NCBI RefSeq assembly: GCF_038443705.2
Contig: NZ_CP151767.2
Coordinates: 2,409,501 to 2,473,500, forward strand
Source of the DNA: Yoonia sp. SS1-5
Lineage (GTDB): Bacteria; Pseudomonadota; Alphaproteobacteria; Rhodobacterales; Rhodobacteraceae
DNA length: 64,000 nt
Reading direction: 5' to 3'
Part shown: positions 1-64,000 of the stretch, piece after piece
Layout of the letters: every line of letters starts with the position of its first letter
How positions within the stretch are numbered: position 1 is the stretch's first letter
Position numbers and translations under genes: made by a program
The notes under the pieces: generated by a model
Seen by the model: only the letters and a program-made list of their open reading frames with translations
Database searches by the model: none
Told to the model about the DNA's origin: nothing

Positions 1-549
1 GTAACCGCGGGCATCGCTGCGCCGCGTCACCTCGTCCATGTGGTTTGATTTGCGGCCCGCCTCTTGCAAGGCGGCATAGCTTGTCATCGCGGCATGGTCG
101 TATTTACGCAAACCGCGCCCATCGAGATAGACGACATGTTCCAGTGCGGTCAGCGTTTCGCGAACATCGGCGATCTTGTCCACCTGTTCCTGATCGCCGA
201 CAACGGCGAAACGGGCGCCGCAATGATCCAGGGCATAGGCAATCTCTTCTGCCGCAGCATCAGCATAAAGGGGGACGGGAACGCAGCCTATCCGCTGGGC
301 GGCAACCATTGCCCAATACAAGGCAGGCCGATTGCGCCCGGCGATGGCGATGTGATCGCCGATTTCGGCACCAAGGGACAGAAAACCGCAGGCCAATGCG
401 TCGATTTCAGTAGCAGCTTCGGACCATGTCCAGCTTTGCCAGATCCCGAATTCCTTTTCGCGATAGGCAGGCTTGTTGCCATGCGCAGCAACATTCCGAG
501 CAAGAAGCGCAGGAATAGATGCAAGTCCCCGCGTTGCGGCTTCGGGCAT
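1..549 (-). CDS. Long-chain acyl-CoA synthetase / AMP-binding ligase, N-terminal part (truncated by window edge)
   Basis: The reading frame is open from an ATG at 549 to the window edge, so the first 183 residues are visible. They follow the N-terminal subdomain of the ANL (AMP-binding) superfamily: a segment WTWSEAATEIDALACGF, then GDHIAIAGRNRPALYWAM, GCVPVPLYADAAAEEI and LDHCGARFAVVGDQEQV. That order is typical of FadD/long-chain acyl-CoA synthetases, which activate fatty or aromatic acids with ATP and CoA. The catalytic P-loop and hinge lie outside the window. A GGAG ribosome-binding site sits eight bases before the ATG. The substrate cannot be told from this part; such genes often sit beside branched-chain amino acid ABC transporters, which would be further left. 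Confidence 0.85.
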   Translation of the reverse strand, partial: MPEAATRGLASIPALLARNVAAHGNKPAYREKEFGIWQSWTWSEAATEIDALACGFLSLGAEIGDHIAIAGRNRPALYWAMVAAQRIGCVPVPLYADAAAEEIAYALDHCGARFAVVGDQEQVDKIADVRETLTALEHVVYLDGRGLRKYDHAAMTSYAALQEAGRKSNHMDEVTRRSDARGY

Positions 550-940
550 TGGTTTATCCTCCCTTGCTGAACGTTGTCAGCGCGATCTGTGCAGGCGAGT
601 CGCCTCCTCGCGATCCCTGCTTGTCGTATATTGTGGTGTAGAGGCGTCGCAGGTCAATCTTTTTTTGAACAAGCGTTCAATTAACTGCCGAAGCCGCGTT
701 CTTTGCGGGAAATTTGCAGGTCAAATGTCGAAAACAGGCCAAACGTGCATTTCGACACAGACCGCAGGACAGCTCGCGATTACACAAGAACAAATTGTTA
801 ACGAAACGAGCCCAAAAGTCACATATTGGGATTATTGGTGCCGCAAAATACCGTCACGGTTGCGACAACCACCTTAAATGTGGCATTATTTTGTCATCGT
901 AAGGGTGGTATTTTTGGCCCTTAAGTATTGGATTGGTAAA
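550..940. other. Divergent intergenic region between the acyl-CoA synthetase and the TbpB-like lipoprotein
   Basis: About 390 bases without a convincing gene, AT-richer than the flanks. It holds a perfect TTGAAC-N4-GTTCAA palindrome (665-680) and a widely spaced inverted repeat TGTCGAAA / TTTCGACA (726-733 and 750-757). The short reading frames across it have no family resemblance. It probably contains both divergent promoters. Confidence 0.6.
665..680. promoter_or_regulatory. TetR-type operator candidate upstream of the acyl-CoA synthetase
   Basis: The 16-mer TTGAACAAGCGTTCAA has perfect 6-bp arms. Palindromes of this kind are typical targets of TetR-family repressors of fatty-acid or phenylacetate metabolism. 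It lies about 115 bases upstream of the acyl-CoA synthetase ATG, next to a TTGACC -35-like hexamer read on the minus strand (652-657). The cognate regulator is not in the window, so assignment to TetR is inference. Confidence 0.45.
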
Positions 941-1567
941 ATGTTCTACAAATATTGTGCAATTTCTTTGCTTGCGTTGAGCGTCTCTGCCTGCGCGACA
1001 ACCACCGAAACAATAACAACACAGACGGCCCAATCAGCCTTCCGAACGCCTGTTGACGGCAAAACGGATGCCGGATTTGTCGTTGGCCCGCTGACGCGCA
1101 GCTTTTCCAACCACAACGCCGAAGGTGACGGATACGCCAACACAATTGGCCCGCTGATCGAAGGCGGCTTTGGTGCGGCGGCCGGTATCCTGCCCACAAC
1201 CACCGTTCTGGCACAGCCCGATTCGGGGTCAATCAGCTATGATGCCAATTTCATTGTGCGCGCACTTGTCGGCATCGGTGAGACGGATGGGCAGGTGCAT
1301 GCGTTCAGCGTCGGCCAGAACGGGCAGATTGAACTGACCGCCGATTTCGGCGCCAACACGCTCACGGGCAGCGCTGACCAATTCTCGGTCGACGGGGTGC
1401 TGGATGAAAACGGCACTGGTATGTCCGGCACAGTCCGATGGACTGACCAGACTGGCGCGCTGATCGGTCAGGTTGGCAGTGACGAGGTCATCGGGGCCTT
1501 CCAGGGGCATAGTGACACCACCGTCTTTACGGGTGGGTTCATCGGTACAGCGCAACCAACGCCATAA
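941..1567 (+). CDS. TbpB-like (Slam-type) surface lipoprotein
   Basis: The protein has 208 residues from the ATG at 941; an upstream in-frame start at 878 would spoil the signal peptide and is rejected. The N-terminus has a lipoprotein signal ending in the lipobox VSAC, with Cys at about residue 18. The C-terminal half shows alternating short strands with the pattern LTADFGANTLTGSADQF, then GTVRWTD and VIGAFQGH...FTGGFIGT, the signature of the eight-stranded C-lobe barrel of transferrin-binding protein B and related surface lipoproteins. Such proteins are usually moved to the cell surface by Slam outer-membrane proteins; a Slam-like gene lies at 9913-11256. The ligand is unknown. Confidence 0.7.
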   Translation: MFYKYCAISLLALSVSACATTTETITTQTAQSAFRTPVDGKTDAGFVVGPLTRSFSNHNAEGDGYANTIGPLIEGGFGAAAGILPTTTVLAQPDSGSISYDANFIVRALVGIGETDGQVHAFSVGQNGQIELTADFGANTLTGSADQFSVDGVLDENGTGMSGTVRWTDQTGALIGQVGSDEVIGAFQGHSDTTVFTGGFIGTAQPTP

Positions 1568-1580
1568 CTAGCCCCCGGCG

Positions 1581-4349
1581 CTATTCGGCGGCGACTGGCG
1601 TGTCGATCTTTTCGACACGCACAGCTGCAAACTTGAACTCGGGTATCTTGCCATAAGGATCAATAGCCGGGTTCGTCAGAACATTGGCTGCAGCCTCTAC
1701 ATAGGCAAATGGAACAAATACCATATCGGGCGCCACAGCCCGGTCAGCCCGTGCCATGATGTCGATACTGCCGCGGCGGGTTGATAGCCGAACCATGCCC
1801 CCCGGTGCGACGCCCAATTGGCGCAACGTGGATGGATGAAGCGAGCAATTGGCCTCTGGCTCCACCGCGTCAAGCACCTTGGACCGGCGGGTCATGGACC
1901 CAGTGTGCCAATGTTCCAACTGACGCCCAGTGGTCATGATCATCGGGTAATCTGCATCCGGCGTCTCATCAGGCGCGATGACATTCGCGGGGGTAAAGCG
2001 GGCACGGCCATTCTGGCGCGGGAACCCATCACCAAACACAATTGGCTGGCCCGGATCCTCGGGCGAGAGCGAGGGATAGGTCACCGCATTCTGGCTTTCC
2101 AGCCGATCCCAGGTGATGTTGCTCAGCGATTTCATCGACCGTCCCATCTCGGCAAACACCTCTGATGGATGGGTGTATGTCCAGCCAAGGTTCAGGCGTT
2201 TGGCCAGTTCGACGGTGATCCACCAATCTTCCTTTGCATCCCCCGGGGGTGACACGGCCGGGCGGCCCATCTGCACCTGACGGTTGGTATTTGTCACTGT
2301 TCCGGTCTTTTCAGCAAAGGCCGAGGCCGGCAGGATCACGTCTGCATAATTGGCGGTTTCGGTAATAAAGATGTCCTGCACAACCAAATGGGTCAGCTTT
2401 GCCAATGCCTCGCGGGCGTGTTCCACATCAGGGTCCGACATGGCCGGGTTTTCGCCCAGAATATACATGCCATGAATGTCGCCATCATGCACGGCATCCA
2501 GGATCTCGGTCACGGTCAGCCCCTTGTTGGGGTCAATCTGACCTTCCTGCCAAATCTCCTCGAACGCAGAGCGGACGCCATCGTCGCCCACAGGCTGATA
2601 ATCCGGCAGGAACATCGGGATCAGGCCCGCATCCGACGCACCCTGGACATTGTTTTGCCCCCGCAGCGGATGCAAGCCCGCGCCTGGACGCCCAATCTGA
2701 CCGGTCATCAGGGCCAGGCTGATCAGGCAGCGGGAATTGTCTGTCCCGTGAATATGCTGCGAAACGCCCATTCCCCAAAAGATCATCGCTGATTTCGCAC
2801 CCGCAAATGTCCGTGCCACGTCGCGCAACGTGTCAGCAGGAATGCCGCAGATGCCTTCCATTTTTTCGGGGGCGAAATCAGCAAGATGCGCCTTCTCTGC
2901 CTCCCAATTCTCGGTATAGGCCGCGATATACTGCTGGTCGTAAAGTTCTTCTTCGACAATCACATGCATGATCGCATTCAGCATCGACACATCGGCACCC
3001 GGACGGAACTGCAACATATGTGAGGCGAACCGTTTCAAGGCTTGGCCACGCGGGTCCATCACGATCAATTTGCCACCACGTTTGGTGAACTGCTTGAAAT
3101 AGGTGGCGGCAACGGGGTGGTTTTCAATTGGGTTCGCGCCAATCACGATGGCCACATCAGCGTTTTCAATTTCGTTGAACGTCGCCGTAACAGCGCCAGA
3201 GCCCACATTCTCGATCAAGGCCGACACGGACGAGGCATGACACAGGCGGGTGCAGTGATCCACGTTGTTGTGGCCAAAGCCTTGGCGGATCAGCTTTTGA
3301 AACAGATACGCTTCTTCATTGGTGCATTTTGCAGACCCAAAACCGGCGACCCCCTTGCCGCCGATGCGGGCCAGCCCATTTGCTGCGACATCAAGGGCCT
3401 CGTCCCAGGTGGCCGCGCGAAAATGGGTTTCCCAATGCGCGGGATCAACATTCAACCCCTTGGCCGGAGCATCATCGCGGCGGATCAGCGGGGCGGTCAG
3501 ACGATGTTCGTGATGGATGTAGTCAAAGCCAAAGCGGCCCTTCACACATAACCGTCCCTCATTGGCCGGGCCGTTGATGCCTTCGACGAATTTGACCTTG
3601 TCGTCCTTGATCTTCAACGAGACCTGACAACCTACACCACAGAATGGGCAAACGCTTTCAACTTCCTTATCGTAATCTTGGGTGTCGCCGTGCTGGTTTT
3701 CATCGGTCACCGTTGCGGGAAGCAGCGCACCGGTCGGGCAGGCCTGCACGCATTCGCCGCAGGCCACGCAGGATGACGCGCCCATCGGATCATCCATGTC
3801 GAAAACGGGATATGCATTGTGACCGCGCCCCGCCATGCCGATCACATCATTGACCTGCACCTCGCGACATGCGCGTACGCAAAGGCCGCATTGGATACAG
3901 GCATCAAGGTTGACGGACATCGCCACATGGCTGTCATCAAGCAATGGAATGTGGTCACCTGCCATCGCGGGAAATCGGCTGTCGGTCACATCCTGGCCCG
4001 CGGCCATATCCCACAGATGAGATGATTTGTCGTGGGCCACGGCCTGTTCCGGCTGATCCGCAACAAGCAATTCCATCACCATTTTCCGGGCCTGCACCTC
4101 GCGCGGCTGGTCCGTGGTCACGACCATCCCGTCAATCGGTTCACGGATGCAGGACGCTGCGAGCGTACGTTCCCCCTCGATCGCCACCATGCAGGCGCGG
4201 CAGTTGCCGTCAGAGCGATAGCCGGGTTGCGGCTTGTGGCACAGATGCGGGATCACAAGGCCACGCCCGTGCGCGACCTCCCAAATGGTCTCGCCAGGGG
4301 CGGCGGTCACTGTCTTGCCGTCAAGGGTAAATGTGATCTGGTCCGACAT
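1581..4349 (-). CDS. fdhA: Formate dehydrogenase alpha subunit (molybdopterin, FdsA/FdhA type)
   Basis: This 922-residue protein oxidises formate to CO2 at a bis-MGD Mo/W centre. The N-terminus is a 2Fe-2S domain with Cys37, Cys50, Cys53 and Cys67. Two ferredoxin clusters follow (CIQCGLCVRAC and CVACGECVQAC), then the 4Fe-4S motif CPFCGVGC of the molybdopterin fold. The active-site stretch HCTRLCHASS shows Cys where other enzymes carry selenocysteine. The ATG at 4349 is preferred over one two codons upstream because GGAG then lies seven bases away; the long in-frame extension to 4718 has no family support. In soluble NAD-linked enzymes the gene normally lies with fdsB, fdsG and fdsD; here no partner is adjacent, so electron acceptor subunits must be elsewhere. 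Confidence 0.93.
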   Translation of the reverse strand: MSDQITFTLDGKTVTAAPGETIWEVAHGRGLVIPHLCHKPQPGYRSDGNCRACMVAIEGERTLAASCIREPIDGMVVTTDQPREVQARKMVMELLVADQPEQAVAHDKSSHLWDMAAGQDVTDSRFPAMAGDHIPLLDDSHVAMSVNLDACIQCGLCVRACREVQVNDVIGMAGRGHNAYPVFDMDDPMGASSCVACGECVQACPTGALLPATVTDENQHGDTQDYDKEVESVCPFCGVGCQVSLKIKDDKVKFVEGINGPANEGRLCVKGRFGFDYIHHEHRLTAPLIRRDDAPAKGLNVDPAHWETHFRAATWDEALDVAANGLARIGGKGVAGFGSAKCTNEEAYLFQKLIRQGFGHNNVDHCTRLCHASSVSALIENVGSGAVTATFNEIENADVAIVIGANPIENHPVAATYFKQFTKRGGKLIVMDPRGQALKRFASHMLQFRPGADVSMLNAIMHVIVEEELYDQQYIAAYTENWEAEKAHLADFAPEKMEGICGIPADTLRDVARTFAGAKSAMIFWGMGVSQHIHGTDNSRCLISLALMTGQIGRPGAGLHPLRGQNNVQGASDAGLIPMFLPDYQPVGDDGVRSAFEEIWQEGQIDPNKGLTVTEILDAVHDGDIHGMYILGENPAMSDPDVEHAREALAKLTHLVVQDIFITETANYADVILPASAFAEKTGTVTNTNRQVQMGRPAVSPPGDAKEDWWITVELAKRLNLGWTYTHPSEVFAEMGRSMKSLSNITWDRLESQNAVTYPSLSPEDPGQPIVFGDGFPRQNGRARFTPANVIAPDETPDADYPMIMTTGRQLEHWHTGSMTRRSKVLDAVEPEANCSLHPSTLRQLGVAPGGMVRLSTRRGSIDIMARADRAVAPDMVFVPFAYVEAAANVLTNPAIDPYGKIPEFKFAAVRVEKIDTPVAAE

Positions 4350-5060
4350 TCGCATTCTCCGCGCAATACTTGGGCAATTTAGATCAGTTTCGGCGTGCTG
4401 TTGAAAGGTCCTGGGCGACCCGAACGCATGCATTTGCGCCAGCCGGCATTTCCAATGACGGACCCACGGTTCCGATACGGAACCTTTTGGTGCGAGCGAA
4501 ATCCTGTGTTTGGTGCCAGCATAATGTCCGACACGCGGTGCTGTGGCACGAACTTGCACCGGTGGGCGCTTTGCCGCGACCCCGTCGAATAGCCGGATGT
4601 CTCGGCAAGCCCTCGCTCCCATCAGACTGCGTGAGGCGGCTTGCCAAGGCCGATATGGGTTGGGGTTCATCCGCATCACGACCAATAGACCGATGAGGGC
4701 AATCTGACCAATTAACACAATGCCCTGGGCACAAAGGGAGTTTTACCCGGTCCGCGTCACGCGCTGAAGAGGGAATTTGCAGATGTGCATCCGCGTCTGC
4801 GCGTCAACCTGTTCGCGTATATTTTGGCTGGGCCAGTCACACGATCCCGGGTGAAGGGGTTGAGACGAACAGCGTTTGGCCGCCGCTTTACACCGGATAA
4901 CTAAGGGGAGGTGAGGCCATCACGTGAAAAGCTGCCAGAACGCACGCGGCTTTGTGCAATTGATCAAAAAAAAACGCGCATGGCAGACGATATCAGCCTG
5001 CCATGCGCATGTGTTGTCTGTTGTGGGGCGCGCCATAACCCGGCCCCACATCAATCATAT
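4350..5060. other. Long intergenic region between fdhA and clpA
   Basis: About 710 bases with no reading frame that resembles a known protein on either strand. It should carry the fdhA promoter. Visible structures are a small hairpin GGTTCCG-ata-CGGAACC followed by TTTT (4468-4488, plus strand), an imperfect hairpin around 4600-4640, and the clpA terminator (4966-5008). The reading frame at 4384-4734 on the minus strand has a composition unlike its neighbours and no recognisable motif. A decayed gene or small RNA is possible but not shown. Confidence 0.5.
4966..5008 (-). terminator. Rho-independent terminator of clpA
   Basis: Read on the minus strand, an 11-bp perfect stem (GCGCATGGCAG / CTGCCATGCGC, 11-nt loop) is followed one base later by a run of nine T. 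It lies about 50 bases after the clpA stop codon. Confidence 0.9.
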
Positions 5061-7385
5061 TCAGTCAGCGGTCAGCAGCGGCGGCTTATCACCTTTGTCG
5101 GTGATCTTTCCTTGCTCCGGCGCTTCATACTTCAGCTGCAATTCGCCGCCCTTGACGCCAACCTTGACAATGCCGCCTTTCATAAGCTTGCCGAACAGCA
5201 ACTCCTCTGCGAGCGGCTTTTTGATGTTTTCCTGAATGACCCGCCCAAGCGGACGGGCACCCATTTTCTCATCATAGCCCTTATCGGCGAGCCATTCGGC
5301 GGCAGCCTTCGTCAGTTCAATGTGAACATTGCGGTCGATCAATTGTGCCTCAAGCTGCAGAACAAATTTTTCGACAACCTGCATGATGACCGGTTTTGGC
5401 AGCGCGCCAAAGCTGATCACGGCATCCAGACGATTGCGGAACTCGGGCGTGAAAGTACGTTCGATAGCGGCAGTATCCTCGCCCTCGCGGCGATCACGAC
5501 CAAAGCCCATGGCATTCTTGGACATTTCCGCAGCACCCGCATTCGACGTCATGATGACAATGACATTCCGGAAATCGGTTGTGCGACCGTTATGGTCCGT
5601 CAGTTTCCCGTGATCCATCACCTGCAACAGAATGTTGTAAACGTCCGGATGGGCCTTTTCCATCTCGTCCAGCAGCAGCACACAATGCGGGTTTTGATCA
5701 ACCCCGTCGGTCAGCATGCCCCCCTGGTCAAAACCGACATATCCCGGTGGCGCGCCGATCAAACGGCTGACAGCGTGCTTTTCCATGTACTCCGACATGT
5801 CAAAACGCAGCAGTTCAACACCCAACGTGTCGGCCAGTTGTTTGGCAACTTCGGTCTTACCAACACCGGTTGGACCCGCGAACAGATAATTGCCGATTGG
5901 CTTTTCAGGTTCGCGCAGGCCGGCCCGCGCCAGTTTGATCGCAGATGACAGCGCCTCAATGGCCGTATCCTGACCAAACACAACACGCTTGAGCGTTTTC
6001 TCGAGATCCTTCAGCACCTCTGCATCATCCTTGGAGACATTCTTGGGCGGAATGCGCGCAATCTTGGCGACGACATTCTCAATCTCCTTGGTGCCGATTG
6101 TCTTGCGACGTTTGGATTCGGCAACCAGATGTTGCGCTGCCCCAGCCTCGTCGATGACGTCGATGGCTTTGTCCGGCAATTTCCGATCATTGATATAGCG
6201 CGCCGACAATTCGACCGCGGTCTTGATCGCATCGGCGGTATATTTGATGCTGTGATGCTCTTCAAAATAGGGTTTCAGACCCTGCAGGATCTTGATGCTG
6301 TCTGGCACCGATGGTTCTGTCACGTCGATTTTCTGGAACCGGCGGGACAACGCGCGGTCCTTCTCGAAATGTTGACGGAACTCCTTGTAAGTCGTCGACC
6401 CCATGCAGCGTAGCTTGCCGCCCTGCAGCGCAGGTTTCAGCAGGTTGGAGGCATCCATCGCCCCGCCAGATGTGGCACCCGCACCGATCACGGTGTGAAT
6501 CTCATCAATGAACAGCACCGCATCGGGGTGGTCTTCCATCTCGGTCATGACGGCCTTGAGGCGTTCCTCAAAATCGCCGCGATACCGTGTCCCGGCGAGC
6601 AAGGCGCCCATATCCAGAGAATAGATCGTCGCTTTCGACAACACCTCTGGGGTTTCGCCATTGACGATCTTAAAGGCCAGCCCTTCGGCAATTGCCGTTT
6701 TGCCAACACCCGGATCACCCACAAGAAGCGGGTTGTTCTTGCGTCGGCGGCACAGAACCTGAATGCAGCGTTCGACCTCATGCGCCCGCCCGATCAGCGG
6801 ATCCACATCGCCTTTGGTGGCCTTTGCGTTCAGGTCTACGCAATATTTGGCAAGCGCACTTTCCTTTTCGTCACTTTCACCGCTGTTGATTGTCTCTGTC
6901 TCTTCGGTGGACCCGGTCACGGGCCGCTGTTCGCCAAAGGCAGGATCCTTTGCAACGCCATGGGCGATGAAGTTGACCGCGTCATAACGGGTCATGTCCT
7001 GTTCCTGCAGGAAGTAGGCCGCATTGCTTTCACGTTCCGCAAAGATCGCGACAAGCACGTTGGCGCCGGTCACCTCGGATCGGCCGGATGACTGCACATG
7101 AATTGCGGCACGCTGAATAACCCGCTGGAACGCGGCCGTTGGCACGGCCTCGGACCCTTCAACATCGGTGATCAAGGTCGAAAGATCATCTTCGATGAAC
7201 TCTTCCAGATCCTTGCGCAGATCATCAAGGTTCACCGAACAGGCGCGCATCACGCGGGCGGCGTCAGGTTCATCAATCAATGCCAGAAGGAGATGCTCCA
7301 ATGTGGCGAGTTCGTGCTTGCGTGCATTCGCAAGGGCCAGTGCCCCGTGAATGGACTGCTCCAACGTTGTCGAAAATGATGGCAC
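5061..7385 (-). CDS. clpA: ATP-dependent Clp protease ATP-binding subunit ClpA
   Basis: The 774-residue protein is the AAA+ unfoldase that feeds substrates to ClpP. Visible in order: Clp N-domain repeats (residues 1-150), an acidic linker, D1 with Walker [14 protein letters not shown] and Walker [10 protein letters not shown], and D2 with [13 protein letters not shown] and [11 protein letters not shown]. The ClpP-docking tripeptide appears as MGF in AMGFGRD, before the conserved [10 protein letters not shown]. The start is GTG at 7385, with AAGGAG eight bases upstream. In many relatives clpS, which encodes the N-end-rule adaptor, is directly upstream; no clpS is found in the 190 bases before this gene. 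A strong terminator follows the stop. Confidence 0.97.
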
Positions 7386-7575
7386 GATCTGTGCTCCTTC
7401 ATATCGGGGGCAGGATTGGTTCCGGCCAACCCTACCGTGGCCTCTTATCCTTAAGGTTTGGTTTTATCCCGGAACCTTCAAGGACTTTTTTTGATTTCAG
7501 GGTCACAAAAGTGTCGCGTGATCGCGCAAAGACCCAAATTTCATCAGCTTTCGTGAATATTTCACATATTCGTGG

Positions 7576-8352
7576 TCAAAATTTGTCCTTCCGGGCTCTG
7601 ATCTGCGCAAACACCTCGACATCGGTGGCATCTGCCAGCCCCAACACGGCCTTGAACGCCGGATCATCGGCACGCAAAAACGGGTTTGTTCTGATTTCGT
7701 CATCCAGTGCCGACGGCACGGTGGGCCGTCCTGCCGCCCGCGCGGCCTTCACACCCTCTAGTCGAGAGATAAGCGCGGTATTTTCCGGGTCAAGGGACAG
7801 CGCGAAACGTCCGTTGGTTTCGGTGTATTCGTGACCTGAACAAATGATGGTGTCTTCCGGCAGGTTGCGCAGCTTTTGCAGGCTTTCCCACATTTGCGCA
7901 GGTGTCCCTTCAAACAAGCGCCCGCAGCCAAGCGCCATCAGACTATCGGCGGTAAAGGCCAGCTCTGGCTCGGGCATATGGTACGCGATATGGCCGATTG
8001 TGTGGCCGGGTACGTCCAGCACATGTACATCAACGCCGCAAACGGTGATGACATCGCCGTCGCCGACTTCCAGATCAAGATCGGGCAGCCGATGTTTGTC
8101 GGATCCGGCCCCGACAACGCGCACGCCGTCGCGCAGGGCCTCCACCGCATCAATATGATCGGAATGATGATGGGTGATCAGAATATCTGTCAGGGTCCAG
8201 CCCTTGGCCCTCAACGCATCCTGAACAGGCCCTGCCGCGGGGGCATCAACCAGGGCGGTCTCACCACTGTCCCGGTTGTGGACCAGGTAGGTATAATTGT
8301 CTGACAGACACGGGACAACCACCAGATCAATCGGAGCGAATTCGTTTGTCAT
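7576..8352 (-). CDS. gloB: Hydroxyacylglutathione hydrolase (glyoxalase II)
   Basis: The 258-residue protein hydrolyses S-D-lactoylglutathione to D-lactate and glutathione in methylglyoxal detoxification. It has the metallo-beta-lactamase metal motif THHHSDH (residues 60-66), the GHTIGHIAYH segment, the second metal region FTADSLMALGCGRLFEG and the C-terminal glyoxalase II signature CSGHEYTETNGRFAL. The ATG at 8352 gives the usual family length; the longer frame to 8658 overlaps the divergent methyltransferase. The pairing with a divergent methyltransferase gene suggests a shared promoter region of about 60 bases. Confidence 0.95.
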   Translation of the reverse strand: MTNEFAPIDLVVVPCLSDNYTYLVHNRDSGETALVDAPAAGPVQDALRAKGWTLTDILITHHHSDHIDAVEALRDGVRVVGAGSDKHRLPDLDLEVGDGDVITVCGVDVHVLDVPGHTIGHIAYHMPEPELAFTADSLMALGCGRLFEGTPAQMWESLQKLRNLPEDTIICSGHEYTETNGRFALSLDPENTALISRLEGVKAARAAGRPTVPSALDDEIRTNPFLRADDPAFKAVLGLADATDVEVFAQIRARKDKF

Positions 8353-8415
8353 GGCAATATACCCTTCAGTTGATATGTTAAGCGGCAAGCTTTGCCGAAC
8401 GGGGACCAAACCGCA

Positions 8416-9168
8416 ATGCATCTCGACGTGCTGGATCTGCGAAAGTTCTACTACCGCAGCGCGCTTGGCCGGGCGGCGCAGAAAGTCATCCGTGATGAGT
8501 TGACCACGCTTTGGCCCGAGGCGAAAGGCCAGATGGTTGTGGGCTTTGGATTTGCGGTCCCGCTGCTGCGGCCTTACCTGAAAGATGCGCGGCGGGTGAT
8601 TGGTCTGATGCCGGGGCCTCAAGGGGTGATGCCATGGCCCCCCGAGGGGGCCAATCACAGCGTGCTTTGCGAAGACACATTATGGCCGCTTGAAACCGGC
8701 CATGTCGACAAACTGATTCTGCTGCATGGGTTGGAAACGACAGAGCATCCCTCTGCCTTGCTGGATGAGGCATGGCGGGTTCTTGGCCCGGGCGGGCGGG
8801 CCGTGTTTATCGTTCCGAACAGGGCAGGCCTGTGGTCGCGATCCGACGCGACGCCGTTTGGCTATGGCAGGCCCTATTCGCTGGGGCAGCTAGAGGCACA
8901 ACTCCGCAAGCATCAATTTGTGACGGAACGCACCCTGTCGACACTGTATCAGCCCCCATCCACCAACCGGATATGGCGCAGATCGGCCAGTCTTCTTGAA
9001 AAGATTGGTCATAGCATGCCGGTTATTGTGGCTGGCGGGGTATTGATGGTTGAGGTCAGCAAGCAGATGGCCGCCCCGACCCGTCCCGGTCTGGGAGAAG
9101 CGGTCAAGCGCCCGCTGAGAGCGCTTGAAGAAATCACCAAACCAAAACCGAAACCGGAAACCGCCTGA
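8416..9168 (+). CDS. SAM-dependent methyltransferase (class I, type 11-like)
   Basis: This 250-residue protein has a degenerate SAM-binding motif I ([15 protein letters not shown]) and clearer motifs further on: [16 protein letters not shown] and [21 protein letters not shown], the latter being the post-I/motif III region of Methyltransf_11 proteins. The C-terminus is a proline- and lysine-rich tail. The ATG at 8416 is chosen over a TTG at 8392 because [13 protein letters not shown] begins the conserved region. It is transcribed away from gloB. The substrate is unknown. Confidence 0.75.
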
Positions 9169-9175
9169 TCCGGCC

Positions 9176-9724
9176 TTACTGTTCTGCAGCCAGAACCAAC
9201 ACCCAACGTGTGCTTGATCCGCTGCCGGCACGTGCCAGGCCGAAATCTTCGAAATTGGGGTTCACATTGTTGCGCTGGTGGCCGGGGGAATTGACCCAGC
9301 CCTGCAGCACGGCGGCTTCGGACTGATAGCCCTGCGCAATATTTTCACCATATGTGCGCCAGCGATACCCTGCTGCCGTGATCCGATCGCCGGGGGAGGA
9401 TCCGTTGAGACCGGTATGGCTAAAGTAATTCTGCGCCAGCATGTCATTGGCGTGGTTTTGCGCCGCGTTGCCCAAGCGGGCATCAAACGTCACAGGTGCC
9501 GCCCCATTCGCAAGGCGTACGTCGTTCAGCATGCCCGCAAATGTGGTGGGCGCGGGCGCGCTGGGTGATGAAGACGGGCGCGCCGCCGGGGCGGATGCGG
9601 TGGTCGGCGACGTCGACGCCGCGACCGAGGGCGCGGTTAGCGTCGAGACAGAGGTATTTCCCCCGCCAGAGCCACCACAGGCAGCCAGTGCTACAAGCCC
9701 AACAATTGCGTAAATAATCTTCAT
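9176..9724 (-). CDS. CAP-domain (SCP/PR1-like) lipoprotein
   Basis: The 182-residue protein starts with a lipoprotein signal peptide (LVALAAC lipobox, Cys at about residue 16), followed by a low-complexity Ser/Ala/Pro/Thr linker to about residue 58. The rest is a bacterial CAP domain of the YkwD type: FAGMLNDVRLANGAAPV, the metal/His region NHANDMLAQNYFSHTG, YGENIAQGY and the C-terminal NSPGHQRNNVNPNFEDFG. Such proteins are envelope-located; biochemical function is not established for most. It converges with the methyltransferase gene, leaving seven bases between stops. Confidence 0.85.
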   Translation of the reverse strand: MKIIYAIVGLVALAACGGSGGGNTSVSTLTAPSVAASTSPTTASAPAARPSSSPSAPAPTTFAGMLNDVRLANGAAPVTFDARLGNAAQNHANDMLAQNYFSHTGLNGSSPGDRITAAGYRWRTYGENIAQGYQSEAAVLQGWVNSPGHQRNNVNPNFEDFGLARAGSGSSTRWVLVLAAEQ

Positions 9725-9912
9725 GTCCCGATCTCCTGTCGTCCCCCAGCAATGGTCCTAACCGGGAAATGTGGCGGGTCGTAGGCAAGAATTGGGTGGG
9801 TGCGGGCAAGCAGCGAGATCACGCCGATCTGTCAAAATCCGACAAGCAGGCTGTCGCCACAACGGGGCCACACAGCTATGCCAACATGGGGCAGGCAAGG
9901 TAACAGATCGAC

Positions 9913-11256
9913 ATGCATGTACTGACAAGAACCGTTTGGGCGAGCATCCTGCTGGTGGCGTCAACAATCGGGCTGGCTGCCCAAGATGATGCGGAGGATC
10001 CGATCACAACCGCCTTGTCGGCGGGCGATCCGGGCAGGGCATTGGCGCTTGCCGATCAACGGCTGGCCGATGATCCCGATGATTTCGAGGCGTTGTTTCT
10101 AAAGTCCTTGGCGCTTTCCGATTTGAACCAGCCCGACGCGGCCGCGCAGGCCGCAATGCGGGCCTATGCCGCAGCGCGCAACGATGCGGAACAGTTTCAG
10201 GCAGCACGGCTTGTGGGCGGCGCCCTCTTCAGCGCAGAAGCGTATGGGCGCGCAGGCTGGTGGCTGCGCAGGGCGGCCAATCATACCCAGACGGAGGATG
10301 AACAAACCACCTTGCGCGCAGAATTTGGCCGGGTTCAGGCGGCAAATCCATTTTCCGCGCAACTTAGCTTTTCCCTAGCTCCGTCAAGCAACATCAATGG
10401 CGGCGCGGCGGATGCCTCTTTCATTCTGGGAGACTTCGAACTGCTTTTGCCCCCCGACCGCCTGGCATTGTCCGGGATTGAGTATGCCGGCGATGCGCAG
10501 CTTTCCTATCGGATCAGCCAGGGCGCGCGCTACCAGACCAGCATTGAGGCATACGCCTACGGACGGACCTACAGCCTGTCCGCCGACGCGCGCGAACAGG
10601 TGCCTGATCTGTCAGGCAGCGACTTTTCCCTCGGGCTGGCCGAGGTTGCGCTAAGCCATCGACAGTTCCTGTTCGCGGGGGCCGGGCCAACCAGCATTTC
10701 TGTCCATGAGGGCAAGGTGCGCTATGCAGGGGCGCCGCTATGGGATTACCGCAAGATATCGCTTGGTCAAACGCTGCTTGTCGGGACATCGGGGCAATTC
10801 AATCTGCTTGTGTCCGCGCAGGATCAGACCGCGCGGGACGGGCTGCAATCGGACACAATCGTCTATGACACAGCGCTTAGCTACGGGCATACATTCGGCA
10901 ACCGGGATTATATCGAAGCATCCCTGTCACGCCGACTAAACGCGGCAGAAGAAGAAGACGACACGTTCACGGATTATCGATTCAATCTGTATTACAGCCC
11001 TGCCGAACCGGTACTTGGTACCAAATGGACCTTTTCAGCGGGGCTTGGTCATGTGAATTACGACTCGTTTGACATTTCGTTCGATGGCCGGCGGGATGAT
11101 ATTGTAACCGTCGGCGGCACAGCCACTTTCGAAAACCTGTCCTATTTCGGTTTCTCACCCAGCATCAGCGTTTCCGCAACGCAAACCACATCCAACGTGT
11201 CGCAGTTTTCGACAACCCAGGTGCAGGGACGGTTCGGGATCCAATCCAGCTTCTAA
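9913..11256 (+). CDS. Slam-like outer-membrane protein (TPR + beta-barrel, DUF560 type)
   Basis: The 447-residue protein has a Sec signal peptide (to about residue 23), then about 120 residues of helical TPR-like repeats rich in Ala and Asp (ALALADQRLADDPDDFEAL). The remaining 290 residues are a beta-barrel with alternating aromatic strands ending in the terminal FGIQSSF. The joint carries SLAPSSNINGG, resembling the conserved PDSNIN-type turn of surface lipoprotein assembly modulators. Slam proteins translocate surface lipoproteins; a TbpB-like candidate client is at 941-1567. The two genes are not adjacent, so the partnership is inference. Confidence 0.7.
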   Translation: MHVLTRTVWASILLVASTIGLAAQDDAEDPITTALSAGDPGRALALADQRLADDPDDFEALFLKSLALSDLNQPDAAAQAAMRAYAAARNDAEQFQAARLVGGALFSAEAYGRAGWWLRRAANHTQTEDEQTTLRAEFGRVQAANPFSAQLSFSLAPSSNINGGAADASFILGDFELLLPPDRLALSGIEYAGDAQLSYRISQGARYQTSIEAYAYGRTYSLSADAREQVPDLSGSDFSLGLAEVALSHRQFLFAGAGPTSISVHEGKVRYAGAPLWDYRKISLGQTLLVGTSGQFNLLVSAQDQTARDGLQSDTIVYDTALSYGHTFGNRDYIEASLSRRLNAAEEEDDTFTDYRFNLYYSPAEPVLGTKWTFSAGLGHVNYDSFDISFDGRRDDIVTVGGTATFENLSYFGFSPSISVSATQTTSNVSQFSTTQVQGRFGIQSSF

Positions 11257-11295
11257 CGCGCTTGCGATGTGCGCAAATGGCGCTAAACACGGCGG

Positions 11296-12405
11296 GTGGA
11301 TCAGGCATTCGAAATATTTCTGACGGGAACGCCGGGGCTTGAAAAAGCACTTCAGGCCGAGGCGCTAGAGCGGGGGTTTACGGGTGCCGCCGTGACCCCG
11401 GGTGGTGTGACCTTCACCGGAACATGGGACGACGTGTGGCGTGCCAATCTGGTGATGCGGGGGGCCACGCGGGTGCTGGCCAGAATTGGCAGCTTCATGG
11501 CCTTCCACTTGGCTCAGCTGGACAAACGCGCGCGCAAATTCCCTTGGAAGGATGTGTTACAGCCCGATATCCCGCTGCGGGTCGAGGTCGCGACCTCACG
11601 AAAATCCAAGATCTATCACGCCGGGGCTGCAACACAGCGGATCGAAACCGCGTTAAAGGCCAATGGATACACGATCGACGCTGATGCACCGGTCGTGATC
11701 AAGGCGCGGATTGATGACAATCGGGTCACGATCAGCCTCGATACATCCGGCGAAAGCCTGCACAAACGGGGTCACAAACAGGCGGTCGGCAAGGCGCCCA
11801 TGCGTGAGACGCTGGCAAGCCTGCTGTTGCGCGAATGCGCGTATCGGGGTGATGAACCGGTCCTGGACCCGATGTGCGGGTCAGGCACGTTTGTCATCGA
11901 AGCGGCCGAGATTGCCATGGGGCTTTATCCGGGCCGGCAGCGCCATTTCGCCTTTGAGCATTTTGCCAATTTCGACGAAAGCCGCTGGAACGCGCTGCGG
12001 CAAACAGGCCCGCACAGGACACCGGCGACGCAGTTTCACGGCAGCGACCGGGACGCCGGCGCAATCCGGATGAGCATTGCGAACGCAGAGCGCGCGGGTG
12101 TCAGCGATCTGACAGCGTTCACCAATCTGGCGGCGAATGACCTGCAACGGCCCGATGGCCCGCCAGGCCTGATCATCTGCAACCCGCCTTACGGCGGACG
12201 GATCGGCAACCAAAAGATGCTGTTTGGCGTCTATGCAGGCCTCGGCGCCCGCCTTATGTCGGCGTTTCAAGGCTGGCGAGTGGGAATGGTCACAAGCGAT
12301 GCTGGGTTGGCCAAGGCGACCGGCCTGCCATTCGGCCCAAAAGGGGCGGCCATCCCGCATGGCGGTCTGAAGGTGTGGTTGTTTCAGACGGGACCGCTGC
12401 CATAG
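11296..12405 (+). CDS. THUMP-domain class I RNA methyltransferase (RlmL N-terminal type)
   Basis: The 369-residue protein starts with GTG at 11296. Residues 1-160 form an N-terminal ferredoxin-like plus THUMP region (EIFLTGTPGLEKALQAEA), followed by a Rossmann methyltransferase with LDPMCGSGTFVIEAA (SAM motif I), FHGSDRDAGAI and the N6/N2-methyltransferase motif NPPYGGRIG. This matches the N-terminal half of RlmL, which makes m2G in 23S rRNA; the RlmK half is absent, as is usual in alphaproteobacteria. The exact target nucleotide is not deducible. The gene lies 40 bases after the Slam-like gene and may be cotranscribed. Confidence 0.88.
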   Translation: MDQAFEIFLTGTPGLEKALQAEALERGFTGAAVTPGGVTFTGTWDDVWRANLVMRGATRVLARIGSFMAFHLAQLDKRARKFPWKDVLQPDIPLRVEVATSRKSKIYHAGAATQRIETALKANGYTIDADAPVVIKARIDDNRVTISLDTSGESLHKRGHKQAVGKAPMRETLASLLLRECAYRGDEPVLDPMCGSGTFVIEAAEIAMGLYPGRQRHFAFEHFANFDESRWNALRQTGPHRTPATQFHGSDRDAGAIRMSIANAERAGVSDLTAFTNLAANDLQRPDGPPGLIICNPPYGGRIGNQKMLFGVYAGLGARLMSAFQGWRVGMVTSDAGLAKATGLPFGPKGAAIPHGGLKVWLFQTGPLP

Positions 12406-12710
12406 GACTTGCTGACGATATTGGCTACTATGGTCACGCTGAATGTCTTCCTGACCAGCCGTACCTTTGAGCCGCTGGTTAATGTGTGACGTCAAACACT
12501 ATTCAATTGGTACCCTTTGTCATCAAGACGGCAACACCATGCCATGTCGCCGGCTTCATGCCATCGCAACCTTTCGCCGAACCAGTCACGCAACCGGGTT
12601 GCGTTAGAAGACAGGGTTAAGCTACTACAAGCCGCCATGATTGCTTTTGAGCACGCCACATATGCCGACGTTAAGGTGGTAGAATAGGTCAGATAGGAAA
12701 CCAGGATTCA
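12406..12710. other. Intergenic region before the Stealth gene
   Basis: About 305 bases with no recognisable gene. Composition shifts to more AT-rich than the upstream methyltransferase and continues so into the Stealth gene. No clear terminator, tRNA or attachment-site repeat is visible. It may mark the left edge of a short acquired segment. Confidence 0.5.
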
Positions 12711-13652
12711 ATGGTTGATGCAGTTATCGCGTGGGTTGATGGTTCAGACCCTGAGCATATTCGGAAGCGGGAAAAGTACAAAAGCACTCAGCATACGCAA
12801 CGTACAGACGCATACGCGGCGACGCGCTTTTCAAATAATGGCGAATTGCGCTACTGTATCAACCTCATTCGAAAAAACGCGCCTTGGATCCGTGAGATTT
12901 TCCTCATAACCGATTCACAGTGCCCAGATTGGCTGGATGCAGCACGACGGACCGAGCTTGGGGTTACAATTGTTGACCACAAAGTCATATTTCGCGGGCA
13001 CGAGGAGGTGCTGCCGACCTTCAACAGCCTCGCCCTGGAAACCGTTTTACATCGGATACCCGGACTGGGCGAAAAGTTCATATACTTTAATGATGACTTC
13101 TTCATCGTTAAGCCGGTTTTGCAGAAAGATTATTTCGATGGATCAATTCCATTGATACGGGGATTCTATTATTCCAATAATAAATTCTTTCGTGAATTGA
13201 ATCGCCTTTTCGGCCCGAAGAAGTTCAAAATGAGAGGCATGGTCGGGACACGCTTCAGGCAGGAGGACGGGGTTCCGCTGCCTCATAAAGTGAAAATATG
13301 CCATACGCCGCATCCAATCATCAAACAGGATTACGCAAATCTGATGGAAGATTGCGACCGGGTCGCACGAAACACGAAATATAGGTTTAGAGACGCGGCG
13401 CAGTTTGGCCCTGTTCCATTTTATGTGAGTACTGCATTCAGTGCTGGAAGAGCAAAAATCGTGCGACGTGACGACCTGTATTTGGATCCGGCGGACCGTG
13501 AAGACATTGATCAATCAGACATCAGGGCCCAGCTAAGTAAGAAACGCATCAGACATATGTGCGTGCAAAGCCTCGAAGAGTTTGCCGATGGGTCGCGGGC
13601 TGGTATCTATGACATCCTAGATGAGCTTGTTGCGAGTGACGTAACCCCCTGA
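12711..13652 (+). CDS. Stealth-family (capsular polysaccharide) hexose-1-phosphate transferase
   Basis: The 313-residue protein carries the Stealth conserved regions in order: CR1 VDAVIAWVDGSDP at the N-terminus; CR2 NGELRYCINLIRKNAPWIR with FLITDSQCPDWL and FIYFNDDFFIVKP; CR3 around CHTPHPIIKQDY; CR4 near the C-terminus. Family members transfer sugar-1-phosphate from a nucleotide sugar to build phosphodiester-linked capsule or glycan. No other capsule gene is adjacent. Base composition is visibly more AT-rich than neighbouring genes, with many AAA, ATA and TTT codons, which points to horizontal acquisition of a single cargo gene. Confidence 0.9.
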   Translation: MVDAVIAWVDGSDPEHIRKREKYKSTQHTQRTDAYAATRFSNNGELRYCINLIRKNAPWIREIFLITDSQCPDWLDAARRTELGVTIVDHKVIFRGHEEVLPTFNSLALETVLHRIPGLGEKFIYFNDDFFIVKPVLQKDYFDGSIPLIRGFYYSNNKFFRELNRLFGPKKFKMRGMVGTRFRQEDGVPLPHKVKICHTPHPIIKQDYANLMEDCDRVARNTKYRFRDAAQFGPVPFYVSTAFSAGRAKIVRRDDLYLDPADREDIDQSDIRAQLSKKRIRHMCVQSLEEFADGSRAGIYDILDELVASDVTP

Positions 13653-13848
13653 AACCACCCAGGCGGCTAAGCTGTCTCGCCGGTCGATAAAGGGACACGA
13701 AAGTCTGGGCGAACCCTATCAGGGGTGCCACGATCCAGCCACGCAGAACGCGTGTCGTGCGTGGTGTTGCGGCAGTTCGCGGACTTGCTGATAACAGCAA
13801 ACGGCTTCGGGCAAGGGGGCCGCATCGGTCCCCCCGCCAATGGCTCGA

Positions 13849-14049
13849 TCACTCGCCGGATGCGGCGTTCACAACTGCGCCGGTTCCCCGCACGACCAGC
13901 TTGCCTGCGCCCACGGTCCCTTTGACGGCGGTCCGGCCCACGAACAACGCGCTATCGACGCTCCGGTCGACGACTTTCTCTGCAGAGCAGGCGGACAGAA
14001 AGACAAGACCGGTCAGGATCATGATTGTGCGCATAACATTCTTTTTCAT
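13849..14049 (-). CDS. Small lipoprotein of unknown function
   Basis: The 66-residue protein has a lipoprotein signal peptide ending FLSACSAE (Cys at about residue 20) and a short mature part rich in Val, Gly and Ala (VVDRSVDSALFVGRTAVKG). It resembles the many small, poorly characterised lipoproteins of Rhodobacteraceae. The second ATG is chosen because AGGAA lies six bases before it; two codons upstream is another ATG directly abutting that site. It is divergent from the LysR gene. Confidence 0.7.
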   Translation of the reverse strand: MKKNVMRTIMILTGLVFLSACSAEKVVDRSVDSALFVGRTAVKGTVGAGKLVVRGTGAVVNAASGE

Positions 14050-14181
14050 TGTCATTTCCTTTCAGTTCAGACGCGCATCGGCGGTGTGCCGTCGCTTGAA
14101 CCGATAGATAGCGACTAGCGATCCACATGAAAAACGAATAAGAAATATATATAAACTGAGTTTCTCATATGGATAACCCCG

Positions 14182-15114
14182 ATGGACATTACATTGCTGA
14201 AAACCTTTCTGGAGGTCGCCGCAACCGGATCGTTTGTGTCAGCGTCAGAACGGCTCTACGTCACCCAATCGGCAGTATCCCTGCGCATTCAGCGGCTGGA
14301 AGATACGCTGGGAAAGCCAATGTTCACCCGGTCCAAGGCAGGTGCAGAACTGACGAATGCGGGTCGCGAATTTGAACGCTACGCGCTGTCGATCATTCGC
14401 GTCTGGGAAGAGGCCCGCCAGCAGGTCGCCATCCCCGAAGGCTTTACGCGATCCCTGACAATCGGGGCGCAATATTCGCTCTGGCCGCGTTTGGGGTTTC
14501 GCTGGATTGACGCCCTGCGACAGGACTTTCCCGATTTGAATATTCGGGCAGAGTTGGGCATGCCCGACCGCCTGACCAGGTTTCTGATCGAAGGGATCAT
14601 GCATGTCGGCCTTCTCTACATGCCCCAGCTGCGGCCGGGCCTGATGGCCGAGCAGATATTGGAGGAAGAACTGGTCATGGTTGCATCCTGGCCCAATCCG
14701 ACGATGGAGATTTCGGATCGCTATGTCTTTATCGACTGGGGGCCCGAATTCGTGGGTGCGCATGCGCTGGCCTTGCCAGAACTGACCAATCCGGGGCTGA
14801 CATTTTCGCTGGGCGCGATGGCGGCCGAATATATCGTGAACCGTCAGGCCGCCGCTTATCTGCCTGCACGCTATGTCAAAAGGTATCTGGATGCCGGGCA
14901 ATTGCATCTGGTGCCGGACGCCCCGCGCTTTCCCTACCCGGTATGGGCGGTCTGGCGCGAAGATCTCGACCCTGCCTTGCGCAATGGTGCGGCGCTGGCC
15001 CTGCAAACCGTCGCGACCGCCGCAGAAGCGGACGGTGACGCCGTCATCGAAAAGCTGCGCGACATCAGCGAAGATGGCGAAGTCGACATCCTCGGGCTTA
15101 CAGAGGATACATAA
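14182..15114 (+). CDS. LysR-family transcriptional regulator
   Basis: The 310-residue protein has an N-terminal winged helix-turn-helix (residues 1-60; GSFVSASERLYVTQSAVSLR, then RLEDTLGKPMFTRS) and a LysR substrate-binding domain of two alpha/beta lobes. Its target is unclear: the flanking genes are a divergent small lipoprotein and a downstream DUF481 barrel gene. The 126-base upstream region contains a very AT-rich block (TAAGAAATATATATAAACT, about 14139-14157), suitable for its promoter. The C-terminus is acidic. Confidence 0.92.
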   Translation: MDITLLKTFLEVAATGSFVSASERLYVTQSAVSLRIQRLEDTLGKPMFTRSKAGAELTNAGREFERYALSIIRVWEEARQQVAIPEGFTRSLTIGAQYSLWPRLGFRWIDALRQDFPDLNIRAELGMPDRLTRFLIEGIMHVGLLYMPQLRPGLMAEQILEEELVMVASWPNPTMEISDRYVFIDWGPEFVGAHALALPELTNPGLTFSLGAMAAEYIVNRQAAAYLPARYVKRYLDAGQLHLVPDAPRFPYPVWAVWREDLDPALRNGAALALQTVATAAEADGDAVIEKLRDISEDGEVDILGLTEDT

Positions 15115-15244
15115 CAATTACTCGCCTCAAGCATGATTATTTTGAATTTCCATTGTTGATACGATTTCCATAAACGTCATCGCAGCAGGAATGCTCCCGT
15201 TCTGAGAACAGGGCGGGTCACCTTCTTTGGGAGAGGAATGACCC

Positions 15245-16090
15245 ATGAAGAATGTCTTTATTATCGCTGCAATCAGCGGCTTTATGGCAACCGGCGCTGC
15301 CGCACAGACAACGACTTTCAACAACCAGGACGCATCTGCAGACGCTGTTGAAGCGCTGGAAGAAGCCATCGAAGATGATCGCGATCGCGACCTTGGTCGT
15401 TTTGGCAATGAAGGCCGCGAAATCGGCTCTTACGGCTCACTTGCGGTCCGGGGTACAAATGTTCAAAGCGGCGACGACTCCACAACCGATATCGGTTTGG
15501 GCCTGCGCTATGGTGCGTTTGACGGCGTGAACGGTTTCGACATCACGGCAAGCCTGTCATATGGCGAAACTGACAGTGAAACCACCAAAGATACATTGCT
15601 GGCCGGCATCGACTACCGCCGCGATCTGACAGCGTCGACTTTTGCCTTCGGCAAGTTGGAAGCCTTCTTTGACAACCTCGCAGAAGCCCCTGCTGATCCG
15701 ACCGAAACTGCGCCAGTCGAACAAGACGTGTTTGTTGGTGCGGGTCTGGGTTACCGGATCTTCAACGACAACATGATGCAATGGTCCGTGCAGGCAGGCC
15801 CTGGCTACCGGTCCGCAAAACTTGCCGGTGGTGATGAAATCGAGGAAGCCGCAGCATCCGTGTCGTCCAACTTCTTCCGCAGCCTGTCGGAAAGCTCTTA
15901 CGTCACAAACGACACAGACGTGATCTATTCGGAAACGCTGACAACCGTGAACAACGAACTGGCGCTGAATGTCGCAATGACACAGACGCTGTCGCTGCGC
16001 ACCAGCTACACATCAGTTTTCGATGTGGATCAGGGACCACAGGAAGGCACAAATACGCTGGGCGTATCTGTGATCTACAACTTCAACTGA
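15245..16090 (+). CDS. DUF481-type outer-membrane beta-barrel protein (YdiY-like)
   Basis: The 281-residue protein begins with a Sec signal peptide (MKNVFIIAAISGFMATGAAA), then an acidic helical stretch (about residues 30-55) and a barrel of amphipathic strands: GSYGSLAVRGTNVQSGDDS, DITASLSYGETDSETTKDTL, AGLGYRIF, ending SVIYNFN with a terminal aromatic-Asn pattern of outer-membrane proteins. This matches the salt-induced DUF481 family. Function is unknown. It is followed by a strong terminator and appears monocistronic. Confidence 0.85.
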   Translation: MKNVFIIAAISGFMATGAAAQTTTFNNQDASADAVEALEEAIEDDRDRDLGRFGNEGREIGSYGSLAVRGTNVQSGDDSTTDIGLGLRYGAFDGVNGFDITASLSYGETDSETTKDTLLAGIDYRRDLTASTFAFGKLEAFFDNLAEAPADPTETAPVEQDVFVGAGLGYRIFNDNMMQWSVQAGPGYRSAKLAGGDEIEEAAASVSSNFFRSLSESSYVTNDTDVIYSETLTTVNNELALNVAMTQTLSLRTSYTSVFDVDQGPQEGTNTLGVSVIYNFN

Positions 16091-16150
16091 TCACGGGTTT
16101 GCATTCCCAAGTGGGCCGCGCCCTCGCAGGTCCTCGTCAGATTGAAGCAA

Positions 16151-16183
16151 GGGGCGGAGAAATCCGCCCCTTCGTTTTTTTTT
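16151..16183 (+). terminator. Rho-independent terminator of the DUF481 gene
   Basis: An 8-bp GC-rich stem GGGGCGGA-gaaa-TCCGCCCC is followed by TTCG and nine T. It lies 60 bases after the stop codon. Confidence 0.93.
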
Positions 16184-16222
16184 GGGAATAGCTTGGCCGG
16201 AGCGGTCCAGTTACGCACAAGG

Positions 16223-17518
16223 TTATGATTGCGGCAGCAGAATATCCACCAGCCCCCGCACCATGATTTCGGCGCTGTCGATCATATCCTGCACGCCGAT
16301 ATATTCGTCAGGTTTATGGGCAAGTTCCAATATCCCCGGGCCGTAAGCGATACAGTTTTTCAGTTTGCCGATCCGGTCGATATGCTTTTGGTCATAGGTC
16401 CCGGGCGAGGCGACAAACTCTGCCGGTTTTCCCAGAACTTTCTCGATCTGGCTGGCGATGACCTGCACCACTGGCGCGGCGCGATCCGTCATGCTTGGCA
16501 GGACCAGATTGATCTCGCGCAGGTCGTAGTCAAACTTGTCCCGCGTCGCCTTCAACCCATCCAGCAAGGCGGTCACCTCGCCACGCACATCGGCGATGTT
16601 TTCCTCGGCCAGAAACCGGCGGTCGATCACGATCCGGCAGCTGTCGGGGACGCAATGGGCGGGCAATCCGGTATAGTCCGCCGGCTGTTCGGGCTGGCCG
16701 CCATGTACCGAATTAATATTCATCGTCGAAGACCGGGCGCCTTCAGGCACGACAGGCATATCCGTCGTCCGGGCAGCCATGGCCGGGTACAGCTTATCCT
16801 CGAACTCTGTCAGCACCGCCCCCATATGCCGCACCGCGCAATCGCCCAGAAAGGGCATGGACCCATGGGCAATTTCGCCAAATGTCTCGATCTCGGCCCA
16901 CCAGCCCCCGCGGTGACCAAGGCAAACCCGATCCTTGTTCAAAGGTTCGGGGATAATCACATGCTGCACGCGCTGGGGGCTGAAATAGCCCTGCTCGGCC
17001 AGATAGGCCACGCCGCCATAGCCACCGGATTCCTCATCCGCTGTACCCGAAATTTCGATCGCCCCTGAATAATCCGGAAATAGCGCAATAAAGGCCTCGG
17101 CGGCGATAATGGACGTGGCAAGCCCGCCCTTCATATCGCAGGCCCCGCGCCCGTAAATCTTGCCGTCCTCAAGGGCGCCGCCAAATGGGTCCTTCGTCCA
17201 GCCATTGCCGACCTCAACCACATCGGTATGGCTGTTGAAATGCACGCAAGGGCCCGGGTGGCACCCCTCACGACGGGCAATGATGTTCCAGCGCGGATAT
17301 GTGTCGCTATCCCCCGGCGTACCAACGGCGCGGATCAATTCGGTCTCAAACCCCGATTGCGTCAATCGTCGGGCCAGATATTCGCAAATCTCGCGATAGC
17401 AATCGCCCGGCGGGTTCAGCGTGGGAATGCGAATAAGGTCCTGCGTCAGCGAAATCAAATCCGCCTCGCGCGATCTGATCAGCGCTGTGATTTGCTCAAA
17501 GGCGGGTTGGTCATCCAT
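16223..17518 (-). CDS. ArgE/DapE-family zinc deacylase (M20 peptidase)
   Basis: The 431-residue protein has the M20 features: FNSHTDVVEVG (first metal His and catalytic Asp), GRGACDMKGG (bridging metal Asp), the catalytic GTADEESGG pair of Glu, and a C-terminal metal His region. The dimerisation domain lies at about residues 200-330. The annotated family covers acetylornithine deacetylase, succinyl-diaminopimelate desuccinylase and several amidohydrolases, so the substrate is uncertain. It is transcribed divergently from the protease/STAND operon, sharing a 160-base promoter region. Confidence 0.85.
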   Translation of the reverse strand: MDDQPAFEQITALIRSREADLISLTQDLIRIPTLNPPGDCYREICEYLARRLTQSGFETELIRAVGTPGDSDTYPRWNIIARREGCHPGPCVHFNSHTDVVEVGNGWTKDPFGGALEDGKIYGRGACDMKGGLATSIIAAEAFIALFPDYSGAIEISGTADEESGGYGGVAYLAEQGYFSPQRVQHVIIPEPLNKDRVCLGHRGGWWAEIETFGEIAHGSMPFLGDCAVRHMGAVLTEFEDKLYPAMAARTTDMPVVPEGARSSTMNINSVHGGQPEQPADYTGLPAHCVPDSCRIVIDRRFLAEENIADVRGEVTALLDGLKATRDKFDYDLREINLVLPSMTDRAAPVVQVIASQIEKVLGKPAEFVASPGTYDQKHIDRIGKLKNCIAYGPGILELAHKPDEYIGVQDMIDSAEIMVRGLVDILLPQS

Positions 17519-17609
17519 AATCGGAGTATTGGCGAGAATGCAGACAGGTTCAACTCACCCCCATCCATGCGGTCAGGATTCTATGACCTTGAGAAAAATC
17601 GTGGTGTCG

Positions 17610-17641
17610 CTAACGTCAAAGGCGGTGTTGACCTAACGTCA
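17610..17641. repeat. Direct repeat CTAACGTCA upstream of the protease/STAND operon
   Basis: The 9-mer CTAACGTCA occurs at 17610-17618 and 17633-17641, 23 bases (about two helical turns) apart. The second copy also forms TGAC-N5-GTCA and overlaps a TTGACC -35-like hexamer (17628-17633). It lies in the divergent promoter region 40-70 bases upstream of the S8-like gene and may bind a regulator; no regulator gene is in the operon. Confidence 0.4.
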
Positions 17642-17678
17642 GTAGGCCTGCGCGCAAGACAGTGAAGGAGTGGGGACA

Positions 17679-19322
17679 ATGTTACAGGACATTTATCAGG
17701 CTTTGACCGCCGATGAGACCATGTCGGGGGCAGAGCCGATCATTATCGAGTTGGTTTTTGAAGACCCCCAGACCCCCGATACGGTTGCTGCCGGCATCGC
17801 CGCTGCACTGCCCAACGCACCGGTGACAGTGACAAGTGCGTTCGAGACCCCGACCGATCAGTTTCTTTTCGCCGCATTTGAAGGCATCCGCGAACGCGGC
17901 CAGGAAGCACAGATTTTCGCGATGGCCCGCGCCCTGCGCACCGCCCTTGACGCGGTCGAGGCAAACCCCGTTCTGACCGACAGCACCTATGGGGCCGCTG
18001 CCGTTGACGCCGCCACGGATCGTGAAAGCTTCAAGGGGCTGTGCACGACCGAAAAGACAAATCTGCAACCCTTCGGATGGCCACACAAGATGATCCGCAC
18101 GCCGCAGGCCTGGCGCAAAAGTCGCGGTGAAGGCGCCCGCGTTGCAGTGATTGATACAGGTCATTCCACCCATCAGGAATTGAACGGCGCCATCGTGCAG
18201 ACCGGCCAGCGCAATCTGGTCGAGGGCGGCACGGACGCGCATGACAGGTTTAACGACGGGATGATGATGAACCCCGGCCACGGCACGCTGGTATGTTCGG
18301 TTGTGGGCAGCCGTGGTGACGTCGATACCCGGGGGAATGTTGCGAATAATGGTGCGGTTGTCGGGTCTGCCCCCGCCGCCGAGGTCTTGCCGATCCGGGC
18401 AATCAAATCGGTCGTCAATTTCCGGCAATCAACGATACCCGCCGCGATTGCCCATGCCATCAACCAAGGTGCAGATGTGATTGCCATGGCGTTGGGCGGG
18501 CCGACCCGCGTCGCCTCGACCGAGCGGGCGTTGCGGCAGGCGGTTGAACACGGGCTGGTCATTGTCTGTGCGGCAGGGAATTGCTGGCCCAAGGTCGTCT
18601 TTCCAGCCGCCTATGCCGCCGAAGGGCTGTGTACAGCCGTCGCGGCACTGACCCAGTCCAAACACCCTTGGGCCAAATCGGGGCAAGGTCCGCAAGTGAC
18701 CATTGCCGCCCCGGGCGAAAACGTCTGGGGGGCGTCAAAGAACAAGGCCTCCGATCCCGATAACGGTGTCCGGGCGTCACAAGGGACAACGCTGGCCACA
18801 TCCCTGACCGCCGGTGTCGCGGCCCTTTGGGTGGCCCATCACGGCGGGCGTGCCGCCTTGCAGGCCAAAGCCCGGGCCGCCGGCACGACGGTGCAGGCGA
18901 TGTTCGTGGCCAGCGTGACCCATGACATCACCAAACCCGGTGTCTGGCGTGGTTCAAAAACGTTGGGTGCCGGGATGATCGACGCAGAAAAGACACTGGC
19001 AGCCCCGCTGCCCGGACAGGCCACAGGCACAGAAGCAGTGGCCGCAAAAAACCTTGGAAAGACCGGGGTCAGCCCGACCCTGAACACGCTGATCACCCAT
19101 CTTGCAAATCATGATCCCGACGCGCTTGACGATGTCGGCCCCGAAATAGCCGATTTCGCAGCTGAAATCCTTTGGCTGTCTCACCGGGCAGGGGCCAAGG
19201 CGCGCGCGGTTGAAACATTGGGGGACGAGGCCGCAGTTGGGCCGGATCACGCCAGCGCAGACCTCGCCGCCGCATTGTCAGACAAACCACATTTGCAAGC
19301 CGTCCTGCGGATTGCTGGCTGA
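17679..19322 (+). CDS. Subtilisin-fold (S8) protein with Thr at the nucleophile position; first gene of conflict-type operon
   Basis: The 547-residue protein starts at an ATG with AAGGAG eight bases upstream; a GTG nine bases earlier is less likely. Residues 1-110 are an alpha/beta region that may act as a pro- or interaction domain. The S8 fold follows: VAVIDTG (Asp159), NPGHGTLV (His201), CAAGNCW (oxyanion Asn301) and the nucleophile segment ASQGTTLATSLTAG, in which Thr371 stands where subtilases have Ser (normal form GTSMATP). The C-terminal 90 residues are helical. There is no signal peptide, so it should act in the cytoplasm. It may be a Thr-nucleophile protease or a catalytically dead binding module. 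The next three genes follow closely on the same strand. Confidence 0.88.
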   Translation: MLQDIYQALTADETMSGAEPIIIELVFEDPQTPDTVAAGIAAALPNAPVTVTSAFETPTDQFLFAAFEGIRERGQEAQIFAMARALRTALDAVEANPVLTDSTYGAAAVDAATDRESFKGLCTTEKTNLQPFGWPHKMIRTPQAWRKSRGEGARVAVIDTGHSTHQELNGAIVQTGQRNLVEGGTDAHDRFNDGMMMNPGHGTLVCSVVGSRGDVDTRGNVANNGAVVGSAPAAEVLPIRAIKSVVNFRQSTIPAAIAHAINQGADVIAMALGGPTRVASTERALRQAVEHGLVIVCAAGNCWPKVVFPAAYAAEGLCTAVAALTQSKHPWAKSGQGPQVTIAAPGENVWGASKNKASDPDNGVRASQGTTLATSLTAGVAALWVAHHGGRAALQAKARAAGTTVQAMFVASVTHDITKPGVWRGSKTLGAGMIDAEKTLAAPLPGQATGTEAVAAKNLGKTGVSPTLNTLITHLANHDPDALDDVGPEIADFAAEILWLSHRAGAKARAVETLGDEAAVGPDHASADLAAALSDKPHLQAVLRIAG

Positions 19323-19344
19323 CGGCCATGTTTGGACGCCGGGC

Positions 19345-21069
19345 ATGACAGCGGTCCTGACAGCTGACTTGTTGCAACCACATCTGGAAGCGCATCCAGA
19401 TCTTGTTGATGATGCGCTGGCCGAACTTTACGCAGGACAGCCCGTCAAACTCAGCATGGACGCGGTCGAGGTCAACGCCGGGCTTTTGGGCCTGAACCCG
19501 GCGGACCTGCTTGTGCTCAGCCTGAACAAGCACCAGACAGCCGCGAAATTCGTGGCCTTCCTGCAGGGGCACGGTATCGCGATTTTTCCGCTGACGGGCC
19601 TGCAGGCCGGGCCTGCGGATGACACGGTTGATCATCAGAAGATGTCAGATTTTGCAGCCCGCAGTCAGGCGTTCCGCTGCCGGATTCAGGTGGGCGGCCG
19701 CGTGATGGGCAGCGGCGCGCTTGTCTCGCCGCGCATGGTCCTGACAGCCGCACATGTTATCCAGCAGGTGCTTGACGCTGCCGAAGGGGATGAACCGGCG
19801 CTGGAAATCATCGCCTCGGATACCAAGCGTTATCCGGCGCGCACGGCATTTGCCCTGCCCTGCCATCCGGACGAGCATTCCGGCGCCTTGCCCCCGGCCA
19901 CACTCGCCAAGGCGCATATGGATGTGGCCCTGTTGCGGATTGATCACCCGCTTGGGCGTCTGTATGGCCACATCAAATTGCCCGATGCACCGCATGAATG
20001 GACCGGACACAGCCGGTTTTTCCTTGTCCATTTCCCAAGCGGCGCCGATACCGGCCTGTCAATTGGCGAGGTGACCCGGCAAGGCGCTGGCGATATTCGC
20101 CTGCCGCATAACATTGCCGCCGCCGGTGGGTCGTCAGGCGGGCCGGGTTTCGGTGGGGATTTTCAATTCCTCGGCATCCATCAGGGACGTTTGGGGGATT
20201 TCCGCCGGATCGTCCCGTATAACCAGATTGCCGCGAATGATGATTTTCGGGCAACGCTGCAAAGCGATGCACCCCCCCGCTATCTCTGGTCGCTTGATGG
20301 ATCGCTGGACAGCCACCTGATCATTGGACGCGCGCTGTTCTTTGATGCGCTTTCCGCCATTGTTGAAGGGACCGCCCCACAATTGCGGGGCCTTTGGATC
20401 CGCCGCATGCGTACTGACAGCGTGACGGGCCTCAGCTTCAGCCACACCCTGCTGGATGGGTTTTTGCGCGCACATGATGTGCCGCACCGGATCGTCCGGG
20501 TGCCGATGGATCTTGGGGTGACCGATCTGGCAGATCACCTGCAACAAATCACGGATGCCGGTCCGCTGGACACCGATGAAAACGACGCAGACGCGCGCCT
20601 GCATCATCTGGTTGATCAACTCAATTCCGCCGCGGCCGCAGCGGATGAGCTTTTGTGGGTCTACATCGACAACCCACCGGCCGGTCTTTTGGCGCAGACC
20701 CAGGTGCAGCTGGAACATTTTGTACAGGCGGTTCTGGGGCAATCCCATCTGCGGATCGTGATCGCGGGCTATGAAACCGTCGGGCTGCACAACGCCCTGT
20801 CCGAAAACGTCGCCGACGCGCGACGCGCCAATCGCCCGAACCTGCTTGTCGAGCATCTGGCGGATTTTAGTCTGCGTGACATCGAACTCAGCGTGAAGGC
20901 CATGGCAGACGCACTGGATCTTGGTTGGGGGCCCGAGATGATTGCGCACACTGCCCGCTTTGCGGTGCGGAATATCCCGGCCAAGTTCGGAACGCTCTAC
21001 GATCCGAGCCACTTTCGTACTGTGTCTGACATCGTGCGCGAAGAAGCACGGCGGACCATGCCGTCATGA
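19345..21069 (+). CDS. Trypsin-like protease fused to a P-loop-less STAND-like domain
   Basis: The ATG at 19345, 22 bases after the S8 stop, gives 574 residues; the upstream frame extension overlaps the S8 gene. Residues 1-100 are a small domain of unknown kind, possibly an effector-associated adaptor. Residues 105-310 are a trypsin/V8-like protease with LTAAHV (His137), MDVALLRID (Asp193) and AAGGSSGGPG (Ser264), so all catalytic residues are present. Residues 320-574 look like an NTPase core: a Walker B-like strand LLWVYIDNPP and a sensor-like LRIVIAGYE are recognisable, yet the expected P-loop position (RRMRTDSVTGLSFSHTLL) lacks GK[ST]. This resembles the inactive STAND modules described in bacterial conflict systems. 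There is no signal peptide. The stop overlaps the next start by four bases (ATGA). Confidence 0.82.
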   Translation: MTAVLTADLLQPHLEAHPDLVDDALAELYAGQPVKLSMDAVEVNAGLLGLNPADLLVLSLNKHQTAAKFVAFLQGHGIAIFPLTGLQAGPADDTVDHQKMSDFAARSQAFRCRIQVGGRVMGSGALVSPRMVLTAAHVIQQVLDAAEGDEPALEIIASDTKRYPARTAFALPCHPDEHSGALPPATLAKAHMDVALLRIDHPLGRLYGHIKLPDAPHEWTGHSRFFLVHFPSGADTGLSIGEVTRQGAGDIRLPHNIAAAGGSSGGPGFGGDFQFLGIHQGRLGDFRRIVPYNQIAANDDFRATLQSDAPPRYLWSLDGSLDSHLIIGRALFFDALSAIVEGTAPQLRGLWIRRMRTDSVTGLSFSHTLLDGFLRAHDVPHRIVRVPMDLGVTDLADHLQQITDAGPLDTDENDADARLHHLVDQLNSAAAAADELLWVYIDNPPAGLLAQTQVQLEHFVQAVLGQSHLRIVIAGYETVGLHNALSENVADARRANRPNLLVEHLADFSLRDIELSVKAMADALDLGWGPEMIAHTARFAVRNIPAKFGTLYDPSHFRTVSDIVREEARRTMPS

Positions 21070-24000
21070 CCGATGGACCAACACCGCGCCTTCAGGAACT
21101 GGTGGAAAAGGCCCGCTATCAGGCCGCCATCCGCGAAAGCTTTGCGCCGGCCGTGCTGATACAGGACATCAGTGCCGATGCCTCTCTGGATCCGGTCATG
21201 ATGGTTGATGTGTTGTCCGCATTGCGCGCCGATTGTACCGTGGACGGGCCACGCTGGGTGATGCGCCCCGGTGTGCGCCGCAAGGTGCTGGGCGATGTTG
21301 GACCGGACCCGGCAGACAAGACGGCCGCAACACCGGTTGAGGATGCGCTGGCCGGCAAGGGGATATTCGCCCCCGCCAACCTGACACCCCTGATCACTGA
21401 TCCCGGCGACACTGATCTGCAACAGATCGTTGCCACCCTTGATCGGGCCGGGCCGACGGCGCCGGCATATGGCCTATTGGTTGGCTTGCGCGCGGCCTTG
21501 AATACCCAAAGCCAGTCACGTCGGACGGATGAGATATTGGCAAAAGGGTTCTTTGGGCGCGAGGTTGAGCTAGGCCATGCCGCAGATTGGGTCGCCACCC
21601 CCCAGCATGCACCGCCCTTGCGGACCTGGCATATCTCGGGGCTGCCGGGCATCGGCAAATCCTATTTGCTGGAAAAGGTGCTGCAAGCTGCCCGGCTTGC
21701 GGAAGAACCGCTGCTCATCCGTCTTGATTTTAACCGGATCGCCCTTGATGTGCTGAACCCCTCGACATTGTTCGAAGAGATTTCCCGCCAATTGGGCGAT
21801 GCTGTTCCTGCGGCTGCGGCCGATATGCGCAGCTTGCGGATGGAAAACGCCACCGCACGCGAAGCGGCAGGCAATATGCGCCATGTGCCGCGGACCCTGC
21901 TGCGGGGGGTGGCAGAGGCCGCAAACAACTCCGGCCGGACCGTGTTGATCATCCTTGATACACTGGAACACTTGCGCAGCCGCGGCGAGACCCATGTTGC
22001 GGGCCTGTTTGCACAACTCGATTTGTTGCTCTGCTACGGCATGCGGCGGGTCACGGTCGTCTCTGCAGGGCGGGGCGATGCGCTGGCCCCTGCGCCAGAC
22101 CGGATGCGCCATCACACGGCACTGACCGGGCTGGAGGATTGGGCCGCCGAAAAACTGCTGGATAAGCAGGGGGTCGAACGGGCGCTTTGGCCGCGTATTT
22201 TACCGTTGGCCAAGGGCAATCCGCTTTTGTTGAAACTGGCCGGTCGGGCCCTATCGCAACGCAGCGTCGCGGTCGCAGACCTTCCAGCGGATGTGTCGGG
22301 GATCGGCAGCTATCTCTATCGGGCCATGTTGGCCCGCCTGCCATCTGATCTGCGCGAGATCGCCAATCTGGGCTTGATCCTGCCGTCGATCAACAAAACC
22401 GTGCTCGAGAATGTCATTTCACCCGCCCTCGGCCTTGCCCTTGATGCGGTTGGATCGCAGGCCGCAATTGCGGCCCTGCGCGCGCATGACTGGCTGGTTG
22501 CACCAACGGCCGACGGCGGCCTGCGGCATCGGCGCGATATCCGCGCGGCCTTTCTGCAGCAGATATACGCGGATGAACCCAAGCAAACGGCAGCAATCAA
22601 CGCGGTTGCCGCTGATTGGTTTACACAACGCGATCCGGTTCTGGCGCTTTACCATCGGCTGCAATTGGTGCGGTCAGGGGGCAAGTTACCCACAATCAGC
22701 CCTGCCGAGGCCAGCAGCGTTACCCCGGCCCTGCTTGCCGATCTGCCCGCCCGTTCGCGGGATCAGGTCTTGCAGGCACAGGGCCAGCGATCCGGCTTTG
22801 CCCGCATTGGCGACGGGCCTGCCCGACCCGGCCCGGATGATGCCGCGCCACCGGCAGATGGCTGCATGGCCTGGTCCGAAAGGCTGGATCGGATCATGTT
22901 CGACCCACCAGGGTCGCCTCGCAGCCCTGATCCACGGGCGATCAAGGACCTGACGATGTCTATTGAACGCAACGATGCCGCCGAGGCTGCGTTTATCGTG
23001 TCGCGCGCGTTTGAAGCGCCCTTTCCCTTCGACAGCAATGCGGCCCTGCTGGTGATGTGCCAGCAATGGCAAGCCGGGCGCTGGGACAGCGTTGACCATC
23101 TGTACAAGCACCTGGGCTTTAAGCGGGTGTTGAACGCAGTCGTCGATGACAATCACCCGCCGGCCCGTCTGCTGTTGGAGATCGCAGCAGAATTTGATTT
23201 TGACGCGACGGTAGAGGCGCTGCAGACCCGCGATCTGGCGAATGTGGTCAACACCCTCGTACATAGTCCGCCCCCCCACGCCGCAACGCCCGGCGCATTG
23301 GATTTTGCATTTCTGGTCGCCATGGGCCTGCCTGCACTGGGGCAAGCGTCAGACCGCATTTTGGGGCCAATCGCCCATCACCTTGGCGGGGTTGCGCCAG
23401 ACGCCTCAATCCTCGCCCGGCGCCGGACCGATCTGCTGCGCAAACCGGTTGGCGTTGATCTTGTCGATAGCGGGCATATCGCGACGACCGCAGTTTTGCC
23501 CATCAACCCTTATGGGGCGTTCTTCGCCAACCGGGTCGCCGCACTGCCATTGGCAACGGATGCGATCACACGGCTTGATATCGGCGACCTGGCCACGTTT
23601 TTTGCGCCGGGGTTGACCCCGGTTCCGCCGCTGCAGGCCAGCGACTATCGCAGCGATCTTGACGCGATTGAACGGCTGGGCCTGCTGGTTGAGACGGCAA
23701 CCGGATTGTCAGGCTATCACCGGCTGCCAGACATCCCGCGTATCGCGCGGGCGGCGTATCGCTGGCGACGGACGGTATCTGGCGTTTGGTCTTATGGGCG
23801 GGCGGCACCGTCCGGTTGGGCGGATCAGTCGTCAGACCTTGATGACTATAGCGCCATGCAGCTTGATCATTTCCTGCAGCAACCCGATCCCACGCGGCTC
23901 GCGCGGCGGGCGTTGCTGTCCTGGGTGCCACCGGGTGGGGACGCGGGGCGGCTGGTCCGCCGGTTTGGCCGCCGGTATCACCGGATCAGAACTGACCATG

Positions 24001-24143
24001 ATGACGCCAAGGCACCTGCCGGGCGCGCAACCGGGCGCAAGGCGACCGAACAATTCATCGCTGCCGGCGTGCCGTTTGCGGTTGCTCTTCCACTGGCCGT
24101 ACTGGCCATCCACGCATTTGATTTGACCCAAATTATTGATTGA
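21066..24143 (+). CDS. STAND-type P-loop NTPase, central sensor/switch of the operon
   Basis: The 1025-residue protein has an N-terminal helical region (1-165), the STAND entry motif FFGREVEL, Walker A GLPGIGKS (192-199), Walker B LIILDTLEHL (Asp298), the sensor strand VTVVSAGRGD and the GNPLLLKLAGR motif that marks the helical/winged-helix part of STAND ATPases (NB-ARC/NACHT-like). The last 550 residues are mostly helical and end in a hydrophobic stretch near 1000-1018. STAND proteins are molecular switches in immunity and apoptosis-like pathways: ligand sensing triggers ATP-driven oligomerisation and effector activation. Its translation is coupled to the upstream protease-iSTAND gene by ATGA overlap. 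The sensed ligand is unknown. Confidence 0.88.
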   Translation: MTDGPTPRLQELVEKARYQAAIRESFAPAVLIQDISADASLDPVMMVDVLSALRADCTVDGPRWVMRPGVRRKVLGDVGPDPADKTAATPVEDALAGKGIFAPANLTPLITDPGDTDLQQIVATLDRAGPTAPAYGLLVGLRAALNTQSQSRRTDEILAKGFFGREVELGHAADWVATPQHAPPLRTWHISGLPGIGKSYLLEKVLQAARLAEEPLLIRLDFNRIALDVLNPSTLFEEISRQLGDAVPAAAADMRSLRMENATAREAAGNMRHVPRTLLRGVAEAANNSGRTVLIILDTLEHLRSRGETHVAGLFAQLDLLLCYGMRRVTVVSAGRGDALAPAPDRMRHHTALTGLEDWAAEKLLDKQGVERALWPRILPLAKGNPLLLKLAGRALSQRSVAVADLPADVSGIGSYLYRAMLARLPSDLREIANLGLILPSINKTVLENVISPALGLALDAVGSQAAIAALRAHDWLVAPTADGGLRHRRDIRAAFLQQIYADEPKQTAAINAVAADWFTQRDPVLALYHRLQLVRSGGKLPTISPAEASSVTPALLADLPARSRDQVLQAQGQRSGFARIGDGPARPGPDDAAPPADGCMAWSERLDRIMFDPPGSPRSPDPRAIKDLTMSIERNDAAEAAFIVSRAFEAPFPFDSNAALLVMCQQWQAGRWDSVDHLYKHLGFKRVLNAVVDDNHPPARLLLEIAAEFDFDATVEALQTRDLANVVNTLVHSPPPHAATPGALDFAFLVAMGLPALGQASDRILGPIAHHLGGVAPDASILARRRTDLLRKPVGVDLVDSGHIATTAVLPINPYGAFFANRVAALPLATDAITRLDIGDLATFFAPGLTPVPPLQASDYRSDLDAIERLGLLVETATGLSGYHRLPDIPRIARAAYRWRRTVSGVWSYGRAAPSGWADQSSDLDDYSAMQLDHFLQQPDPTRLARRALLSWVPPGGDAGRLVRRFGRRYHRIRTDHDDAKAPAGRATGRKATEQFIAAGVPFAVALPLAVLAIHAFDLTQIID

Positions 24144-24159
24144 AAAAGGGGGGCTTTTG

Positions 24160-26103
24160 ATGACTGATCACCGTTCCATTTCCCGGCTTGAAGGGCTGGC
24201 GACCACAGGCGCGCTCGACCGTGTGCAGGATGCACTGGACAAGGCCCCGCCCATACTGAACGAACTGGGGATCAGCCCCGACGCTGTAAAGACCGCGCTG
24301 GGCACCGGGTTCACCCAGTTGGAAAGCATCGGGATGCAACCGTCGCAATTAGAGGCCATTGTGCGCGCCGTTGGCCGCCCGCCCATGCTGGTCAAAAACA
24401 GCAAGGTGGAAGGGAAAATGTCGCTATCGGGTGATTTCGACGCAAATATCAGCGGCAAGATCACCGCGGTAGAGCCATTTCTTGGCTCTGTGGGTAGGGT
24501 CGAATTCGTCAACCATGACATGGGCTGGGGCGGCACCGGCTGGGTAATCGCGGATGATGGCACAACAATGCTGATGGTGACCAACCGGCATGTGGCCAAG
24601 CTTGTCGCGAAACGCACCCATCGTGGCGATGGCGTCTTTCTGTTCAGCCCCTTCGGGGCCACCCGCTATGCCGCCCGGATTGATTTCGGCGAAGAGGCCG
24701 GCGTGCCACCGGATCCTGCGCGTGTGCTGCAGGTCGAAAAGTTCACCTATCTGGCCGACGATGCCGCCGCGGATGTTGCCATCGCCGAGATCAGGCGCCC
24801 GTCCGAAGGCGTCCAGATCGGCGCGCTGCCGCTGGCCGCCTCGGATGGCGATGACGGCGAGACTGTCGCGGTTGTGGGATACCCCGCTGCCGATCCTTTC
24901 CGAAACGACCCGACAGAGATGCAGAATTATTTTCGCAACCTTTACGACGTCAAACGGTTTGCGCCCGGGTTGCTGCGTGTGCAGGATACGCTGGGCATTC
25001 TGGGGCATGATTGCACCACATTGGGTGGCAATTCCGGGTCGCCCGTGATCAGTCTTGATCAGGGCGGTGTCGTGGGGCTGCATTTTGCTGGCACTTACGG
25101 GGTTGGCAACAGCGCGGTGCGCGTCAGCACCCTGAAAGGGTTGCTGGATCAGACCGTGACCACAGTGCCTGCTGCCGCGGTGCAGGCCCCCGCATTCCAG
25201 GACCCGACACATGATGCAAAATATTTCCGGGGTCGTGACGGGTATGATCCGGGCTTTTTGCGGGTTGTGGATGTGCCGCTGCCAACGTTGCCCGCGCATC
25301 TGGATCTGGCCCGCCCCTCTGACGGAACCGATGACCGCCCGCACGAGCTGCGCTATCAGCATTTCGGCGTTCTTTACAGTCTGGCGCAGAAAAGCCCCGC
25401 CATTGCCGCGCTGAATATCGACGGGGCCAAGACCCGACGCATCAAACGCAGCAACTCGCGCTGGTGGAAAGATCTGCGCATCCCGGCGGACCGGCAATTG
25501 GGGCGCGATGACTATAGCGATCCCGAAATTGACAGGGGTCATATGGTGCGCCGGGCCGCCACGAACTGGGGGCGCGACCTGCGCATCGCCAAGCGGGCCA
25601 ACCGCGACACGTTCCATTATACCGTGGCCAGTCCGCAGCATATGGGATTGAACCGCAGCCGGTCATCCTGGCTGGGTCTGGAAGACTACATCATGGAAAA
25701 TACGCGCACCTTTGGTTTCCGCGCCAATGTGTTTACCGGCCCGATCTTCACCGATGACGATCCGCCACTGGGTGACAGCGGGGCCACAATCCCGCTGAAC
25801 TACTTCAAGGTTGTCACCATGCTGGCCGAGGACGAATGGGACACGCTGCGCCTGCATGCAACGGCCTATGTCCTGTCGCAGGGGCAGTTGATCCAGCAGA
25901 TGCTGCTTGAGGAAGGGCTCGCAGCCGCGGTTGAGGGCTTTACCTTTGGGGAATACCGGACCTTTCAGGTACGGATCAGCGATCTGGAAGGGATGACCGG
26001 CTATGATTTCGGCAATCTGCGCGACGCTGACCCGCTGGCGCACGAGGATGAGGCTACCCTGCGCGTGCAGGCCATCGACGCATTGGCACAAATTCGGATG
26101 TAG
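24160..26103 (+). CDS. Trypsin-like protease fused to NucA-type DNA/RNA non-specific endonuclease
   Basis: The ATG at 24160 follows a strong AAAAAGGGGGG site and gives 647 residues. After a helical N-terminus (1-75) comes a V8/trypsin-like protease with VTNRHVA (His144), DVAIAEI (Asp205) and LGGNSGSPV (Ser292). The C-terminal half (about 385-647) is a beta-beta-alpha metal nuclease with the DRGH motif (Asp458-His461) and the metal Asn in MGLNRSRSSWLGLEDY (Asn498). All catalytic residues of both domains are present. There is no signal peptide, unlike secreted NucA nucleases, so the nuclease could reach the cell's own or invading nucleic acid. It is the last gene of the operon, 16 bases after the STAND gene, and is the likely effector. 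Confidence 0.9.
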   Translation: MTDHRSISRLEGLATTGALDRVQDALDKAPPILNELGISPDAVKTALGTGFTQLESIGMQPSQLEAIVRAVGRPPMLVKNSKVEGKMSLSGDFDANISGKITAVEPFLGSVGRVEFVNHDMGWGGTGWVIADDGTTMLMVTNRHVAKLVAKRTHRGDGVFLFSPFGATRYAARIDFGEEAGVPPDPARVLQVEKFTYLADDAAADVAIAEIRRPSEGVQIGALPLAASDGDDGETVAVVGYPAADPFRNDPTEMQNYFRNLYDVKRFAPGLLRVQDTLGILGHDCTTLGGNSGSPVISLDQGGVVGLHFAGTYGVGNSAVRVSTLKGLLDQTVTTVPAAAVQAPAFQDPTHDAKYFRGRDGYDPGFLRVVDVPLPTLPAHLDLARPSDGTDDRPHELRYQHFGVLYSLAQKSPAIAALNIDGAKTRRIKRSNSRWWKDLRIPADRQLGRDDYSDPEIDRGHMVRRAATNWGRDLRIAKRANRDTFHYTVASPQHMGLNRSRSSWLGLEDYIMENTRTFGFRANVFTGPIFTDDDPPLGDSGATIPLNYFKVVTMLAEDEWDTLRLHATAYVLSQGQLIQQMLLEEGLAAAVEGFTFGEYRTFQVRISDLEGMTGYDFGNLRDADPLAHEDEATLRVQAIDALAQIRM

Positions 26104-26126
26104 GCAAAAGGCGGTCCACCGGATTT

Positions 26127-26831
26127 GTGACAAAGACGCACCCACCGCTCACATTGCTGTGGGTGCGATTGCGTCTTGATGCCGCATGGGTCAAAACCCT
26201 GCCGAGCTTTGGATCGGAATGGATGCTAGATCGTCGCGCACGCCAGTTGATTGACCCGCCGTTGAACCAGATCGGTCAGGGTTTGGCCCAGCGCGGGTTC
26301 ACCGCCAATGGCGTGACATTGATCGGGCTTGGCCTGGGGCTGGTGGCCGCAGTCTTCATCGCATTGGGCGCGCCGGTCCTTGCGATTATCCCACTGCTTC
26401 TTGGCCGGTTGGCCGATGGGTTGGACGGCGCAGTCGCGCGGGCCACGCAAAAGACCGACTTTGGCGGGTATCTGGATATCACATCGGATTTTCTGTTTTA
26501 CGGCGCGATCCCGGCAGCCTTTGTAATCAACGACCCGGCGATGAACGGGGCTGCGGGAGCGTTCTTGCTGACATCCTTCTATTTCAACGGTGCCAGCTTT
26601 CTGGGCTATGCGATCCTGGCGGAAAAACATGGCCACAAGACCGACGCCCAAGGGCAAAAGTCCCTCTATTACTCCAACGGGATACTTGAGGGGACCGAGA
26701 CAATCGTCTTTTTCGTTCTGCTTTGCCTGTTTTCAGCCCATTTTGCGGCACTTGCCTGGCTTTTCGGGATCGTTTGTTTTGCCACAGCCGCGCTGCGCAT
26801 CTATGCCGCCTATCAAATCTACACCGACTAA
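26127..26831 (+). CDS. ynjF: CDP-alcohol phosphatidyltransferase family protein (YnjF-like)
   Basis: The 234-residue membrane protein (GTG start) has several hydrophobic helices and the CDP-alcohol phosphotransferase signature: ADGLDGAVARATQKTDFGG, then YLDITSD. The four Asp and the AR pair are present; the spacing between AR and the next Gly is seven residues, one fewer than in PgsA. The family transfers a phosphoalcohol to or from CDP-linked lipid. E. coli ynjF encodes a related protein next to ynjBCD; here it directly precedes ynjB by 12 bases, so the linkage is conserved but the order differs. Actual lipid substrate is unknown. Confidence 0.85.
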   Translation: MTKTHPPLTLLWVRLRLDAAWVKTLPSFGSEWMLDRRARQLIDPPLNQIGQGLAQRGFTANGVTLIGLGLGLVAAVFIALGAPVLAIIPLLLGRLADGLDGAVARATQKTDFGGYLDITSDFLFYGAIPAAFVINDPAMNGAAGAFLLTSFYFNGASFLGYAILAEKHGHKTDAQGQKSLYYSNGILEGTETIVFFVLLCLFSAHFAALAWLFGIVCFATAALRIYAAYQIYTD

Positions 26832-26843
26832 AGGAAACCACCT

Positions 26844-28043
26844 ATGAAACATCTCGCCATTTTGGCCGCAATAATGTCGCCACTTGCCGCGATGGCTGAC
26901 CCCGATCCAGCAGACTGGGATGCCGTCACCCAAGAGGCAAATGGCCAGACGGTCTATTGGAATGCATGGGGTGGGTCGACCACAACCAATGACTTTATCG
27001 CCTGGGTCGGTGACCGGGTCGCCGAGGACTACGGGGTCACGCTCGAACATGTGAAGCTGACCGATACCGCCGACGCGGTTACCCGGGTGCTGTCAGAAAA
27101 GCAGGCCGGCGAGAATGACGACGGCGCCATTGACATGATCTGGATCAACGGCGCCAATTTCGCCGCGATGAAAGAGGCCGACCTGCTGTTCGGCCCCTAT
27201 GCCGAACAACTGCCGAACTGGGCCATTGTCGATAGTGCGGGAAAATCCGTTCAAACCGATTTCACGGTGCCGGTCGAAGGTTTTGAAAGCCCTTGGGCCA
27301 TGGCCCAGGTCGTGTTTGTACATGATACAGAAGACATGCCCAACACGGTTGGGTCCATGGTCGAACTTCTGGAATGGGCGCGCGAAAATCCGGGTCGTTT
27401 CAGCTATCCGCAACCGCCGGATTTTCTGGGGACAACATTCCTGAAACAGGTTCTGGTTGATATTCTGCCCGACCCGCAAATTCTGGCGACCCCCGTGACG
27501 GATGCCACCTATGACGAGGTCACGCCGATCCTTTGGGATTATCTGGACCTGCTGACGCCGAACCTCTGGCGGCAAGGCAAGGCATATCCGGCCACAGGCA
27601 CAGCCATGTTCCCGCTGATCGCGGATGGCGAGATTGATCTGTCGATTTCGTTCAGCCCCGGTGCTGCATCAACTGCAATCGCCAATAACGAACTGCCCCC
27701 AACCGTCCGGACCTTTGTTCTGGACAAAGGCACCATCGGCAATGCGTCCTTTGTGGCGATCCCCTATAATTCCGGATCAAAGGCCGGGGCGATGGTCGTG
27801 GCCAACTTCCTGATGTCCCCCGAGGCACAGGCTCGCGCGCAGGACCCCGAGGTGCTGGGTTACGGCACAGTTCTGAACATGGATGCCCTGTCAGCCGACG
27901 ATCGGGCCTTGTTTGACGCGCTGGATCTTGGGGTCGCGACCCTTTCGCCTGCTGATCTGGGGGTCGTACAGGCCGAGCCGCACCCCAGCTGGATGACCCG
28001 TATCGCCGATGATTGGGTCGCCCGCTATGGCGTCGCGCAATAA
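26844..28043 (+). CDS. ynjB: ABC transporter substrate-binding protein YnjB
   Basis: The 399-residue protein has a Sec signal peptide ending AAMA and the YnjB pattern YWNAWGGS, VTLEHVKLTDTADAVTRVL, DMIWINGANFAAMKEADLLFGP. It belongs to the iron/thiamine/spermidine-like binding proteins (cluster D/F fold), yet the ligand of YnjB has not been firmly assigned. It is followed by an intercistronic hairpin and then the permease and ATPase genes, so it is expected to be made in excess over the membrane parts. Confidence 0.92.
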   Translation: MKHLAILAAIMSPLAAMADPDPADWDAVTQEANGQTVYWNAWGGSTTTNDFIAWVGDRVAEDYGVTLEHVKLTDTADAVTRVLSEKQAGENDDGAIDMIWINGANFAAMKEADLLFGPYAEQLPNWAIVDSAGKSVQTDFTVPVEGFESPWAMAQVVFVHDTEDMPNTVGSMVELLEWARENPGRFSYPQPPDFLGTTFLKQVLVDILPDPQILATPVTDATYDEVTPILWDYLDLLTPNLWRQGKAYPATGTAMFPLIADGEIDLSISFSPGAASTAIANNELPPTVRTFVLDKGTIGNASFVAIPYNSGSKAGAMVVANFLMSPEAQARAQDPEVLGYGTVLNMDALSADDRALFDALDLGVATLSPADLGVVQAEPHPSWMTRIADDWVARYGVAQ

Positions 28044-28068
28044 CGCCATTCCGGTGTTTGCGAGAGAT

Positions 28069-28095
28069 GCCCCGGAACAGGTCCGGGGCATTTTT
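28069..28095 (+). terminator. Attenuator-like hairpin between ynjB and ynjC
   Basis: An 8-bp GC-rich stem GCCCCGGA-acagg-TCCGGGGC is followed by ATTTTT. It lies 26 bases after ynjB. The short T run suits partial termination, letting the binding protein outnumber the permease. Confidence 0.75.
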
Positions 28096-28144
28096 GCGCA
28101 ATGAAGGCACTGTCTGAAATCAGCGACATATCGGTGGGCTTTTC

Positions 28145-29839
28145 ATGAACCGGCGGCGCGCCTTTCCCGCACTGCCTGTCCTGACATTGCTGGCCATGCT
28201 TGGCCCGGTTGCCGCGGGCCTGTGGGGGACGGTGCTTCCCGCGTTTGGGCATCTGCCTGCTGCGGGGCTGACCGGGCCGTCGCTGGACCCGTTTCGCGAG
28301 CTTTTCGGTTGGGCCGGCTTGCCGCGCGCGGTTCTGTTATCGGTCACCACAGGGGTCATTGCCACATCCATCTCGCTTGCCATCGTCATGCTGGTGACGG
28401 CCGGTTGGTCCGGCACCCGGCCATTCCGGGCGCTGGAACGATTGCTATCGCCGCTTCTGTCGGTGCCACATGCGGCGGCGGCGTTTGGGTTGGCCTTTCT
28501 GATTGCACCTTCGGGCTGGCTGTCGCGGATCGCTTCGCCCGGGATCACAGGCTGGGACCGCCCGCCGGACCTGTTGATTGTGCAAGACAGCTGGGGGCTG
28601 ACCATGACGGCAGGCCTGATCATCAAAGAGGTCCCGTTTCTGCTGTTAATCACCCTTGCCGCACTTTCGCAGGCAGACGCCCCACGCAGTGTCGCAATCT
28701 CGCAGGCGCTGGGCTACGGGCGGCTGACGGGCTGGTTGAAAACCGTGTTTCCACGGGTCTATGCGCAGATCAGACCACCGGTTTATGTGGTTCTGGCCTA
28801 TGCAATGTCGGTGGTGGATGTCGCGGTTATTCTAGGGCCGAACACGCCCCCCTCCCTATCGGTGCAGATCGTGAAATTGATGTCGGACCCCGATCTTGCC
28901 ATGCGTCTGGAAGGTGCAGCGGGTGCGTTGCTGCAACTGGCGTTGGTGATCGGCGCCTTGGCTGTCTGGCGTCTTGGGGAGGTCATTATCGCGCGGCTCG
29001 GACGCCGTTGGATCATGACCGGGCGACGCGGGCGGTTTGATCCGCTTGTCGCGCAGGCCGCATTGGGATTGGGGGCCATCTCTGCGCTGGCTGTGCTGCT
29101 TGGTCTTGTGGTGCTGACCCTGTGGTCCTTTGCCGGGTATTGGGGGTTTCCGGACGCTTTGCCAGACAGCTTTACGCTCAAGAACTGGATGCGGCACGGC
29201 CCCGGCACGCTGGAGGCTTTGGCCGAAACCGGGCTGATTGCCATCACTGTGGCCACCGTCGCGTTGATCCTGACCATCGGTTGTCTGGAGGCGGAATACC
29301 GATACGGGCTGACCTTCAGCGCCCGGACCGTCTGGCTGCTCTACCTGCCGCTGCTTATTCCGCAAACCGCCTTTCTGCCCGGGCTGCAGACGCTCATGCT
29401 GAACCTTGGCGCGCAGGACGGGCGCTTTGCGGTCATGCTGGCACATCTGGTTTTTGTGCTGCCTTACGTTTTCCTGTCATTGGCAGATCCGTTTCGGGCA
29501 TGGGATAGCCGCATGGGTGTAATCGCAGCCGCATTGCGGGCCAGTCCCAACGGTGTCCTCTGGCGGGTCAGGTTACCGATGCTGCTGCGCCCGATCCTGA
29601 CGGCGCTTGCAGTTGGCGTGGCCGTGTCGGTCGGGCAATATCTGGCCACCCTTTTGGTCGGGGGCGGGCGGGTTGCCACCCTCACGACCGAAGCCGTGGC
29701 ACTCGCCTCGGGCGGTGATCGGCGGGCAATTGGCGTCTATGGTTTGATGCAAACGGGGGCCGCACTTGTCCCCTTTGCGCTGGCACTGCTCATTCCGGCG
29801 ATTGTCTGGCGCAACAGAAAGGGATTACGGCATGGATAA
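28145..29839 (+). CDS. ynjC: ABC transporter permease YnjC (fused two-domain)
   Basis: The 564-residue protein contains two binding-protein-dependent permease halves, each with about six helices. The two cytoplasmic EAA-type loops are visible as SVAISQALGYGRLTGWLKTV (first half) and AAALRASPNGVLWRVRLPML (second half). Such fused permeases occur in the iron(III)/thiamine-type importers and in YnjC. A 15-codon reading frame (28101-28148) ends over the ynjC ATG as ATGA and may couple translation, though its ribosome site is poor. The end of ynjC overlaps the ynjD start by eight bases. Confidence 0.9.
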   Translation: MNRRRAFPALPVLTLLAMLGPVAAGLWGTVLPAFGHLPAAGLTGPSLDPFRELFGWAGLPRAVLLSVTTGVIATSISLAIVMLVTAGWSGTRPFRALERLLSPLLSVPHAAAAFGLAFLIAPSGWLSRIASPGITGWDRPPDLLIVQDSWGLTMTAGLIIKEVPFLLLITLAALSQADAPRSVAISQALGYGRLTGWLKTVFPRVYAQIRPPVYVVLAYAMSVVDVAVILGPNTPPSLSVQIVKLMSDPDLAMRLEGAAGALLQLALVIGALAVWRLGEVIIARLGRRWIMTGRRGRFDPLVAQAALGLGAISALAVLLGLVVLTLWSFAGYWGFPDALPDSFTLKNWMRHGPGTLEALAETGLIAITVATVALILTIGCLEAEYRYGLTFSARTVWLLYLPLLIPQTAFLPGLQTLMLNLGAQDGRFAVMLAHLVFVLPYVFLSLADPFRAWDSRMGVIAAALRASPNGVLWRVRLPMLLRPILTALAVGVAVSVGQYLATLLVGGGRVATLTTEAVALASGGDRRAIGVYGLMQTGAALVPFALALLIPAIVWRNRKGLRHG

Positions 29840-30467
29840 GGGATTGTCGCTGCGCAACGTGATCATTCACAAGGGCGACACGCAGCTTTTGTCAGTCAAC
29901 CACGATATCGGCCCGGGTGAGGTGCTGACGATCATGGGGCCATCCGGAGTTGGGAAATCGACGCTGCTGGCCTTTATCACCGGCACGCTTGCGCCCGATT
30001 TCACAGCCACTGGCGAGGTCTGGCTAGACGGGCAGAACATCACCCATGCCCGCCCGCATCAACGCCGGGTTGGTATTCTGTTTCAGGATGATCTGCTGTT
30101 TCCGCATCTGTCTGTGGGCGCCAATCTGGGCTTTGGACTGCAGCCGGGGGGCAGCCATGCGGCCCGGCAGGCAAAAATCGCCGAAGCACTGGACGAGGTC
30201 AGCCTTGCGGGCTTTGCCGACCGCGATCCAGCCACGCTGTCAGGCGGGCAAAAGGCGCGTGTCGCCCTGATGCGCATGCTGTTGTCGGAACCGTGCGGGT
30301 TGCTGCTGGATGAACCCTTTTCGCGGCTGGACGCGGCCTTGCGGGCGCAGGTACGTGATATGGTGTTTGACCGGGCAAGGGCGCGGGCGCTGCCAGTGTT
30401 GATGGTCACACATGACGCCGACGATGCGCGCGCTGCCGGGGGCACGATCATCACGCTGGGCGACTGA
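29832..30467 (+). CDS. ynjD: ABC transporter ATP-binding protein YnjD
   Basis: The 211-residue protein has Walker A GPSGVGKST, the Q-loop FQDDLLFPHL, the ABC signature LSGGQKARVALMRMLL, Walker B GLLLDEPFSRLD and the switch VTHDADDA. It is at the short end of the family, as in E. coli YnjD. It energises the YnjBC importer. The start ATG lies within the last codons of ynjC. It converges with the GntR-type regulator gene, leaving seven bases between stops. Confidence 0.95.
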   Translation: MDKGLSLRNVIIHKGDTQLLSVNHDIGPGEVLTIMGPSGVGKSTLLAFITGTLAPDFTATGEVWLDGQNITHARPHQRRVGILFQDDLLFPHLSVGANLGFGLQPGGSHAARQAKIAEALDEVSLAGFADRDPATLSGGQKARVALMRMLLSEPCGLLLDEPFSRLDAALRAQVRDMVFDRARARALPVLMVTHDADDARAAGGTIITLGD

Positions 30468-30474
30468 TCCGCAA

Positions 30475-31197
30475 TCAAAGATCGCCAAAGGTTTCTTTAA
30501 CCTGTTGCCAGGCTTCGTGCAGATGCGCCCTGACAGCCTCTTCCGCCGCGTCGGCAGAACCCGCCTGAATGGCCTCGAATATCCGTTCATGCGCTGCAAA
30601 ATTGCGGCTGTTTCGCGTGGGCCGGCGGGGCATCTGGGACCATTGCGGGGCAAGCCATGTCGAATAGGCGGCGTGAATGGCGGGCAGAACCGGGTTTCCG
30701 GACAGATCAAAAAGCACTTTGTGAAAGGCCATATCGGTCTGGTAAAACGCCTCGCTGTCCTTAATGGCCGCATGATTATCTTCAAGCGCCTGTTTCAGCG
30801 GGGCGATATGCGCATCATCGGGGCGCTTGGCAGCCTCGCGGGCAAGGGCAACTTCGATCAGGATGCGGGTCTCAAACAGGTTCGCAACGCCGTCCGGTTC
30901 GCGCAACAGGCGGCCCACCACATTGTCGACAGTCTTGATCGCCGTCTTATAGCTGGGTCGGCGTACAATCGGTCTGTAACGCGGCCGGGCCTCGACCAAC
31001 CCTTTGTTCGACATCGCAAGCAAGGCTTCACGCACAACCGTGCGACTGACCCCATAGGTCGAGACGATTTCACGCTCGGGCGGCAACGGGTCCCCTTCCT
31101 TGAGGACGCCGGTATTGATCATGTCCTCGAGGGTTCGGAACAGGTCGTCCGCTGCCCGACGCTGATCGGACCCGTCTTGTGATGGCTTCTGGCCCAT
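30475..31197 (-). CDS. GntR-family (FadR/FCD subfamily) transcriptional regulator
   Basis: The 240-residue protein starts at MGQKPSQDG (ATG 31197; a GTG at 31221 is also possible). The winged helix spans about residues 15-85 (GDPLPPEREIVSTYGVSRTVVREALLAM). The C-terminal FCD ligand/metal domain shows ETRILIEVALAREAA, then DMAFHKVLFDLSGNP and the His-containing AAHERIFEAI. FCD regulators usually respond to sugar acids or other carboxylates. It is divergent from the enolase/dehydrogenase operon, and a perfect GntR-type palindrome (31261-31275) sits between them. Two similar palindromes near 47.4 and 48.5 kb suggest it also controls the TRAP and dehydratase genes. Confidence 0.93.
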   Translation of the reverse strand: MGQKPSQDGSDQRRAADDLFRTLEDMINTGVLKEGDPLPPEREIVSTYGVSRTVVREALLAMSNKGLVEARPRYRPIVRRPSYKTAIKTVDNVVGRLLREPDGVANLFETRILIEVALAREAAKRPDDAHIAPLKQALEDNHAAIKDSEAFYQTDMAFHKVLFDLSGNPVLPAIHAAYSTWLAPQWSQMPRRPTRNSRNFAAHERIFEAIQAGSADAAEEAVRAHLHEAWQQVKETFGDL

Positions 31198-31260
31198 GAA
31201 TGTCACCCCACCTGCGTCCACTGCCGCTGCAGCTTAGACAAGTTGTAAAGTTTGATCTAG

Positions 31261-31275
31261 TTTGGTCTGACCAAA
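31261..31275. promoter_or_regulatory. GntR/FadR-type operator, site 1
   Basis: TTTGGTCTGACCAAA is a perfect 7-bp inverted repeat around one central base, containing the TGGTC-N-GACCA core known for FadR-subfamily GntR regulators. It lies between the regulator gene and the enolase-superfamily gene, about 70 bases from each start. Confidence 0.8.
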
Positions 31276-31346
31276 TACGTTAACGATTGAATCGCAAGTT
31301 AACCTTGTCTGCACAAGGTGAGAAGTCACGACAATTCGGGTAGGGT

Positions 31347-32447
31347 ATGACGAGGATCACAAACGTAGAGGTGCAGGTATTTGATGTGCCTCTCGCCGAA
31401 GTGCTGACAGACGCAAAGCATGGCGATCACACCCATTTTGAACTGATCACTGCAACGATCACCCTTGCGAACGGTGCGGTGGGCACCGGTTACACCTATA
31501 CCGGTGGCAAGGGGGGCCGGGCCATCGCGACCATGATCACACATGATCTTGCGCCGTTCCTGATCGGGCGTCGCGCAACGGGGGTTGAAGAGCTCTATGA
31601 CGCGATGCAGTGGCACATCCATTATGTCGGGCGCGGTGGCATCGCCGCCTTTGCGATTTCCGCGTTGGATATCGCGCTATGGGATCTGCGCGGCAAGGCA
31701 CTGAACCAGCCCTTATGGAAAATGGCGGGCGGCGCCTCTGATCGGTGCAAGGCCTATGCGGGCGGTATTGACCTGAATTTTCCATTGCCCAAGCTGTTGG
31801 CCGGCATTCAGGGGTATCTTGACCGCGGGTTCAACGGGGTGAAAATCAAGATCGGGCAGCCCGATCTGGCGGATGATATTGCCCGGATCAAGGCAGTGCG
31901 GGACTTGATCGGGCCGGATATCAGCCTGATGGTTGACGCGAATTACGCGATGACCGTGGACGAGGCGATCACTGCCGCCAACGCCTTTAAGGCATACGAT
32001 ATCCTGTGGTTCGAGGAACCAACCATCCCCGATGATTACAAAGGCTTTGGCCAGATCGCTGCGGCCACCGGCGTGCCGCTGGCGATGGGTGAGAACCTGC
32101 ACACGATCCACGAGTTCGAATATGCCGTTGCTGATGCCGCCCTCAGCTACATGCAGCCCGATGCCTCCAATTGCGGGGGGATCACCGGATGGCTGCGCGC
32201 GGCTGCGCTTTGCGCGGCACATGACATCCCTGTTTGCAGCCACGGGATGCAGGAGCTGCATGTCAGCCTTGTCTCCGCCCAACCCAAAAGCGGCTGGCTC
32301 GAGGTACATGCGTTTCCAATCGACACTTACACCACCCGTCCGCTGGTCGTTGAAAACCATCTGGCCGTTGCGCCGGATACCCCCGGTATCGGGGTCGCCT
32401 TCGATTGGGACAAACTTCACCAGGCACATAAAGGAATGCACAGATGA
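31347..32447 (+). CDS. Mandelate racemase/muconate lactonizing enzyme family (sugar-acid dehydratase or epimerase)
   Basis: The 366-residue protein belongs to the enolase superfamily, which abstracts the proton alpha to a carboxylate with Mg2+ help. It has the KxK motif VKIKIG, metal ligands in [19 protein letters not shown] and MGENLHT, and a late His in CSHGMQELH. The arrangement matches the mandelate racemase subgroup, whose members act as acid-sugar dehydratases. The substrate is not deducible. It opens a three-gene overlapping operon with an MDR and an SDR dehydrogenase under the GntR operator. Confidence 0.88.
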
Positions 32448-33475
32448 CCGCAGATATGATCAACGCCGCCTTTTATCGCGGGGACAGAACGTTTGCGGTT
32501 GAAAAGACCCCAAAGACCGCGCCGCAACCCGGCGAAGTGCCGATCCGCATTGCGTATTGCGGTATCTGTGGCACGGATATGCATGTCTATCACGGAAATA
32601 TGGACGCCCGCGTCGGTCACAACCGGATCGTGGGGCACGAGATGTCCGGCATTGTCGCAGCAGATGCAGAAGGCTTTGCTGCCGGTCAAAAGGTCGTTGT
32701 TCGCCCGCTGGATCACTGCGGCGATTGCCCTGCCTGCAACGCAGGCAATCAACATATCTGCCATAACCTGAAATTCCTTGGGCTGGATACGGACGGCGCG
32801 ATGCAGGAAATCTGGTCTGTCCCGGCCCACACATTGCACCGTTTGCCCGACGATATGCGGATGGACCATGCCGCATTGATCGAACCCGTCGCGGTGGCCT
32901 GTCACGACGTGCGCCTGTCAGGTCTGCGCCCGGGCGAGGATGTCGTGGTAATCGGCGGTGGTCCGATTGGCGTGCTGGTTGCGATGGTTGCCCGCGATAC
33001 CGGCGGCAAGGTGGTCATTTCCGAAGTCAATCCGCACCGGCTTGCCATTGCGCAAAAGATGGGGTTCGACACGATCAATCCCGCCGAAACAGACCTGAAA
33101 ACCGCAATCGAACAGCGCACTGGCGGCAAGGGTGCCGAGGTTGTCTTTGAGGTGTCCGGCACGCAGCCCGGGGTGGATGCCATGACGCAAGTGGCCGCAA
33201 CCCGGGGCCGGATTGTCATGGTCGCCATTCATGCGCAAAAGCCGCAGATTGATCTGTTTCAGTTCTTTTGGCGGGAATTGCAGCTGGTTGGTGTCCGGGT
33301 CTATGAACCCGAAGACTATGAAAAGGCGATTGCCATCATCGCCGCAGGCGGTGTGGACGCCGACACGTTTATTACTGATATCAGCCCGCTGTCGGATATT
33401 CAGGCTGCGTTCGAAGCGCTCGACAGCAGCCCGACAGCAATGAAAAGCCTGATCAAGGTAGGAGAAGACGCATGA
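32444..33475 (+). CDS. Zinc-dependent alcohol/polyol dehydrogenase (MDR family)
   Basis: The 343-residue protein has the catalytic zinc site [13 protein letters not shown] and GHEMSG, the structural zinc lobe [15 protein letters not shown] (four Cys), and the NAD-binding [15 protein letters not shown]. This layout fits sorbitol/threonine dehydrogenase-type enzymes that oxidise a secondary hydroxyl of a polyol or sugar acid. It overlaps the enolase gene by four bases and the SDR gene by four bases. Confidence 0.93.
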
Positions 33476-34233
33476 AAATGTTCGATCTGACGGGCAAAAC
33501 CGCCCTGGTCACCGGCTGCAAACGGGGCATCGGGCGCGGCATGGCAGAGGCACTTGCCGCAGCGGGTGCTGATATCATCGGTGTTTCCGCCTCGCTCGAG
33601 GCGCAGGGCAGCGCGGTTGAAAAGGCCGTCACCGGGCTGGGCCGTCGCTTTACAGCGCATCAATGCGATTTTGCCGATCGCACGGCCGTCACGGCCTTTG
33701 CGGCATCCCTGGCCGCGGCGGGGATCGTTCCGGATATCCTGGTCAACAATGCGGGCACGATCAAACGCAAACCCGCTGCCGATCATCCTGATGACTGGTG
33801 GGACGAAGTGCTGGAGGTGAACCTGTCCGCCCAGTTTGTCCTGAGCCGCGAGATCGGCCGGGGTATGGTTGCGCGCGGGTCCGGCAAAATTATCTTCACC
33901 GCCTCTTTGCTGACGTTTCAGGGCGGGATCACTGTACCAGGCTACGCCGCCTCAAAAGGTGGGATCGGTCAATTGACCAAGGCATTGGCCAATGAATGGG
34001 CCGGTGCGGGTATCAACGTGAATGCCATTGCACCCGGCTATATCGCAACCGACAACACCCAGGCTTTGCAGGATGATGCCGCCCGGTCCAGCGCGATATT
34101 GGAACGTATTCCGCAAGGGCGGTGGGGCACACCCGCCGATTTCGGGGGACCCGCGGTATTTCTGGCCTCATCGGCGTCCGATTACGTGAATGGCGAAATT
34201 CTGGTGGTTGATGGCGGCTGGATGGGCCGCTGA
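33472..34233 (+). CDS. SDR-family oxidoreductase (KduD / 2-deoxygluconate 3-dehydrogenase-like)
   Basis: The 253-residue classical SDR has TGCKRGIGRG (cofactor), NNAG, the catalytic Ser in TASLLTFQGG, YAASKGG (Tyr-Lys) and the typical ending VNGEILVVDGGWMGR seen in KduD-like enzymes. It probably oxidises or reduces a keto-deoxy sugar acid in the pathway begun by the enolase-superfamily enzyme. It is the last gene of the operon and converges with sitD, 13 bases away. Confidence 0.92.
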   Translation: MKMFDLTGKTALVTGCKRGIGRGMAEALAAAGADIIGVSASLEAQGSAVEKAVTGLGRRFTAHQCDFADRTAVTAFAASLAAAGIVPDILVNNAGTIKRKPAADHPDDWWDEVLEVNLSAQFVLSREIGRGMVARGSGKIIFTASLLTFQGGITVPGYAASKGGIGQLTKALANEWAGAGINVNAIAPGYIATDNTQALQDDAARSSAILERIPQGRWGTPADFGGPAVFLASSASDYVNGEILVVDGGWMGR

Positions 34234-34246
34234 CCCCGGGGCGTCC

Positions 34247-35107
34247 TTATCCATCACCCGAGGCAAGCCCGTCGATACCGGGCCGATTGCTTGCACGTCT
34301 GGCCATCCGGCCTGCCCGCAGGAAAGCCACGATGAAGATGGCCGTCAGCACAAGGATCATGGTCGGCGCAGGCGCGCTGTCCAGAAAAAAGCTCAGATAG
34401 ACGCCCGTTAGCCCCGAAATCACGGTGACCACCACCGCGATCAGCAGCATTCTGTCGAAACGCGACGTCAACAGAAAGGCGATAGCACCGGGCGCGATCA
34501 ACAGGCCGATCGACAGGATAATGCCTACCGCAGACAGGGTGGCGACGATCGTCATCGAAATCAGTGTCAGCAGCCCATAATGCAACCAGTTGACCCGCAA
34601 CCCAACCGCCCGCGCCTGCACCGGATCAAAGGCATGCAGCAGGAAGTCCCGCCATTTCCCGACGATAATCAACGCAACACCGGCGGCGATCAGCCCCGCT
34701 TGCCATAGGTCGGCCTGGTCAACGCCCAGCATGTTGCCGAACAGGATATGATCCAGATGCAAATCCGTGTCGATCTTGGTGTAAAGCACGATCCCAAAGC
34801 CAAACATGCCTGAAAACACGATCCCCATGATGGTATCCTGCTTGACCCGGCTATGTTCGGCCAGAAATCCGGTCGCCAGCGCGCAAATCATTCCGGCGCA
34901 AAATGCGCCCAGGATCAGCGGCGCGCCCACAAGGTAGGCCAGCACAATCCCCGGCAAGACCGCGTGGCTGATCGCATCTCCCATCAGTGACCAGCCTTTC
35001 AACACCAGATAGCAGGACAGAAGGCTGGTCGGCACCGCAAGGATGGTGACCATCACAAAGGCCTTGTTCATGAATGCAAACTGGAACGGCAGGAAAAGCG
35101 TCTCCAT
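34247..35107 (-). CDS. sitD: Manganese/iron ABC transporter permease SitD
   Basis: The 286-residue ABC-3 family permease has eight or so hydrophobic helices and the family segments SYLVLKGWSLMGDAISHAVLPG and DPVQARAVGLRVNWLHYGLL. It is the second of two permease subunits of a SitABCD/YfeABCD-type metal importer. The start overlaps the sitC stop by one base (TGATG). A short charged tail ends the protein. Confidence 0.93.
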   Translation of the reverse strand: METLFLPFQFAFMNKAFVMVTILAVPTSLLSCYLVLKGWSLMGDAISHAVLPGIVLAYLVGAPLILGAFCAGMICALATGFLAEHSRVKQDTIMGIVFSGMFGFGIVLYTKIDTDLHLDHILFGNMLGVDQADLWQAGLIAAGVALIIVGKWRDFLLHAFDPVQARAVGLRVNWLHYGLLTLISMTIVATLSAVGIILSIGLLIAPGAIAFLLTSRFDRMLLIAVVVTVISGLTGVYLSFFLDSAPAPTMILVLTAIFIVAFLRAGRMARRASNRPGIDGLASGDG

Positions 35108-35964
35108 CAGCCGCGCTCCAACGCACGGGCGGCACGTCGGCGCGCGGCCAGAAACCCGTGTTTGGGGGCCAGAAAAAACGCGGTCAGAAAGATGATCGTC
35201 TGCAATGACACGATTATTCCACCCGTGGCCCCATCAAGGAAAAAGCTGAAATAGGCGCCGACAAGGCTGGTACTGGACCCGATCAGCACGCTTAGCATCA
35301 AAAGTCGGGGAAACCGGTCAGTCAAAAGATATGCGGTCGCCCCCGGCGTCACGACCATCGCAATCACCAAAAACGCACCCACAGTCTGCAATGCGGCGAC
35401 ACAGGACGCGGCAAGCAGGGTGAAGAAGACGACCTTGAGTATATCAGGGCGCAGTCCGATTGACCGAGCGTGGTCTTCATCAAAGAAGGTCACCATCAGG
35501 TCCTTCCATTTCGACAAAAGCACGGCCAATGTCACAAAACCGATGATCGCAAGTTGCAGCGTGTCCGATGGGGTGATCGCAAGAATGTTCCCCAGGGTGA
35601 TCGTTTCCACACTGACCGATGTGGGTGAGATCGAGACCATGAAAAGGCCCAGGCCGAAAAATGACGTAAAGATCAAACCAATGATGGTGTCTTCCTTCAG
35701 CCCCGATCTTTGGTTCAGGAACAGCATTGCGCCGGCGGCAAGGCCGCCAGCCGCAAAAGCGCCCAACGCAAAAGGAAGGCCCAGCATATAGGCCCCCGCC
35801 ACCCCCGGTACGATGGAATGGCTTAACGCATCACCGATCAGCGACCAGCCTTTCAGCATCAGATAGGCAGACAGGAACGCGCAGATCGCGCCAACCAATG
35901 CGCTGACCCACATGGCCGTCACCATGTAATTATAGCTGAACGGCAGCAGCAGCGTTTCGATCAT
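35107..35964 (-). CDS. sitC: Manganese/iron ABC transporter permease SitC
   Basis: The 285-residue ABC-3 permease parallels Sit[41 protein letters not shown] and [20 protein letters not shown]. The two permeases form the heteromeric channel. It overlaps sitB by four bases. Confidence 0.93.
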
Positions 35965-36803
35965 TGATCTGTCTCGTCGCCATAAACAACGAAAGGGCGT
36001 TCATCATCTGTGATGACCCTGATCTGACGGCTGTCATCATCGTCATGCAGCTCCGCACCACCAAGCACGAAGTGCCGCAGAACCCCGCCAAAGGCCAGTT
36101 CGAGATTTTCCTGGGTAAAGGTTTCGTCCGTGGGCCCATGTGCGAGGACCGTTTCCTTGACCAGAATGGTCCGGTCACAGAATTCCGGAACCGACCCCAG
36201 ATTATGGGTGGATACCAGCATCACCCGCCCCTCGTCGCGCATCTCGCGCAGCAAGGCGATGATTGCGTCTTCGGTCTGCACATCGACGCCGGTGAACGGC
36301 TCATCCAGCAAGATCACCCGGCCCTCCTGCGCCAGCGCCCGGGCCAGAAAGACCCGCTTGCGCTGCCCGCCGGAAAGCTCGCCGATTTGGCGGTGTCGGA
36401 ACGGTTCCATATTGACGCGGGCAAGGGCGGAGGTGACAGCAGCCCGATCCGCCGCACCGGGGCGTCGGAAAAAACCCATATGCCCGTAGCGGCCCATCAT
36501 GACCACGTCTTCGACCAGCACCGGAAAGCTCCAATCGACATCCTCGGATTGCGGCACATAGGCCACGATGTTCTGGGCCAATGCGTCTTTCACCGGGCGC
36601 CCAAGAACCGAGATCGCGCCACGCGCGGCAGGGACAAAGCCCATGATCGCCTTGAAAAGCGTCGATTTACCCGCCCCATTGATGCCGACAAGCGCCGTGA
36701 TCGTCCCGGTCGGAATATCAAAATTCACGTCGCGCAGGGCTGTATGCCCGTTGCGATAGGTCACGGTCACATCCTGTGCCGATATCCCGGCGCCGGCGGT
36801 CAT
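35961..36803 (-). CDS. sitB: Manganese/iron ABC transporter ATP-binding protein SitB
   Basis: The 280-residue ATPase has Walker [11 protein letters not shown]-loop [13 protein letters not shown], signature [15 protein letters not shown], Walker [13 protein letters not shown] and switch VSTHNLGS. After the core there is a C-terminal extension of about 30 mostly acidic residues ([18 protein letters not shown]) of unknown role. It overlaps sitA by four bases and sitC by four bases. Confidence 0.94.
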
Positions 36804-37690
36804 TCGGTCAGACCGTTCACAATTGTCTCGGCAGTCACGCGCAGCAGATCAAGATAGGTAGGCACCGGGCCGTCAGCTTCGGTCAGACTATCCACGTAAA
36901 GCACGCCGCCATATCTGGCACCGGTTTCGCGGGCCACCTGCTGGGCCGGGGCCTGACTGACCGTGCTTTCGCAAAACACGGCCGGGATCGCATGCTTGCG
37001 CACGCCATCAATGACCTTGCGAACCTGCTGCGGGGTGCCTTGCTGATCAGCGTTCATCGGCCAGAGATACAGCTCTTGCATCTCGAAATCGCGGATCAGA
37101 TAGCTGAACGCGCCTTCACAGGTCACCAGCCAGCGTTGTTCTTCCGGCAAGGCAAGCACCGCAGCACGCAGCGGCGCAATCGCATCGGTGATCTGTTGTT
37201 GATAGGCCGCCGCATTGGCGGTGTAGATCGCTGCATTTTCTGGATCATGTGCAATGAACGCATCGCGGATATTATCCACATAGATCAACGCGTTGCTTAG
37301 ACCCATCCAGGCATGCGGGTTGGGTTTTCCGTTATATTCACCCTCTGCGATGCTGATGGGGGCGATACCGTCGGTCAGTGTCGCGCTTGGGACATCAGAC
37401 AGGTTGGCAAAGAATTGTTCGAACCACAATTCCAGGTTCAGCCCGTTCCACAGGATCAGGTCTGCATCCTGCGCACGCAGGATATCGCGCGGGGTTGGCT
37501 GATAGCCATGGATTTCGGCACCGGCCTTTGTGATGCTTTCGACCGTGGCTACATCACCAGCCACATTCCGGGCCATATCGGCAATGACGGTAAACGTCGT
37601 CACCGCCTTGAATTTATCGTCCTGGCCCATAGCGCTTGTTGCCCCGAGGACGGACAAAAACATCACTGCAATCGCGCGGGTAAAACGCAT
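36800..37690 (-). CDS. sitA: Manganese/iron ABC transporter substrate-binding protein SitA
   Basis: The 296-residue cluster A-I binding protein has a signal peptide ([20 protein letters not shown]). Metal-site segments are visible: [13 protein letters not shown] (first His), [20 protein letters not shown] (second His), [12 protein letters not shown] and the acidic residue in [11 protein letters not shown]. The NPHAWM...ALIYVDNI pattern favours SitA/YfeA (Mn/Fe) over ZnuA, which usually carries a His-rich loop that is absent here. The ATG at 37690 is used; the longer frame to 37774 runs through the operator region. Confidence 0.92.
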
Positions 37691-37739
37691 TTGATAGTCC
37701 TTTTGCAATTCACGAAGGTGGTTGGGTTCTTTTTGCTTA

Positions 37740-37783
37740 TGAGAATTATTCGCAACTGTAAACGCATCTGACAACTATTCTCA
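37740..37783. promoter_or_regulatory. Two Fur/Mur-like palindromes upstream of sitA
   Basis: TGAGAATTATTCGCA (37740-37754) and TGACAACTATTCTCA (37769-37783) both contain a TGAGAAT half-site (the second on the minus strand) paired with a weaker half, 29 bases centre to centre. They lie 50-95 bases upstream of sitA. In alphaproteobacteria, sit genes are known to be repressed by the Fur-family protein Mur with manganese, so these are candidate boxes. Confidence 0.5.
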
Positions 37784-37915
37784 ACTCAGCCAGATAAGTG
37801 ATGCCGCGCGACTGGCAAGGGTATGCGCAATCTTACGTGCCCCCCGCCCCCTTGCATTGGCGGGCACAATTCGAAACACCTGCGTCATGCCCCGCGCACT
37901 CACAGGAGAACCGTC

Positions 37916-40012
37916 ATGACATCCGCGTTTCCAGCCATCCCAGATGCCCCTATCGCCGAGCGTCGCCAGACGACGACTAACGTACACGGGGTGACCCTGA
38001 CCGATGATTACGCCTGGCTGCGGGCGGATAACTGGCAAGAGGCAATGCGCGAGCCTGAATTGCTCCCCGATGATATCAAGGCCTATCTTGTTGCCGAAAA
38101 CACCTATTACGACCGTGCCATGGCGGATACCGAGGTGCTGCAATCCGATCTGATTGCGGAAATGCGTGGCCGGATCAAGGAAGATGACAGTTCGGTCCCC
38201 CGCAAGAATGGCCCTTACGCCTATCAGTGGCGCTATACAGAAGGGGCAGAGCACCCGGCCCTTGTCCGCACGCCACGCGACGGCGGTGAGGCCACCATTC
38301 TTCTGGATGTGAATGCCGAGGCAGAGATCGAAGACTATTTTCAATTCTCGGATGTCGAAGTTTCGCCCGATCACACCATGCTGGTGTGGAGTGCGGACAC
38401 CAATGGGTCAGAGTTCTATAATCTGCGCCTGCGTGATCTGGCGACGGGCGACGACCGTGCCTATCAGATTGCGGATGTCGGATCGGTCGCCTGGGTCGAC
38501 AACAAGACGCTGATTTACGCAAAGGTTGATGAAAACCACCGCCCCACAAAGGTTTTCCGCCACAGTCTGGGCGCTGATCCCGCAGATGATACCCTGATCT
38601 ACGAGGAAAAAGATCCCCGCTATGGGCTGGGCGTGGGTAGGTCGCGCTCTGGCGATTTTGTGGCGATCTACACTGGGATGAATGACGAAAATGAAGTCTG
38701 GATCATACCGACCGCAACCCCGGACGCCGCGCCGCAGGTGATCGAGCCCCGCGCGCCGGGCATCCAGTATTCAATAGAGGAACAAGGCGACCACTTTCTG
38801 ATCCGGACCAATGCGGATGGCGCTGTCGATTTCAAAATCATGCGGGCGCCCATCACGGCGCCAGCCCGGGCCAATTGGGTGGATGTGGTGGCACATGAAG
38901 CGGGCCGCATGATTGTCAGCATGTCCGCCTACAAGGACTGGATGATCTGGGTGGAACGCAGCAACGCATTGCCGCGCATCTGCTATCTGGCCAAGGGGCA
39001 GCCACTTTCAGACATGCAGGCCATCGCCTTTGACGAAGAGGCTTATGCGCTGGGTGCCGACCCAAGCCCGGAATACGACACCGCTGATTTCCGCTTTAGC
39101 TATTCATCCCCGACAACGCCGGGGCAGGTCTATGACTACGATCTGGCAACCGGGGCGCGGGAACTGCGTAAGACCACGGAAATCCCGTCAGGACATGACC
39201 CGGCTGACTACGTGACGCGCCGCATCATGGCCCCGTCCCATGACGGGGCAGAGGTTCCGGTCACCATCCTGCATCACAAATCCACCGCGCTGGACGGCAC
39301 AGCCCCCTGCCTTCTTTATGGCTACGGGTCCTATGGTGTCAGCATGCCCGCATCATTCTCGGCCAACCGGCTGTCCTTGGTTAATCGCGGGTTTGTCTAC
39401 GCCATCGCCCATATCCGCGGCGGCGAGGAAAAGGGGCGGGCATGGTATGAGGATGCCAAGTTCGGCAAAAAACCCAACACATTCCATGATTTCATCGCAG
39501 CGGGTCAGAAACTGATCGCTGATAGCTACACCCTAAAGGGCCGGATTGTCATTCAGGGTGGGTCGGCCGGTGGGCTGCTGGTGGGGGCTGTGCTGAACAT
39601 GCGTCCCGATCTTTTGGCGGGCGCCATTGCGGATGTTCCGTTTGTTGATGTGTTGAACACCATTCTGGATGATACCCTGCCGCTGACGCCCGGCGAATGG
39701 TCACAATGGGGCAACCCGATTGAAAGCAAACAGGCTTTCGACGATATCGCCGGCTATTCGCCATATGACAATGTCACGGCACAGGACTATCCGGCGATGT
39801 TGGTCACCGCAGGCGTGTCCGACCCCCGTGTCACCTATTGGGAGCCCGCCAAATGGGTGGCCAAGCTGCGCGCGACGAAAACCGACACAAACATCCTGAT
39901 GCTGCGCACCAATATGACGTCGGGCCATTTCGGCAAGTCGGGGCGCTTTGCAATGCTGGAAGATGCCGCGCGGTCCTACGCCTTTGCGCTGAAAGCCGTG
40001 GGGATGGCCTAG
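37916..40012 (+). CDS. Prolyl oligopeptidase-family serine peptidase (oligopeptidase B-like, S9A)
   Basis: The 698-residue protein cleaves short peptides, usually after basic residues in oligopeptidase B. It starts with the conserved VHGVTLTDDYAWLRADNW, followed by a seven-bladed propeller region (about 70-410) and the alpha/beta-hydrolase domain with HIRGGEEKGRAWYEDAK, nucleophile IQGGSAGGLLVG, the catalytic Asp in GVSDPRVTYWEPAKW and His in TSGHFGKSGR. The ATG at 37916 has CAGGAG upstream. No signal peptide is seen, so it is cytoplasmic. Its stop overlaps that of the convergent DMT gene by three bases. Confidence 0.93.
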   Translation: MTSAFPAIPDAPIAERRQTTTNVHGVTLTDDYAWLRADNWQEAMREPELLPDDIKAYLVAENTYYDRAMADTEVLQSDLIAEMRGRIKEDDSSVPRKNGPYAYQWRYTEGAEHPALVRTPRDGGEATILLDVNAEAEIEDYFQFSDVEVSPDHTMLVWSADTNGSEFYNLRLRDLATGDDRAYQIADVGSVAWVDNKTLIYAKVDENHRPTKVFRHSLGADPADDTLIYEEKDPRYGLGVGRSRSGDFVAIYTGMNDENEVWIIPTATPDAAPQVIEPRAPGIQYSIEEQGDHFLIRTNADGAVDFKIMRAPITAPARANWVDVVAHEAGRMIVSMSAYKDWMIWVERSNALPRICYLAKGQPLSDMQAIAFDEEAYALGADPSPEYDTADFRFSYSSPTTPGQVYDYDLATGARELRKTTEIPSGHDPADYVTRRIMAPSHDGAEVPVTILHHKSTALDGTAPCLLYGYGSYGVSMPASFSANRLSLVNRGFVYAIAHIRGGEEKGRAWYEDAKFGKKPNTFHDFIAAGQKLIADSYTLKGRIVIQGGSAGGLLVGAVLNMRPDLLAGAIADVPFVDVLNTILDDTLPLTPGEWSQWGNPIESKQAFDDIAGYSPYDNVTAQDYPAMLVTAGVSDPRVTYWEPAKWVAKLRATKTDTNILMLRTNMTSGHFGKSGRFAMLEDAARSYAFALKAVGMA

Positions 40013-40881
40013 CCGCGCCCGCGATACCAGATCACAAGGCCCGACATGACGATCACCATAATACCTGCAATTTCCACCAGATCGGGCAGAAAGCCAAAAA
40101 TGGCGACGTCAAAAACCGTCATGTAAATCAGGAAACTGTAGGAAAACGGCATCAACAGGCTTGCGGGCGCAATCGCATGGGCACGGGTCAGCAACTCGTG
40201 CCCGGCCCAGCCCGAAAACCCAAGGGTTGCCCAGCACAGCCAGACCAGCGGGTCAGCACTGGGTTGCCAGACAAGATAGGCCATGGGGGCGAAGACAAGC
40301 GTGCCAATCGCACCCGTATAGAACTGCAAGACAGGGGTCGGAACCGTCTGTGCCAGTTTCCGGGTCAGGATGGAATAAAGCGCCAGGGTCAACGCGTTGA
40401 ACACACTCAGCAGGGCCGCCCAGCGAAAGTCATCACCAAATGGCTGGATGACGATCATGACGCCAACCGCGCCCAGAATGATCGCAGACCAACGCCAAGG
40501 GCCGACCGGCTCACCAAGAAGTTGCACGGAAAGAAAGGCCACGATGATTGGTGCCGAAAACATGATGGCCGAGGTGATCGTCAGTGGCAGATAACTCAGC
40601 GCCAGAAAGTTCCCCAACGTCGACACCACTAGCAGCCCGCCACGCAGGATCACCAGAGCAACGCGGTCGGTAACAAGGGCCGGACCGGCCTTTCCCCGCC
40701 ACGCAAACAGGCCAAGGCTGATCGCGAAATGCCCCGCATAGCGCAGAAACGCCATTTGCAGCGCAGATGCGCCCAGACCCATCAGCCATTTGGCCGAGGT
40801 ATCCACCGTCGAAAACAGGAAATTCGCCATCAGCATCATCACGATGGCGGCTGCAATTGTCTGAGGCAGGCCGCGCCCCAT
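40009..40881 (-). CDS. DMT-family (EamA) transporter
   Basis: The 290-residue protein has ten predicted hydrophobic helices in two EamA repeats, for example MAFLRYAGHFAISLGLFAW, ALSYLPLTITSAIMFSAPIIV and PWRWSAIILGAVGVMIVIQP. Such proteins export metabolites or amino acids; the substrate is unknown. The ATG at 40881 lies seven bases after the stop of the upstream dehydrogenase, so the two are probably cotranscribed. Confidence 0.88.
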   Translation of the reverse strand: MGRGLPQTIAAAIVMMLMANFLFSTVDTSAKWLMGLGASALQMAFLRYAGHFAISLGLFAWRGKAGPALVTDRVALVILRGGLLVVSTLGNFLALSYLPLTITSAIMFSAPIIVAFLSVQLLGEPVGPWRWSAIILGAVGVMIVIQPFGDDFRWAALLSVFNALTLALYSILTRKLAQTVPTPVLQFYTGAIGTLVFAPMAYLVWQPSADPLVWLCWATLGFSGWAGHELLTRAHAIAPASLLMPFSYSFLIYMTVFDVAIFGFLPDLVEIAGIMVIVMSGLVIWYRGRG

Positions 40882-40888
40882 CACCCGG

Positions 40889-41776
40889 TCAACGCGCGAA
40901 AAGGTCAGCGAAGAAATCAACCATCTGCGACACCATCTGATCACCGCGCCCATCCTCGGTCGCCGTTCCCAGTGCCTTTAATGTGCCGGTGGACATGATC
41001 GACTGCACGCCAGCCGCTTCGGCCATCTGGCTGTAATAGCCGACATCCTTTGCGGCATTCCGGATCGAGAATGCCAGCATGTCGGGGTTTCCATCGACCC
41101 CGTAAGCTTTGACAAAATCCATCATGCCCGAATGCAGCGGCCCTGCCGCGATGACATCATACAGCATCTTGCGGTCGACACCCGCCGTATCAGCCATTGC
41201 AAAGGCCTCTGCCATCGCATTGGCGACGGTCATGCCAAAGAAATTGTTCATCAGCTTGATCGTGTGACCTGCGCCACTTTCGCCAAGGTAAAAGACATTT
41301 TCGCCAAGATCTTCCAGCACCGACTTGGCCTTGGCAAAGCCATCCGGACCGCCGGCGGTCATGATGTTCAATTGCCCGTCAAGGGCATGGGATGGCGTAC
41401 GCCCCAACGGCGCGTCCAGCATGGTGCCGCCGGCATCTGCGACCTCCCCGGCCAGGGCGCGGGTACTGGCAGGCAGGGAGGTGCCGAAATCAACGACGAC
41501 CGCCCCCGGTTTCAACCCTGCAATGATCCCGTCCGGGCCACGCATCCGGCCTTCGACACTTGCGGATGTATCAACGCAGAGCATCACGATATCGCTGGCC
41601 GCTGCAACGTCGCGGGCTGTTGCAACCTCGGTTGCGCCACGGGCAACGGCCGCATCTACATTGGTGCGCGATCTGTTGGCCGTTACCGTGACCGCATAAT
41701 CGAGATCCTGCAGTCGATTGACCATCGCAGAGCCCATCAACCCAAGGCCGATAAATCCAATACGGGGTTTTTCCAT
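40889..41776 (-). CDS. Beta-hydroxyacid dehydrogenase (3-hydroxyisobutyrate / tartronate semialdehyde reductase family)
   Basis: The 295-residue protein has the N-terminal cofactor motif IGFIGLGLMGSAMVNRL, the substrate-binding DAPLGRTPSHALDGQLNIM and the catalytic Lys segment GAGHTIKLMNNFFGMT, in which Asn follows two residues later. It reduces or oxidises short beta-hydroxy acids. The ATG at 41776 is chosen over one at 41785 because GAGG then lies nine bases upstream; the latter would overlap the preceding stop. It is distinct from the paralogue at 47544-48413 in the same metabolic region. Confidence 0.9.
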   Translation of the reverse strand: MEKPRIGFIGLGLMGSAMVNRLQDLDYAVTVTANRSRTNVDAAVARGATEVATARDVAAASDIVMLCVDTSASVEGRMRGPDGIIAGLKPGAVVVDFGTSLPASTRALAGEVADAGGTMLDAPLGRTPSHALDGQLNIMTAGGPDGFAKAKSVLEDLGENVFYLGESGAGHTIKLMNNFFGMTVANAMAEAFAMADTAGVDRKMLYDVIAAGPLHSGMMDFVKAYGVDGNPDMLAFSIRNAAKDVGYYSQMAEAAGVQSIMSTGTLKALGTATEDGRGDQMVSQMVDFFADLFAR

Positions 41777-41777
41777 C

Positions 41778-42809
41778 TCAATCATCCTCTTTGCTTGCAG
41801 TAAGGGTGGGCGCGATTGCGTTTTGCAATGCGGTTGTGACCCGTAAGGTTTCAGTGGCGTCACGGATATCGATCAGGGGTGTTGCATCACCTTTGATCAC
41901 ATCCAGAAAATGGGTCAACTGCGCCTCCAGCGGAATGGTTTTGGCCGCATCGAACTGATGCGGCGTCGGGGCGTTTGACCAGTCCTCTGATCCGCTCCAA
42001 CAGGTGAGGGACGGAAAGGCGATACCGCCCCTGGTGCCAGTCGTCCACCACATGTCCTGACCGGTTGAGGCGATATTGGGGTTCTCGGCTGTGCCAGCCT
42101 CAAACCCCCAAGGGCTGGGGGCGGTGTCGGCAAAGCTGATTGTGGCACAGGCACCCGATGCAAATCGCAGCACGGCACCGCCGCTTTCGATGCGATCGGC
42201 ATTACGTTGTAGACCGGACCCGAGCCCCACGACATCGGTCACCTCGCCCAGAACATAGCGCAAAAGGTCGATATCATGCACCAGATTGATCATGATCGGG
42301 CTACCGCCTGTGGCGCGCCACGCGGCGTCAAAATAGCTGTCCGGCTTGCGAACAGCCCAGATCAGCGTTGCCGTCACCGGCGCCCCGATCTGTCCCTGCG
42401 CGATGACCTCGCGCAAGCGTTGGACAGACGCGTGATACCGCCGGTGATGCCCAACGATGCAACGAACACCGTACCGGTCAACGGCCGCGCGCAGCGCCTG
42501 CGCTTCGGCCACATCGCTGGCCACGGGCTTTTCCATCAATATGTGCCATCCACGCTTGGCCGCGGCGATCCCATGTTCGGCATGCAACTGCGTGGGCGTC
42601 GCAATGATGGCACCGTCAACAGGAACATCGACATCGGCGATAGCGCCAAACTGCGGGACATCCGGATCCAAACCGATATGCGGATCAACCACCCCGGCCA
42701 GACGACACCCGGGATGATCGCGCACCATGCGCAGGTGACGCGCCCCGATCAGGCCGGCGCCGACAACAAGAATATTCTTGACCACGTCAGGCGCAGCCCG
42801 GGCTGTCAT
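41778..42809 (-). CDS. Gfo/Idh/MocA-family oxidoreductase
   Basis: The 343-residue protein has the NAD(P)-binding ILVVGAGLIGARHLRMV, the EKP motif in HILMEKPVASDV and the C-terminal open beta-sheet domain with NLVHDIDLLRYVLGEV (metal/catalytic His-Asp). Family members oxidise inositols, sugars and sugar acids. The start is uncertain: ATG at 42809 overlaps the PhyH gene by 23 bases, while a GTG at 42785 lies one base after the PhyH stop. Its stop lies close to the next gene start. Confidence 0.88.
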   Translation of the reverse strand: MTARAAPDVVKNILVVGAGLIGARHLRMVRDHPGCRLAGVVDPHIGLDPDVPQFGAIADVDVPVDGAIIATPTQLHAEHGIAAAKRGWHILMEKPVASDVAEAQALRAAVDRYGVRCIVGHHRRYHASVQRLREVIAQGQIGAPVTATLIWAVRKPDSYFDAAWRATGGSPIMINLVHDIDLLRYVLGEVTDVVGLGSGLQRNADRIESGGAVLRFASGACATISFADTAPSPWGFEAGTAENPNIASTGQDMWWTTGTRGGIAFPSLTCWSGSEDWSNAPTPHQFDAAKTIPLEAQLTHFLDVIKGDATPLIDIRDATETLRVTTALQNAIAPTLTASKEDD

Positions 42810-43734
42810 GCTGCCAACGGTGCTGGTCGATATGGGGCGAGCTTGCCGCGACGCTGCGGGCGGTTTCCCACATTTCCTTCCAGCTGCGCCAATCACGCAA
42901 TTCATCCGCAGGATTGCAGGCGGAGCGGGCAACAAAATCGGGGAATTGCGCACGGCCCGTCGGCTGACCCGTGACGTTATATCGGATGTCAAAGGACCAG
43001 CGATATCCATCGCTAAGGTTCGGGCCCGCACTATGCGGGGTCAGCGGGTGGATCAGGACGATACCGCCGGCGGGCACCTCTGCCGGGACGGCGCGCGCGG
43101 TATCAATATAATCATCCGCAATCGTGGTCTGCGCACGGGGGCAATGGGGATACATATCATCGGGCGGGTTCGGGATGACCTGCAGGCATCCATTCCGGGT
43201 TGTGGCATCGGTCACCGCAATCCAGACGGTGACAATCTCGGTCTGATCCGCCTCGGCCAATCCAACGCCGCGGTCCTGGTGCCAGGCTGTCGGTGCAATA
43301 TGGGCGCGCACCTCGCCAGTCGCGACATGTTGCTGGGGCGGCTTGATCCGAACGTGCTGGATCGGGTTAGAGGTCAGTTCCGGCCCAAGCAGGCTTTGCA
43401 CAATATCAAGGATCGGCTTGTAGGTCAGCAAGTCGAACGCGGCAGGCCCGGCATGAAACGGCGTTTGTTCGGTGATGTCTGCATGCGGCAGGCTGATATC
43501 AAGCGGTTGAAACCACTCCAGCCCGGCGGCACCGGCCCGGTCCAGCATCGCCCAGAAGTCCAAACCGTCTGCCGGATCGCTTACCAGACCCTGATCATGC
43601 CAGTTGCGGTAATGGACGCGCAATACGCTCTCATATTCCTCCCTGAGGCGGTCCAGCAGGCCTGCATCAACCACGTCATTGACGATCAGATAGCCTTGGG
43701 TGTCAAAACGTGCGATCTGTGCATCAGACAGCAT
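42787..43734 (-). CDS. Phytanoyl-CoA dioxygenase (PhyH) family Fe(II)/2-oxoglutarate oxygenase
   Basis: The 315-residue protein shows the 2-His-1-carboxylate facial triad in TAWHQDRGVG (HxD) and HPLTPHSAGPN (distal His), followed by an Arg in YRWSFDIRY suited to 2-oxoglutarate binding. PhyH-family enzymes hydroxylate diverse small molecules, including betaines and osmolytes. It sits between the TRAP transporter and the Gfo/Idh/MocA oxidoreductase, which suggests oxidative processing of the imported substrate. Substrate unknown. Confidence 0.87.
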   Translation of the reverse strand: MLSDAQIARFDTQGYLIVNDVVDAGLLDRLREEYESVLRVHYRNWHDQGLVSDPADGLDFWAMLDRAGAAGLEWFQPLDISLPHADITEQTPFHAGPAAFDLLTYKPILDIVQSLLGPELTSNPIQHVRIKPPQQHVATGEVRAHIAPTAWHQDRGVGLAEADQTEIVTVWIAVTDATTRNGCLQVIPNPPDDMYPHCPRAQTTIADDYIDTARAVPAEVPAGGIVLIHPLTPHSAGPNLSDGYRWSFDIRYNVTGQPTGRAQFPDFVARSACNPADELRDWRSWKEMWETARSVAASSPHIDQHRWQHDSPGCA

Positions 43735-43747
43735 TGGCTTTCCTTTC

Positions 43748-45376
43748 TCAAAGCAACAGCGTCACAATCGAAGGCCAGATAAGAAGCACCGAAATCGCAA
43801 CAATCTGCACGCCGATAAATGGCAGGAAGCCCCGGAAGATATCTGTCAGCGAGATATGGGGCGGCGCGACCGATTTCAGATAAAAGGCTGCAGGCCCGAA
43901 CGGCGGTGACAGAAAGCTGACCTGCATATTCATGCAGAAAAGCACACCAAACCAGATGGCGACCTGGCTGGGCTCGAGCTGACCGATAAACCCGATCTCT
44001 TCGATGGGAAGGCGTTGCACAATTGGCAAAAAGACCGGGATGATCAGCAAGACAATCCCCACCCAATCCATGAACGCCCCCATGAATAGCAGGATCACCA
44101 TCATCGTTAGAAGCACCAGCATAGTTGGCATCTCGGCCCCGACGATCAGATCGGCGATATAGACTGGGCCGCCAGCCAGCGTGTAGGCCCCCGCCAATGC
44201 AGCCGCACCTACCGTCACCCAGATGATTGTGCCGGTGGACCGCAAGGTGCGCATCAGGCTGTCCCAGATCAGCGCAACGGTGGCCTCACCGCGCGCCACG
44301 GCGATCAGGAACACGGCCACAGCCCCCATCCCGGCGGCTTCGGTGATCCCCGATATGCCGCCATAGATCGAGCCTAGCACAACCCCGATGACACTGAATG
44401 GCGGGACAAGGCCCTTGCCATGTTTCCAGCCTTCCTTGACCCGTGCTGGCCCAAAGACAAAGGCCGCAAGGACCAGACCGGCCACCAGATAGCCGATGAT
44501 ATAGGGGATGTGATAGGTCATCCCCCATGCGATCGGGTCCACGTTTTCGCCCATCGCGGTGTTCTGTCCGGTGACGGTAAAGAACAAGGCCCGCAGCAGC
44601 AAAAGCGTCGATACACCGGCCAGCAGCACAGACAGGAAAGCCCCGAACAGCCCAAGTTTCTGAATGCCTGTCGGGTCATCCTCTTCCGGTTCGGGCAAAG
44701 GGGCCAGCGACGGGTTCAGCTGCGTCCGCACCACGATATAGGTGATGATCAGGCAGGCGAGCATAAAGCCCGGAATGAATGCGCCGGTAAACAGCGCCTT
44801 GATCGAGGTCTCGGTAATCAGCCCGTAAATGATCAACACCAAGGAGGGCGGGATCATCGTGCCCAGCGATCCGCTTGCGCAGATGGTCCCGATTGCGAGG
44901 TTCTGATCATATCCAAGACGCAGCATCTGGGGCAGCGCGATCAGACCAAGCAGCACAACTTCACCGCCAATGATCCCCGACATTGCAGCCATGATGACAG
45001 CCATCAGCGATGTGATAATCGCAATCCCGCCGCGCACCCGGCTTAACCAATAGCTCAGCGAGTTATACATCTCTTTGGCAATGCCGGACCGTTCCAGCAA
45101 GGAGGCCATGAAGATGAACAAGGGGACGGAGATCAGGACATATTCGGTCATCAGATCAAATATCTTCTGCGTCAGCAGGTATAACGGCCCGGTCCCCGGT
45201 CGGCCGGTCAACAGCCCGTCACCCCAGCTGAACGGATCGGTCAGCAATGCGGGCTCAAACTTCATCACCAGAACCACGACAGCCAGAATGGCAGATGCAA
45301 AGCCCAGCGGCATCCCGATTGCCAACAGGATGATCAGGCCCAGAACCAGAACCATCGAAATTGTGCCGACATCCAT
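43748..45376 (-). CDS. dctM: TRAP transporter large permease (DctM-type)
   Basis: The 542-residue membrane protein has DctM hallmarks: LIILLAIGMPLGFASAILAV, SLLERSGIAKEMYNSL, GSLGTMIPPSLVLIIYGL and GAFMDWVGIVLLIIPVFLPI. It is about 100 residues longer than the usual DctM because of an inserted hydrophobic region (about residues 240-330). It forms the cation-driven channel with the small subunit, whose stop shares one base with this start. Confidence 0.93.
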   Translation of the reverse strand: MDVGTISMVLVLGLIILLAIGMPLGFASAILAVVVLVMKFEPALLTDPFSWGDGLLTGRPGTGPLYLLTQKIFDLMTEYVLISVPLFIFMASLLERSGIAKEMYNSLSYWLSRVRGGIAIITSLMAVIMAAMSGIIGGEVVLLGLIALPQMLRLGYDQNLAIGTICASGSLGTMIPPSLVLIIYGLITETSIKALFTGAFIPGFMLACLIITYIVVRTQLNPSLAPLPEPEEDDPTGIQKLGLFGAFLSVLLAGVSTLLLLRALFFTVTGQNTAMGENVDPIAWGMTYHIPYIIGYLVAGLVLAAFVFGPARVKEGWKHGKGLVPPFSVIGVVLGSIYGGISGITEAAGMGAVAVFLIAVARGEATVALIWDSLMRTLRSTGTIIWVTVGAAALAGAYTLAGGPVYIADLIVGAEMPTMLVLLTMMVILLFMGAFMDWVGIVLLIIPVFLPIVQRLPIEEIGFIGQLEPSQVAIWFGVLFCMNMQVSFLSPPFGPAAFYLKSVAPPHISLTDIFRGFLPFIGVQIVAISVLLIWPSIVTLLL

Positions 45377-46224
45377 CAGTTTGATCCAACGCTGCGTTTG
45401 ATGGCTTCCAGTTCGTCATCGTCCAGATCGACGGGGCCATGTTCTTCGGGAATGATGTTCCAGTCGGCGATCAGATTCAGAACCGACTGTATGGCGATCA
45501 GCGTCACGATGATCAGGATCATCGGCTGGATCGTTGCGGGGATCGGTGGATCAAAGGCCGTGCCAAACATTTCCCAGCGGTAGAACTTGATCACAAAGAC
45601 CTGCTTGAAACTGCCAAAAACCAAAAAGAAGGCAAACAGGCATATCAGCGCGGATGAAAGGATATCGCAGGTATGCTGCATCCATCGCGGAACCCGCTCG
45701 TAAATCAGGAAGATCCGGATATGGCAGCGTTGCTGCATCGCGTAAAAGCCCGAGCACAGGAAAACAAAACCCGCCAGCCACAAGGTCAGCTCGTTCGCCC
45801 AAAGGGTCGGTTTTTCCAGCGCATAGCGCAGAAACACCTCGTACATCATGACAAGGGTCATCAGCAGGACCAGCATCATGGTGACCCGGCCAATGAACAG
45901 ACCAACCCGGTCAATCGCGCGCCAGTCCGGATATTCCATCGCCGCGACCCGGACGCTGAGCGTGCCAAACAAAAAGATCACCGGGATCAGTAGCAAGGCG
46001 GCCCAATCAAGAATATCTGCGGTTCCACCAAACAGCCCGGCCATCTGGGGGGCCACATCCTTGCGCGCGTGCAGGCTGCTGATCTGGTCAAGAAGGCTTG
46101 GATTTTCCGGGGGCAGAAAATCGAGAATAAAGGCAGGCATGTGCCAGATCACCCAACCCGCACAGACAATAAAGGCAAGTGGCAGCACCCACTCCCAAAA
46201 ACCACCGGTTTGTTCTTCCACCAT
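45376..46224 (-). CDS. dctQ: TRAP transporter small permease (DctQ-type)
   Basis: The 282-residue protein is larger than typical DctQ (about 170 residues): an extra N-terminal part with two hydrophobic helices (about 10-125) precedes the canonical four-helix DctQ core with EVFLRYALEKPTLWANELTLW. Enlarged Q subunits occur together with enlarged M subunits in one TRAP subfamily, as here. The C-terminus is acidic. It is separated from dctP by a stem-loop. Confidence 0.9.
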   Translation of the reverse strand: MVEEQTGGFWEWVLPLAFIVCAGWVIWHMPAFILDFLPPENPSLLDQISSLHARKDVAPQMAGLFGGTADILDWAALLLIPVIFLFGTLSVRVAAMEYPDWRAIDRVGLFIGRVTMMLVLLMTLVMMYEVFLRYALEKPTLWANELTLWLAGFVFLCSGFYAMQQRCHIRIFLIYERVPRWMQHTCDILSSALICLFAFFLVFGSFKQVFVIKFYRWEMFGTAFDPPIPATIQPMILIIVTLIAIQSVLNLIADWNIIPEEHGPVDLDDDELEAIKRSVGSN

Positions 46225-46300
46225 GTTCCCGCCTATTCGTACCGCGACAAGGGGCGTCGCACAGCGACCCCGGATGCCAGATTTATCGCAGTTATTGGAA

Positions 46301-46332
46301 AGGTGGCGGGATCACTCCTGACCCCGCCACCT
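46301..46332 (-). terminator. Intercistronic stem-loop between dctP and dctQ
   Basis: A perfect 10-bp stem AGGTGGCGGG / CCCGCCACCT with a 12-nt loop lies 24 bases after dctP. There is no T run, so it more likely protects dctP mRNA or gives partial termination than acts as a full terminator. Confidence 0.6.
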
Positions 46333-46355
46333 GTTCGTTGCGCAATCCTTTTGGA

Positions 46356-47372
46356 TTACTTCATCAGGCCGAGACCGGTGAGAAAGCTGATATGGCTTTC
46401 CAGCATGGCCTGCGCTTCAGGCGTGGTTGCAAATTCTGTCCAGCCTGCTTTCACAGCCTCGCGATATTTGCCCAGTTCCTCTTCGGACCATTCATAAAGG
46501 TTCACACCCTGCGCCCGCAGGTCCTTTGCAGTTTGCGCGTTCTTGACCTCGTTTGCGGTCGCATTGCGCAGTGCAAGGGCCTGCATCCCGACTTTTAGGA
46601 TCGCCTGATGATGGGCAGGCATCGCCTCCCAGACGTCCTTGCGGCAGGCAAGGTGGTCAGCCGGCATAGAGTGGAACCCCGGGAAATTTGTGTGCTCTGC
46701 AATGTCATAAAGACCCAGACCCACATTGTTGGTCAGGTTTGCGGCGTCAGCACCGTCAATGATGCCGGTTTCCAGCGCGGTGAAAATTTCGTTGAAGTCC
46801 ATCACGATCGGGGACGCGCCCAGATTGCTGAACACCATCGTCGCCATGCCGGGAGGTGAGCGGAACTTCCAGTCCTTGAAGTCTTCAACACCGCGGATCG
46901 GGCGTGTCGATGACAGCGATTCCGGTCCGGGGATCCACCATCCGACGAATTCCATGTCATATTCGTTGTAGAGCCCGTTGATGGTTGTGTATCCATCATT
47001 GTGAAGCAGCCAGGCCAGCTGCTGATATGGGTTGGTATAGCCACCCATCAAATCCCCGGCGAACTGGAACGCTGGGTTCTTGCCGGTCTGATAGGCACCA
47101 CCGGTCATGTCGCAATCCAGAATGCCCGTCGCCGCCGCATCAAAGGTTTCGGCCGCTTTGACGACAGAGCCGGAATAAAACATCTCGACCACGATCTCAC
47201 CGTTCGACATCGCAGTAATGTCTTCGATGAACTCAGCCGCCATCTGTCCCGAAAGGGTTTCCGGCGAGAAGTGGGTTTGAATACGCAGGTTGGTTGTTTG
47301 CGCGGATGCCGCGCTTCCGATGCATAAGGCAGCTGCAGACGCCGCCAGCGTTAGTGTCTTGATTAAGTTCAT
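46356..47372 (-). CDS. dctP: TRAP transporter substrate-binding protein (DctP-type)
   Basis: The 338-residue protein has a Sec signal peptide (to SAASAQ) and a DctP fold: RIQTHFSPETLSGQMAAEF, GEIVVEMFYSGSVVKAAETF and the carboxylate-binding Arg region GVEDFKDWKFRSPPG. It binds a carboxylate-bearing ligand in the periplasm. A GGGAGG site precedes the ATG by eight bases. An operator similar to the GntR palindrome lies 67 bases upstream, so expression probably follows the sugar-acid regulon. Confidence 0.93.
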   Translation of the reverse strand: MNLIKTLTLAASAAALCIGSAASAQTTNLRIQTHFSPETLSGQMAAEFIEDITAMSNGEIVVEMFYSGSVVKAAETFDAAATGILDCDMTGGAYQTGKNPAFQFAGDLMGGYTNPYQQLAWLLHNDGYTTINGLYNEYDMEFVGWWIPGPESLSSTRPIRGVEDFKDWKFRSPPGMATMVFSNLGASPIVMDFNEIFTALETGIIDGADAANLTNNVGLGLYDIAEHTNFPGFHSMPADHLACRKDVWEAMPAHHQAILKVGMQALALRNATANEVKNAQTAKDLRAQGVNLYEWSEEELGKYREAVKAGWTEFATTPEAQAMLESHISFLTGLGLMK

Positions 47373-47438
47373 AAATTATTCCTCCCTTGGCCACAAACAG
47401 TCGCAGTCTCTCTTATGTTGAGAGGCCGCTATTCCGCT

Positions 47439-47453
47439 TTTGGTATGACCAGA
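47439..47453. promoter_or_regulatory. GntR/FadR-type operator, site 2 (upstream of dctP)
   Basis: TTTGGTATGACCAGA matches the operator at 31261 at 13 of 15 positions and keeps the TGGT-N3-ACCA core. It lies 67 bases upstream of dctP. Confidence 0.65.
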
Positions 47454-47543
47454 CTAGCGAGCCACCCAATACACGGCAACAGATTTTTCCCCTAGGTAAG
47501 GTTGATACGACTGCCGGTGCGGGACCGGTTGCCAACGTGCCAG

Positions 47544-48413
47544 TCAGACAGGTGTGGTCCGTCCGTTGCGGGCAAGCAATTCCTCAAACAGGCCGGAATG
47601 GTCCCTGTCACCACCCCCCATCACATCCACGTAATGGGCAAAGCGGTCCCTGACATGCTGGACGGTGGGCAATGCAAGCGTCCCGGCCTCTGCCAGAACG
47701 TTATCAAGGTCCTTAACCTGCAGCCGCGACAACCCGCCCGGCACAAAGTCGCGATTGGTCATGCGGGCGCCGTGCTGTTGCAGGATGGTGCTATCGGCAA
47801 AGCCCCCCTTCAACGCGGCACGCACAGCCGCAGGGTCAGCGCCCCCATCCTCAAGCAAAAGCATCGCCTCGGCCACGGCTGCAATTGTCACCGCAACGAT
47901 TGATTGGTTGGCAAGTTTGGCCAGCTGGCCCGCGCCGGTCGGGCCCACCAAGGTGGGGCGACCCATCGTCATCAGGACATCCTGCACCCGGTCCAGGACT
48001 GCCTGATCACCGCCGACCATGATGGCCAGCGTCCCGGCCTCGGCCCCTTTGGACCCGCCCGAGACGGGGGCGTCAAGAAACGACACATCGGCCGCGCCCA
48101 GAAGGGCGGCCATGGCGCGGGCCTCTGCCGGTTTGGTGCTGGACATATCCACCCAGGTGGCCCCGGATTTCGGGCGCACGGACCGGGCGATTTCCAATAC
48201 CGCATCCCCATCGGACAACATGCTGATCACGACATCCGCATTCGCCACCGCATCCGCAGGTTTTGGGGCAACCATGATCCCTTCCGATTTCAGGGGGTCA
48301 GCCTTTGCACGACTTCTGTTCCAGACGGTCAGGTCAAAGCCGCCACGCGCAATGTTGCGTGACATCGGGAAGCCCATCAATCCGGTCCCCAACAACGTGA
48401 TCTTTTGGTGCAT
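47544..48413 (-). CDS. Beta-hydroxyacid dehydrogenase (2-hydroxy-3-oxopropionate reductase-like)
   Basis: The 289-residue protein has the cofactor motif ITLLGTGLMGFPMSRNIA, the substrate motif FLDAPVSGGSKGAEAGTLAIM and the catalytic Lys segment GAGQLAKLANQ. It fits the GarR/GlxR family, which reduces tartronate semialdehyde to glycerate. The ATG at 48413 is chosen because the family starts there; the frame to 48659 runs through the operator and the divergent gene. It is divergent from the IlvD/Edd dehydratase. Confidence 0.9.
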   Translation of the reverse strand: MHQKITLLGTGLMGFPMSRNIARGGFDLTVWNRSRAKADPLKSEGIMVAPKPADAVANADVVISMLSDGDAVLEIARSVRPKSGATWVDMSSTKPAEARAMAALLGAADVSFLDAPVSGGSKGAEAGTLAIMVGGDQAVLDRVQDVLMTMGRPTLVGPTGAGQLAKLANQSIVAVTIAAVAEAMLLLEDGGADPAAVRAALKGGFADSTILQQHGARMTNRDFVPGGLSRLQVKDLDNVLAEAGTLALPTVQHVRDRFAHYVDVMGGGDRDHSGLFEELLARNGRTTPV

Positions 48414-48483
48414 GCGCGTTACCCCTATCCAGCATGGACAGTCTGAACGCTGCCCGCAATGATCTTCCTCTGGATAGATGCAG

Positions 48484-48498
48484 TTTGGTATGATCAAA
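48484..48498. promoter_or_regulatory. GntR/FadR-type operator, site 3 (divergent promoter of dehydratase and reductase)
   Basis: TTTGGTATGATCAAA matches the operator at 31261 at 13 of 15 positions. It lies 36 bases upstream of the dehydratase GTG and 71 bases upstream of the reductase ATG, well placed to control both directions. Confidence 0.65.
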
Positions 48499-48533
48499 TG
48501 CAAGCAACCCCGACAAGACAGGAGCAGCCCGCC

Positions 48534-50330
48534 GTGACCAAAATTCGTCCCGAAGACCTGCGCTCGCGCAAGTGGTTCAACAACCCCGACAATCCTGAAA
48601 TGACGGCGTTGTACCTGGAAAGATACCTGAATTACGGGCTGACCCGCGAAGAGTTGCAATCAGGCAAACCGCTGATCGCCATTGCCCAGACAGGCAGCGA
48701 CCTGAGCCCGTGCAACCGCCATCACATCGAATTGGCCAAGCGGGTCCGCGACGGGATTATCGCGGCAGGCGGGGTGCCTATCGAACTGCCCGTCCATCCC
48801 ATTCAAGAGACGGGCAAGCGCCCTACGGCAAGCCTGGACCGTAACCTGGCCTATCTGGGGCTGGTGGAAAGCCTCTATGGCTATCCAATTGACGGCGTTG
48901 TGCTGACCATCGGCTGCGACAAGACCACCCCTGCATTGCTGATGGCTGCTGCCACGGTCAACATCCCGGCCATCGCCCTGTCGGTCGGGCCAATGCTGAA
49001 TGGGTGGTTCGAAGGGTCCCGTGCCGGGTCTGGCACCGTCATCTGGAAAGCCCGGGAGCGGCTGGCCGCGGGCGAGATTACCGACGATCAGTTCATGGAA
49101 ATCGCCGCGGCCTCTGCCCCGTCGGTTGGCTATTGCAACACGATGGGTACGGCGACCACGATGAACTCACTCGCCGAGGCGTTGGGGATGCAATTGCCCG
49201 GCTCTGCCGCCATCCCGGCACCCTACCGGGAGCGGGGGCAAATCAGCTATCAGACCGGCAAGCGGATCGTCGATATGGTCTGGGAGGACCTGCGCCCCGC
49301 TGACATCATGACGCGGGCGGCATTCGAAAATGCGATTGTGATCAATTCCGCGATTGGCGGATCAACCAATGCGCCCATCCACCTGAACGCTATTGCGCGC
49401 CACCTGGGCGTGCCGCTGAACAATGATGATTGGCAAACCCATGGGCATGACATCCCACTGTTGGTCAATCTCCAACCGGCAGGCACCTATCTGGGCGAGG
49501 ATTATCACCGTGCGGGCGGGGTGCCAGCGGTCGTGGCGGAATTGATGCAGGCTGACTTGCTGCCCCATCCGGGCGCGATCACGGCCAATGGCCAAACCAT
49601 GGGTGACAATTGCGCACTCAGGCGGACCAGCAATGATGATGTGATCAAACCGGCCGATGCACCGTTGATGCAGGCCGCCGGGTTCATCAATCTCAAGGGC
49701 AACCTGTTTGACAGCGCGATCATGAAGACCAGCGTAATCAGCCCGGCATTCCGCAAGACCTATCTGTCCAACCCCGACGACCCGGATGCATTCGAGGGGC
49801 GCGCCATCGTCTTTGACGGTCCCGAGGATTATCACCACCGGATCGACGATCCGGCAGAGAACATCGACGAAGGGTGTATCCTGGTGATGCGGGGTGCGGG
49901 CCCAAAAGGATATCCGGGCGGCGCGGAGGTCGTGAATATGCGCCCACCTGCCTATCTTTTGAAAAAGGGCGTTGGCGCATTGCCGTGCATCGGCGACGGG
50001 CGGCAATCCGGCACGTCCGGGTCCCCATCCATCCTGAACGCCGCACCCGAGGCTGCTGATAATGGCGGGCTGGCCCTGCTTCAAACCGGAGATCGACTGC
50101 GCATTGATCTCAAAGCCTGCAGCGCCAATATCCTCGTCTCGGACGAAATACTCGAGGGCCGGCTTAAGGCACTGGTCGCCGCGGGTGGCTTTCCCATTCC
50201 TGTCAGCCAATCCCCCTGGCAGCAATATTTCCGCGAATTGGTGCAGCCATTTGACAAGGGCATGACCTTGCGTGACGCGCCGGAATATCGCGATATCGCA
50301 CGCAAGCATATGCCCCGCGACAACCATTAG
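48534..50330 (+). CDS. IlvD/Edd-family dehydratase (sugar-acid dehydratase)
   Basis: The 598-residue protein belongs to the Fe-S dehydratases. Cluster Cys residues are visible in [21 protein letters not shown] and [20 protein letters not shown]; substrate residues lie in [16 protein letters not shown]. Its length and sequence style are those of pentonate (arabinonate/xylonate) dehydratases, which convert an aldonate to a 2-keto-3-deoxy acid, rather than of IlvD itself. The GTG at 48534 has AGGAG nine bases upstream; the ATG at 48498 lies on the operator and is rejected. It is cotranscribed with the next gene (nine-base gap). Confidence 0.9.
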
Positions 50331-50339
50331 GACCTGCCA

Positions 50340-51293
50340 ATGAACGATCTTTTTGTCATCGCCCCTTTGAATGCCGAGATGCGCAAGGCGCTTGAGGCAC
50401 ATTTCAACATCCATCATGTCGATGACATGGATGATCCGATCCGCTGGCTGGCCCGGCATGGGGCGGGGATCGAATATGCGCTGACCGACGGGCATTACGG
50501 TATCCGGCCCGATTTCATGGCCGGGCTGCCGAACCTGAAACTGGTCAGCTCCAACGGGGTTGGGTATGACGCAATTGACACCGGCGCTGCGGTATCGCGG
50601 GGCATCCTTGTGACCCATACGCCGGCCGTTCTCAGTGCTGAGGTTGCGACCACTGCGCTGATGCTCTTGATTGCGTGCTACAGGGATTTCCGCGCAAATG
50701 TTGATCTGGCCACCTCAGGCAAATGGGCCGTGGATGGAAACCTGGCCCTTGCACGCAGCGTCGACAACCGGACCATTGGCATCCTTGGACTGGGACGGAT
50801 CGGCCAGGCTATCGCAGACAAGCTTGCCCCGTTCCAACCGCGCATCCTGTATAACAGCAGGTCCCCCAAAGCCGTTGACTACACATATTATGACGATCTG
50901 ACGGCCATGGCCCGCGATGCAGAGGTCTTGATTTGCATTGCCCCCGGCGGGGCGGAAACCCATCACCTGGTCAACGCGAAGGTGCTCGAGGCCCTTGGCC
51001 CTGATGGGGTGCTGATCAATGTCGGGCGCGGATCAGTTGTGGATGAAAACGCGCTGATCGCGGCCTTGTCTGATGGGCGCCTGGGCGCTGCCGGTCTTGA
51101 TGTGTTCGAGGATGAGCCGAACATCCCGGATGCGCTGCGCGCAATGCCCAATGTCGTGCTGACCCCGCATATCGGCAGCGCCACGGTCGAGACCCGGGCG
51201 GCGATGGCGCAGCTGGCCATCGACAATCTGCTGCAACATCGCAAGGATGGCACCGTCATAACACCCGTACCAGAATGCGCAGAGCTTCTATAG
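50340..51293 (+). CDS. D-2-hydroxyacid dehydrogenase (glyoxylate/hydroxypyruvate reductase-like)
   Basis: The 317-residue NAD(P)-dependent enzyme has the Rossmann motif IGILGLGRIGQAIADKL, the substrate Arg in NVGRGSVVDENAL, the Glu in DVFEDEPNIP and the catalytic His in LTPHIGSATVETR. It reduces 2-keto acids to D-2-hydroxyacids. It completes the dehydratase operon and may reduce hydroxypyruvate or glyoxylate produced by the pathway. Confidence 0.93.
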   Translation: MNDLFVIAPLNAEMRKALEAHFNIHHVDDMDDPIRWLARHGAGIEYALTDGHYGIRPDFMAGLPNLKLVSSNGVGYDAIDTGAAVSRGILVTHTPAVLSAEVATTALMLLIACYRDFRANVDLATSGKWAVDGNLALARSVDNRTIGILGLGRIGQAIADKLAPFQPRILYNSRSPKAVDYTYYDDLTAMARDAEVLICIAPGGAETHHLVNAKVLEALGPDGVLINVGRGSVVDENALIAALSDGRLGAAGLDVFEDEPNIPDALRAMPNVVLTPHIGSATVETRAAMAQLAIDNLLQHRKDGTVITPVPECAELL

Positions 51294-51457
51294 CCGGGCA
51301 GGCATTTGGCGCCCCGGAGTAGATCAAAATCACACCGCAAGACCGATGGCAGGCCCGGGCTGGTCAGTTTCCGATCAGTCGCACGCAAACATCAGGCCGA
51401 TCACGATGTTGCGCGATGTCAGCGCAGCTATGTCGATATCCGATGGGACAGAAACGC

Positions 51458-51486
51458 AAAAAGGCAGGCGCGAGAGCCTGCCTTTT
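51458..51486 (-). terminator. Terminator of the yjbE-like gene (potentially bidirectional)
   Basis: A 7-bp stem GGCAGGC / GCCTGCC with a six-base loop is flanked by A on the left (51458-51462) and TTTT on the right. On the minus strand it ends in five T, 23 bases after the yjbE-like stop; on the plus strand it may also stop transcripts of the dehydratase operon. Confidence 0.85.
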
Positions 51487-51508
51487 CAAAATCTGTAGAA
51501 CGCGGGCG

Positions 51509-51730
51509 TTATTCTGTGCCGCTTGTTCCGCTTGTATCGTCGTCATCACCGCCGGAGGCGACGATTGCACCAACAACAACAACGGCGGCAATAGCCGCAA
51601 CTGTCCCAGATGTACCAAGTGCACCCAGTTGCAGGCTGGTTGCTGGATCTGGTGCCGATCCGACAGGTTGGGCAAATGCGCCCGATGCGGCCATCATGCC
51701 AGCGAGAGAAAGTGCGACAAGCGTCTTCAT
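51509..51730 (-). CDS. YjbE-like small exported protein (exopolysaccharide operon)
   Basis: The 73-residue protein has a signal peptide (MKTLVALSLAGMMAASGAFA), a hydrophobic Gly/Val/Ala helix (TVAAIAAVVVVGAIVA) and an acidic Ser/Gly/Thr tail. Its small size, composition and position with yjbF- and yjbH-like genes resemble E. coli YjbE/GfcA. Here it is last in the order rather than first, 110 bases after the yjbF-like gene, and probably has its own promoter. Confidence 0.65.
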   Translation of the reverse strand: MKTLVALSLAGMMAASGAFAQPVGSAPDPATSLQLGALGTSGTVAAIAAVVVVGAIVASGGDDDDTSGTSGTE

Positions 51731-51840
51731 ACTGTGGTCTCCTTGAGCCAAAGAATTTCGTTGATCAGATAATACAAGTTCAGCGCTGGTTGTAAAATGC
51801 ATTCTACTAACAGGCGACTAAGACGTGCCATATATGCCAA

Positions 51841-52473
51841 CTACTTGATCTTTTCGATCACAATATAACCGGTTTCGGCCGAAATCCATTGCCGGGAGGT
51901 ACGAATATTTCCACTCGAATCAGTTAAATAGCTGTTTGTGAAGGTGCGATCAGGGCTTTCACAGGTCTCGGCGATCTGCCCATCGGGGCGTCGCGCATAA
52001 CTGCAAACGAAACTGGTCGCAATAAGCTGGTTTTCGCCGTCAAGATGGCGGTGAATGCGGTTGCCTGTCGCACCGCCGCCGCGCAGGGCGCGGGCAACGT
52101 CGTTCACATCAGCGGACATCAGATCGAATCCCAGTCCGCGCGTGGCGACAACAAGGCCATTTGCTAGGCTCAGGCTGATACCGTCAGGCGTCAGAAACGT
52201 CTCAACCCCGCGATTTGTCCCAATGCGGGTCAGCACGGCAGCTGCATCGCGGGCAGGCAGTTCAACAAGCAAGACCGGCCCATCAACCGGCGCAAGAACC
52301 TGCGGTGTCAGGCTGGCGCGCAACGCCGCGGCATCCGGCGCAGGTTCACCTGCCCCCTGCGCGGTCGTGAACAGCTCAAACAATTGTTTGGTCAGCACAT
52401 CCCTGTTTTCGGTATTTCCGCAGCCTGCAAGCGCAAGCACAAGGGCTGCCATGATTGCCATGCCGGATTTCAT
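51841..52473 (-). CDS. YjbF/GfcB-family lipoprotein
   Basis: The 210-residue protein has a lipoprotein signal peptide ending LALAGCGN, followed by a helical segment (DVLTKQLFELFTTAQ) and a beta-rich domain with FLTPDGISLSLANGLVVATRGLGFDL, the typical YjbF region. The family is linked to exopolysaccharide or group 4 capsule production at the outer membrane. The ATG overlaps the yjbH stop (ATGA), so translation is coupled. Confidence 0.85.
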   Translation of the reverse strand: MKSGMAIMAALVLALAGCGNTENRDVLTKQLFELFTTAQGAGEPAPDAAALRASLTPQVLAPVDGPVLLVELPARDAAAVLTRIGTNRGVETFLTPDGISLSLANGLVVATRGLGFDLMSADVNDVARALRGGGATGNRIHRHLDGENQLIATSFVCSYARRPDGQIAETCESPDRTFTNSYLTDSSGNIRTSRQWISAETGYIVIEKIK

Positions 52474-54608
52474 CGCCAGAACCTGCCCCATGAGCCCACC
52501 AGATTGTCATCGTGATTTTGCCGGACGGTTTCGTAGAGCCGCCAGTCCACATTCAGGCGCGCGCCCCCGTCGCGTACCAACGGCCGGATACTGGCGCTGT
52601 AGACCTTGCGCGATGGGGTTCCGACGAAATGCCCCAAAGGCACCGAAAGGCGCAAACCCTTGTCGAACGACCCCTCGCCAAAATCCTCGAACGGGACATC
52701 CGTCAAGGTTGCATATGCCCCGACCCGCCAGCCATTGTCGAATTCGCGATCAAGGGCAAAAGTCGCACCATAGTCGCCCGCCAGATAGCGCCCGACATCA
52801 ATCTGCCCATGCCAGTTATTGTCGAAAGCATAATAGGCCGACGCATGCCCGGTCACGACCTCGTAGTCCCGAAAATCAAACAGCTGATCAAACGCGCGCT
52901 GGCGCGCATAATTCAGCTCCAGTCCCAGACCCAATCGACTTTGTACCGGTTTCCACAGAATTTCGGTCGAGACGCCGCCAAACATCGTCTCCAGATAGCC
53001 CGCCGTTACGCGGCCATAATAGTCAGGCGCCAGATTGAACTGATACGCGGCCGTCAGACGACTGATGGCTGGATCGCCCTCTCTGACATAAAGCTGCGCA
53101 TTTGACCGGACCCGTTCGATGACGGAATTCGATGGGCGGGGCTCATCGGTCCGATTGAAGAACAGGGGCTGCCGAAGCCGCCCGGTGAATGTCAGACCGG
53201 GTGCTGCGGAATACGTGGCCGAAAGCTCTGCGCCGACGTCAAATTGCACCGGATTGTCCGGGTCAAAATAGGTCGCGCGAACATACGGCCCAAGGCGCCA
53301 GTTAAAACGCGGATAGACGCCCGCGATTGGGGTCGCGTTTGTGCCAATCTGCGAGGCATCAGCAATCCGGGCTCTGTTATATATCTGTCGGCTATTATCC
53401 GGCGCGAACTCCAACGCTTCGATATCCGACCGGCGCAAGCTGATCGCAGCTGTGCGTAACCCCCCCTCCATCGGGACGATGGTGAATTGTTCAACCGATG
53501 CGGGCATCACGCGGGTCAGAATGCGCGCTGTTCGCCCGACGGCTTCTGCCGGGGCGATATATGTCGTGTTGCGGATCAGAACCGTTGTTGCGGTTGGGTT
53601 GATTTCGATTGCTTCAAGCTGCATGCCTTCGAGCTTAAGCAGGCGTTCCATGCTTTCGCGCAGAATGTCCGGCGCATCCGCCTGGGCCCTCCAGCTTAGG
53701 TCGGCAGCAGCACCGGGCGCGCGCGGGGCAACGGGTGACGGCCGTTGTCCGGTGCCGCCGTCGACAATGGGCGTCTTGGGATTAATATCAAAGGTGACAG
53801 CAACACCGGCTTCGGTGCCGTAGAGATAATAGGCTTGTGCCACTGCCGCGTCAGACAACGCATAGCTCAGGCCCACATTCCAGGGCGACGCGCGATCAAA
53901 CAGGTCCCTGCCGGCGTCATTCTCGCGCAGATATGTGTCAGATGAGTATTCCGCCTTGAATGTCAGCCTGTCATTGGCCTGCCATGCGACCCCGCCGAAC
54001 AGGGCCGCATCACCACGGAACCACCGGGCGCGTTCCAGCTGACCACCGCTACCTGCAAAACCGGACGGACGCGTTTCAAGGCTCTCGTCCAGCGCACCAA
54101 GCGGATTGGCAAAACTTTGATAAGACCCAAGGCGCCCCCACCCGATCCCGCCAGTGACCTGAACGCTTGGCACAACCTCTTTGGTGGCGACGATATATTC
54201 GCCCGAATAGATGCCGGTCCCTACAAAATCCTGCAATCCGACCGCCACCGCAGGCCGATACCGGCCTTCGTCCACAAACCGGTAGCGCAGATCAAAAGAC
54301 CGATCAAACGTCTCATCGCCGCCGCGCGGTCGGAGGAAATTGTCGATCCGTGAATAGCGGAAGCTACCCATCAGGCGGGGGGTCATCTGAAAACTGAGTG
54401 TTGTGCGCGTGCTGCCCCCAAAATGCCCAAAGGTCAGGGCCAGCTCGGCATCTTCGGCGCTTTGGGCTGTTGGCATGTCGATCAGACCCGGCAGTCCATA
54501 GAGCGAATAGGTGTAGTCCTGCGCCTGTGCAAAGCCGGACGTCAGCACAGCAAGTGCTGTTGCGACATACCACCGCCCATTGCAGCGCCTCTGCCCACCG
54601 TGATCCAT
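52470..54608 (-). CDS. YjbH/GfcD-family outer-membrane protein (exopolysaccharide secretion)
   Basis: The 712-residue protein has a long signal peptide ending FAQAQ, the conserved YSLYGLPGLIDMPTAQSAEDAE start of YjbH and a large beta-barrel through most of its length. Between about residues 280 and 410 lies a small soluble segment with no strand repeats. E. coli yjbEFGH affects exopolysaccharide; here the yjbG homologue is missing. The ATG at 54608 is preferred to one at 54650 because GGGGGC precedes it and a normal signal peptide follows. First gene of the yjbH-F-E unit. Confidence 0.85.
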   Translation of the reverse strand: MDHGGQRRCNGRWYVATALAVLTSGFAQAQDYTYSLYGLPGLIDMPTAQSAEDAELALTFGHFGGSTRTTLSFQMTPRLMGSFRYSRIDNFLRPRGGDETFDRSFDLRYRFVDEGRYRPAVAVGLQDFVGTGIYSGEYIVATKEVVPSVQVTGGIGWGRLGSYQSFANPLGALDESLETRPSGFAGSGGQLERARWFRGDAALFGGVAWQANDRLTFKAEYSSDTYLRENDAGRDLFDRASPWNVGLSYALSDAAVAQAYYLYGTEAGVAVTFDINPKTPIVDGGTGQRPSPVAPRAPGAAADLSWRAQADAPDILRESMERLLKLEGMQLEAIEINPTATTVLIRNTTYIAPAEAVGRTARILTRVMPASVEQFTIVPMEGGLRTAAISLRRSDIEALEFAPDNSRQIYNRARIADASQIGTNATPIAGVYPRFNWRLGPYVRATYFDPDNPVQFDVGAELSATYSAAPGLTFTGRLRQPLFFNRTDEPRPSNSVIERVRSNAQLYVREGDPAISRLTAAYQFNLAPDYYGRVTAGYLETMFGGVSTEILWKPVQSRLGLGLELNYARQRAFDQLFDFRDYEVVTGHASAYYAFDNNWHGQIDVGRYLAGDYGATFALDREFDNGWRVGAYATLTDVPFEDFGEGSFDKGLRLSVPLGHFVGTPSRKVYSASIRPLVRDGGARLNVDWRLYETVRQNHDDNLVGSWGRFWR

Positions 54609-54798
54609 GTTGCCCCCAACCTTGACGTGGGGGGACCGTATCTTTGCCATCCGGGCAGTTCAATGCCACGTTACGATTTGGCAAACTTCGGCAAATAGAC
54701 GTCATGCATCGGCTGTCTGACCTGGTAAGATCATTGATTTATTGTCTTGCCTATGATGAAAGGCACCGACGCGGGGGCGCGAATAGGGATTTGATCGA

Positions 54799-55566
54799 GT
54801 GCGGCAGCTTCTAAAGGCCTTTGGTCGTCCACGGCGTGGAACGAATAGCGCTGAACACCTTGTCAATACGATCCGGCCAGACACGCCATTTACGGCCATT
54901 GGCGACATTCATGGCCGGGCTGATCTGCTTGATGACCTGCTGGCGCGTCTGAACGCCCCCTCCGATCAACCTCTGATTTTTGTCGGCGACTATGTCGACC
55001 GCGGACCGGAAAGTGCGGCCGTCCTGGCGCGCCTGTTTGAAATGCAGCAAGCCGGCGGTGATCAGGTTGTCTGCCTGATGGGGAACCACGAAAAGATGCT
55101 GTGCGAGTTCGTTGACGACCCGCTTGGCAAGGGCGCGCGCTGGTTGGTCAATGGCGGTCTGGATACCCTGCAAAGCTTTGGGGTCAGTGGGCTTTCGCGG
55201 CGCCCGGACCCAGATGACGCGATGCGTGCCTGCGAAGCGCTTGAACAGGCGATGCCGGACGGCATGCTGTCATGGCTTCGGAATTTGCCGCTAAGCTGGC
55301 AATCGGGGAATGTCTGGTGCGTTCATGCCGCAATGGATGTCGAGAAAGACCCCGAGGCGCAGCGTTCGCGGACCTTGCTGTGGGGGCATGAGAGCTTTCT
55401 GGAGCATTCTCGCAATGATGATATTTGCGTGGTGCACGGCCATACGATCGTGGATGCACCATTCAACGGGAACAGCCGCATTTCGATTGATACCGGGGCC
55501 TATTTCACCGGAAATTTGACCGCCGCACAGATCAGCGACGGCCAGTGCGTCTTTGTAACCACTTAG
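54799..55566 (+). CDS. PPP-family metallophosphoesterase (serine/threonine phosphatase-like)
   Basis: The 255-residue protein (GTG start) carries the metal motifs in order: FTAIGDIHGRADLL, FVGDYVDRGPES, CLMGNHEKML, WCVHAA and VVHGHTI. This set defines PPP-type protein phosphatases and the related ApaH hydrolases; the length fits bacterial PrpA/PrpB-like enzymes. Its location between yjbH and the BY-kinase gene invites a role in reversing phosphorylation of polysaccharide proteins, though BY-kinases are usually paired with PTP or PHP enzymes. Its stop overlaps the convergent capD-like gene. Confidence 0.88.
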   Translation: MRQLLKAFGRPRRGTNSAEHLVNTIRPDTPFTAIGDIHGRADLLDDLLARLNAPSDQPLIFVGDYVDRGPESAAVLARLFEMQQAGGDQVVCLMGNHEKMLCEFVDDPLGKGARWLVNGGLDTLQSFGVSGLSRRPDPDDAMRACEALEQAMPDGMLSWLRNLPLSWQSGNVWCVHAAMDVEKDPEAQRSRTLLWGHESFLEHSRNDDICVVHGHTIVDAPFNGNSRISIDTGAYFTGNLTAAQISDGQCVFVTT

Positions 55567-57452
55567 GCCCGTATCGTTTCTAGGTCTTGCTGGTGATAGC
55601 CATCAACCCGATCCGCAATAACACGGCGCAGCGCCGCACGGTCGCCTGCTGAAATTGCCACTTGGGTGTTTTTCAGCATTGATGCGACTGCAATTTCACT
55701 TAATGGCATCTCTTCCGCACGCAGGATTTTCGGATGCGGTGTCTTTGACAGGGTGTCGTCTACCAGCAGTTCTTCATACAGTTTTTCACCCGGACGAAGA
55801 CCGGTAATTTCGATCTCGATATCGCCCAGACCGCTGTCAGGGTCTTTCACAGTCCGCCCGGAAAGCTGGATCATGCGATGCGCAATATCAATGATGCGCT
55901 GCGGCTTGCCCATATCCAGCACAAAGACATCCCCACCCTCGGCATAGGCGCCTGCCAACAGGACCAGCCTTGCTGCCTCGGGGATGGTCATGAAGAACCG
56001 GGTGACGTCCGGATGGGTCACCGTGACCGGCCCGCCCTGTTCGATCTGCCGGGCGAAAAGGGGCAAGACGGATCCGGACGACCCCAGCACATTGCCAAAG
56101 CGGACCATGGCATATTTCGTGCGCGCCGCCCGGGTCTGGACATCCTGAACGACAAGTTCAGCCATCCGCTTGGTAGCGCCCATAATATTTGTCGGGCGCA
56201 CGGCCTTGTCCGTAGATACCAGTATGAACCGTTCAATACCTTGGGCATCCGCGACATCAGCAACCGTTTTGGTGCCAATCACATTATTTGTCGCGCCCTC
56301 GATCTCGTTTTCTTCAACCAGCGGCACGTGTTTGTAGGCCGCCGCATGAAGAATGATCTCGACACCTTCTTCCACGACAACATCCGTGACCCGTTGCTTG
56401 TTGGTCACCGACCCCAGCCGGGGCACGACGCTTATGTTACGCCCTTTGATACGCGGCGTCAGATCCTGATCAATGGCATACAAGGCGTATTCGGACTGTT
56501 CGAACAAGACGATCCGCGCCGGACTACAATTGATCAATTGGCGGCAAAGCTCTGACCCGATAGACCCACCCGCACCGGTGACCATCACAACACGGCCCGC
56601 ATAGGCCTTGGCGATCTCGGGAATTTCCAGATCAACCTTGTCGCGCCCCAAAAGCTCATCCGGTGAGACCGAGCGCAAGCTGGTCTCCAGCCCCCGCCCC
56701 GCCATGAGCTCGATGAACGATGGCAGCACCTGAATTTCAACCGGCAAGTCACCGAGTGTTTTGATCACCGCCTCGCGTCGCTTTTCGTCCAGCGACGGAA
56801 TAGCCAGAAGGACCCGCGCCACATTGTATTTCGGGATCAGGCTGGACAGTTGGGCCGGCGAATAGACATTCAGCCCCGCGATCATCACATTATGCAGGTT
56901 GGGGTTGTCATCAACAAACAGCACCGGGCGGGTTTCCACCGATTGCCGCAGGGCAGACGCAAGCTGAATTCCGGCGGCGCCCGCACCATAAATAATCACC
57001 GGCAGACGATCTTGCGCCCCATCATTGAACAATTGCAGGACGCGCAGCCCCACAACACGCACCGTAACGGAGGCCACGAAAAACACCGCGCCAAAGATCA
57101 ACGGCACCGACCGGGGCGTTGGCAAGTCCAGAAGGAACACAACCGCAATCGCGGAAAACGTCAGCAACGCGGCCGCGAGTGCAATCCGCAATACCGCATC
57201 GTTTTCAATCGCATGCAGTTTGACCCGCTGAATGCCCAGCGCAGACACGACAAACGGTGCGACAACTGCCATGATCGGAAAAAGCACGCCGAAAGTCGCA
57301 AAATACGACAGCGGCATCAGATAGCCAAAGCGCAGGATAACGGCCAGATAGAGGCTGACAAGTACCAGGCAGGTGTCTGTCGCAAGAAATACCAGCCGCT
57401 TTCGCGCACGCGGCATTCTGAGCAAAGTCTGTATCAAGCTGATTCCACCCAA
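55563..57452 (-). CDS. Membrane-bound nucleoside-diphosphate-sugar epimerase/dehydratase (FlaA1/CapD/PglF type)
   Basis: The 629-residue protein has four N-terminal membrane helices (about 15-130), a first Rossmann-like domain (VIIYGAGAAGIQLASALR) and the SDR catalytic domain with MVTGAGGSIGSELCRQL and the STDKAVRPTNIMGATKR segment typical of inverting UDP-GlcNAc 4,6-dehydratases. It makes a deoxy-keto nucleotide sugar for surface polysaccharide. The start is uncertain: TTG at 57452 is the longest, TTG at 57437 has a better-placed GGTGG, and the first ATG is at 57416. Confidence 0.9.
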   Translation of the reverse strand: MGGISLIQTLLRMPRARKRLVFLATDTCLVLVSLYLAVILRFGYLMPLSYFATFGVLFPIMAVVAPFVVSALGIQRVKLHAIENDAVLRIALAAALLTFSAIAVVFLLDLPTPRSVPLIFGAVFFVASVTVRVVGLRVLQLFNDGAQDRLPVIIYGAGAAGIQLASALRQSVETRPVLFVDDNPNLHNVMIAGLNVYSPAQLSSLIPKYNVARVLLAIPSLDEKRREAVIKTLGDLPVEIQVLPSFIELMAGRGLETSLRSVSPDELLGRDKVDLEIPEIAKAYAGRVVMVTGAGGSIGSELCRQLINCSPARIVLFEQSEYALYAIDQDLTPRIKGRNISVVPRLGSVTNKQRVTDVVVEEGVEIILHAAAYKHVPLVEENEIEGATNNVIGTKTVADVADAQGIERFILVSTDKAVRPTNIMGATKRMAELVVQDVQTRAARTKYAMVRFGNVLGSSGSVLPLFARQIEQGGPVTVTHPDVTRFFMTIPEAARLVLLAGAYAEGGDVFVLDMGKPQRIIDIAHRMIQLSGRTVKDPDSGLGDIEIEITGLRPGEKLYEELLVDDTLSKTPHPKILRAEEMPLSEIAVASMLKNTQVAISAGDRAALRRVIADRVDGYHQQDLETIRA

Positions 57453-57627
57453 GAATTCTTGTTACGCTACAAATGCGCAATTTTATGGTGAATGTAAATA
57501 CGACCCCCGATGCACCCTATGGTAGTGCGCCCTCATGCCGAAAGGGCGGGCCTTTCTAGGCGTGACATTGCCTTTGGGCCGTGATTATGGGATGCACGAC
57601 ACGCATGAGGGGCTGTGGTAACAGTAA

Positions 57628-59757
57628 ATGAACGATCTGCTTAAAGACTTGTCGCGGCCGCAAAGCGCCGTGTCTGCTCCTGAACGTGACGAGATTGACC
57701 TGCGCAATCTGGTGGCTGTGCTGTGGCGCGGAAAGTTCTGGATCATCCTTTGTGCATTCCTGGCGACATGCGTTGGCGGCTACTACGCATTTGCTGTGGC
57801 GGTGCCGGTCTATTCGGCCAATGCAACCGTTGTGCTTGAAAACCGGCAGGATCAGGTGATTGATCTTGAAAGCGTGGTCTCGGGATTGCCCGGTGACCAG
57901 GTAACAATCAACACCGAGGTCGAGGTGCTGCGATCAAGACGGCTGGTGGAGAAGCTGGTGGTCGGCCTGAACCTGACGGATGACCCTGAATTCAACGCCC
58001 GACTGCGTCCGCAATCCAGTTTGTCGATCCAGGGCGTTGTCAGCCTGATCAGGCAGAACATCTTTGGACAGCCCGCCCCAACGACAGCGCCGACACCCCG
58101 CGCGGTTCTTGACGCGGTTATTGACGAAGTTCTCAGGAAAATTACCGTCACCAATGTCCGGCAAAGCTATGTGTTCAGGGTCGCTGCCGTTACTGAAAGC
58201 CCCGAAAAGTCTGCACTGATCGCCAACCGGCTTGCGCAGCTCTACATCGACGACCAGATCGACGTGAAATTCGAGCGCACCGAAGAGGCAACCGAATGGC
58301 TGAGTGCCCGGGTCGGCGACCTGCAGATCGAGCTGGAAAATGCCGAGGCCCAGCTGAAGGATTACAGCAGCAATACCGACCTGATCAGCCCCGAAGGCCT
58401 GGTTGCCCTGAACCGACAGCTGAAAGAATTGCGCGACAGGCGTGAAGGGCTGGCGGGCAATGTGACAACCACTGCCGGGCGGTTGGATATTCTACAGCAA
58501 GCCAAGGCGACGGGCGACATCACGCAAATGGCGGATGCGGCAAATGATCGTGGATTGGATCAGCTTCTGGCCGGTGCAGAAGGGACAGCATCGGGCGAAG
58601 CCTTCCGCCGTAGTTTCGAGCAGATCCTTGCCCGTGCCGAACTGGCCGCCACACGTGCCAGAACGCAACTTGCGGCGATTGATGTGTCAATCGCCGAGAT
58701 AACACAGCGCATCGCGACGCAATCGGACGAATTGGTCCGGTTGCAGCAACTGCAGCGCGAGGCCGAAGCCAGCGGCCTGATCTATGAATATTTTCTCAGC
58801 CGCCTGAAAGAGACATCCGTCCAACAAGGCATCCAACAGGCTGATAGCCGCGTCCTGTCACAGGCCGTGGTCCCGATAAACCCGTCAGCCCCGCGCAAGT
58901 CGCTGGTTCTGGCCATGTCGCTTATCCTTGGGACGATGCTGGGGGCAGCTTTGGTGCTGTTGCGGGAATTGTCGCAAAACACCTTCCGGATCGCCGAGGA
59001 TCTGGAGGCCAGAACAGGTTATCCGGTTATCGGGCAGATTCCGGTCGTCCCGGCCCGCAAGCGCCGCAAGCTACTGCAATACCTGCAGGACAAACCCAAT
59101 TCTGCCGCCGCCGAGGCTGTTCGCAACTTGCGCACATCCATCCTTCTGGCCAATCTGGACAACCCGCCCAAGGTCATCCTGTCAACATCGTCAGTTCCGG
59201 GTGAGGGCAAAACCACACAATCCATCGCTTTGGCACAAAACCTCGCCGGTCTGGGCAAGAAAGTCTTGCTGGTCGAGGGTGATATCCGCCGTCGGGTGTT
59301 TCAGGATTATTTCGACATCCCCGAGCGTATCGGGCTGCTGACTGTCCTGCTGGACGAAACCCGACTGGACGAGGCCGTTACCCATCTGCCTGAATTCGGT
59401 TTCGACGTGCTTTTGGGCGAGAAATCCAAGACCAATGCGGCCGATCTTTATTCCTCTGACAAGTTTGGCAGGTTCTTGGACACGCTGCGTGCCGAATATG
59501 ATTATGTCATCATCGACACCCCACCGGTTCTGGCAGTCACCGATGCCCGCATCATCGCGCGCTGGGTGGATGCAACAATCTATACCGTCAAATGGGACAG
59601 CACGTCACACCGGCAGGTGTTGGACGGGTTGAAATCGTTCCGGCAGGTCAATGTCCGCGTATCCGGCCTTGTACTGGGTCAGATTTCGCCGAAGGGCATG
59701 AAACGCTACGGATATGGTGACAGCTACGGGGCCTACAACTCCTACTACGACACCTAG
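57628..59757 (+). CDS. Polysaccharide chain-length regulator fused to BY-kinase (Wzz/Wzc/ExoP-like)
   Basis: The 709-residue inner-membrane protein has a Wzz region with two membrane helices (about 35-60 and 425-445) bracketing a periplasmic coiled-coil part (about 200-400). The cytoplasmic kinase domain shows Walker A SVPGEGKTT (Lys528), Walker A' VLLVEGDIRR and Walker B YVIIDTPPVL. The C-terminal tail is a Tyr cluster (YGYGDSYGAYNSYYDT), the autophosphorylation site of BY-kinases. It controls export and chain length of the surface polysaccharide; phosphatase and dehydratase genes lie nearby. Confidence 0.95.
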   Translation: MNDLLKDLSRPQSAVSAPERDEIDLRNLVAVLWRGKFWIILCAFLATCVGGYYAFAVAVPVYSANATVVLENRQDQVIDLESVVSGLPGDQVTINTEVEVLRSRRLVEKLVVGLNLTDDPEFNARLRPQSSLSIQGVVSLIRQNIFGQPAPTTAPTPRAVLDAVIDEVLRKITVTNVRQSYVFRVAAVTESPEKSALIANRLAQLYIDDQIDVKFERTEEATEWLSARVGDLQIELENAEAQLKDYSSNTDLISPEGLVALNRQLKELRDRREGLAGNVTTTAGRLDILQQAKATGDITQMADAANDRGLDQLLAGAEGTASGEAFRRSFEQILARAELAATRARTQLAAIDVSIAEITQRIATQSDELVRLQQLQREAEASGLIYEYFLSRLKETSVQQGIQQADSRVLSQAVVPINPSAPRKSLVLAMSLILGTMLGAALVLLRELSQNTFRIAEDLEARTGYPVIGQIPVVPARKRRKLLQYLQDKPNSAAAEAVRNLRTSILLANLDNPPKVILSTSSVPGEGKTTQSIALAQNLAGLGKKVLLVEGDIRRRVFQDYFDIPERIGLLTVLLDETRLDEAVTHLPEFGFDVLLGEKSKTNAADLYSSDKFGRFLDTLRAEYDYVIIDTPPVLAVTDARIIARWVDATIYTVKWDSTSHRQVLDGLKSFRQVNVRVSGLVLGQISPKGMKRYGYGDSYGAYNSYYDT

Positions 59758-60800
59758 GGTGCGTCGCCCATCGTGGTAATGTTCGCGACAAGACGTTTTG
59801 CGGCAATCAATCCAGCACTGGTCGCCTGCAGCATGTGCGGCAACAGCATCCATTCAAGTGACCATCTGGCACCAGAGCGTTCCTGCTCGGCAAGCATGGC
59901 GTGATGCATTCCACCTACTTGTGTTGCGTTGAACATCGCAAGTGTGACCAGTAATTCGGCCCGGATCGGATTTACCTTATGCGGCATCGCTGACGAACCG
60001 CCGCCACCCGAAATAACAATATCATCAAGGCCTTGCTGGCTCATCAGGGAAATATCCTGTCCCATCTTGCCAAGACTACCGGTGACACGCGACAGCCAGT
60101 CGGCCAGCGCAACCAGATGATCACGCATCACATGTGGGGCCTTTGCAGGTAGTGCCAGGCCCAGATCGGCGGACATGAACGTGCCAATGGGCGCGGGCAG
60201 TCCCAGACCAACCGGGCCGCCCAGCGACAATGCGGTCGCATCGTCACCGATCCGCTGCAGGTTTTCCAGATGGGTATCCAAAGGCATCAACCATGTGTTC
60301 ACCCGGTCAGCCACGGTCATCGGCAGGGCGGCCTGCATGCGGGTACGGCCCATCAGCAGGTTGGTACCATGGGTTTCGCGCAAAGCGGTCAAGCCCAATT
60401 GCAAATCCGTCAAGTCATCGCGCAGGATCGGGAGAATGCCCTGCAATGTCAGCGACATAGCACTGTCCAGAACATCCTGCGAGGTCAGGCCGTGATGCAA
60501 GCCATCATGAAATTCTGTTGGCAAATCCGCTTTCAGCGCACCAATCAGCGCGGGGATGATCAGCCCGTCGCGTGCTGCACCTTCGCGCAAAACACTATCG
60601 TCGATCTTGGCGGTATCCAGACAGGACAGAACGGCGGTTGCGGTGTCATCACTGATCATTGATGCGGCATGAAGCGCGCGGGTATATGACCGCTCGACTG
60701 TCAGGATATGTGCCAACTGGCGCGTGGGGGCGAGGGCGGCCGCCACACCGGGCGCCTCGAAAAGCCCTGAAAGCCACGGATGCGCAAAAACATCAGACAT
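59754..60800 (-). CDS. 3-carboxy-cis,cis-muconate cycloisomerase-like lyase (fumarase/aspartase superfamily)
   Basis: The 348-residue protein has the superfamily signatures HHGLTSQDVLDSA and GGSSAMPHKVNPIRAE, plus GRTRMQAALP as in PcaB. PcaB closes a step of the protocatechuate branch of the beta-ketoadipate pathway. It is shorter than adenylosuccinate lyase, and no other pca gene is near, so it may serve a different substrate. It is convergent with the BY-kinase gene with a four-base overlap. Confidence 0.8.
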   Translation of the reverse strand: MSDVFAHPWLSGLFEAPGVAAALAPTRQLAHILTVERSYTRALHAASMISDDTATAVLSCLDTAKIDDSVLREGAARDGLIIPALIGALKADLPTEFHDGLHHGLTSQDVLDSAMSLTLQGILPILRDDLTDLQLGLTALRETHGTNLLMGRTRMQAALPMTVADRVNTWLMPLDTHLENLQRIGDDATALSLGGPVGLGLPAPIGTFMSADLGLALPAKAPHVMRDHLVALADWLSRVTGSLGKMGQDISLMSQQGLDDIVISGGGGSSAMPHKVNPIRAELLVTLAMFNATQVGGMHHAMLAEQERSGARWSLEWMLLPHMLQATSAGLIAAKRLVANITTMGDAP

Positions 60801-60829
60801 GCGCGGCGCTTTTGGCGACTGACACCGGC

Positions 60830-62257
60830 TTATGTCTCGCTTTCACCGTCACGACTTAGCAGATCGAATTTGCGCAGTTTGACGTAAAGCGACTGGCGCG
60901 ACAGGCCGAGCATTTCTGCCGCAGCGACACGGTTGTTCATCGTCAGTTCCACCGCCGTTTCGATACACATCTTTTCGACAACATTGGTGGTTTCGGCAAC
61001 AATATCCTTCAGCGTGGCACTGCCGACAAGTTCCACGACAGACCGCATGCTTTCATCGCTGGTCGGATTGACCGTGCTTCGGCTGACATCCATCTGATTG
61101 GCATCACGCAACACAAACGCAAAGACGGCATACGGGCCGGCATGCAGCTTGGTGATCGAGATTTCCACGGATCGGGGGCTGCCATACTCGCCCGCAAGTT
61201 TGGTCGCATACATCCGCATCCGCCCCGCGCGACCGGCATTTTCGACCATCACCTTCAGGTCGACGCTGCCGCGTTGCAGATAATCCGAAAGGTTGCGGCC
61301 ACGCAGATTGATATCATGCGCGACGTCGATGAAATCCAGAAATGCCTCATTCGCCGACAGGATATCACCGCCATCCGAGGCAAAGACGATCGCCTCCGGC
61401 CCACTGATATACAGATCATGCAGATTACGCGCCAAATCATCGGCCCGGGGCGCGACATCATCGGCGGGCGCGATCCGGCAGAGCAGGACACGCTCGCCAG
61501 AGGCGCGGAACATCGCCGGGACCAACCCAACGGCCTGTCCGGTGCCGCGTATGGCGGTTTCCGTTTTGGTCGTGCGGTCCGATATGGCGCTGGCCGCAAG
61601 GCTATCGACCAGATCACCACGTTTTTGACCATCAAAGAGACTGGCAAATGCGGTGCCAATCAGTTCCTCGCGGGGTCTTTCCAACAAGGCCACCGCCGCG
61701 GCGCTGACTTCGGAGATTTCACCGCTTTTGATCGAGACAAAGACAATCGGATTGGTGGTGCATTCCATCAAGACCCGAAACCGCGTGTCATATTCGCGCT
61801 GGGTCTCGTAATCATGTTCAAGCGCCAGTTGGGCCTTGACCAGCTGTTGCTGCATCTCGGCGATGGGGCGCAGGTCGCGACCCAGCATCAGGATCGCGCC
61901 ATCCGGTCCGATACGATGGAAGCTGTAGCGCACCGGGAATTCCCAGCGGCCCACATTATCAGCGTGGTTCAGTTCGACCGGCCTGACCGGTTCGCTGCTT
62001 TCGACGAAAGCATGCAACCGGGCATCGAATTTCGACACGCTTTCGATTGTCAGCGCACTGCGGATATCCTTGCCTTCCCAATGCTCCAGCTTGCGAAACG
62101 CATTATTGGCCGGATTGATCAGGACGGACAGAACAGTGCCGTTATCCGATATGACAACGCCCAGATCGGCAACTTCTGCAATGATGTCCCCAAGGATCTC
62201 GGGGGCGATCAGTGGAATTGCCCCGCTATCCCAATATTTCGTGCCGCGCGATGTCAT
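60830..62257 (-). CDS. ppsR: Photosynthesis-gene repressor PpsR/CrtJ
   Basis: The 475-residue regulator represses bacteriochlorophyll and carotenoid genes under oxygen or light. It begins TSRGTKYWDSGAIPLIAPE, has a Q-linked array of PAS domains and a C-terminal Fis-type helix-turn-helix (RVAAAEMLGLSRQSLYVKL). A Cys at 431, just before the DNA-binding helices, matches the redox-sensitive Cys of the family; further Cys residues lie in LMECTTNP and VLLCRIAP. The ATG at 62257 fits the family start; the frame to 62347 overlaps ppaA. Four TGT-N12-ACA targets lie upstream of the ppaA/bchF pair. Confidence 0.97.
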   Translation of the reverse strand: MTSRGTKYWDSGAIPLIAPEILGDIIAEVADLGVVISDNGTVLSVLINPANNAFRKLEHWEGKDIRSALTIESVSKFDARLHAFVESSEPVRPVELNHADNVGRWEFPVRYSFHRIGPDGAILMLGRDLRPIAEMQQQLVKAQLALEHDYETQREYDTRFRVLMECTTNPIVFVSIKSGEISEVSAAAVALLERPREELIGTAFASLFDGQKRGDLVDSLAASAISDRTTKTETAIRGTGQAVGLVPAMFRASGERVLLCRIAPADDVAPRADDLARNLHDLYISGPEAIVFASDGGDILSANEAFLDFIDVAHDINLRGRNLSDYLQRGSVDLKVMVENAGRAGRMRMYATKLAGEYGSPRSVEISITKLHAGPYAVFAFVLRDANQMDVSRSTVNPTSDESMRSVVELVGSATLKDIVAETTNVVEKMCIETAVELTMNNRVAAAEMLGLSRQSLYVKLRKFDLLSRDGESET

Positions 62258-62292
62258 GGCATCCGCGCCAGTTTGGGAGGACGGGCCATCAC

Positions 62293-63090
62293 TCAGACCC
62301 CGCGCTTCATCAGCGCGTCGTCGTGCATTCGTTCTATCAGACCGCAAAGTCGAAGGGCCTCATCCGGACATCCTGTGGCGTAGTCGGCGCCAGTGAGGGC
62401 CGTTACATTTTCTTTGTCCTCGACGTCCAAGATAGACCCACCAATAACAACCGGTGGCCGACGCGACGCCGCGACCCCTATAACATCGACGATCCTGCGC
62501 AACGTTTCAAGCCGTTCGCCACAAGATGCCGAAATGAACACCGCATCAAAGCTGGCCAATTCCACCAGCTTGACCAGTTCGGTGCGCCGCATGCCAAGAA
62601 CCAGTCTGACCGAAAGGCCTTTGCGCCTTAGCTGCCCGGCCAGAACCATCGCACCAAGCGTATGGTGTGCCTGCTCGGGCACGACAAGCATTATTGCGGG
62701 TGCTGCCGGATGCGCGACACTGTCCGCCGACCATGCGGGGCCCAGATCCCGCAACATGGATTGCAGGCGCGACACGCCAATCGTGACCTGCGCAAAGCCA
62801 AGTTGATCCTCGCACCAGTCCTGGCCCATGTCCCGCGCAAGGGCGGGGATATACAGGTCGGCCATGTCTTCGGGGCGCAAGCCGCCATGCAGCGCATCTT
62901 TCATGACCTCGACGCAGGCCTCGCGGTCCGCGCTTAGTGCCGCCTCGCGCAGTTTGACGAACAATGCCTGATCAACCCCGGCCACCGATGATGGCCCGGT
63001 ATCACCATCGCGCACGCGCGGCGCCGCCGATAAACGGCGCACCGGTGCATCCAACGGTGCCTGCGCATCTTTATTTCGATGGTCGGCCAT
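62293..63090 (-). CDS. ppaA: Cobalamin-binding photosynthesis regulator PpaA/AerR
   Basis: The 265-residue protein modulates PpsR/CrtJ. It carries a B12-binding domain with the light-responsive His motif EQAHHTLGAMVL, then ASCGERLETLRRIV and PPVVIGGSILD, as in AerR/PpaA. The N-terminal 60 residues are a low-complexity extension. The ATG at 63090 has a GGATGG stretch upstream. It is cotranscribed with ppsR (35-base gap) and divergent from bchF. Confidence 0.95.
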   Translation of the reverse strand: MADHRNKDAQAPLDAPVRRLSAAPRVRDGDTGPSSVAGVDQALFVKLREAALSADREACVEVMKDALHGGLRPEDMADLYIPALARDMGQDWCEDQLGFAQVTIGVSRLQSMLRDLGPAWSADSVAHPAAPAIMLVVPEQAHHTLGAMVLAGQLRRKGLSVRLVLGMRRTELVKLVELASFDAVFISASCGERLETLRRIVDVIGVAASRRPPVVIGGSILDVEDKENVTALTGADYATGCPDEALRLCGLIERMHDDALMKRGV

Positions 63091-63147
63091 CCATCCATCC
63101 TTTTGCTCGGCCCACGCATGCGTCAGGCCTTGGCAACGACTTGCCGC

Positions 63148-63176
63148 ATTGTCCTGCGCAGAGTGCCGATTGTCAA
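63148..63176 (-). promoter_or_regulatory. ppaA-ppsR promoter
   Basis: On the minus strand, TTGACA (63176-63171), a 17-base spacer and GACAAT (63153-63148) form a sigma70-type promoter about 60 bases upstream of ppaA. The -35 box overlaps the PpsR-type site at 63171-63188, which suggests feedback by PpsR. Confidence 0.65.
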
Positions 63177-63188
63177 AGTAAATTGACA
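63171..63188. promoter_or_regulatory. PpsR/CrtJ site 1 (TGT-N12-ACA)
   Basis: TGTCAAAGTAAATTGACA fits TGT-N12-ACA exactly and is also a perfect TGTCAA/TTGACA inverted repeat. It overlaps the -35 box of the ppaA promoter. Confidence 0.8.
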
Positions 63189-63263
63189 CGAACATTCATG
63201 CGGGAAAACTCATCTGACACAAAGCACTGATTTATATGTACTATATCGACCTTTGTGCGGACG

Positions 63264-63281
63264 TGTCAGGAGCAGTCAACA
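63264..63281. promoter_or_regulatory. PpsR/CrtJ site 2 (TGT-N12-ACA)
   Basis: TGTCAGGAGCAGTCAACA fits TGT-N12-ACA. It lies upstream of the bchF promoter, 31 bases from the start of site 3 (about three helical turns), suitable for cooperative binding. Confidence 0.7.
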
Positions 63282-63294
63282 GATATAGCACATG

Positions 63295-63312
63295 TGTAAG
63301 TTAAAGTTGACA
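63295..63312. promoter_or_regulatory. PpsR/CrtJ site 3 (TGT-N12-ACA)
   Basis: TGTAAGTTAAAGTTGACA fits TGT-N12-ACA and is AT-rich in the centre. Its right end coincides with the -35 box of the bchF promoter. Confidence 0.8.
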
Positions 63313-63336
63313 CTGAGGATGAATGACACCTATCAT
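63307..63336 (+). promoter_or_regulatory. bchF promoter
   Basis: TTGACA (63307-63312), an 18-base spacer and TATCAT (63331-63336) form a sigma70-type promoter 30 bases before the bchF ATG. PpsR sites cover its -35 box and the region just after the expected transcription start. Confidence 0.65.
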
Positions 63337-63349
63337 TTACACAAGGGAC

Positions 63350-63366
63350 TGTCAGGGGCTACTTAC

Positions 63367-63367
<1 letters not shown>
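63350..63367. promoter_or_regulatory. PpsR/CrtJ site 4 (TGT-N12-ACA), over the bchF ribosome-binding site
   Basis: TGTCAGGGGCTACTTACA fits TGT-N12-ACA. It includes the AGGGG ribosome-binding site and its last base is the A of the bchF ATG. Confidence 0.65.

Positions 63368-64000
<633 letters not shown>

Follow-up and report, generated by a model that had tools for sequence, protein, structure and literature searches.

The four tightly packed genes that lie in the 64,000-nucleotide stretch of the Yoonia sp. SS1-5 genome analysed here (the window; Table 1) probably form a variant of the CARD-NLR, or LypABC, kind of regulated cell-death system, to which a subtilase has been added. Judged by architecture as published, and not by a tree, genes 2, 3 and 4 correspond in order, layout and positions of catalytic residues to LypABC of Caulobacter crescentus, a CARD-NLR-type lysis system linked to GTA (Banks et al. 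2026, PMC13236601). What is new relative to the known systems is gene 1, a pro-subtilase-like protein with Thr for Ser, which precedes the trio. The operon also differs from LypABC in its host order, which is mainly Rhodobacterales.

Table 1. Features of the operon and its upstream flank, in window positions
Feature	Position	Strand	Remarks
M20 peptidase gene, divergent neighbour of gene 1	16223-17518	-	upstream of operon
Intergenic gap, possible promoter region	17519..17678	.	160 bases, common to gene 1 and the divergent M20 peptidase gene
Gene 1, S8 subtilase-fold	17679..19322	+	547 aa counted from ATG; Peptidase_S8 4e-25 (Pfam)
Gene 2, LypA-like	19345..21069	+	ATG, 574 aa; Trypsin_2 1e-10 (Pfam)
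Gene 3, LypB-like STAND NTPase	21066..24143	+	1025 aa; AAA_16 2e-11 (Pfam)
Gene 4, LypC-like trypsin-EndoNS fusion	24160..26103	+	ATG, 647 aa; Endonuclease_NS 3e-39, Trypsin_2 1e-15 (Pfam)

All four open reading frames are intact, and the packing described in the original prediction, with junctions of 22, -4 and 16 bases, was confirmed together with the gene coordinates by the ORFs and by Pfam. By a crude hydropathy measure, no N-terminal 19-residue stretch exceeded 1.6 in any of 53 sequences, in agreement with the earlier claim that signal peptides are lacking. Gene 1 has an in-frame GTG at 17670 as well. A scan of the gap upstream of gene 1 found no sigma-70 consensus promoter and was uninformative. 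Terminator-like sites were more frequent than in shuffled sequences, but lay inside genes.

The original prediction had proposed that co-occurrence of the genes be sought in other genomes, and it is extensive. The order is kept in all 15 distinct loci, up to the contig ends, and nearly all of these are labelled Rhodobacterales; the grouping is therefore not due to chance. Four genes are visible in 12 of the 15, gene 4 being cut by a contig end in L021 and L031, and L022, L025 and L027 stop at a contig end before the fourth gene. In the 14 homologous loci measured, junctions range from -16 to +39 bases, lengths that depend on the start codons we chose. Pairwise distances in the four genes are correlated across 11 of the 12 four-gene loci, L076 being left out (Mantel r 0.81-0.90; 0 of 2000 permutations in each comparison), a pattern that could also reflect shared vertical descent. 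A sixteenth locus, L032, carries the subtilase alone; a search of its surroundings for remnants of genes 2-4 yielded nothing beyond a match of 22 residues at E 0.008.

The likeness to LypABC extends to individual domains. LypA consists of a helical bundle (residues 1-80), a trypsin domain with S262 and a Walker-less ATPase domain at 324-592 (PMC13236601). Banks et al. give AGJ94600.2 as the accession of LypA and ACL94044.1 as that of LypC. The structural model of gene 2 places five helices at aa 7-75, in the position of the LypA CARD, before a trypsin domain with the triad His137, Asp193 and Ser264 (invariant in 14/14), followed by a predicted alpha/beta domain at aa 330-571 with alternating strands and helices and terminal helices. 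By our reading, this last domain, the P-loop-less STAND-like domain of the original prediction, is ASCE-like in its order of strands and helices in the model, but profile comparison with the gene 3 NTPase gave no homology. No CARD occurred among the 50 Foldseek matches listed for gene 2, all of which are trypsin-type proteases. Gene 3 is an NLR-like ATPase with both Walker motifs, in which Lys198 (Walker A) and Asp298 (Walker B), invariant in 13/13, answer to K230 and D335 of LypB (PMC13236601). The protein also has a GNP motif, recognised by eye, and a long C-terminal region. CARD-NLR proteins carry TPR-like repeats after the ATPase; Pfam detected neither repeats in gene 3 at E 0.1 nor a fused effector. 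Gene 4, like LypC, joins a trypsin to an endonuclease: its triad His144, Asp205 and Ser292 is invariant in 11/11 sequences, and His461 and Asn498 of the Endonuclease_NS domain are kept in 10/10, so that Ser292, His461 and Asn498 stand against S296, H471 and N505 of LypC (PMC13236601). It should be noted that these counts for genes 2-4 cover the sequences in which the residues are readable, L076 not being among them.

The operon and LypABC also share the absence of a gasdermin gene, a rare and patchy distribution, and neighbours that are not notably defence genes. The view that a STAND switch controls a conflict-type operon is supported. The description of the system as undescribed is not, because genes 2-4 have the LypABC layout (PMC13236601) and the theme of trypsin, NucA, S8 and STAND was predicted in 2020 (PMC7159879). 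Nor does the comparison with Avs hold: none of the four proteins matches an Avs model (E 0.01), no effector is fused to the STAND protein in Pfam, and membership was rejected. In padloc more widely, gene 3 matched no model at E 0.01, and the matches of gene 2 (LmuA, 9e-5) and of the trypsin part of gene 4 ('nacht', 3e-11; RT-Protease, 5e-6) are weak or generic.

Three other published systems bear comparison. The predicted NucA-peptidase conflict systems termed 'System 3' (Kaur et al. 2020, PMC7159879) share the core found in gene 4, a trypsin and a NucA nuclease in one protein, together with multiple peptidases, sometimes S8, a STAND protein in some, and mostly alphaproteobacterial hosts. In System 3, however, the optional S8 domain is part of the NucA polypeptide and the STAND domain is joined to a trypsin and a Death-like domain in one protein, whereas here the S8 protein is encoded separately, as are gene 2 and the STAND protein. 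The Lysobacter CARD-NLR gasdermin systems (Wein et al. 2025, as presented in PMC13236601) pair a CARD-type trypsin with an NLR-like ATPase, as in LypA and LypB; in that account they have a gasdermin where the present operon has a trypsin-EndoNS fusion, plus a subtilase. The Hachiman and AVAST pairs reported by Tuck et al. 2025 (PMC12799240) likewise link a trypsin-like protease with a nuclease in immunity, but there a separate gene encodes the nuclease, a metallo-beta-lactamase-type enzyme, whereas here EndoNS is fused to the trypsin.

Gene 1 has an S8 domain and a matching fold, and lacks the Asp-His-Ser triad: Asp159, His201 and the oxyanion residue Asn301 are present, with Thr371 in the Ser position. 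Since this position is Thr, we class gene 1 by its S8 fold and regard its activity as unproven. The model predicts a propeptide-like N-terminal domain (aa 21-98) of beta-alpha-beta-beta-alpha-beta order and a helical C-terminal region (aa 467-543). Among the 50 structural matches listed for the model, pro-subtilisin structures align over 455-481 columns, compared with about 260-343 for mature or intracellular subtilisins; these are column counts without aligned ranges, at rmsd 6.5-12 Å, and the model is poor at the catalytic loops (pLDDT under 50). The best NCBIfam match, to the type VII mycosin model, scored 130 bits, far under the cut-off of 279.

Thr replaces the catalytic Ser in 16/16 gene 1 sequences, the orphan L032 included, and Asp, His and the oxyanion Asn are invariant in 15/15. 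A control set of 30 S8 loci from relatives yielded only eight alignable rows. Two of these are members with Thr (L114, which is the window itself, and L113, probably the genome of L020), L102 and L115 have Ser, and four have no residue at the column, L108 and L122 among them showing a GTS motif. Five further S8 proteins were added: Thr occurs in L076, itself a member, and Ser in L080, L035 and L036, while L033 is misaligned, its motif reading GTS. The constancy of Thr beside otherwise invariant catalytic residues, even in the orphan, is what would be expected if the subtilase were a genuine Thr-nucleophile protease, an essential activator or executor and not a pseudoenzyme. We nevertheless regard this as unlikely, given that a Ser-to-Thr change usually cripples serine proteases and that a literature search on Thr-nucleophile subtilases returned no paper matching all terms. 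The three proteases of the original prediction are therefore unproven as a set.

Under the cell-death interpretation, which we prefer, the gene 3 STAND protein would sense a trigger, conceivably phage or possibly GTA activity, bind ATP and oligomerise. By analogy with Caulobacter, its N-terminal domain may then recruit the helical bundle of gene 2 and so activate the gene 2 trypsin, whereupon the trypsin of gene 2, of gene 4, or of both would cleave targets and cause cell death. The same analogy suggests that both trypsins and the ATPase would be needed and that death would take the form of lysis. Gene 1 might act, speculatively, as a cytoplasmic pro-subtilase that retains its propeptide-like domain, whether as a zymogen, a decoy or inhibitor, or a slow protease.

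The original prediction instead ended the cascade in release of the gene 4 nuclease to destroy nucleic acid. The conserved nuclease residues of gene 4 are consistent with this, a nuclease effector was proposed for the NucA-trypsin systems (Kaur et al., PMC7159879), and Hachiman and AVAST are reported to contain a pro-nuclease, different in fold, that is gated by a protease (PMC12799240). In Caulobacter, however, lysis requires the protease serine of LypC while the nuclease residues are dispensable, and one Caulobacter LypC has no nuclease domain (PMC13236601). With Thr at the nucleophile position of gene 1 also weighing against such a cascade, we consider this outcome possible but doubtful.

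Among the proteins scanned, the surroundings do not resemble a defence island, a candidate that was rejected. Of ten neighbouring proteins, three have no Pfam family, six belong to transport, metabolism or chromate regulation, and one is a recombinase; the named neighbours are mostly ordinary metabolism and transport genes. Flank proteins matched seven padloc models at 1e-10, one member each (70 of 131 flank ORFs; no control set). A phage-borne origin was likewise rejected, as scans of viral contigs gave no matches to gene 1 or gene 3. Gene 4 gave five weak matches there (24-40%), and gene 1 matched 37 phage records, the ten listed at 26-33%.

Banks et al. (PMC13236601) put the frequency of CARD-NLR systems at about 0.35% of the bacterial genomes sequenced; among 295 genomes of the family searched here, only 3 carried gene 3. 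A class-wide search with gene 2 matched 28 of 385 genomes, outside the window only partially and mostly over the trypsin domain (best partial match, G574, residues 114-350). The four-gene set occupies different sites, also on a plasmid. An alternative is that the operon is a GTA-lysis module instead of a phage defence, detecting GTA production and then lysing the cell so that particles escape, as LypABC does in C. crescentus (PMC13236601). The genome of the window does carry a GTA_TIM gene, a GTA-cluster component, at C2:863196. Against this stand the rarity of gene 3, its distance of about 1.6 Mb from the GTA_TIM gene, the occurrence of the set on a plasmid, and the reliance of Rhodobacter capsulatus on a holin-endolysin (Banks et al., PMC13236601); in our opinion such a role is improbable.

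A Paraburkholderia plasmid carries a three-gene version without the subtilase, and Polaromonas has an S8 domain fused to a trypsin domain, with LypA-like and STAND genes and a separately encoded EndoNS as neighbours. The loci suggest a mobile family with the LypABC-like architecture, present on Rhodobacterales chromosomes and plasmids and on plasmids of betaproteobacteria, one branch of which would have gained a zymogen-like subtilase whose nucleophile has changed. A less likely reading is that this lineage of cell-death switches recruited a cytoplasmic pro-subtilase, kept its inhibitory propeptide and fixed Thr as nucleophile. The product would be a zymogen that works slowly or locks itself, serving as a proteolytic safety catch or timer that the trypsins of gene 2 or 4 open. 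If true, the operon would encode an inflammasome-like cascade with three protease domains. Natural sets in which the S8 domain is separate, absent or fused allow a comparative study of how such switches convert a signal into cell death.

The four open reading frames of the original prediction are confirmed, with gaps of 22, -4 and 16 bases, and carry the Pfam domains Peptidase_S8 (gene 1), Trypsin_2 (gene 2), AAA_16 (gene 3) and Trypsin_2 plus Endonuclease_NS (EndoNS; gene 4). Ten neighbouring genes served for comparison, and the GC and third-position GC contents of the four lie inside their range. No N-terminal hydrophobic segment was seen in the four proteins. Endonuclease_NS matches this genome twice, in gene 4 and at C2:3.79 Mb (own-genome coordinates).

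Whether the four genes co-occur elsewhere, one of the checks proposed with that prediction, can be answered affirmatively. A single scan of GTDB contigs, limited to loci with one of two subtilase peptide patterns, returned 19 loci, namely 13 at 43-77% identity and six remote S8 loci at 25-36%. Twelve of the 13 bear names that belong to Rhodobacterales; one is labelled Alphaproteobacteria only. Together with the family matches and a Paracoccus plasmid (L076), this gives 15 distinct four-gene-type loci (the window, L018 (= L023), L019, L020, L021, L022, L024-L031 and L076). The complete order is visible in 12, with the fourth gene truncated by the contig end in two of these, and contig ends interrupt the other three before the fourth gene. 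Gene junctions span -16 to +39 bases (14 homologous loci), and the distance matrices of the four genes are concordant for 11 of the 12 loci that show the complete order. One further locus, L032, has a subtilase without the other three genes, about 2.5 kb from a type IIG restriction-modification gene.

The distribution is sparse: gene 3 is present in 3/295 family genomes, counting the window's own, and a search across the class with the STAND profile matched 10 of 385 genomes, strongly only in the window and in genome G574. In a genome of the same genus (G294), both flanking genes are present at this site and the operon is absent; the gene between them looks hydantoinase-like by eye. One site is common to the window and L020 and another to L028 and L029, while all other locus pairs have at most one gene family in common among the flanks compared. 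Among 72,556 plasmid records, gene 3 matched 6 and gene 4 matched 87, mostly partially. The Paracoccus plasmid carries the four-gene set, a Paraburkholderia plasmid typed as conjugative carries three genes without the subtilase, and a Polaromonas plasmid (L080) carries a rearranged set, in which one ORF, absent from the record's gene table, joins an S8 and a trypsin domain and EndoNS stands alone. Scans of viral contigs found no operon members.

The trypsin triads, Walker A Lys, Walker B Asp and nuclease His/Asn show no variation wherever readable (L021 entered this comparison without its nuclease part). In the subtilase, Asp, His and Asn are likewise kept in 15/15 sequences, and the catalytic Ser position is Thr in all 15 and, in addition, in L076. 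The Polaromonas S8 has Ser at the nucleophile position and, in a FastTree tree that includes six outgroup-type or added sequences, adjoins the Thr group, a placement that fits a single Ser-to-Thr change.

The gene 1 model (pLDDT 70.8, pTM 0.82; catalytic loops poorly predicted) places a confident beta-alpha-beta-beta-alpha-beta domain (21-98) ahead of the S8 domain, which is followed by a helical tail. This is the strand-helix order of subtilisin propeptides. Among the best 50 structural matches, mature or intracellular subtilisins align over about 260-343 columns, fewer than pro-subtilisin E (455 and 474), Pro-S324A (481) and fervidolysin (494), at rmsd 6.5-12 A and as column totals without aligned ranges; we infer that gene 1 keeps a propeptide-like domain. 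The gene 2 model (pLDDT 83.5, pTM 0.77) comprises helices (7-75), a trypsin domain and an alpha/beta domain (330-571) with, by eye from the DSSP string, ASCE NTPase strand-helix order plus terminal helices. Its best 50 Foldseek matches are trypsin-type or HtrA-type proteases throughout.

Related protease and nuclease genes also occur in other settings (table). At L009, the trypsin-nuclease module seems coupled to another defence core; L010 is possibly a further conflict operon in the window's genome. The LypA-like protein of L080 is a possible intermediate for the degenerate NTPase of gene 2. LEA(I/L)V....RP recurs in Polaromonas, Paraburkholderia and RADAR-linked proteins, and the gene 4 motif is a candidate zymogen or docking element. 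The hydrophobic stretch of gene 3 could touch a membrane.

Coordinates of the operon, its sequence features and related loci
Feature	Location	Strand	Content
Gene 1	window 17679..19322	+	subtilase
Gene 2	window 19345..21069	+	LypA-like trypsin protein
Gene 3	window 21066..24143	+	LypB-like STAND NTPase
Gene 4	window 24160..26103	+	LypC-like trypsin-EndoNS fusion
Gene 3 C-terminus	aa 997-1015 (window 24054-24110)	+	hydrophobic stretch, mean 2.41, higher than any in the 12 other gene 3 homologues
Gene 4 motif	aa 64-80 (window 24349-24399)	+	LEAIV....RPP immediately ahead of trypsin domain
L009 (own genome, C2:3784000-3802000)	6705-16834	-	RADAR-like pair (RdrB-model match 4e-26, RdrA-model match 3e-5, adenosine deaminase domain); adjoining 976-aa lipase-trypsin-EndoNS protein, 36% identity to gene 4; second trypsin protein
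L010 (same genome)	1779-5914		ABC ATPase with mad3-model match; family-less protein, membrane-bound in appearance; EAD11-trypsin protein
L075 (G574)	3528-13344		five-gene relative: trypsin-EndoNS, small protein, trypsin, LypA-like, STAND NTPase
L080 (Polaromonas plasmid pPNAP01)	46-8311		S8-trypsin fusion; LypA-like protein with Walker A-resembling stretch (by eye); STAND NTPase; free EndoNS
L081 (Sinorhizobium plasmid pCpl)	8896-19740		long EndoNS-annotated protein, 47% identity to gene 4 over 91% of it; CHAT-domain and S8 genes farther on
L085 (Bradyrhizobium plasmid pB41S5)	9040-13704		Trypsin-EndoNS-type gene, two trypsin/serine protease genes; DpdA/DpdB, queuosine-type and phospholipase D-like genes around

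Several components have published counterparts. NucA-trypsin systems, some with S8 and STAND components, were predicted mostly in alphaproteobacteria (Kaur et al. 2020, PMC7159879) and mentioned again in a follow-up (PMC8195603); protease-gated nucleases of a fold different from EndoNS are also described (Tuck et al. 2025, PMC12799240). The Caulobacter LypABC system, of CARD-NLR-kind architecture, lyses cells for GTA release; it requires the protease residues of LypA and LypC and the ATPase residues of LypB, the LypC nuclease residues are dispensable, and LypA binds the N-terminal domain of LypB through its CARD (Banks et al. 2026, PMC13236601). Genes 2-4 match LypABC, as published there, in order, layout and residue positions, and the Caulobacter vibrioides control genome contains an Endonuclease_NS match too, as expected for LypC. 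In the literature listings searched, no description was found of a separate S8 gene beside a LypABC-like trio. The CARD-NLR subtypes in DefenseFinder may include one that has a subtilase, in which case this four-gene layout may be catalogued already. Joined by a zymogen-like Thr-subtilase that is its new part and may activate, restrain or execute, the operon is probably a CARD-NLR/LypABC-like cell-death operon of a known kind.
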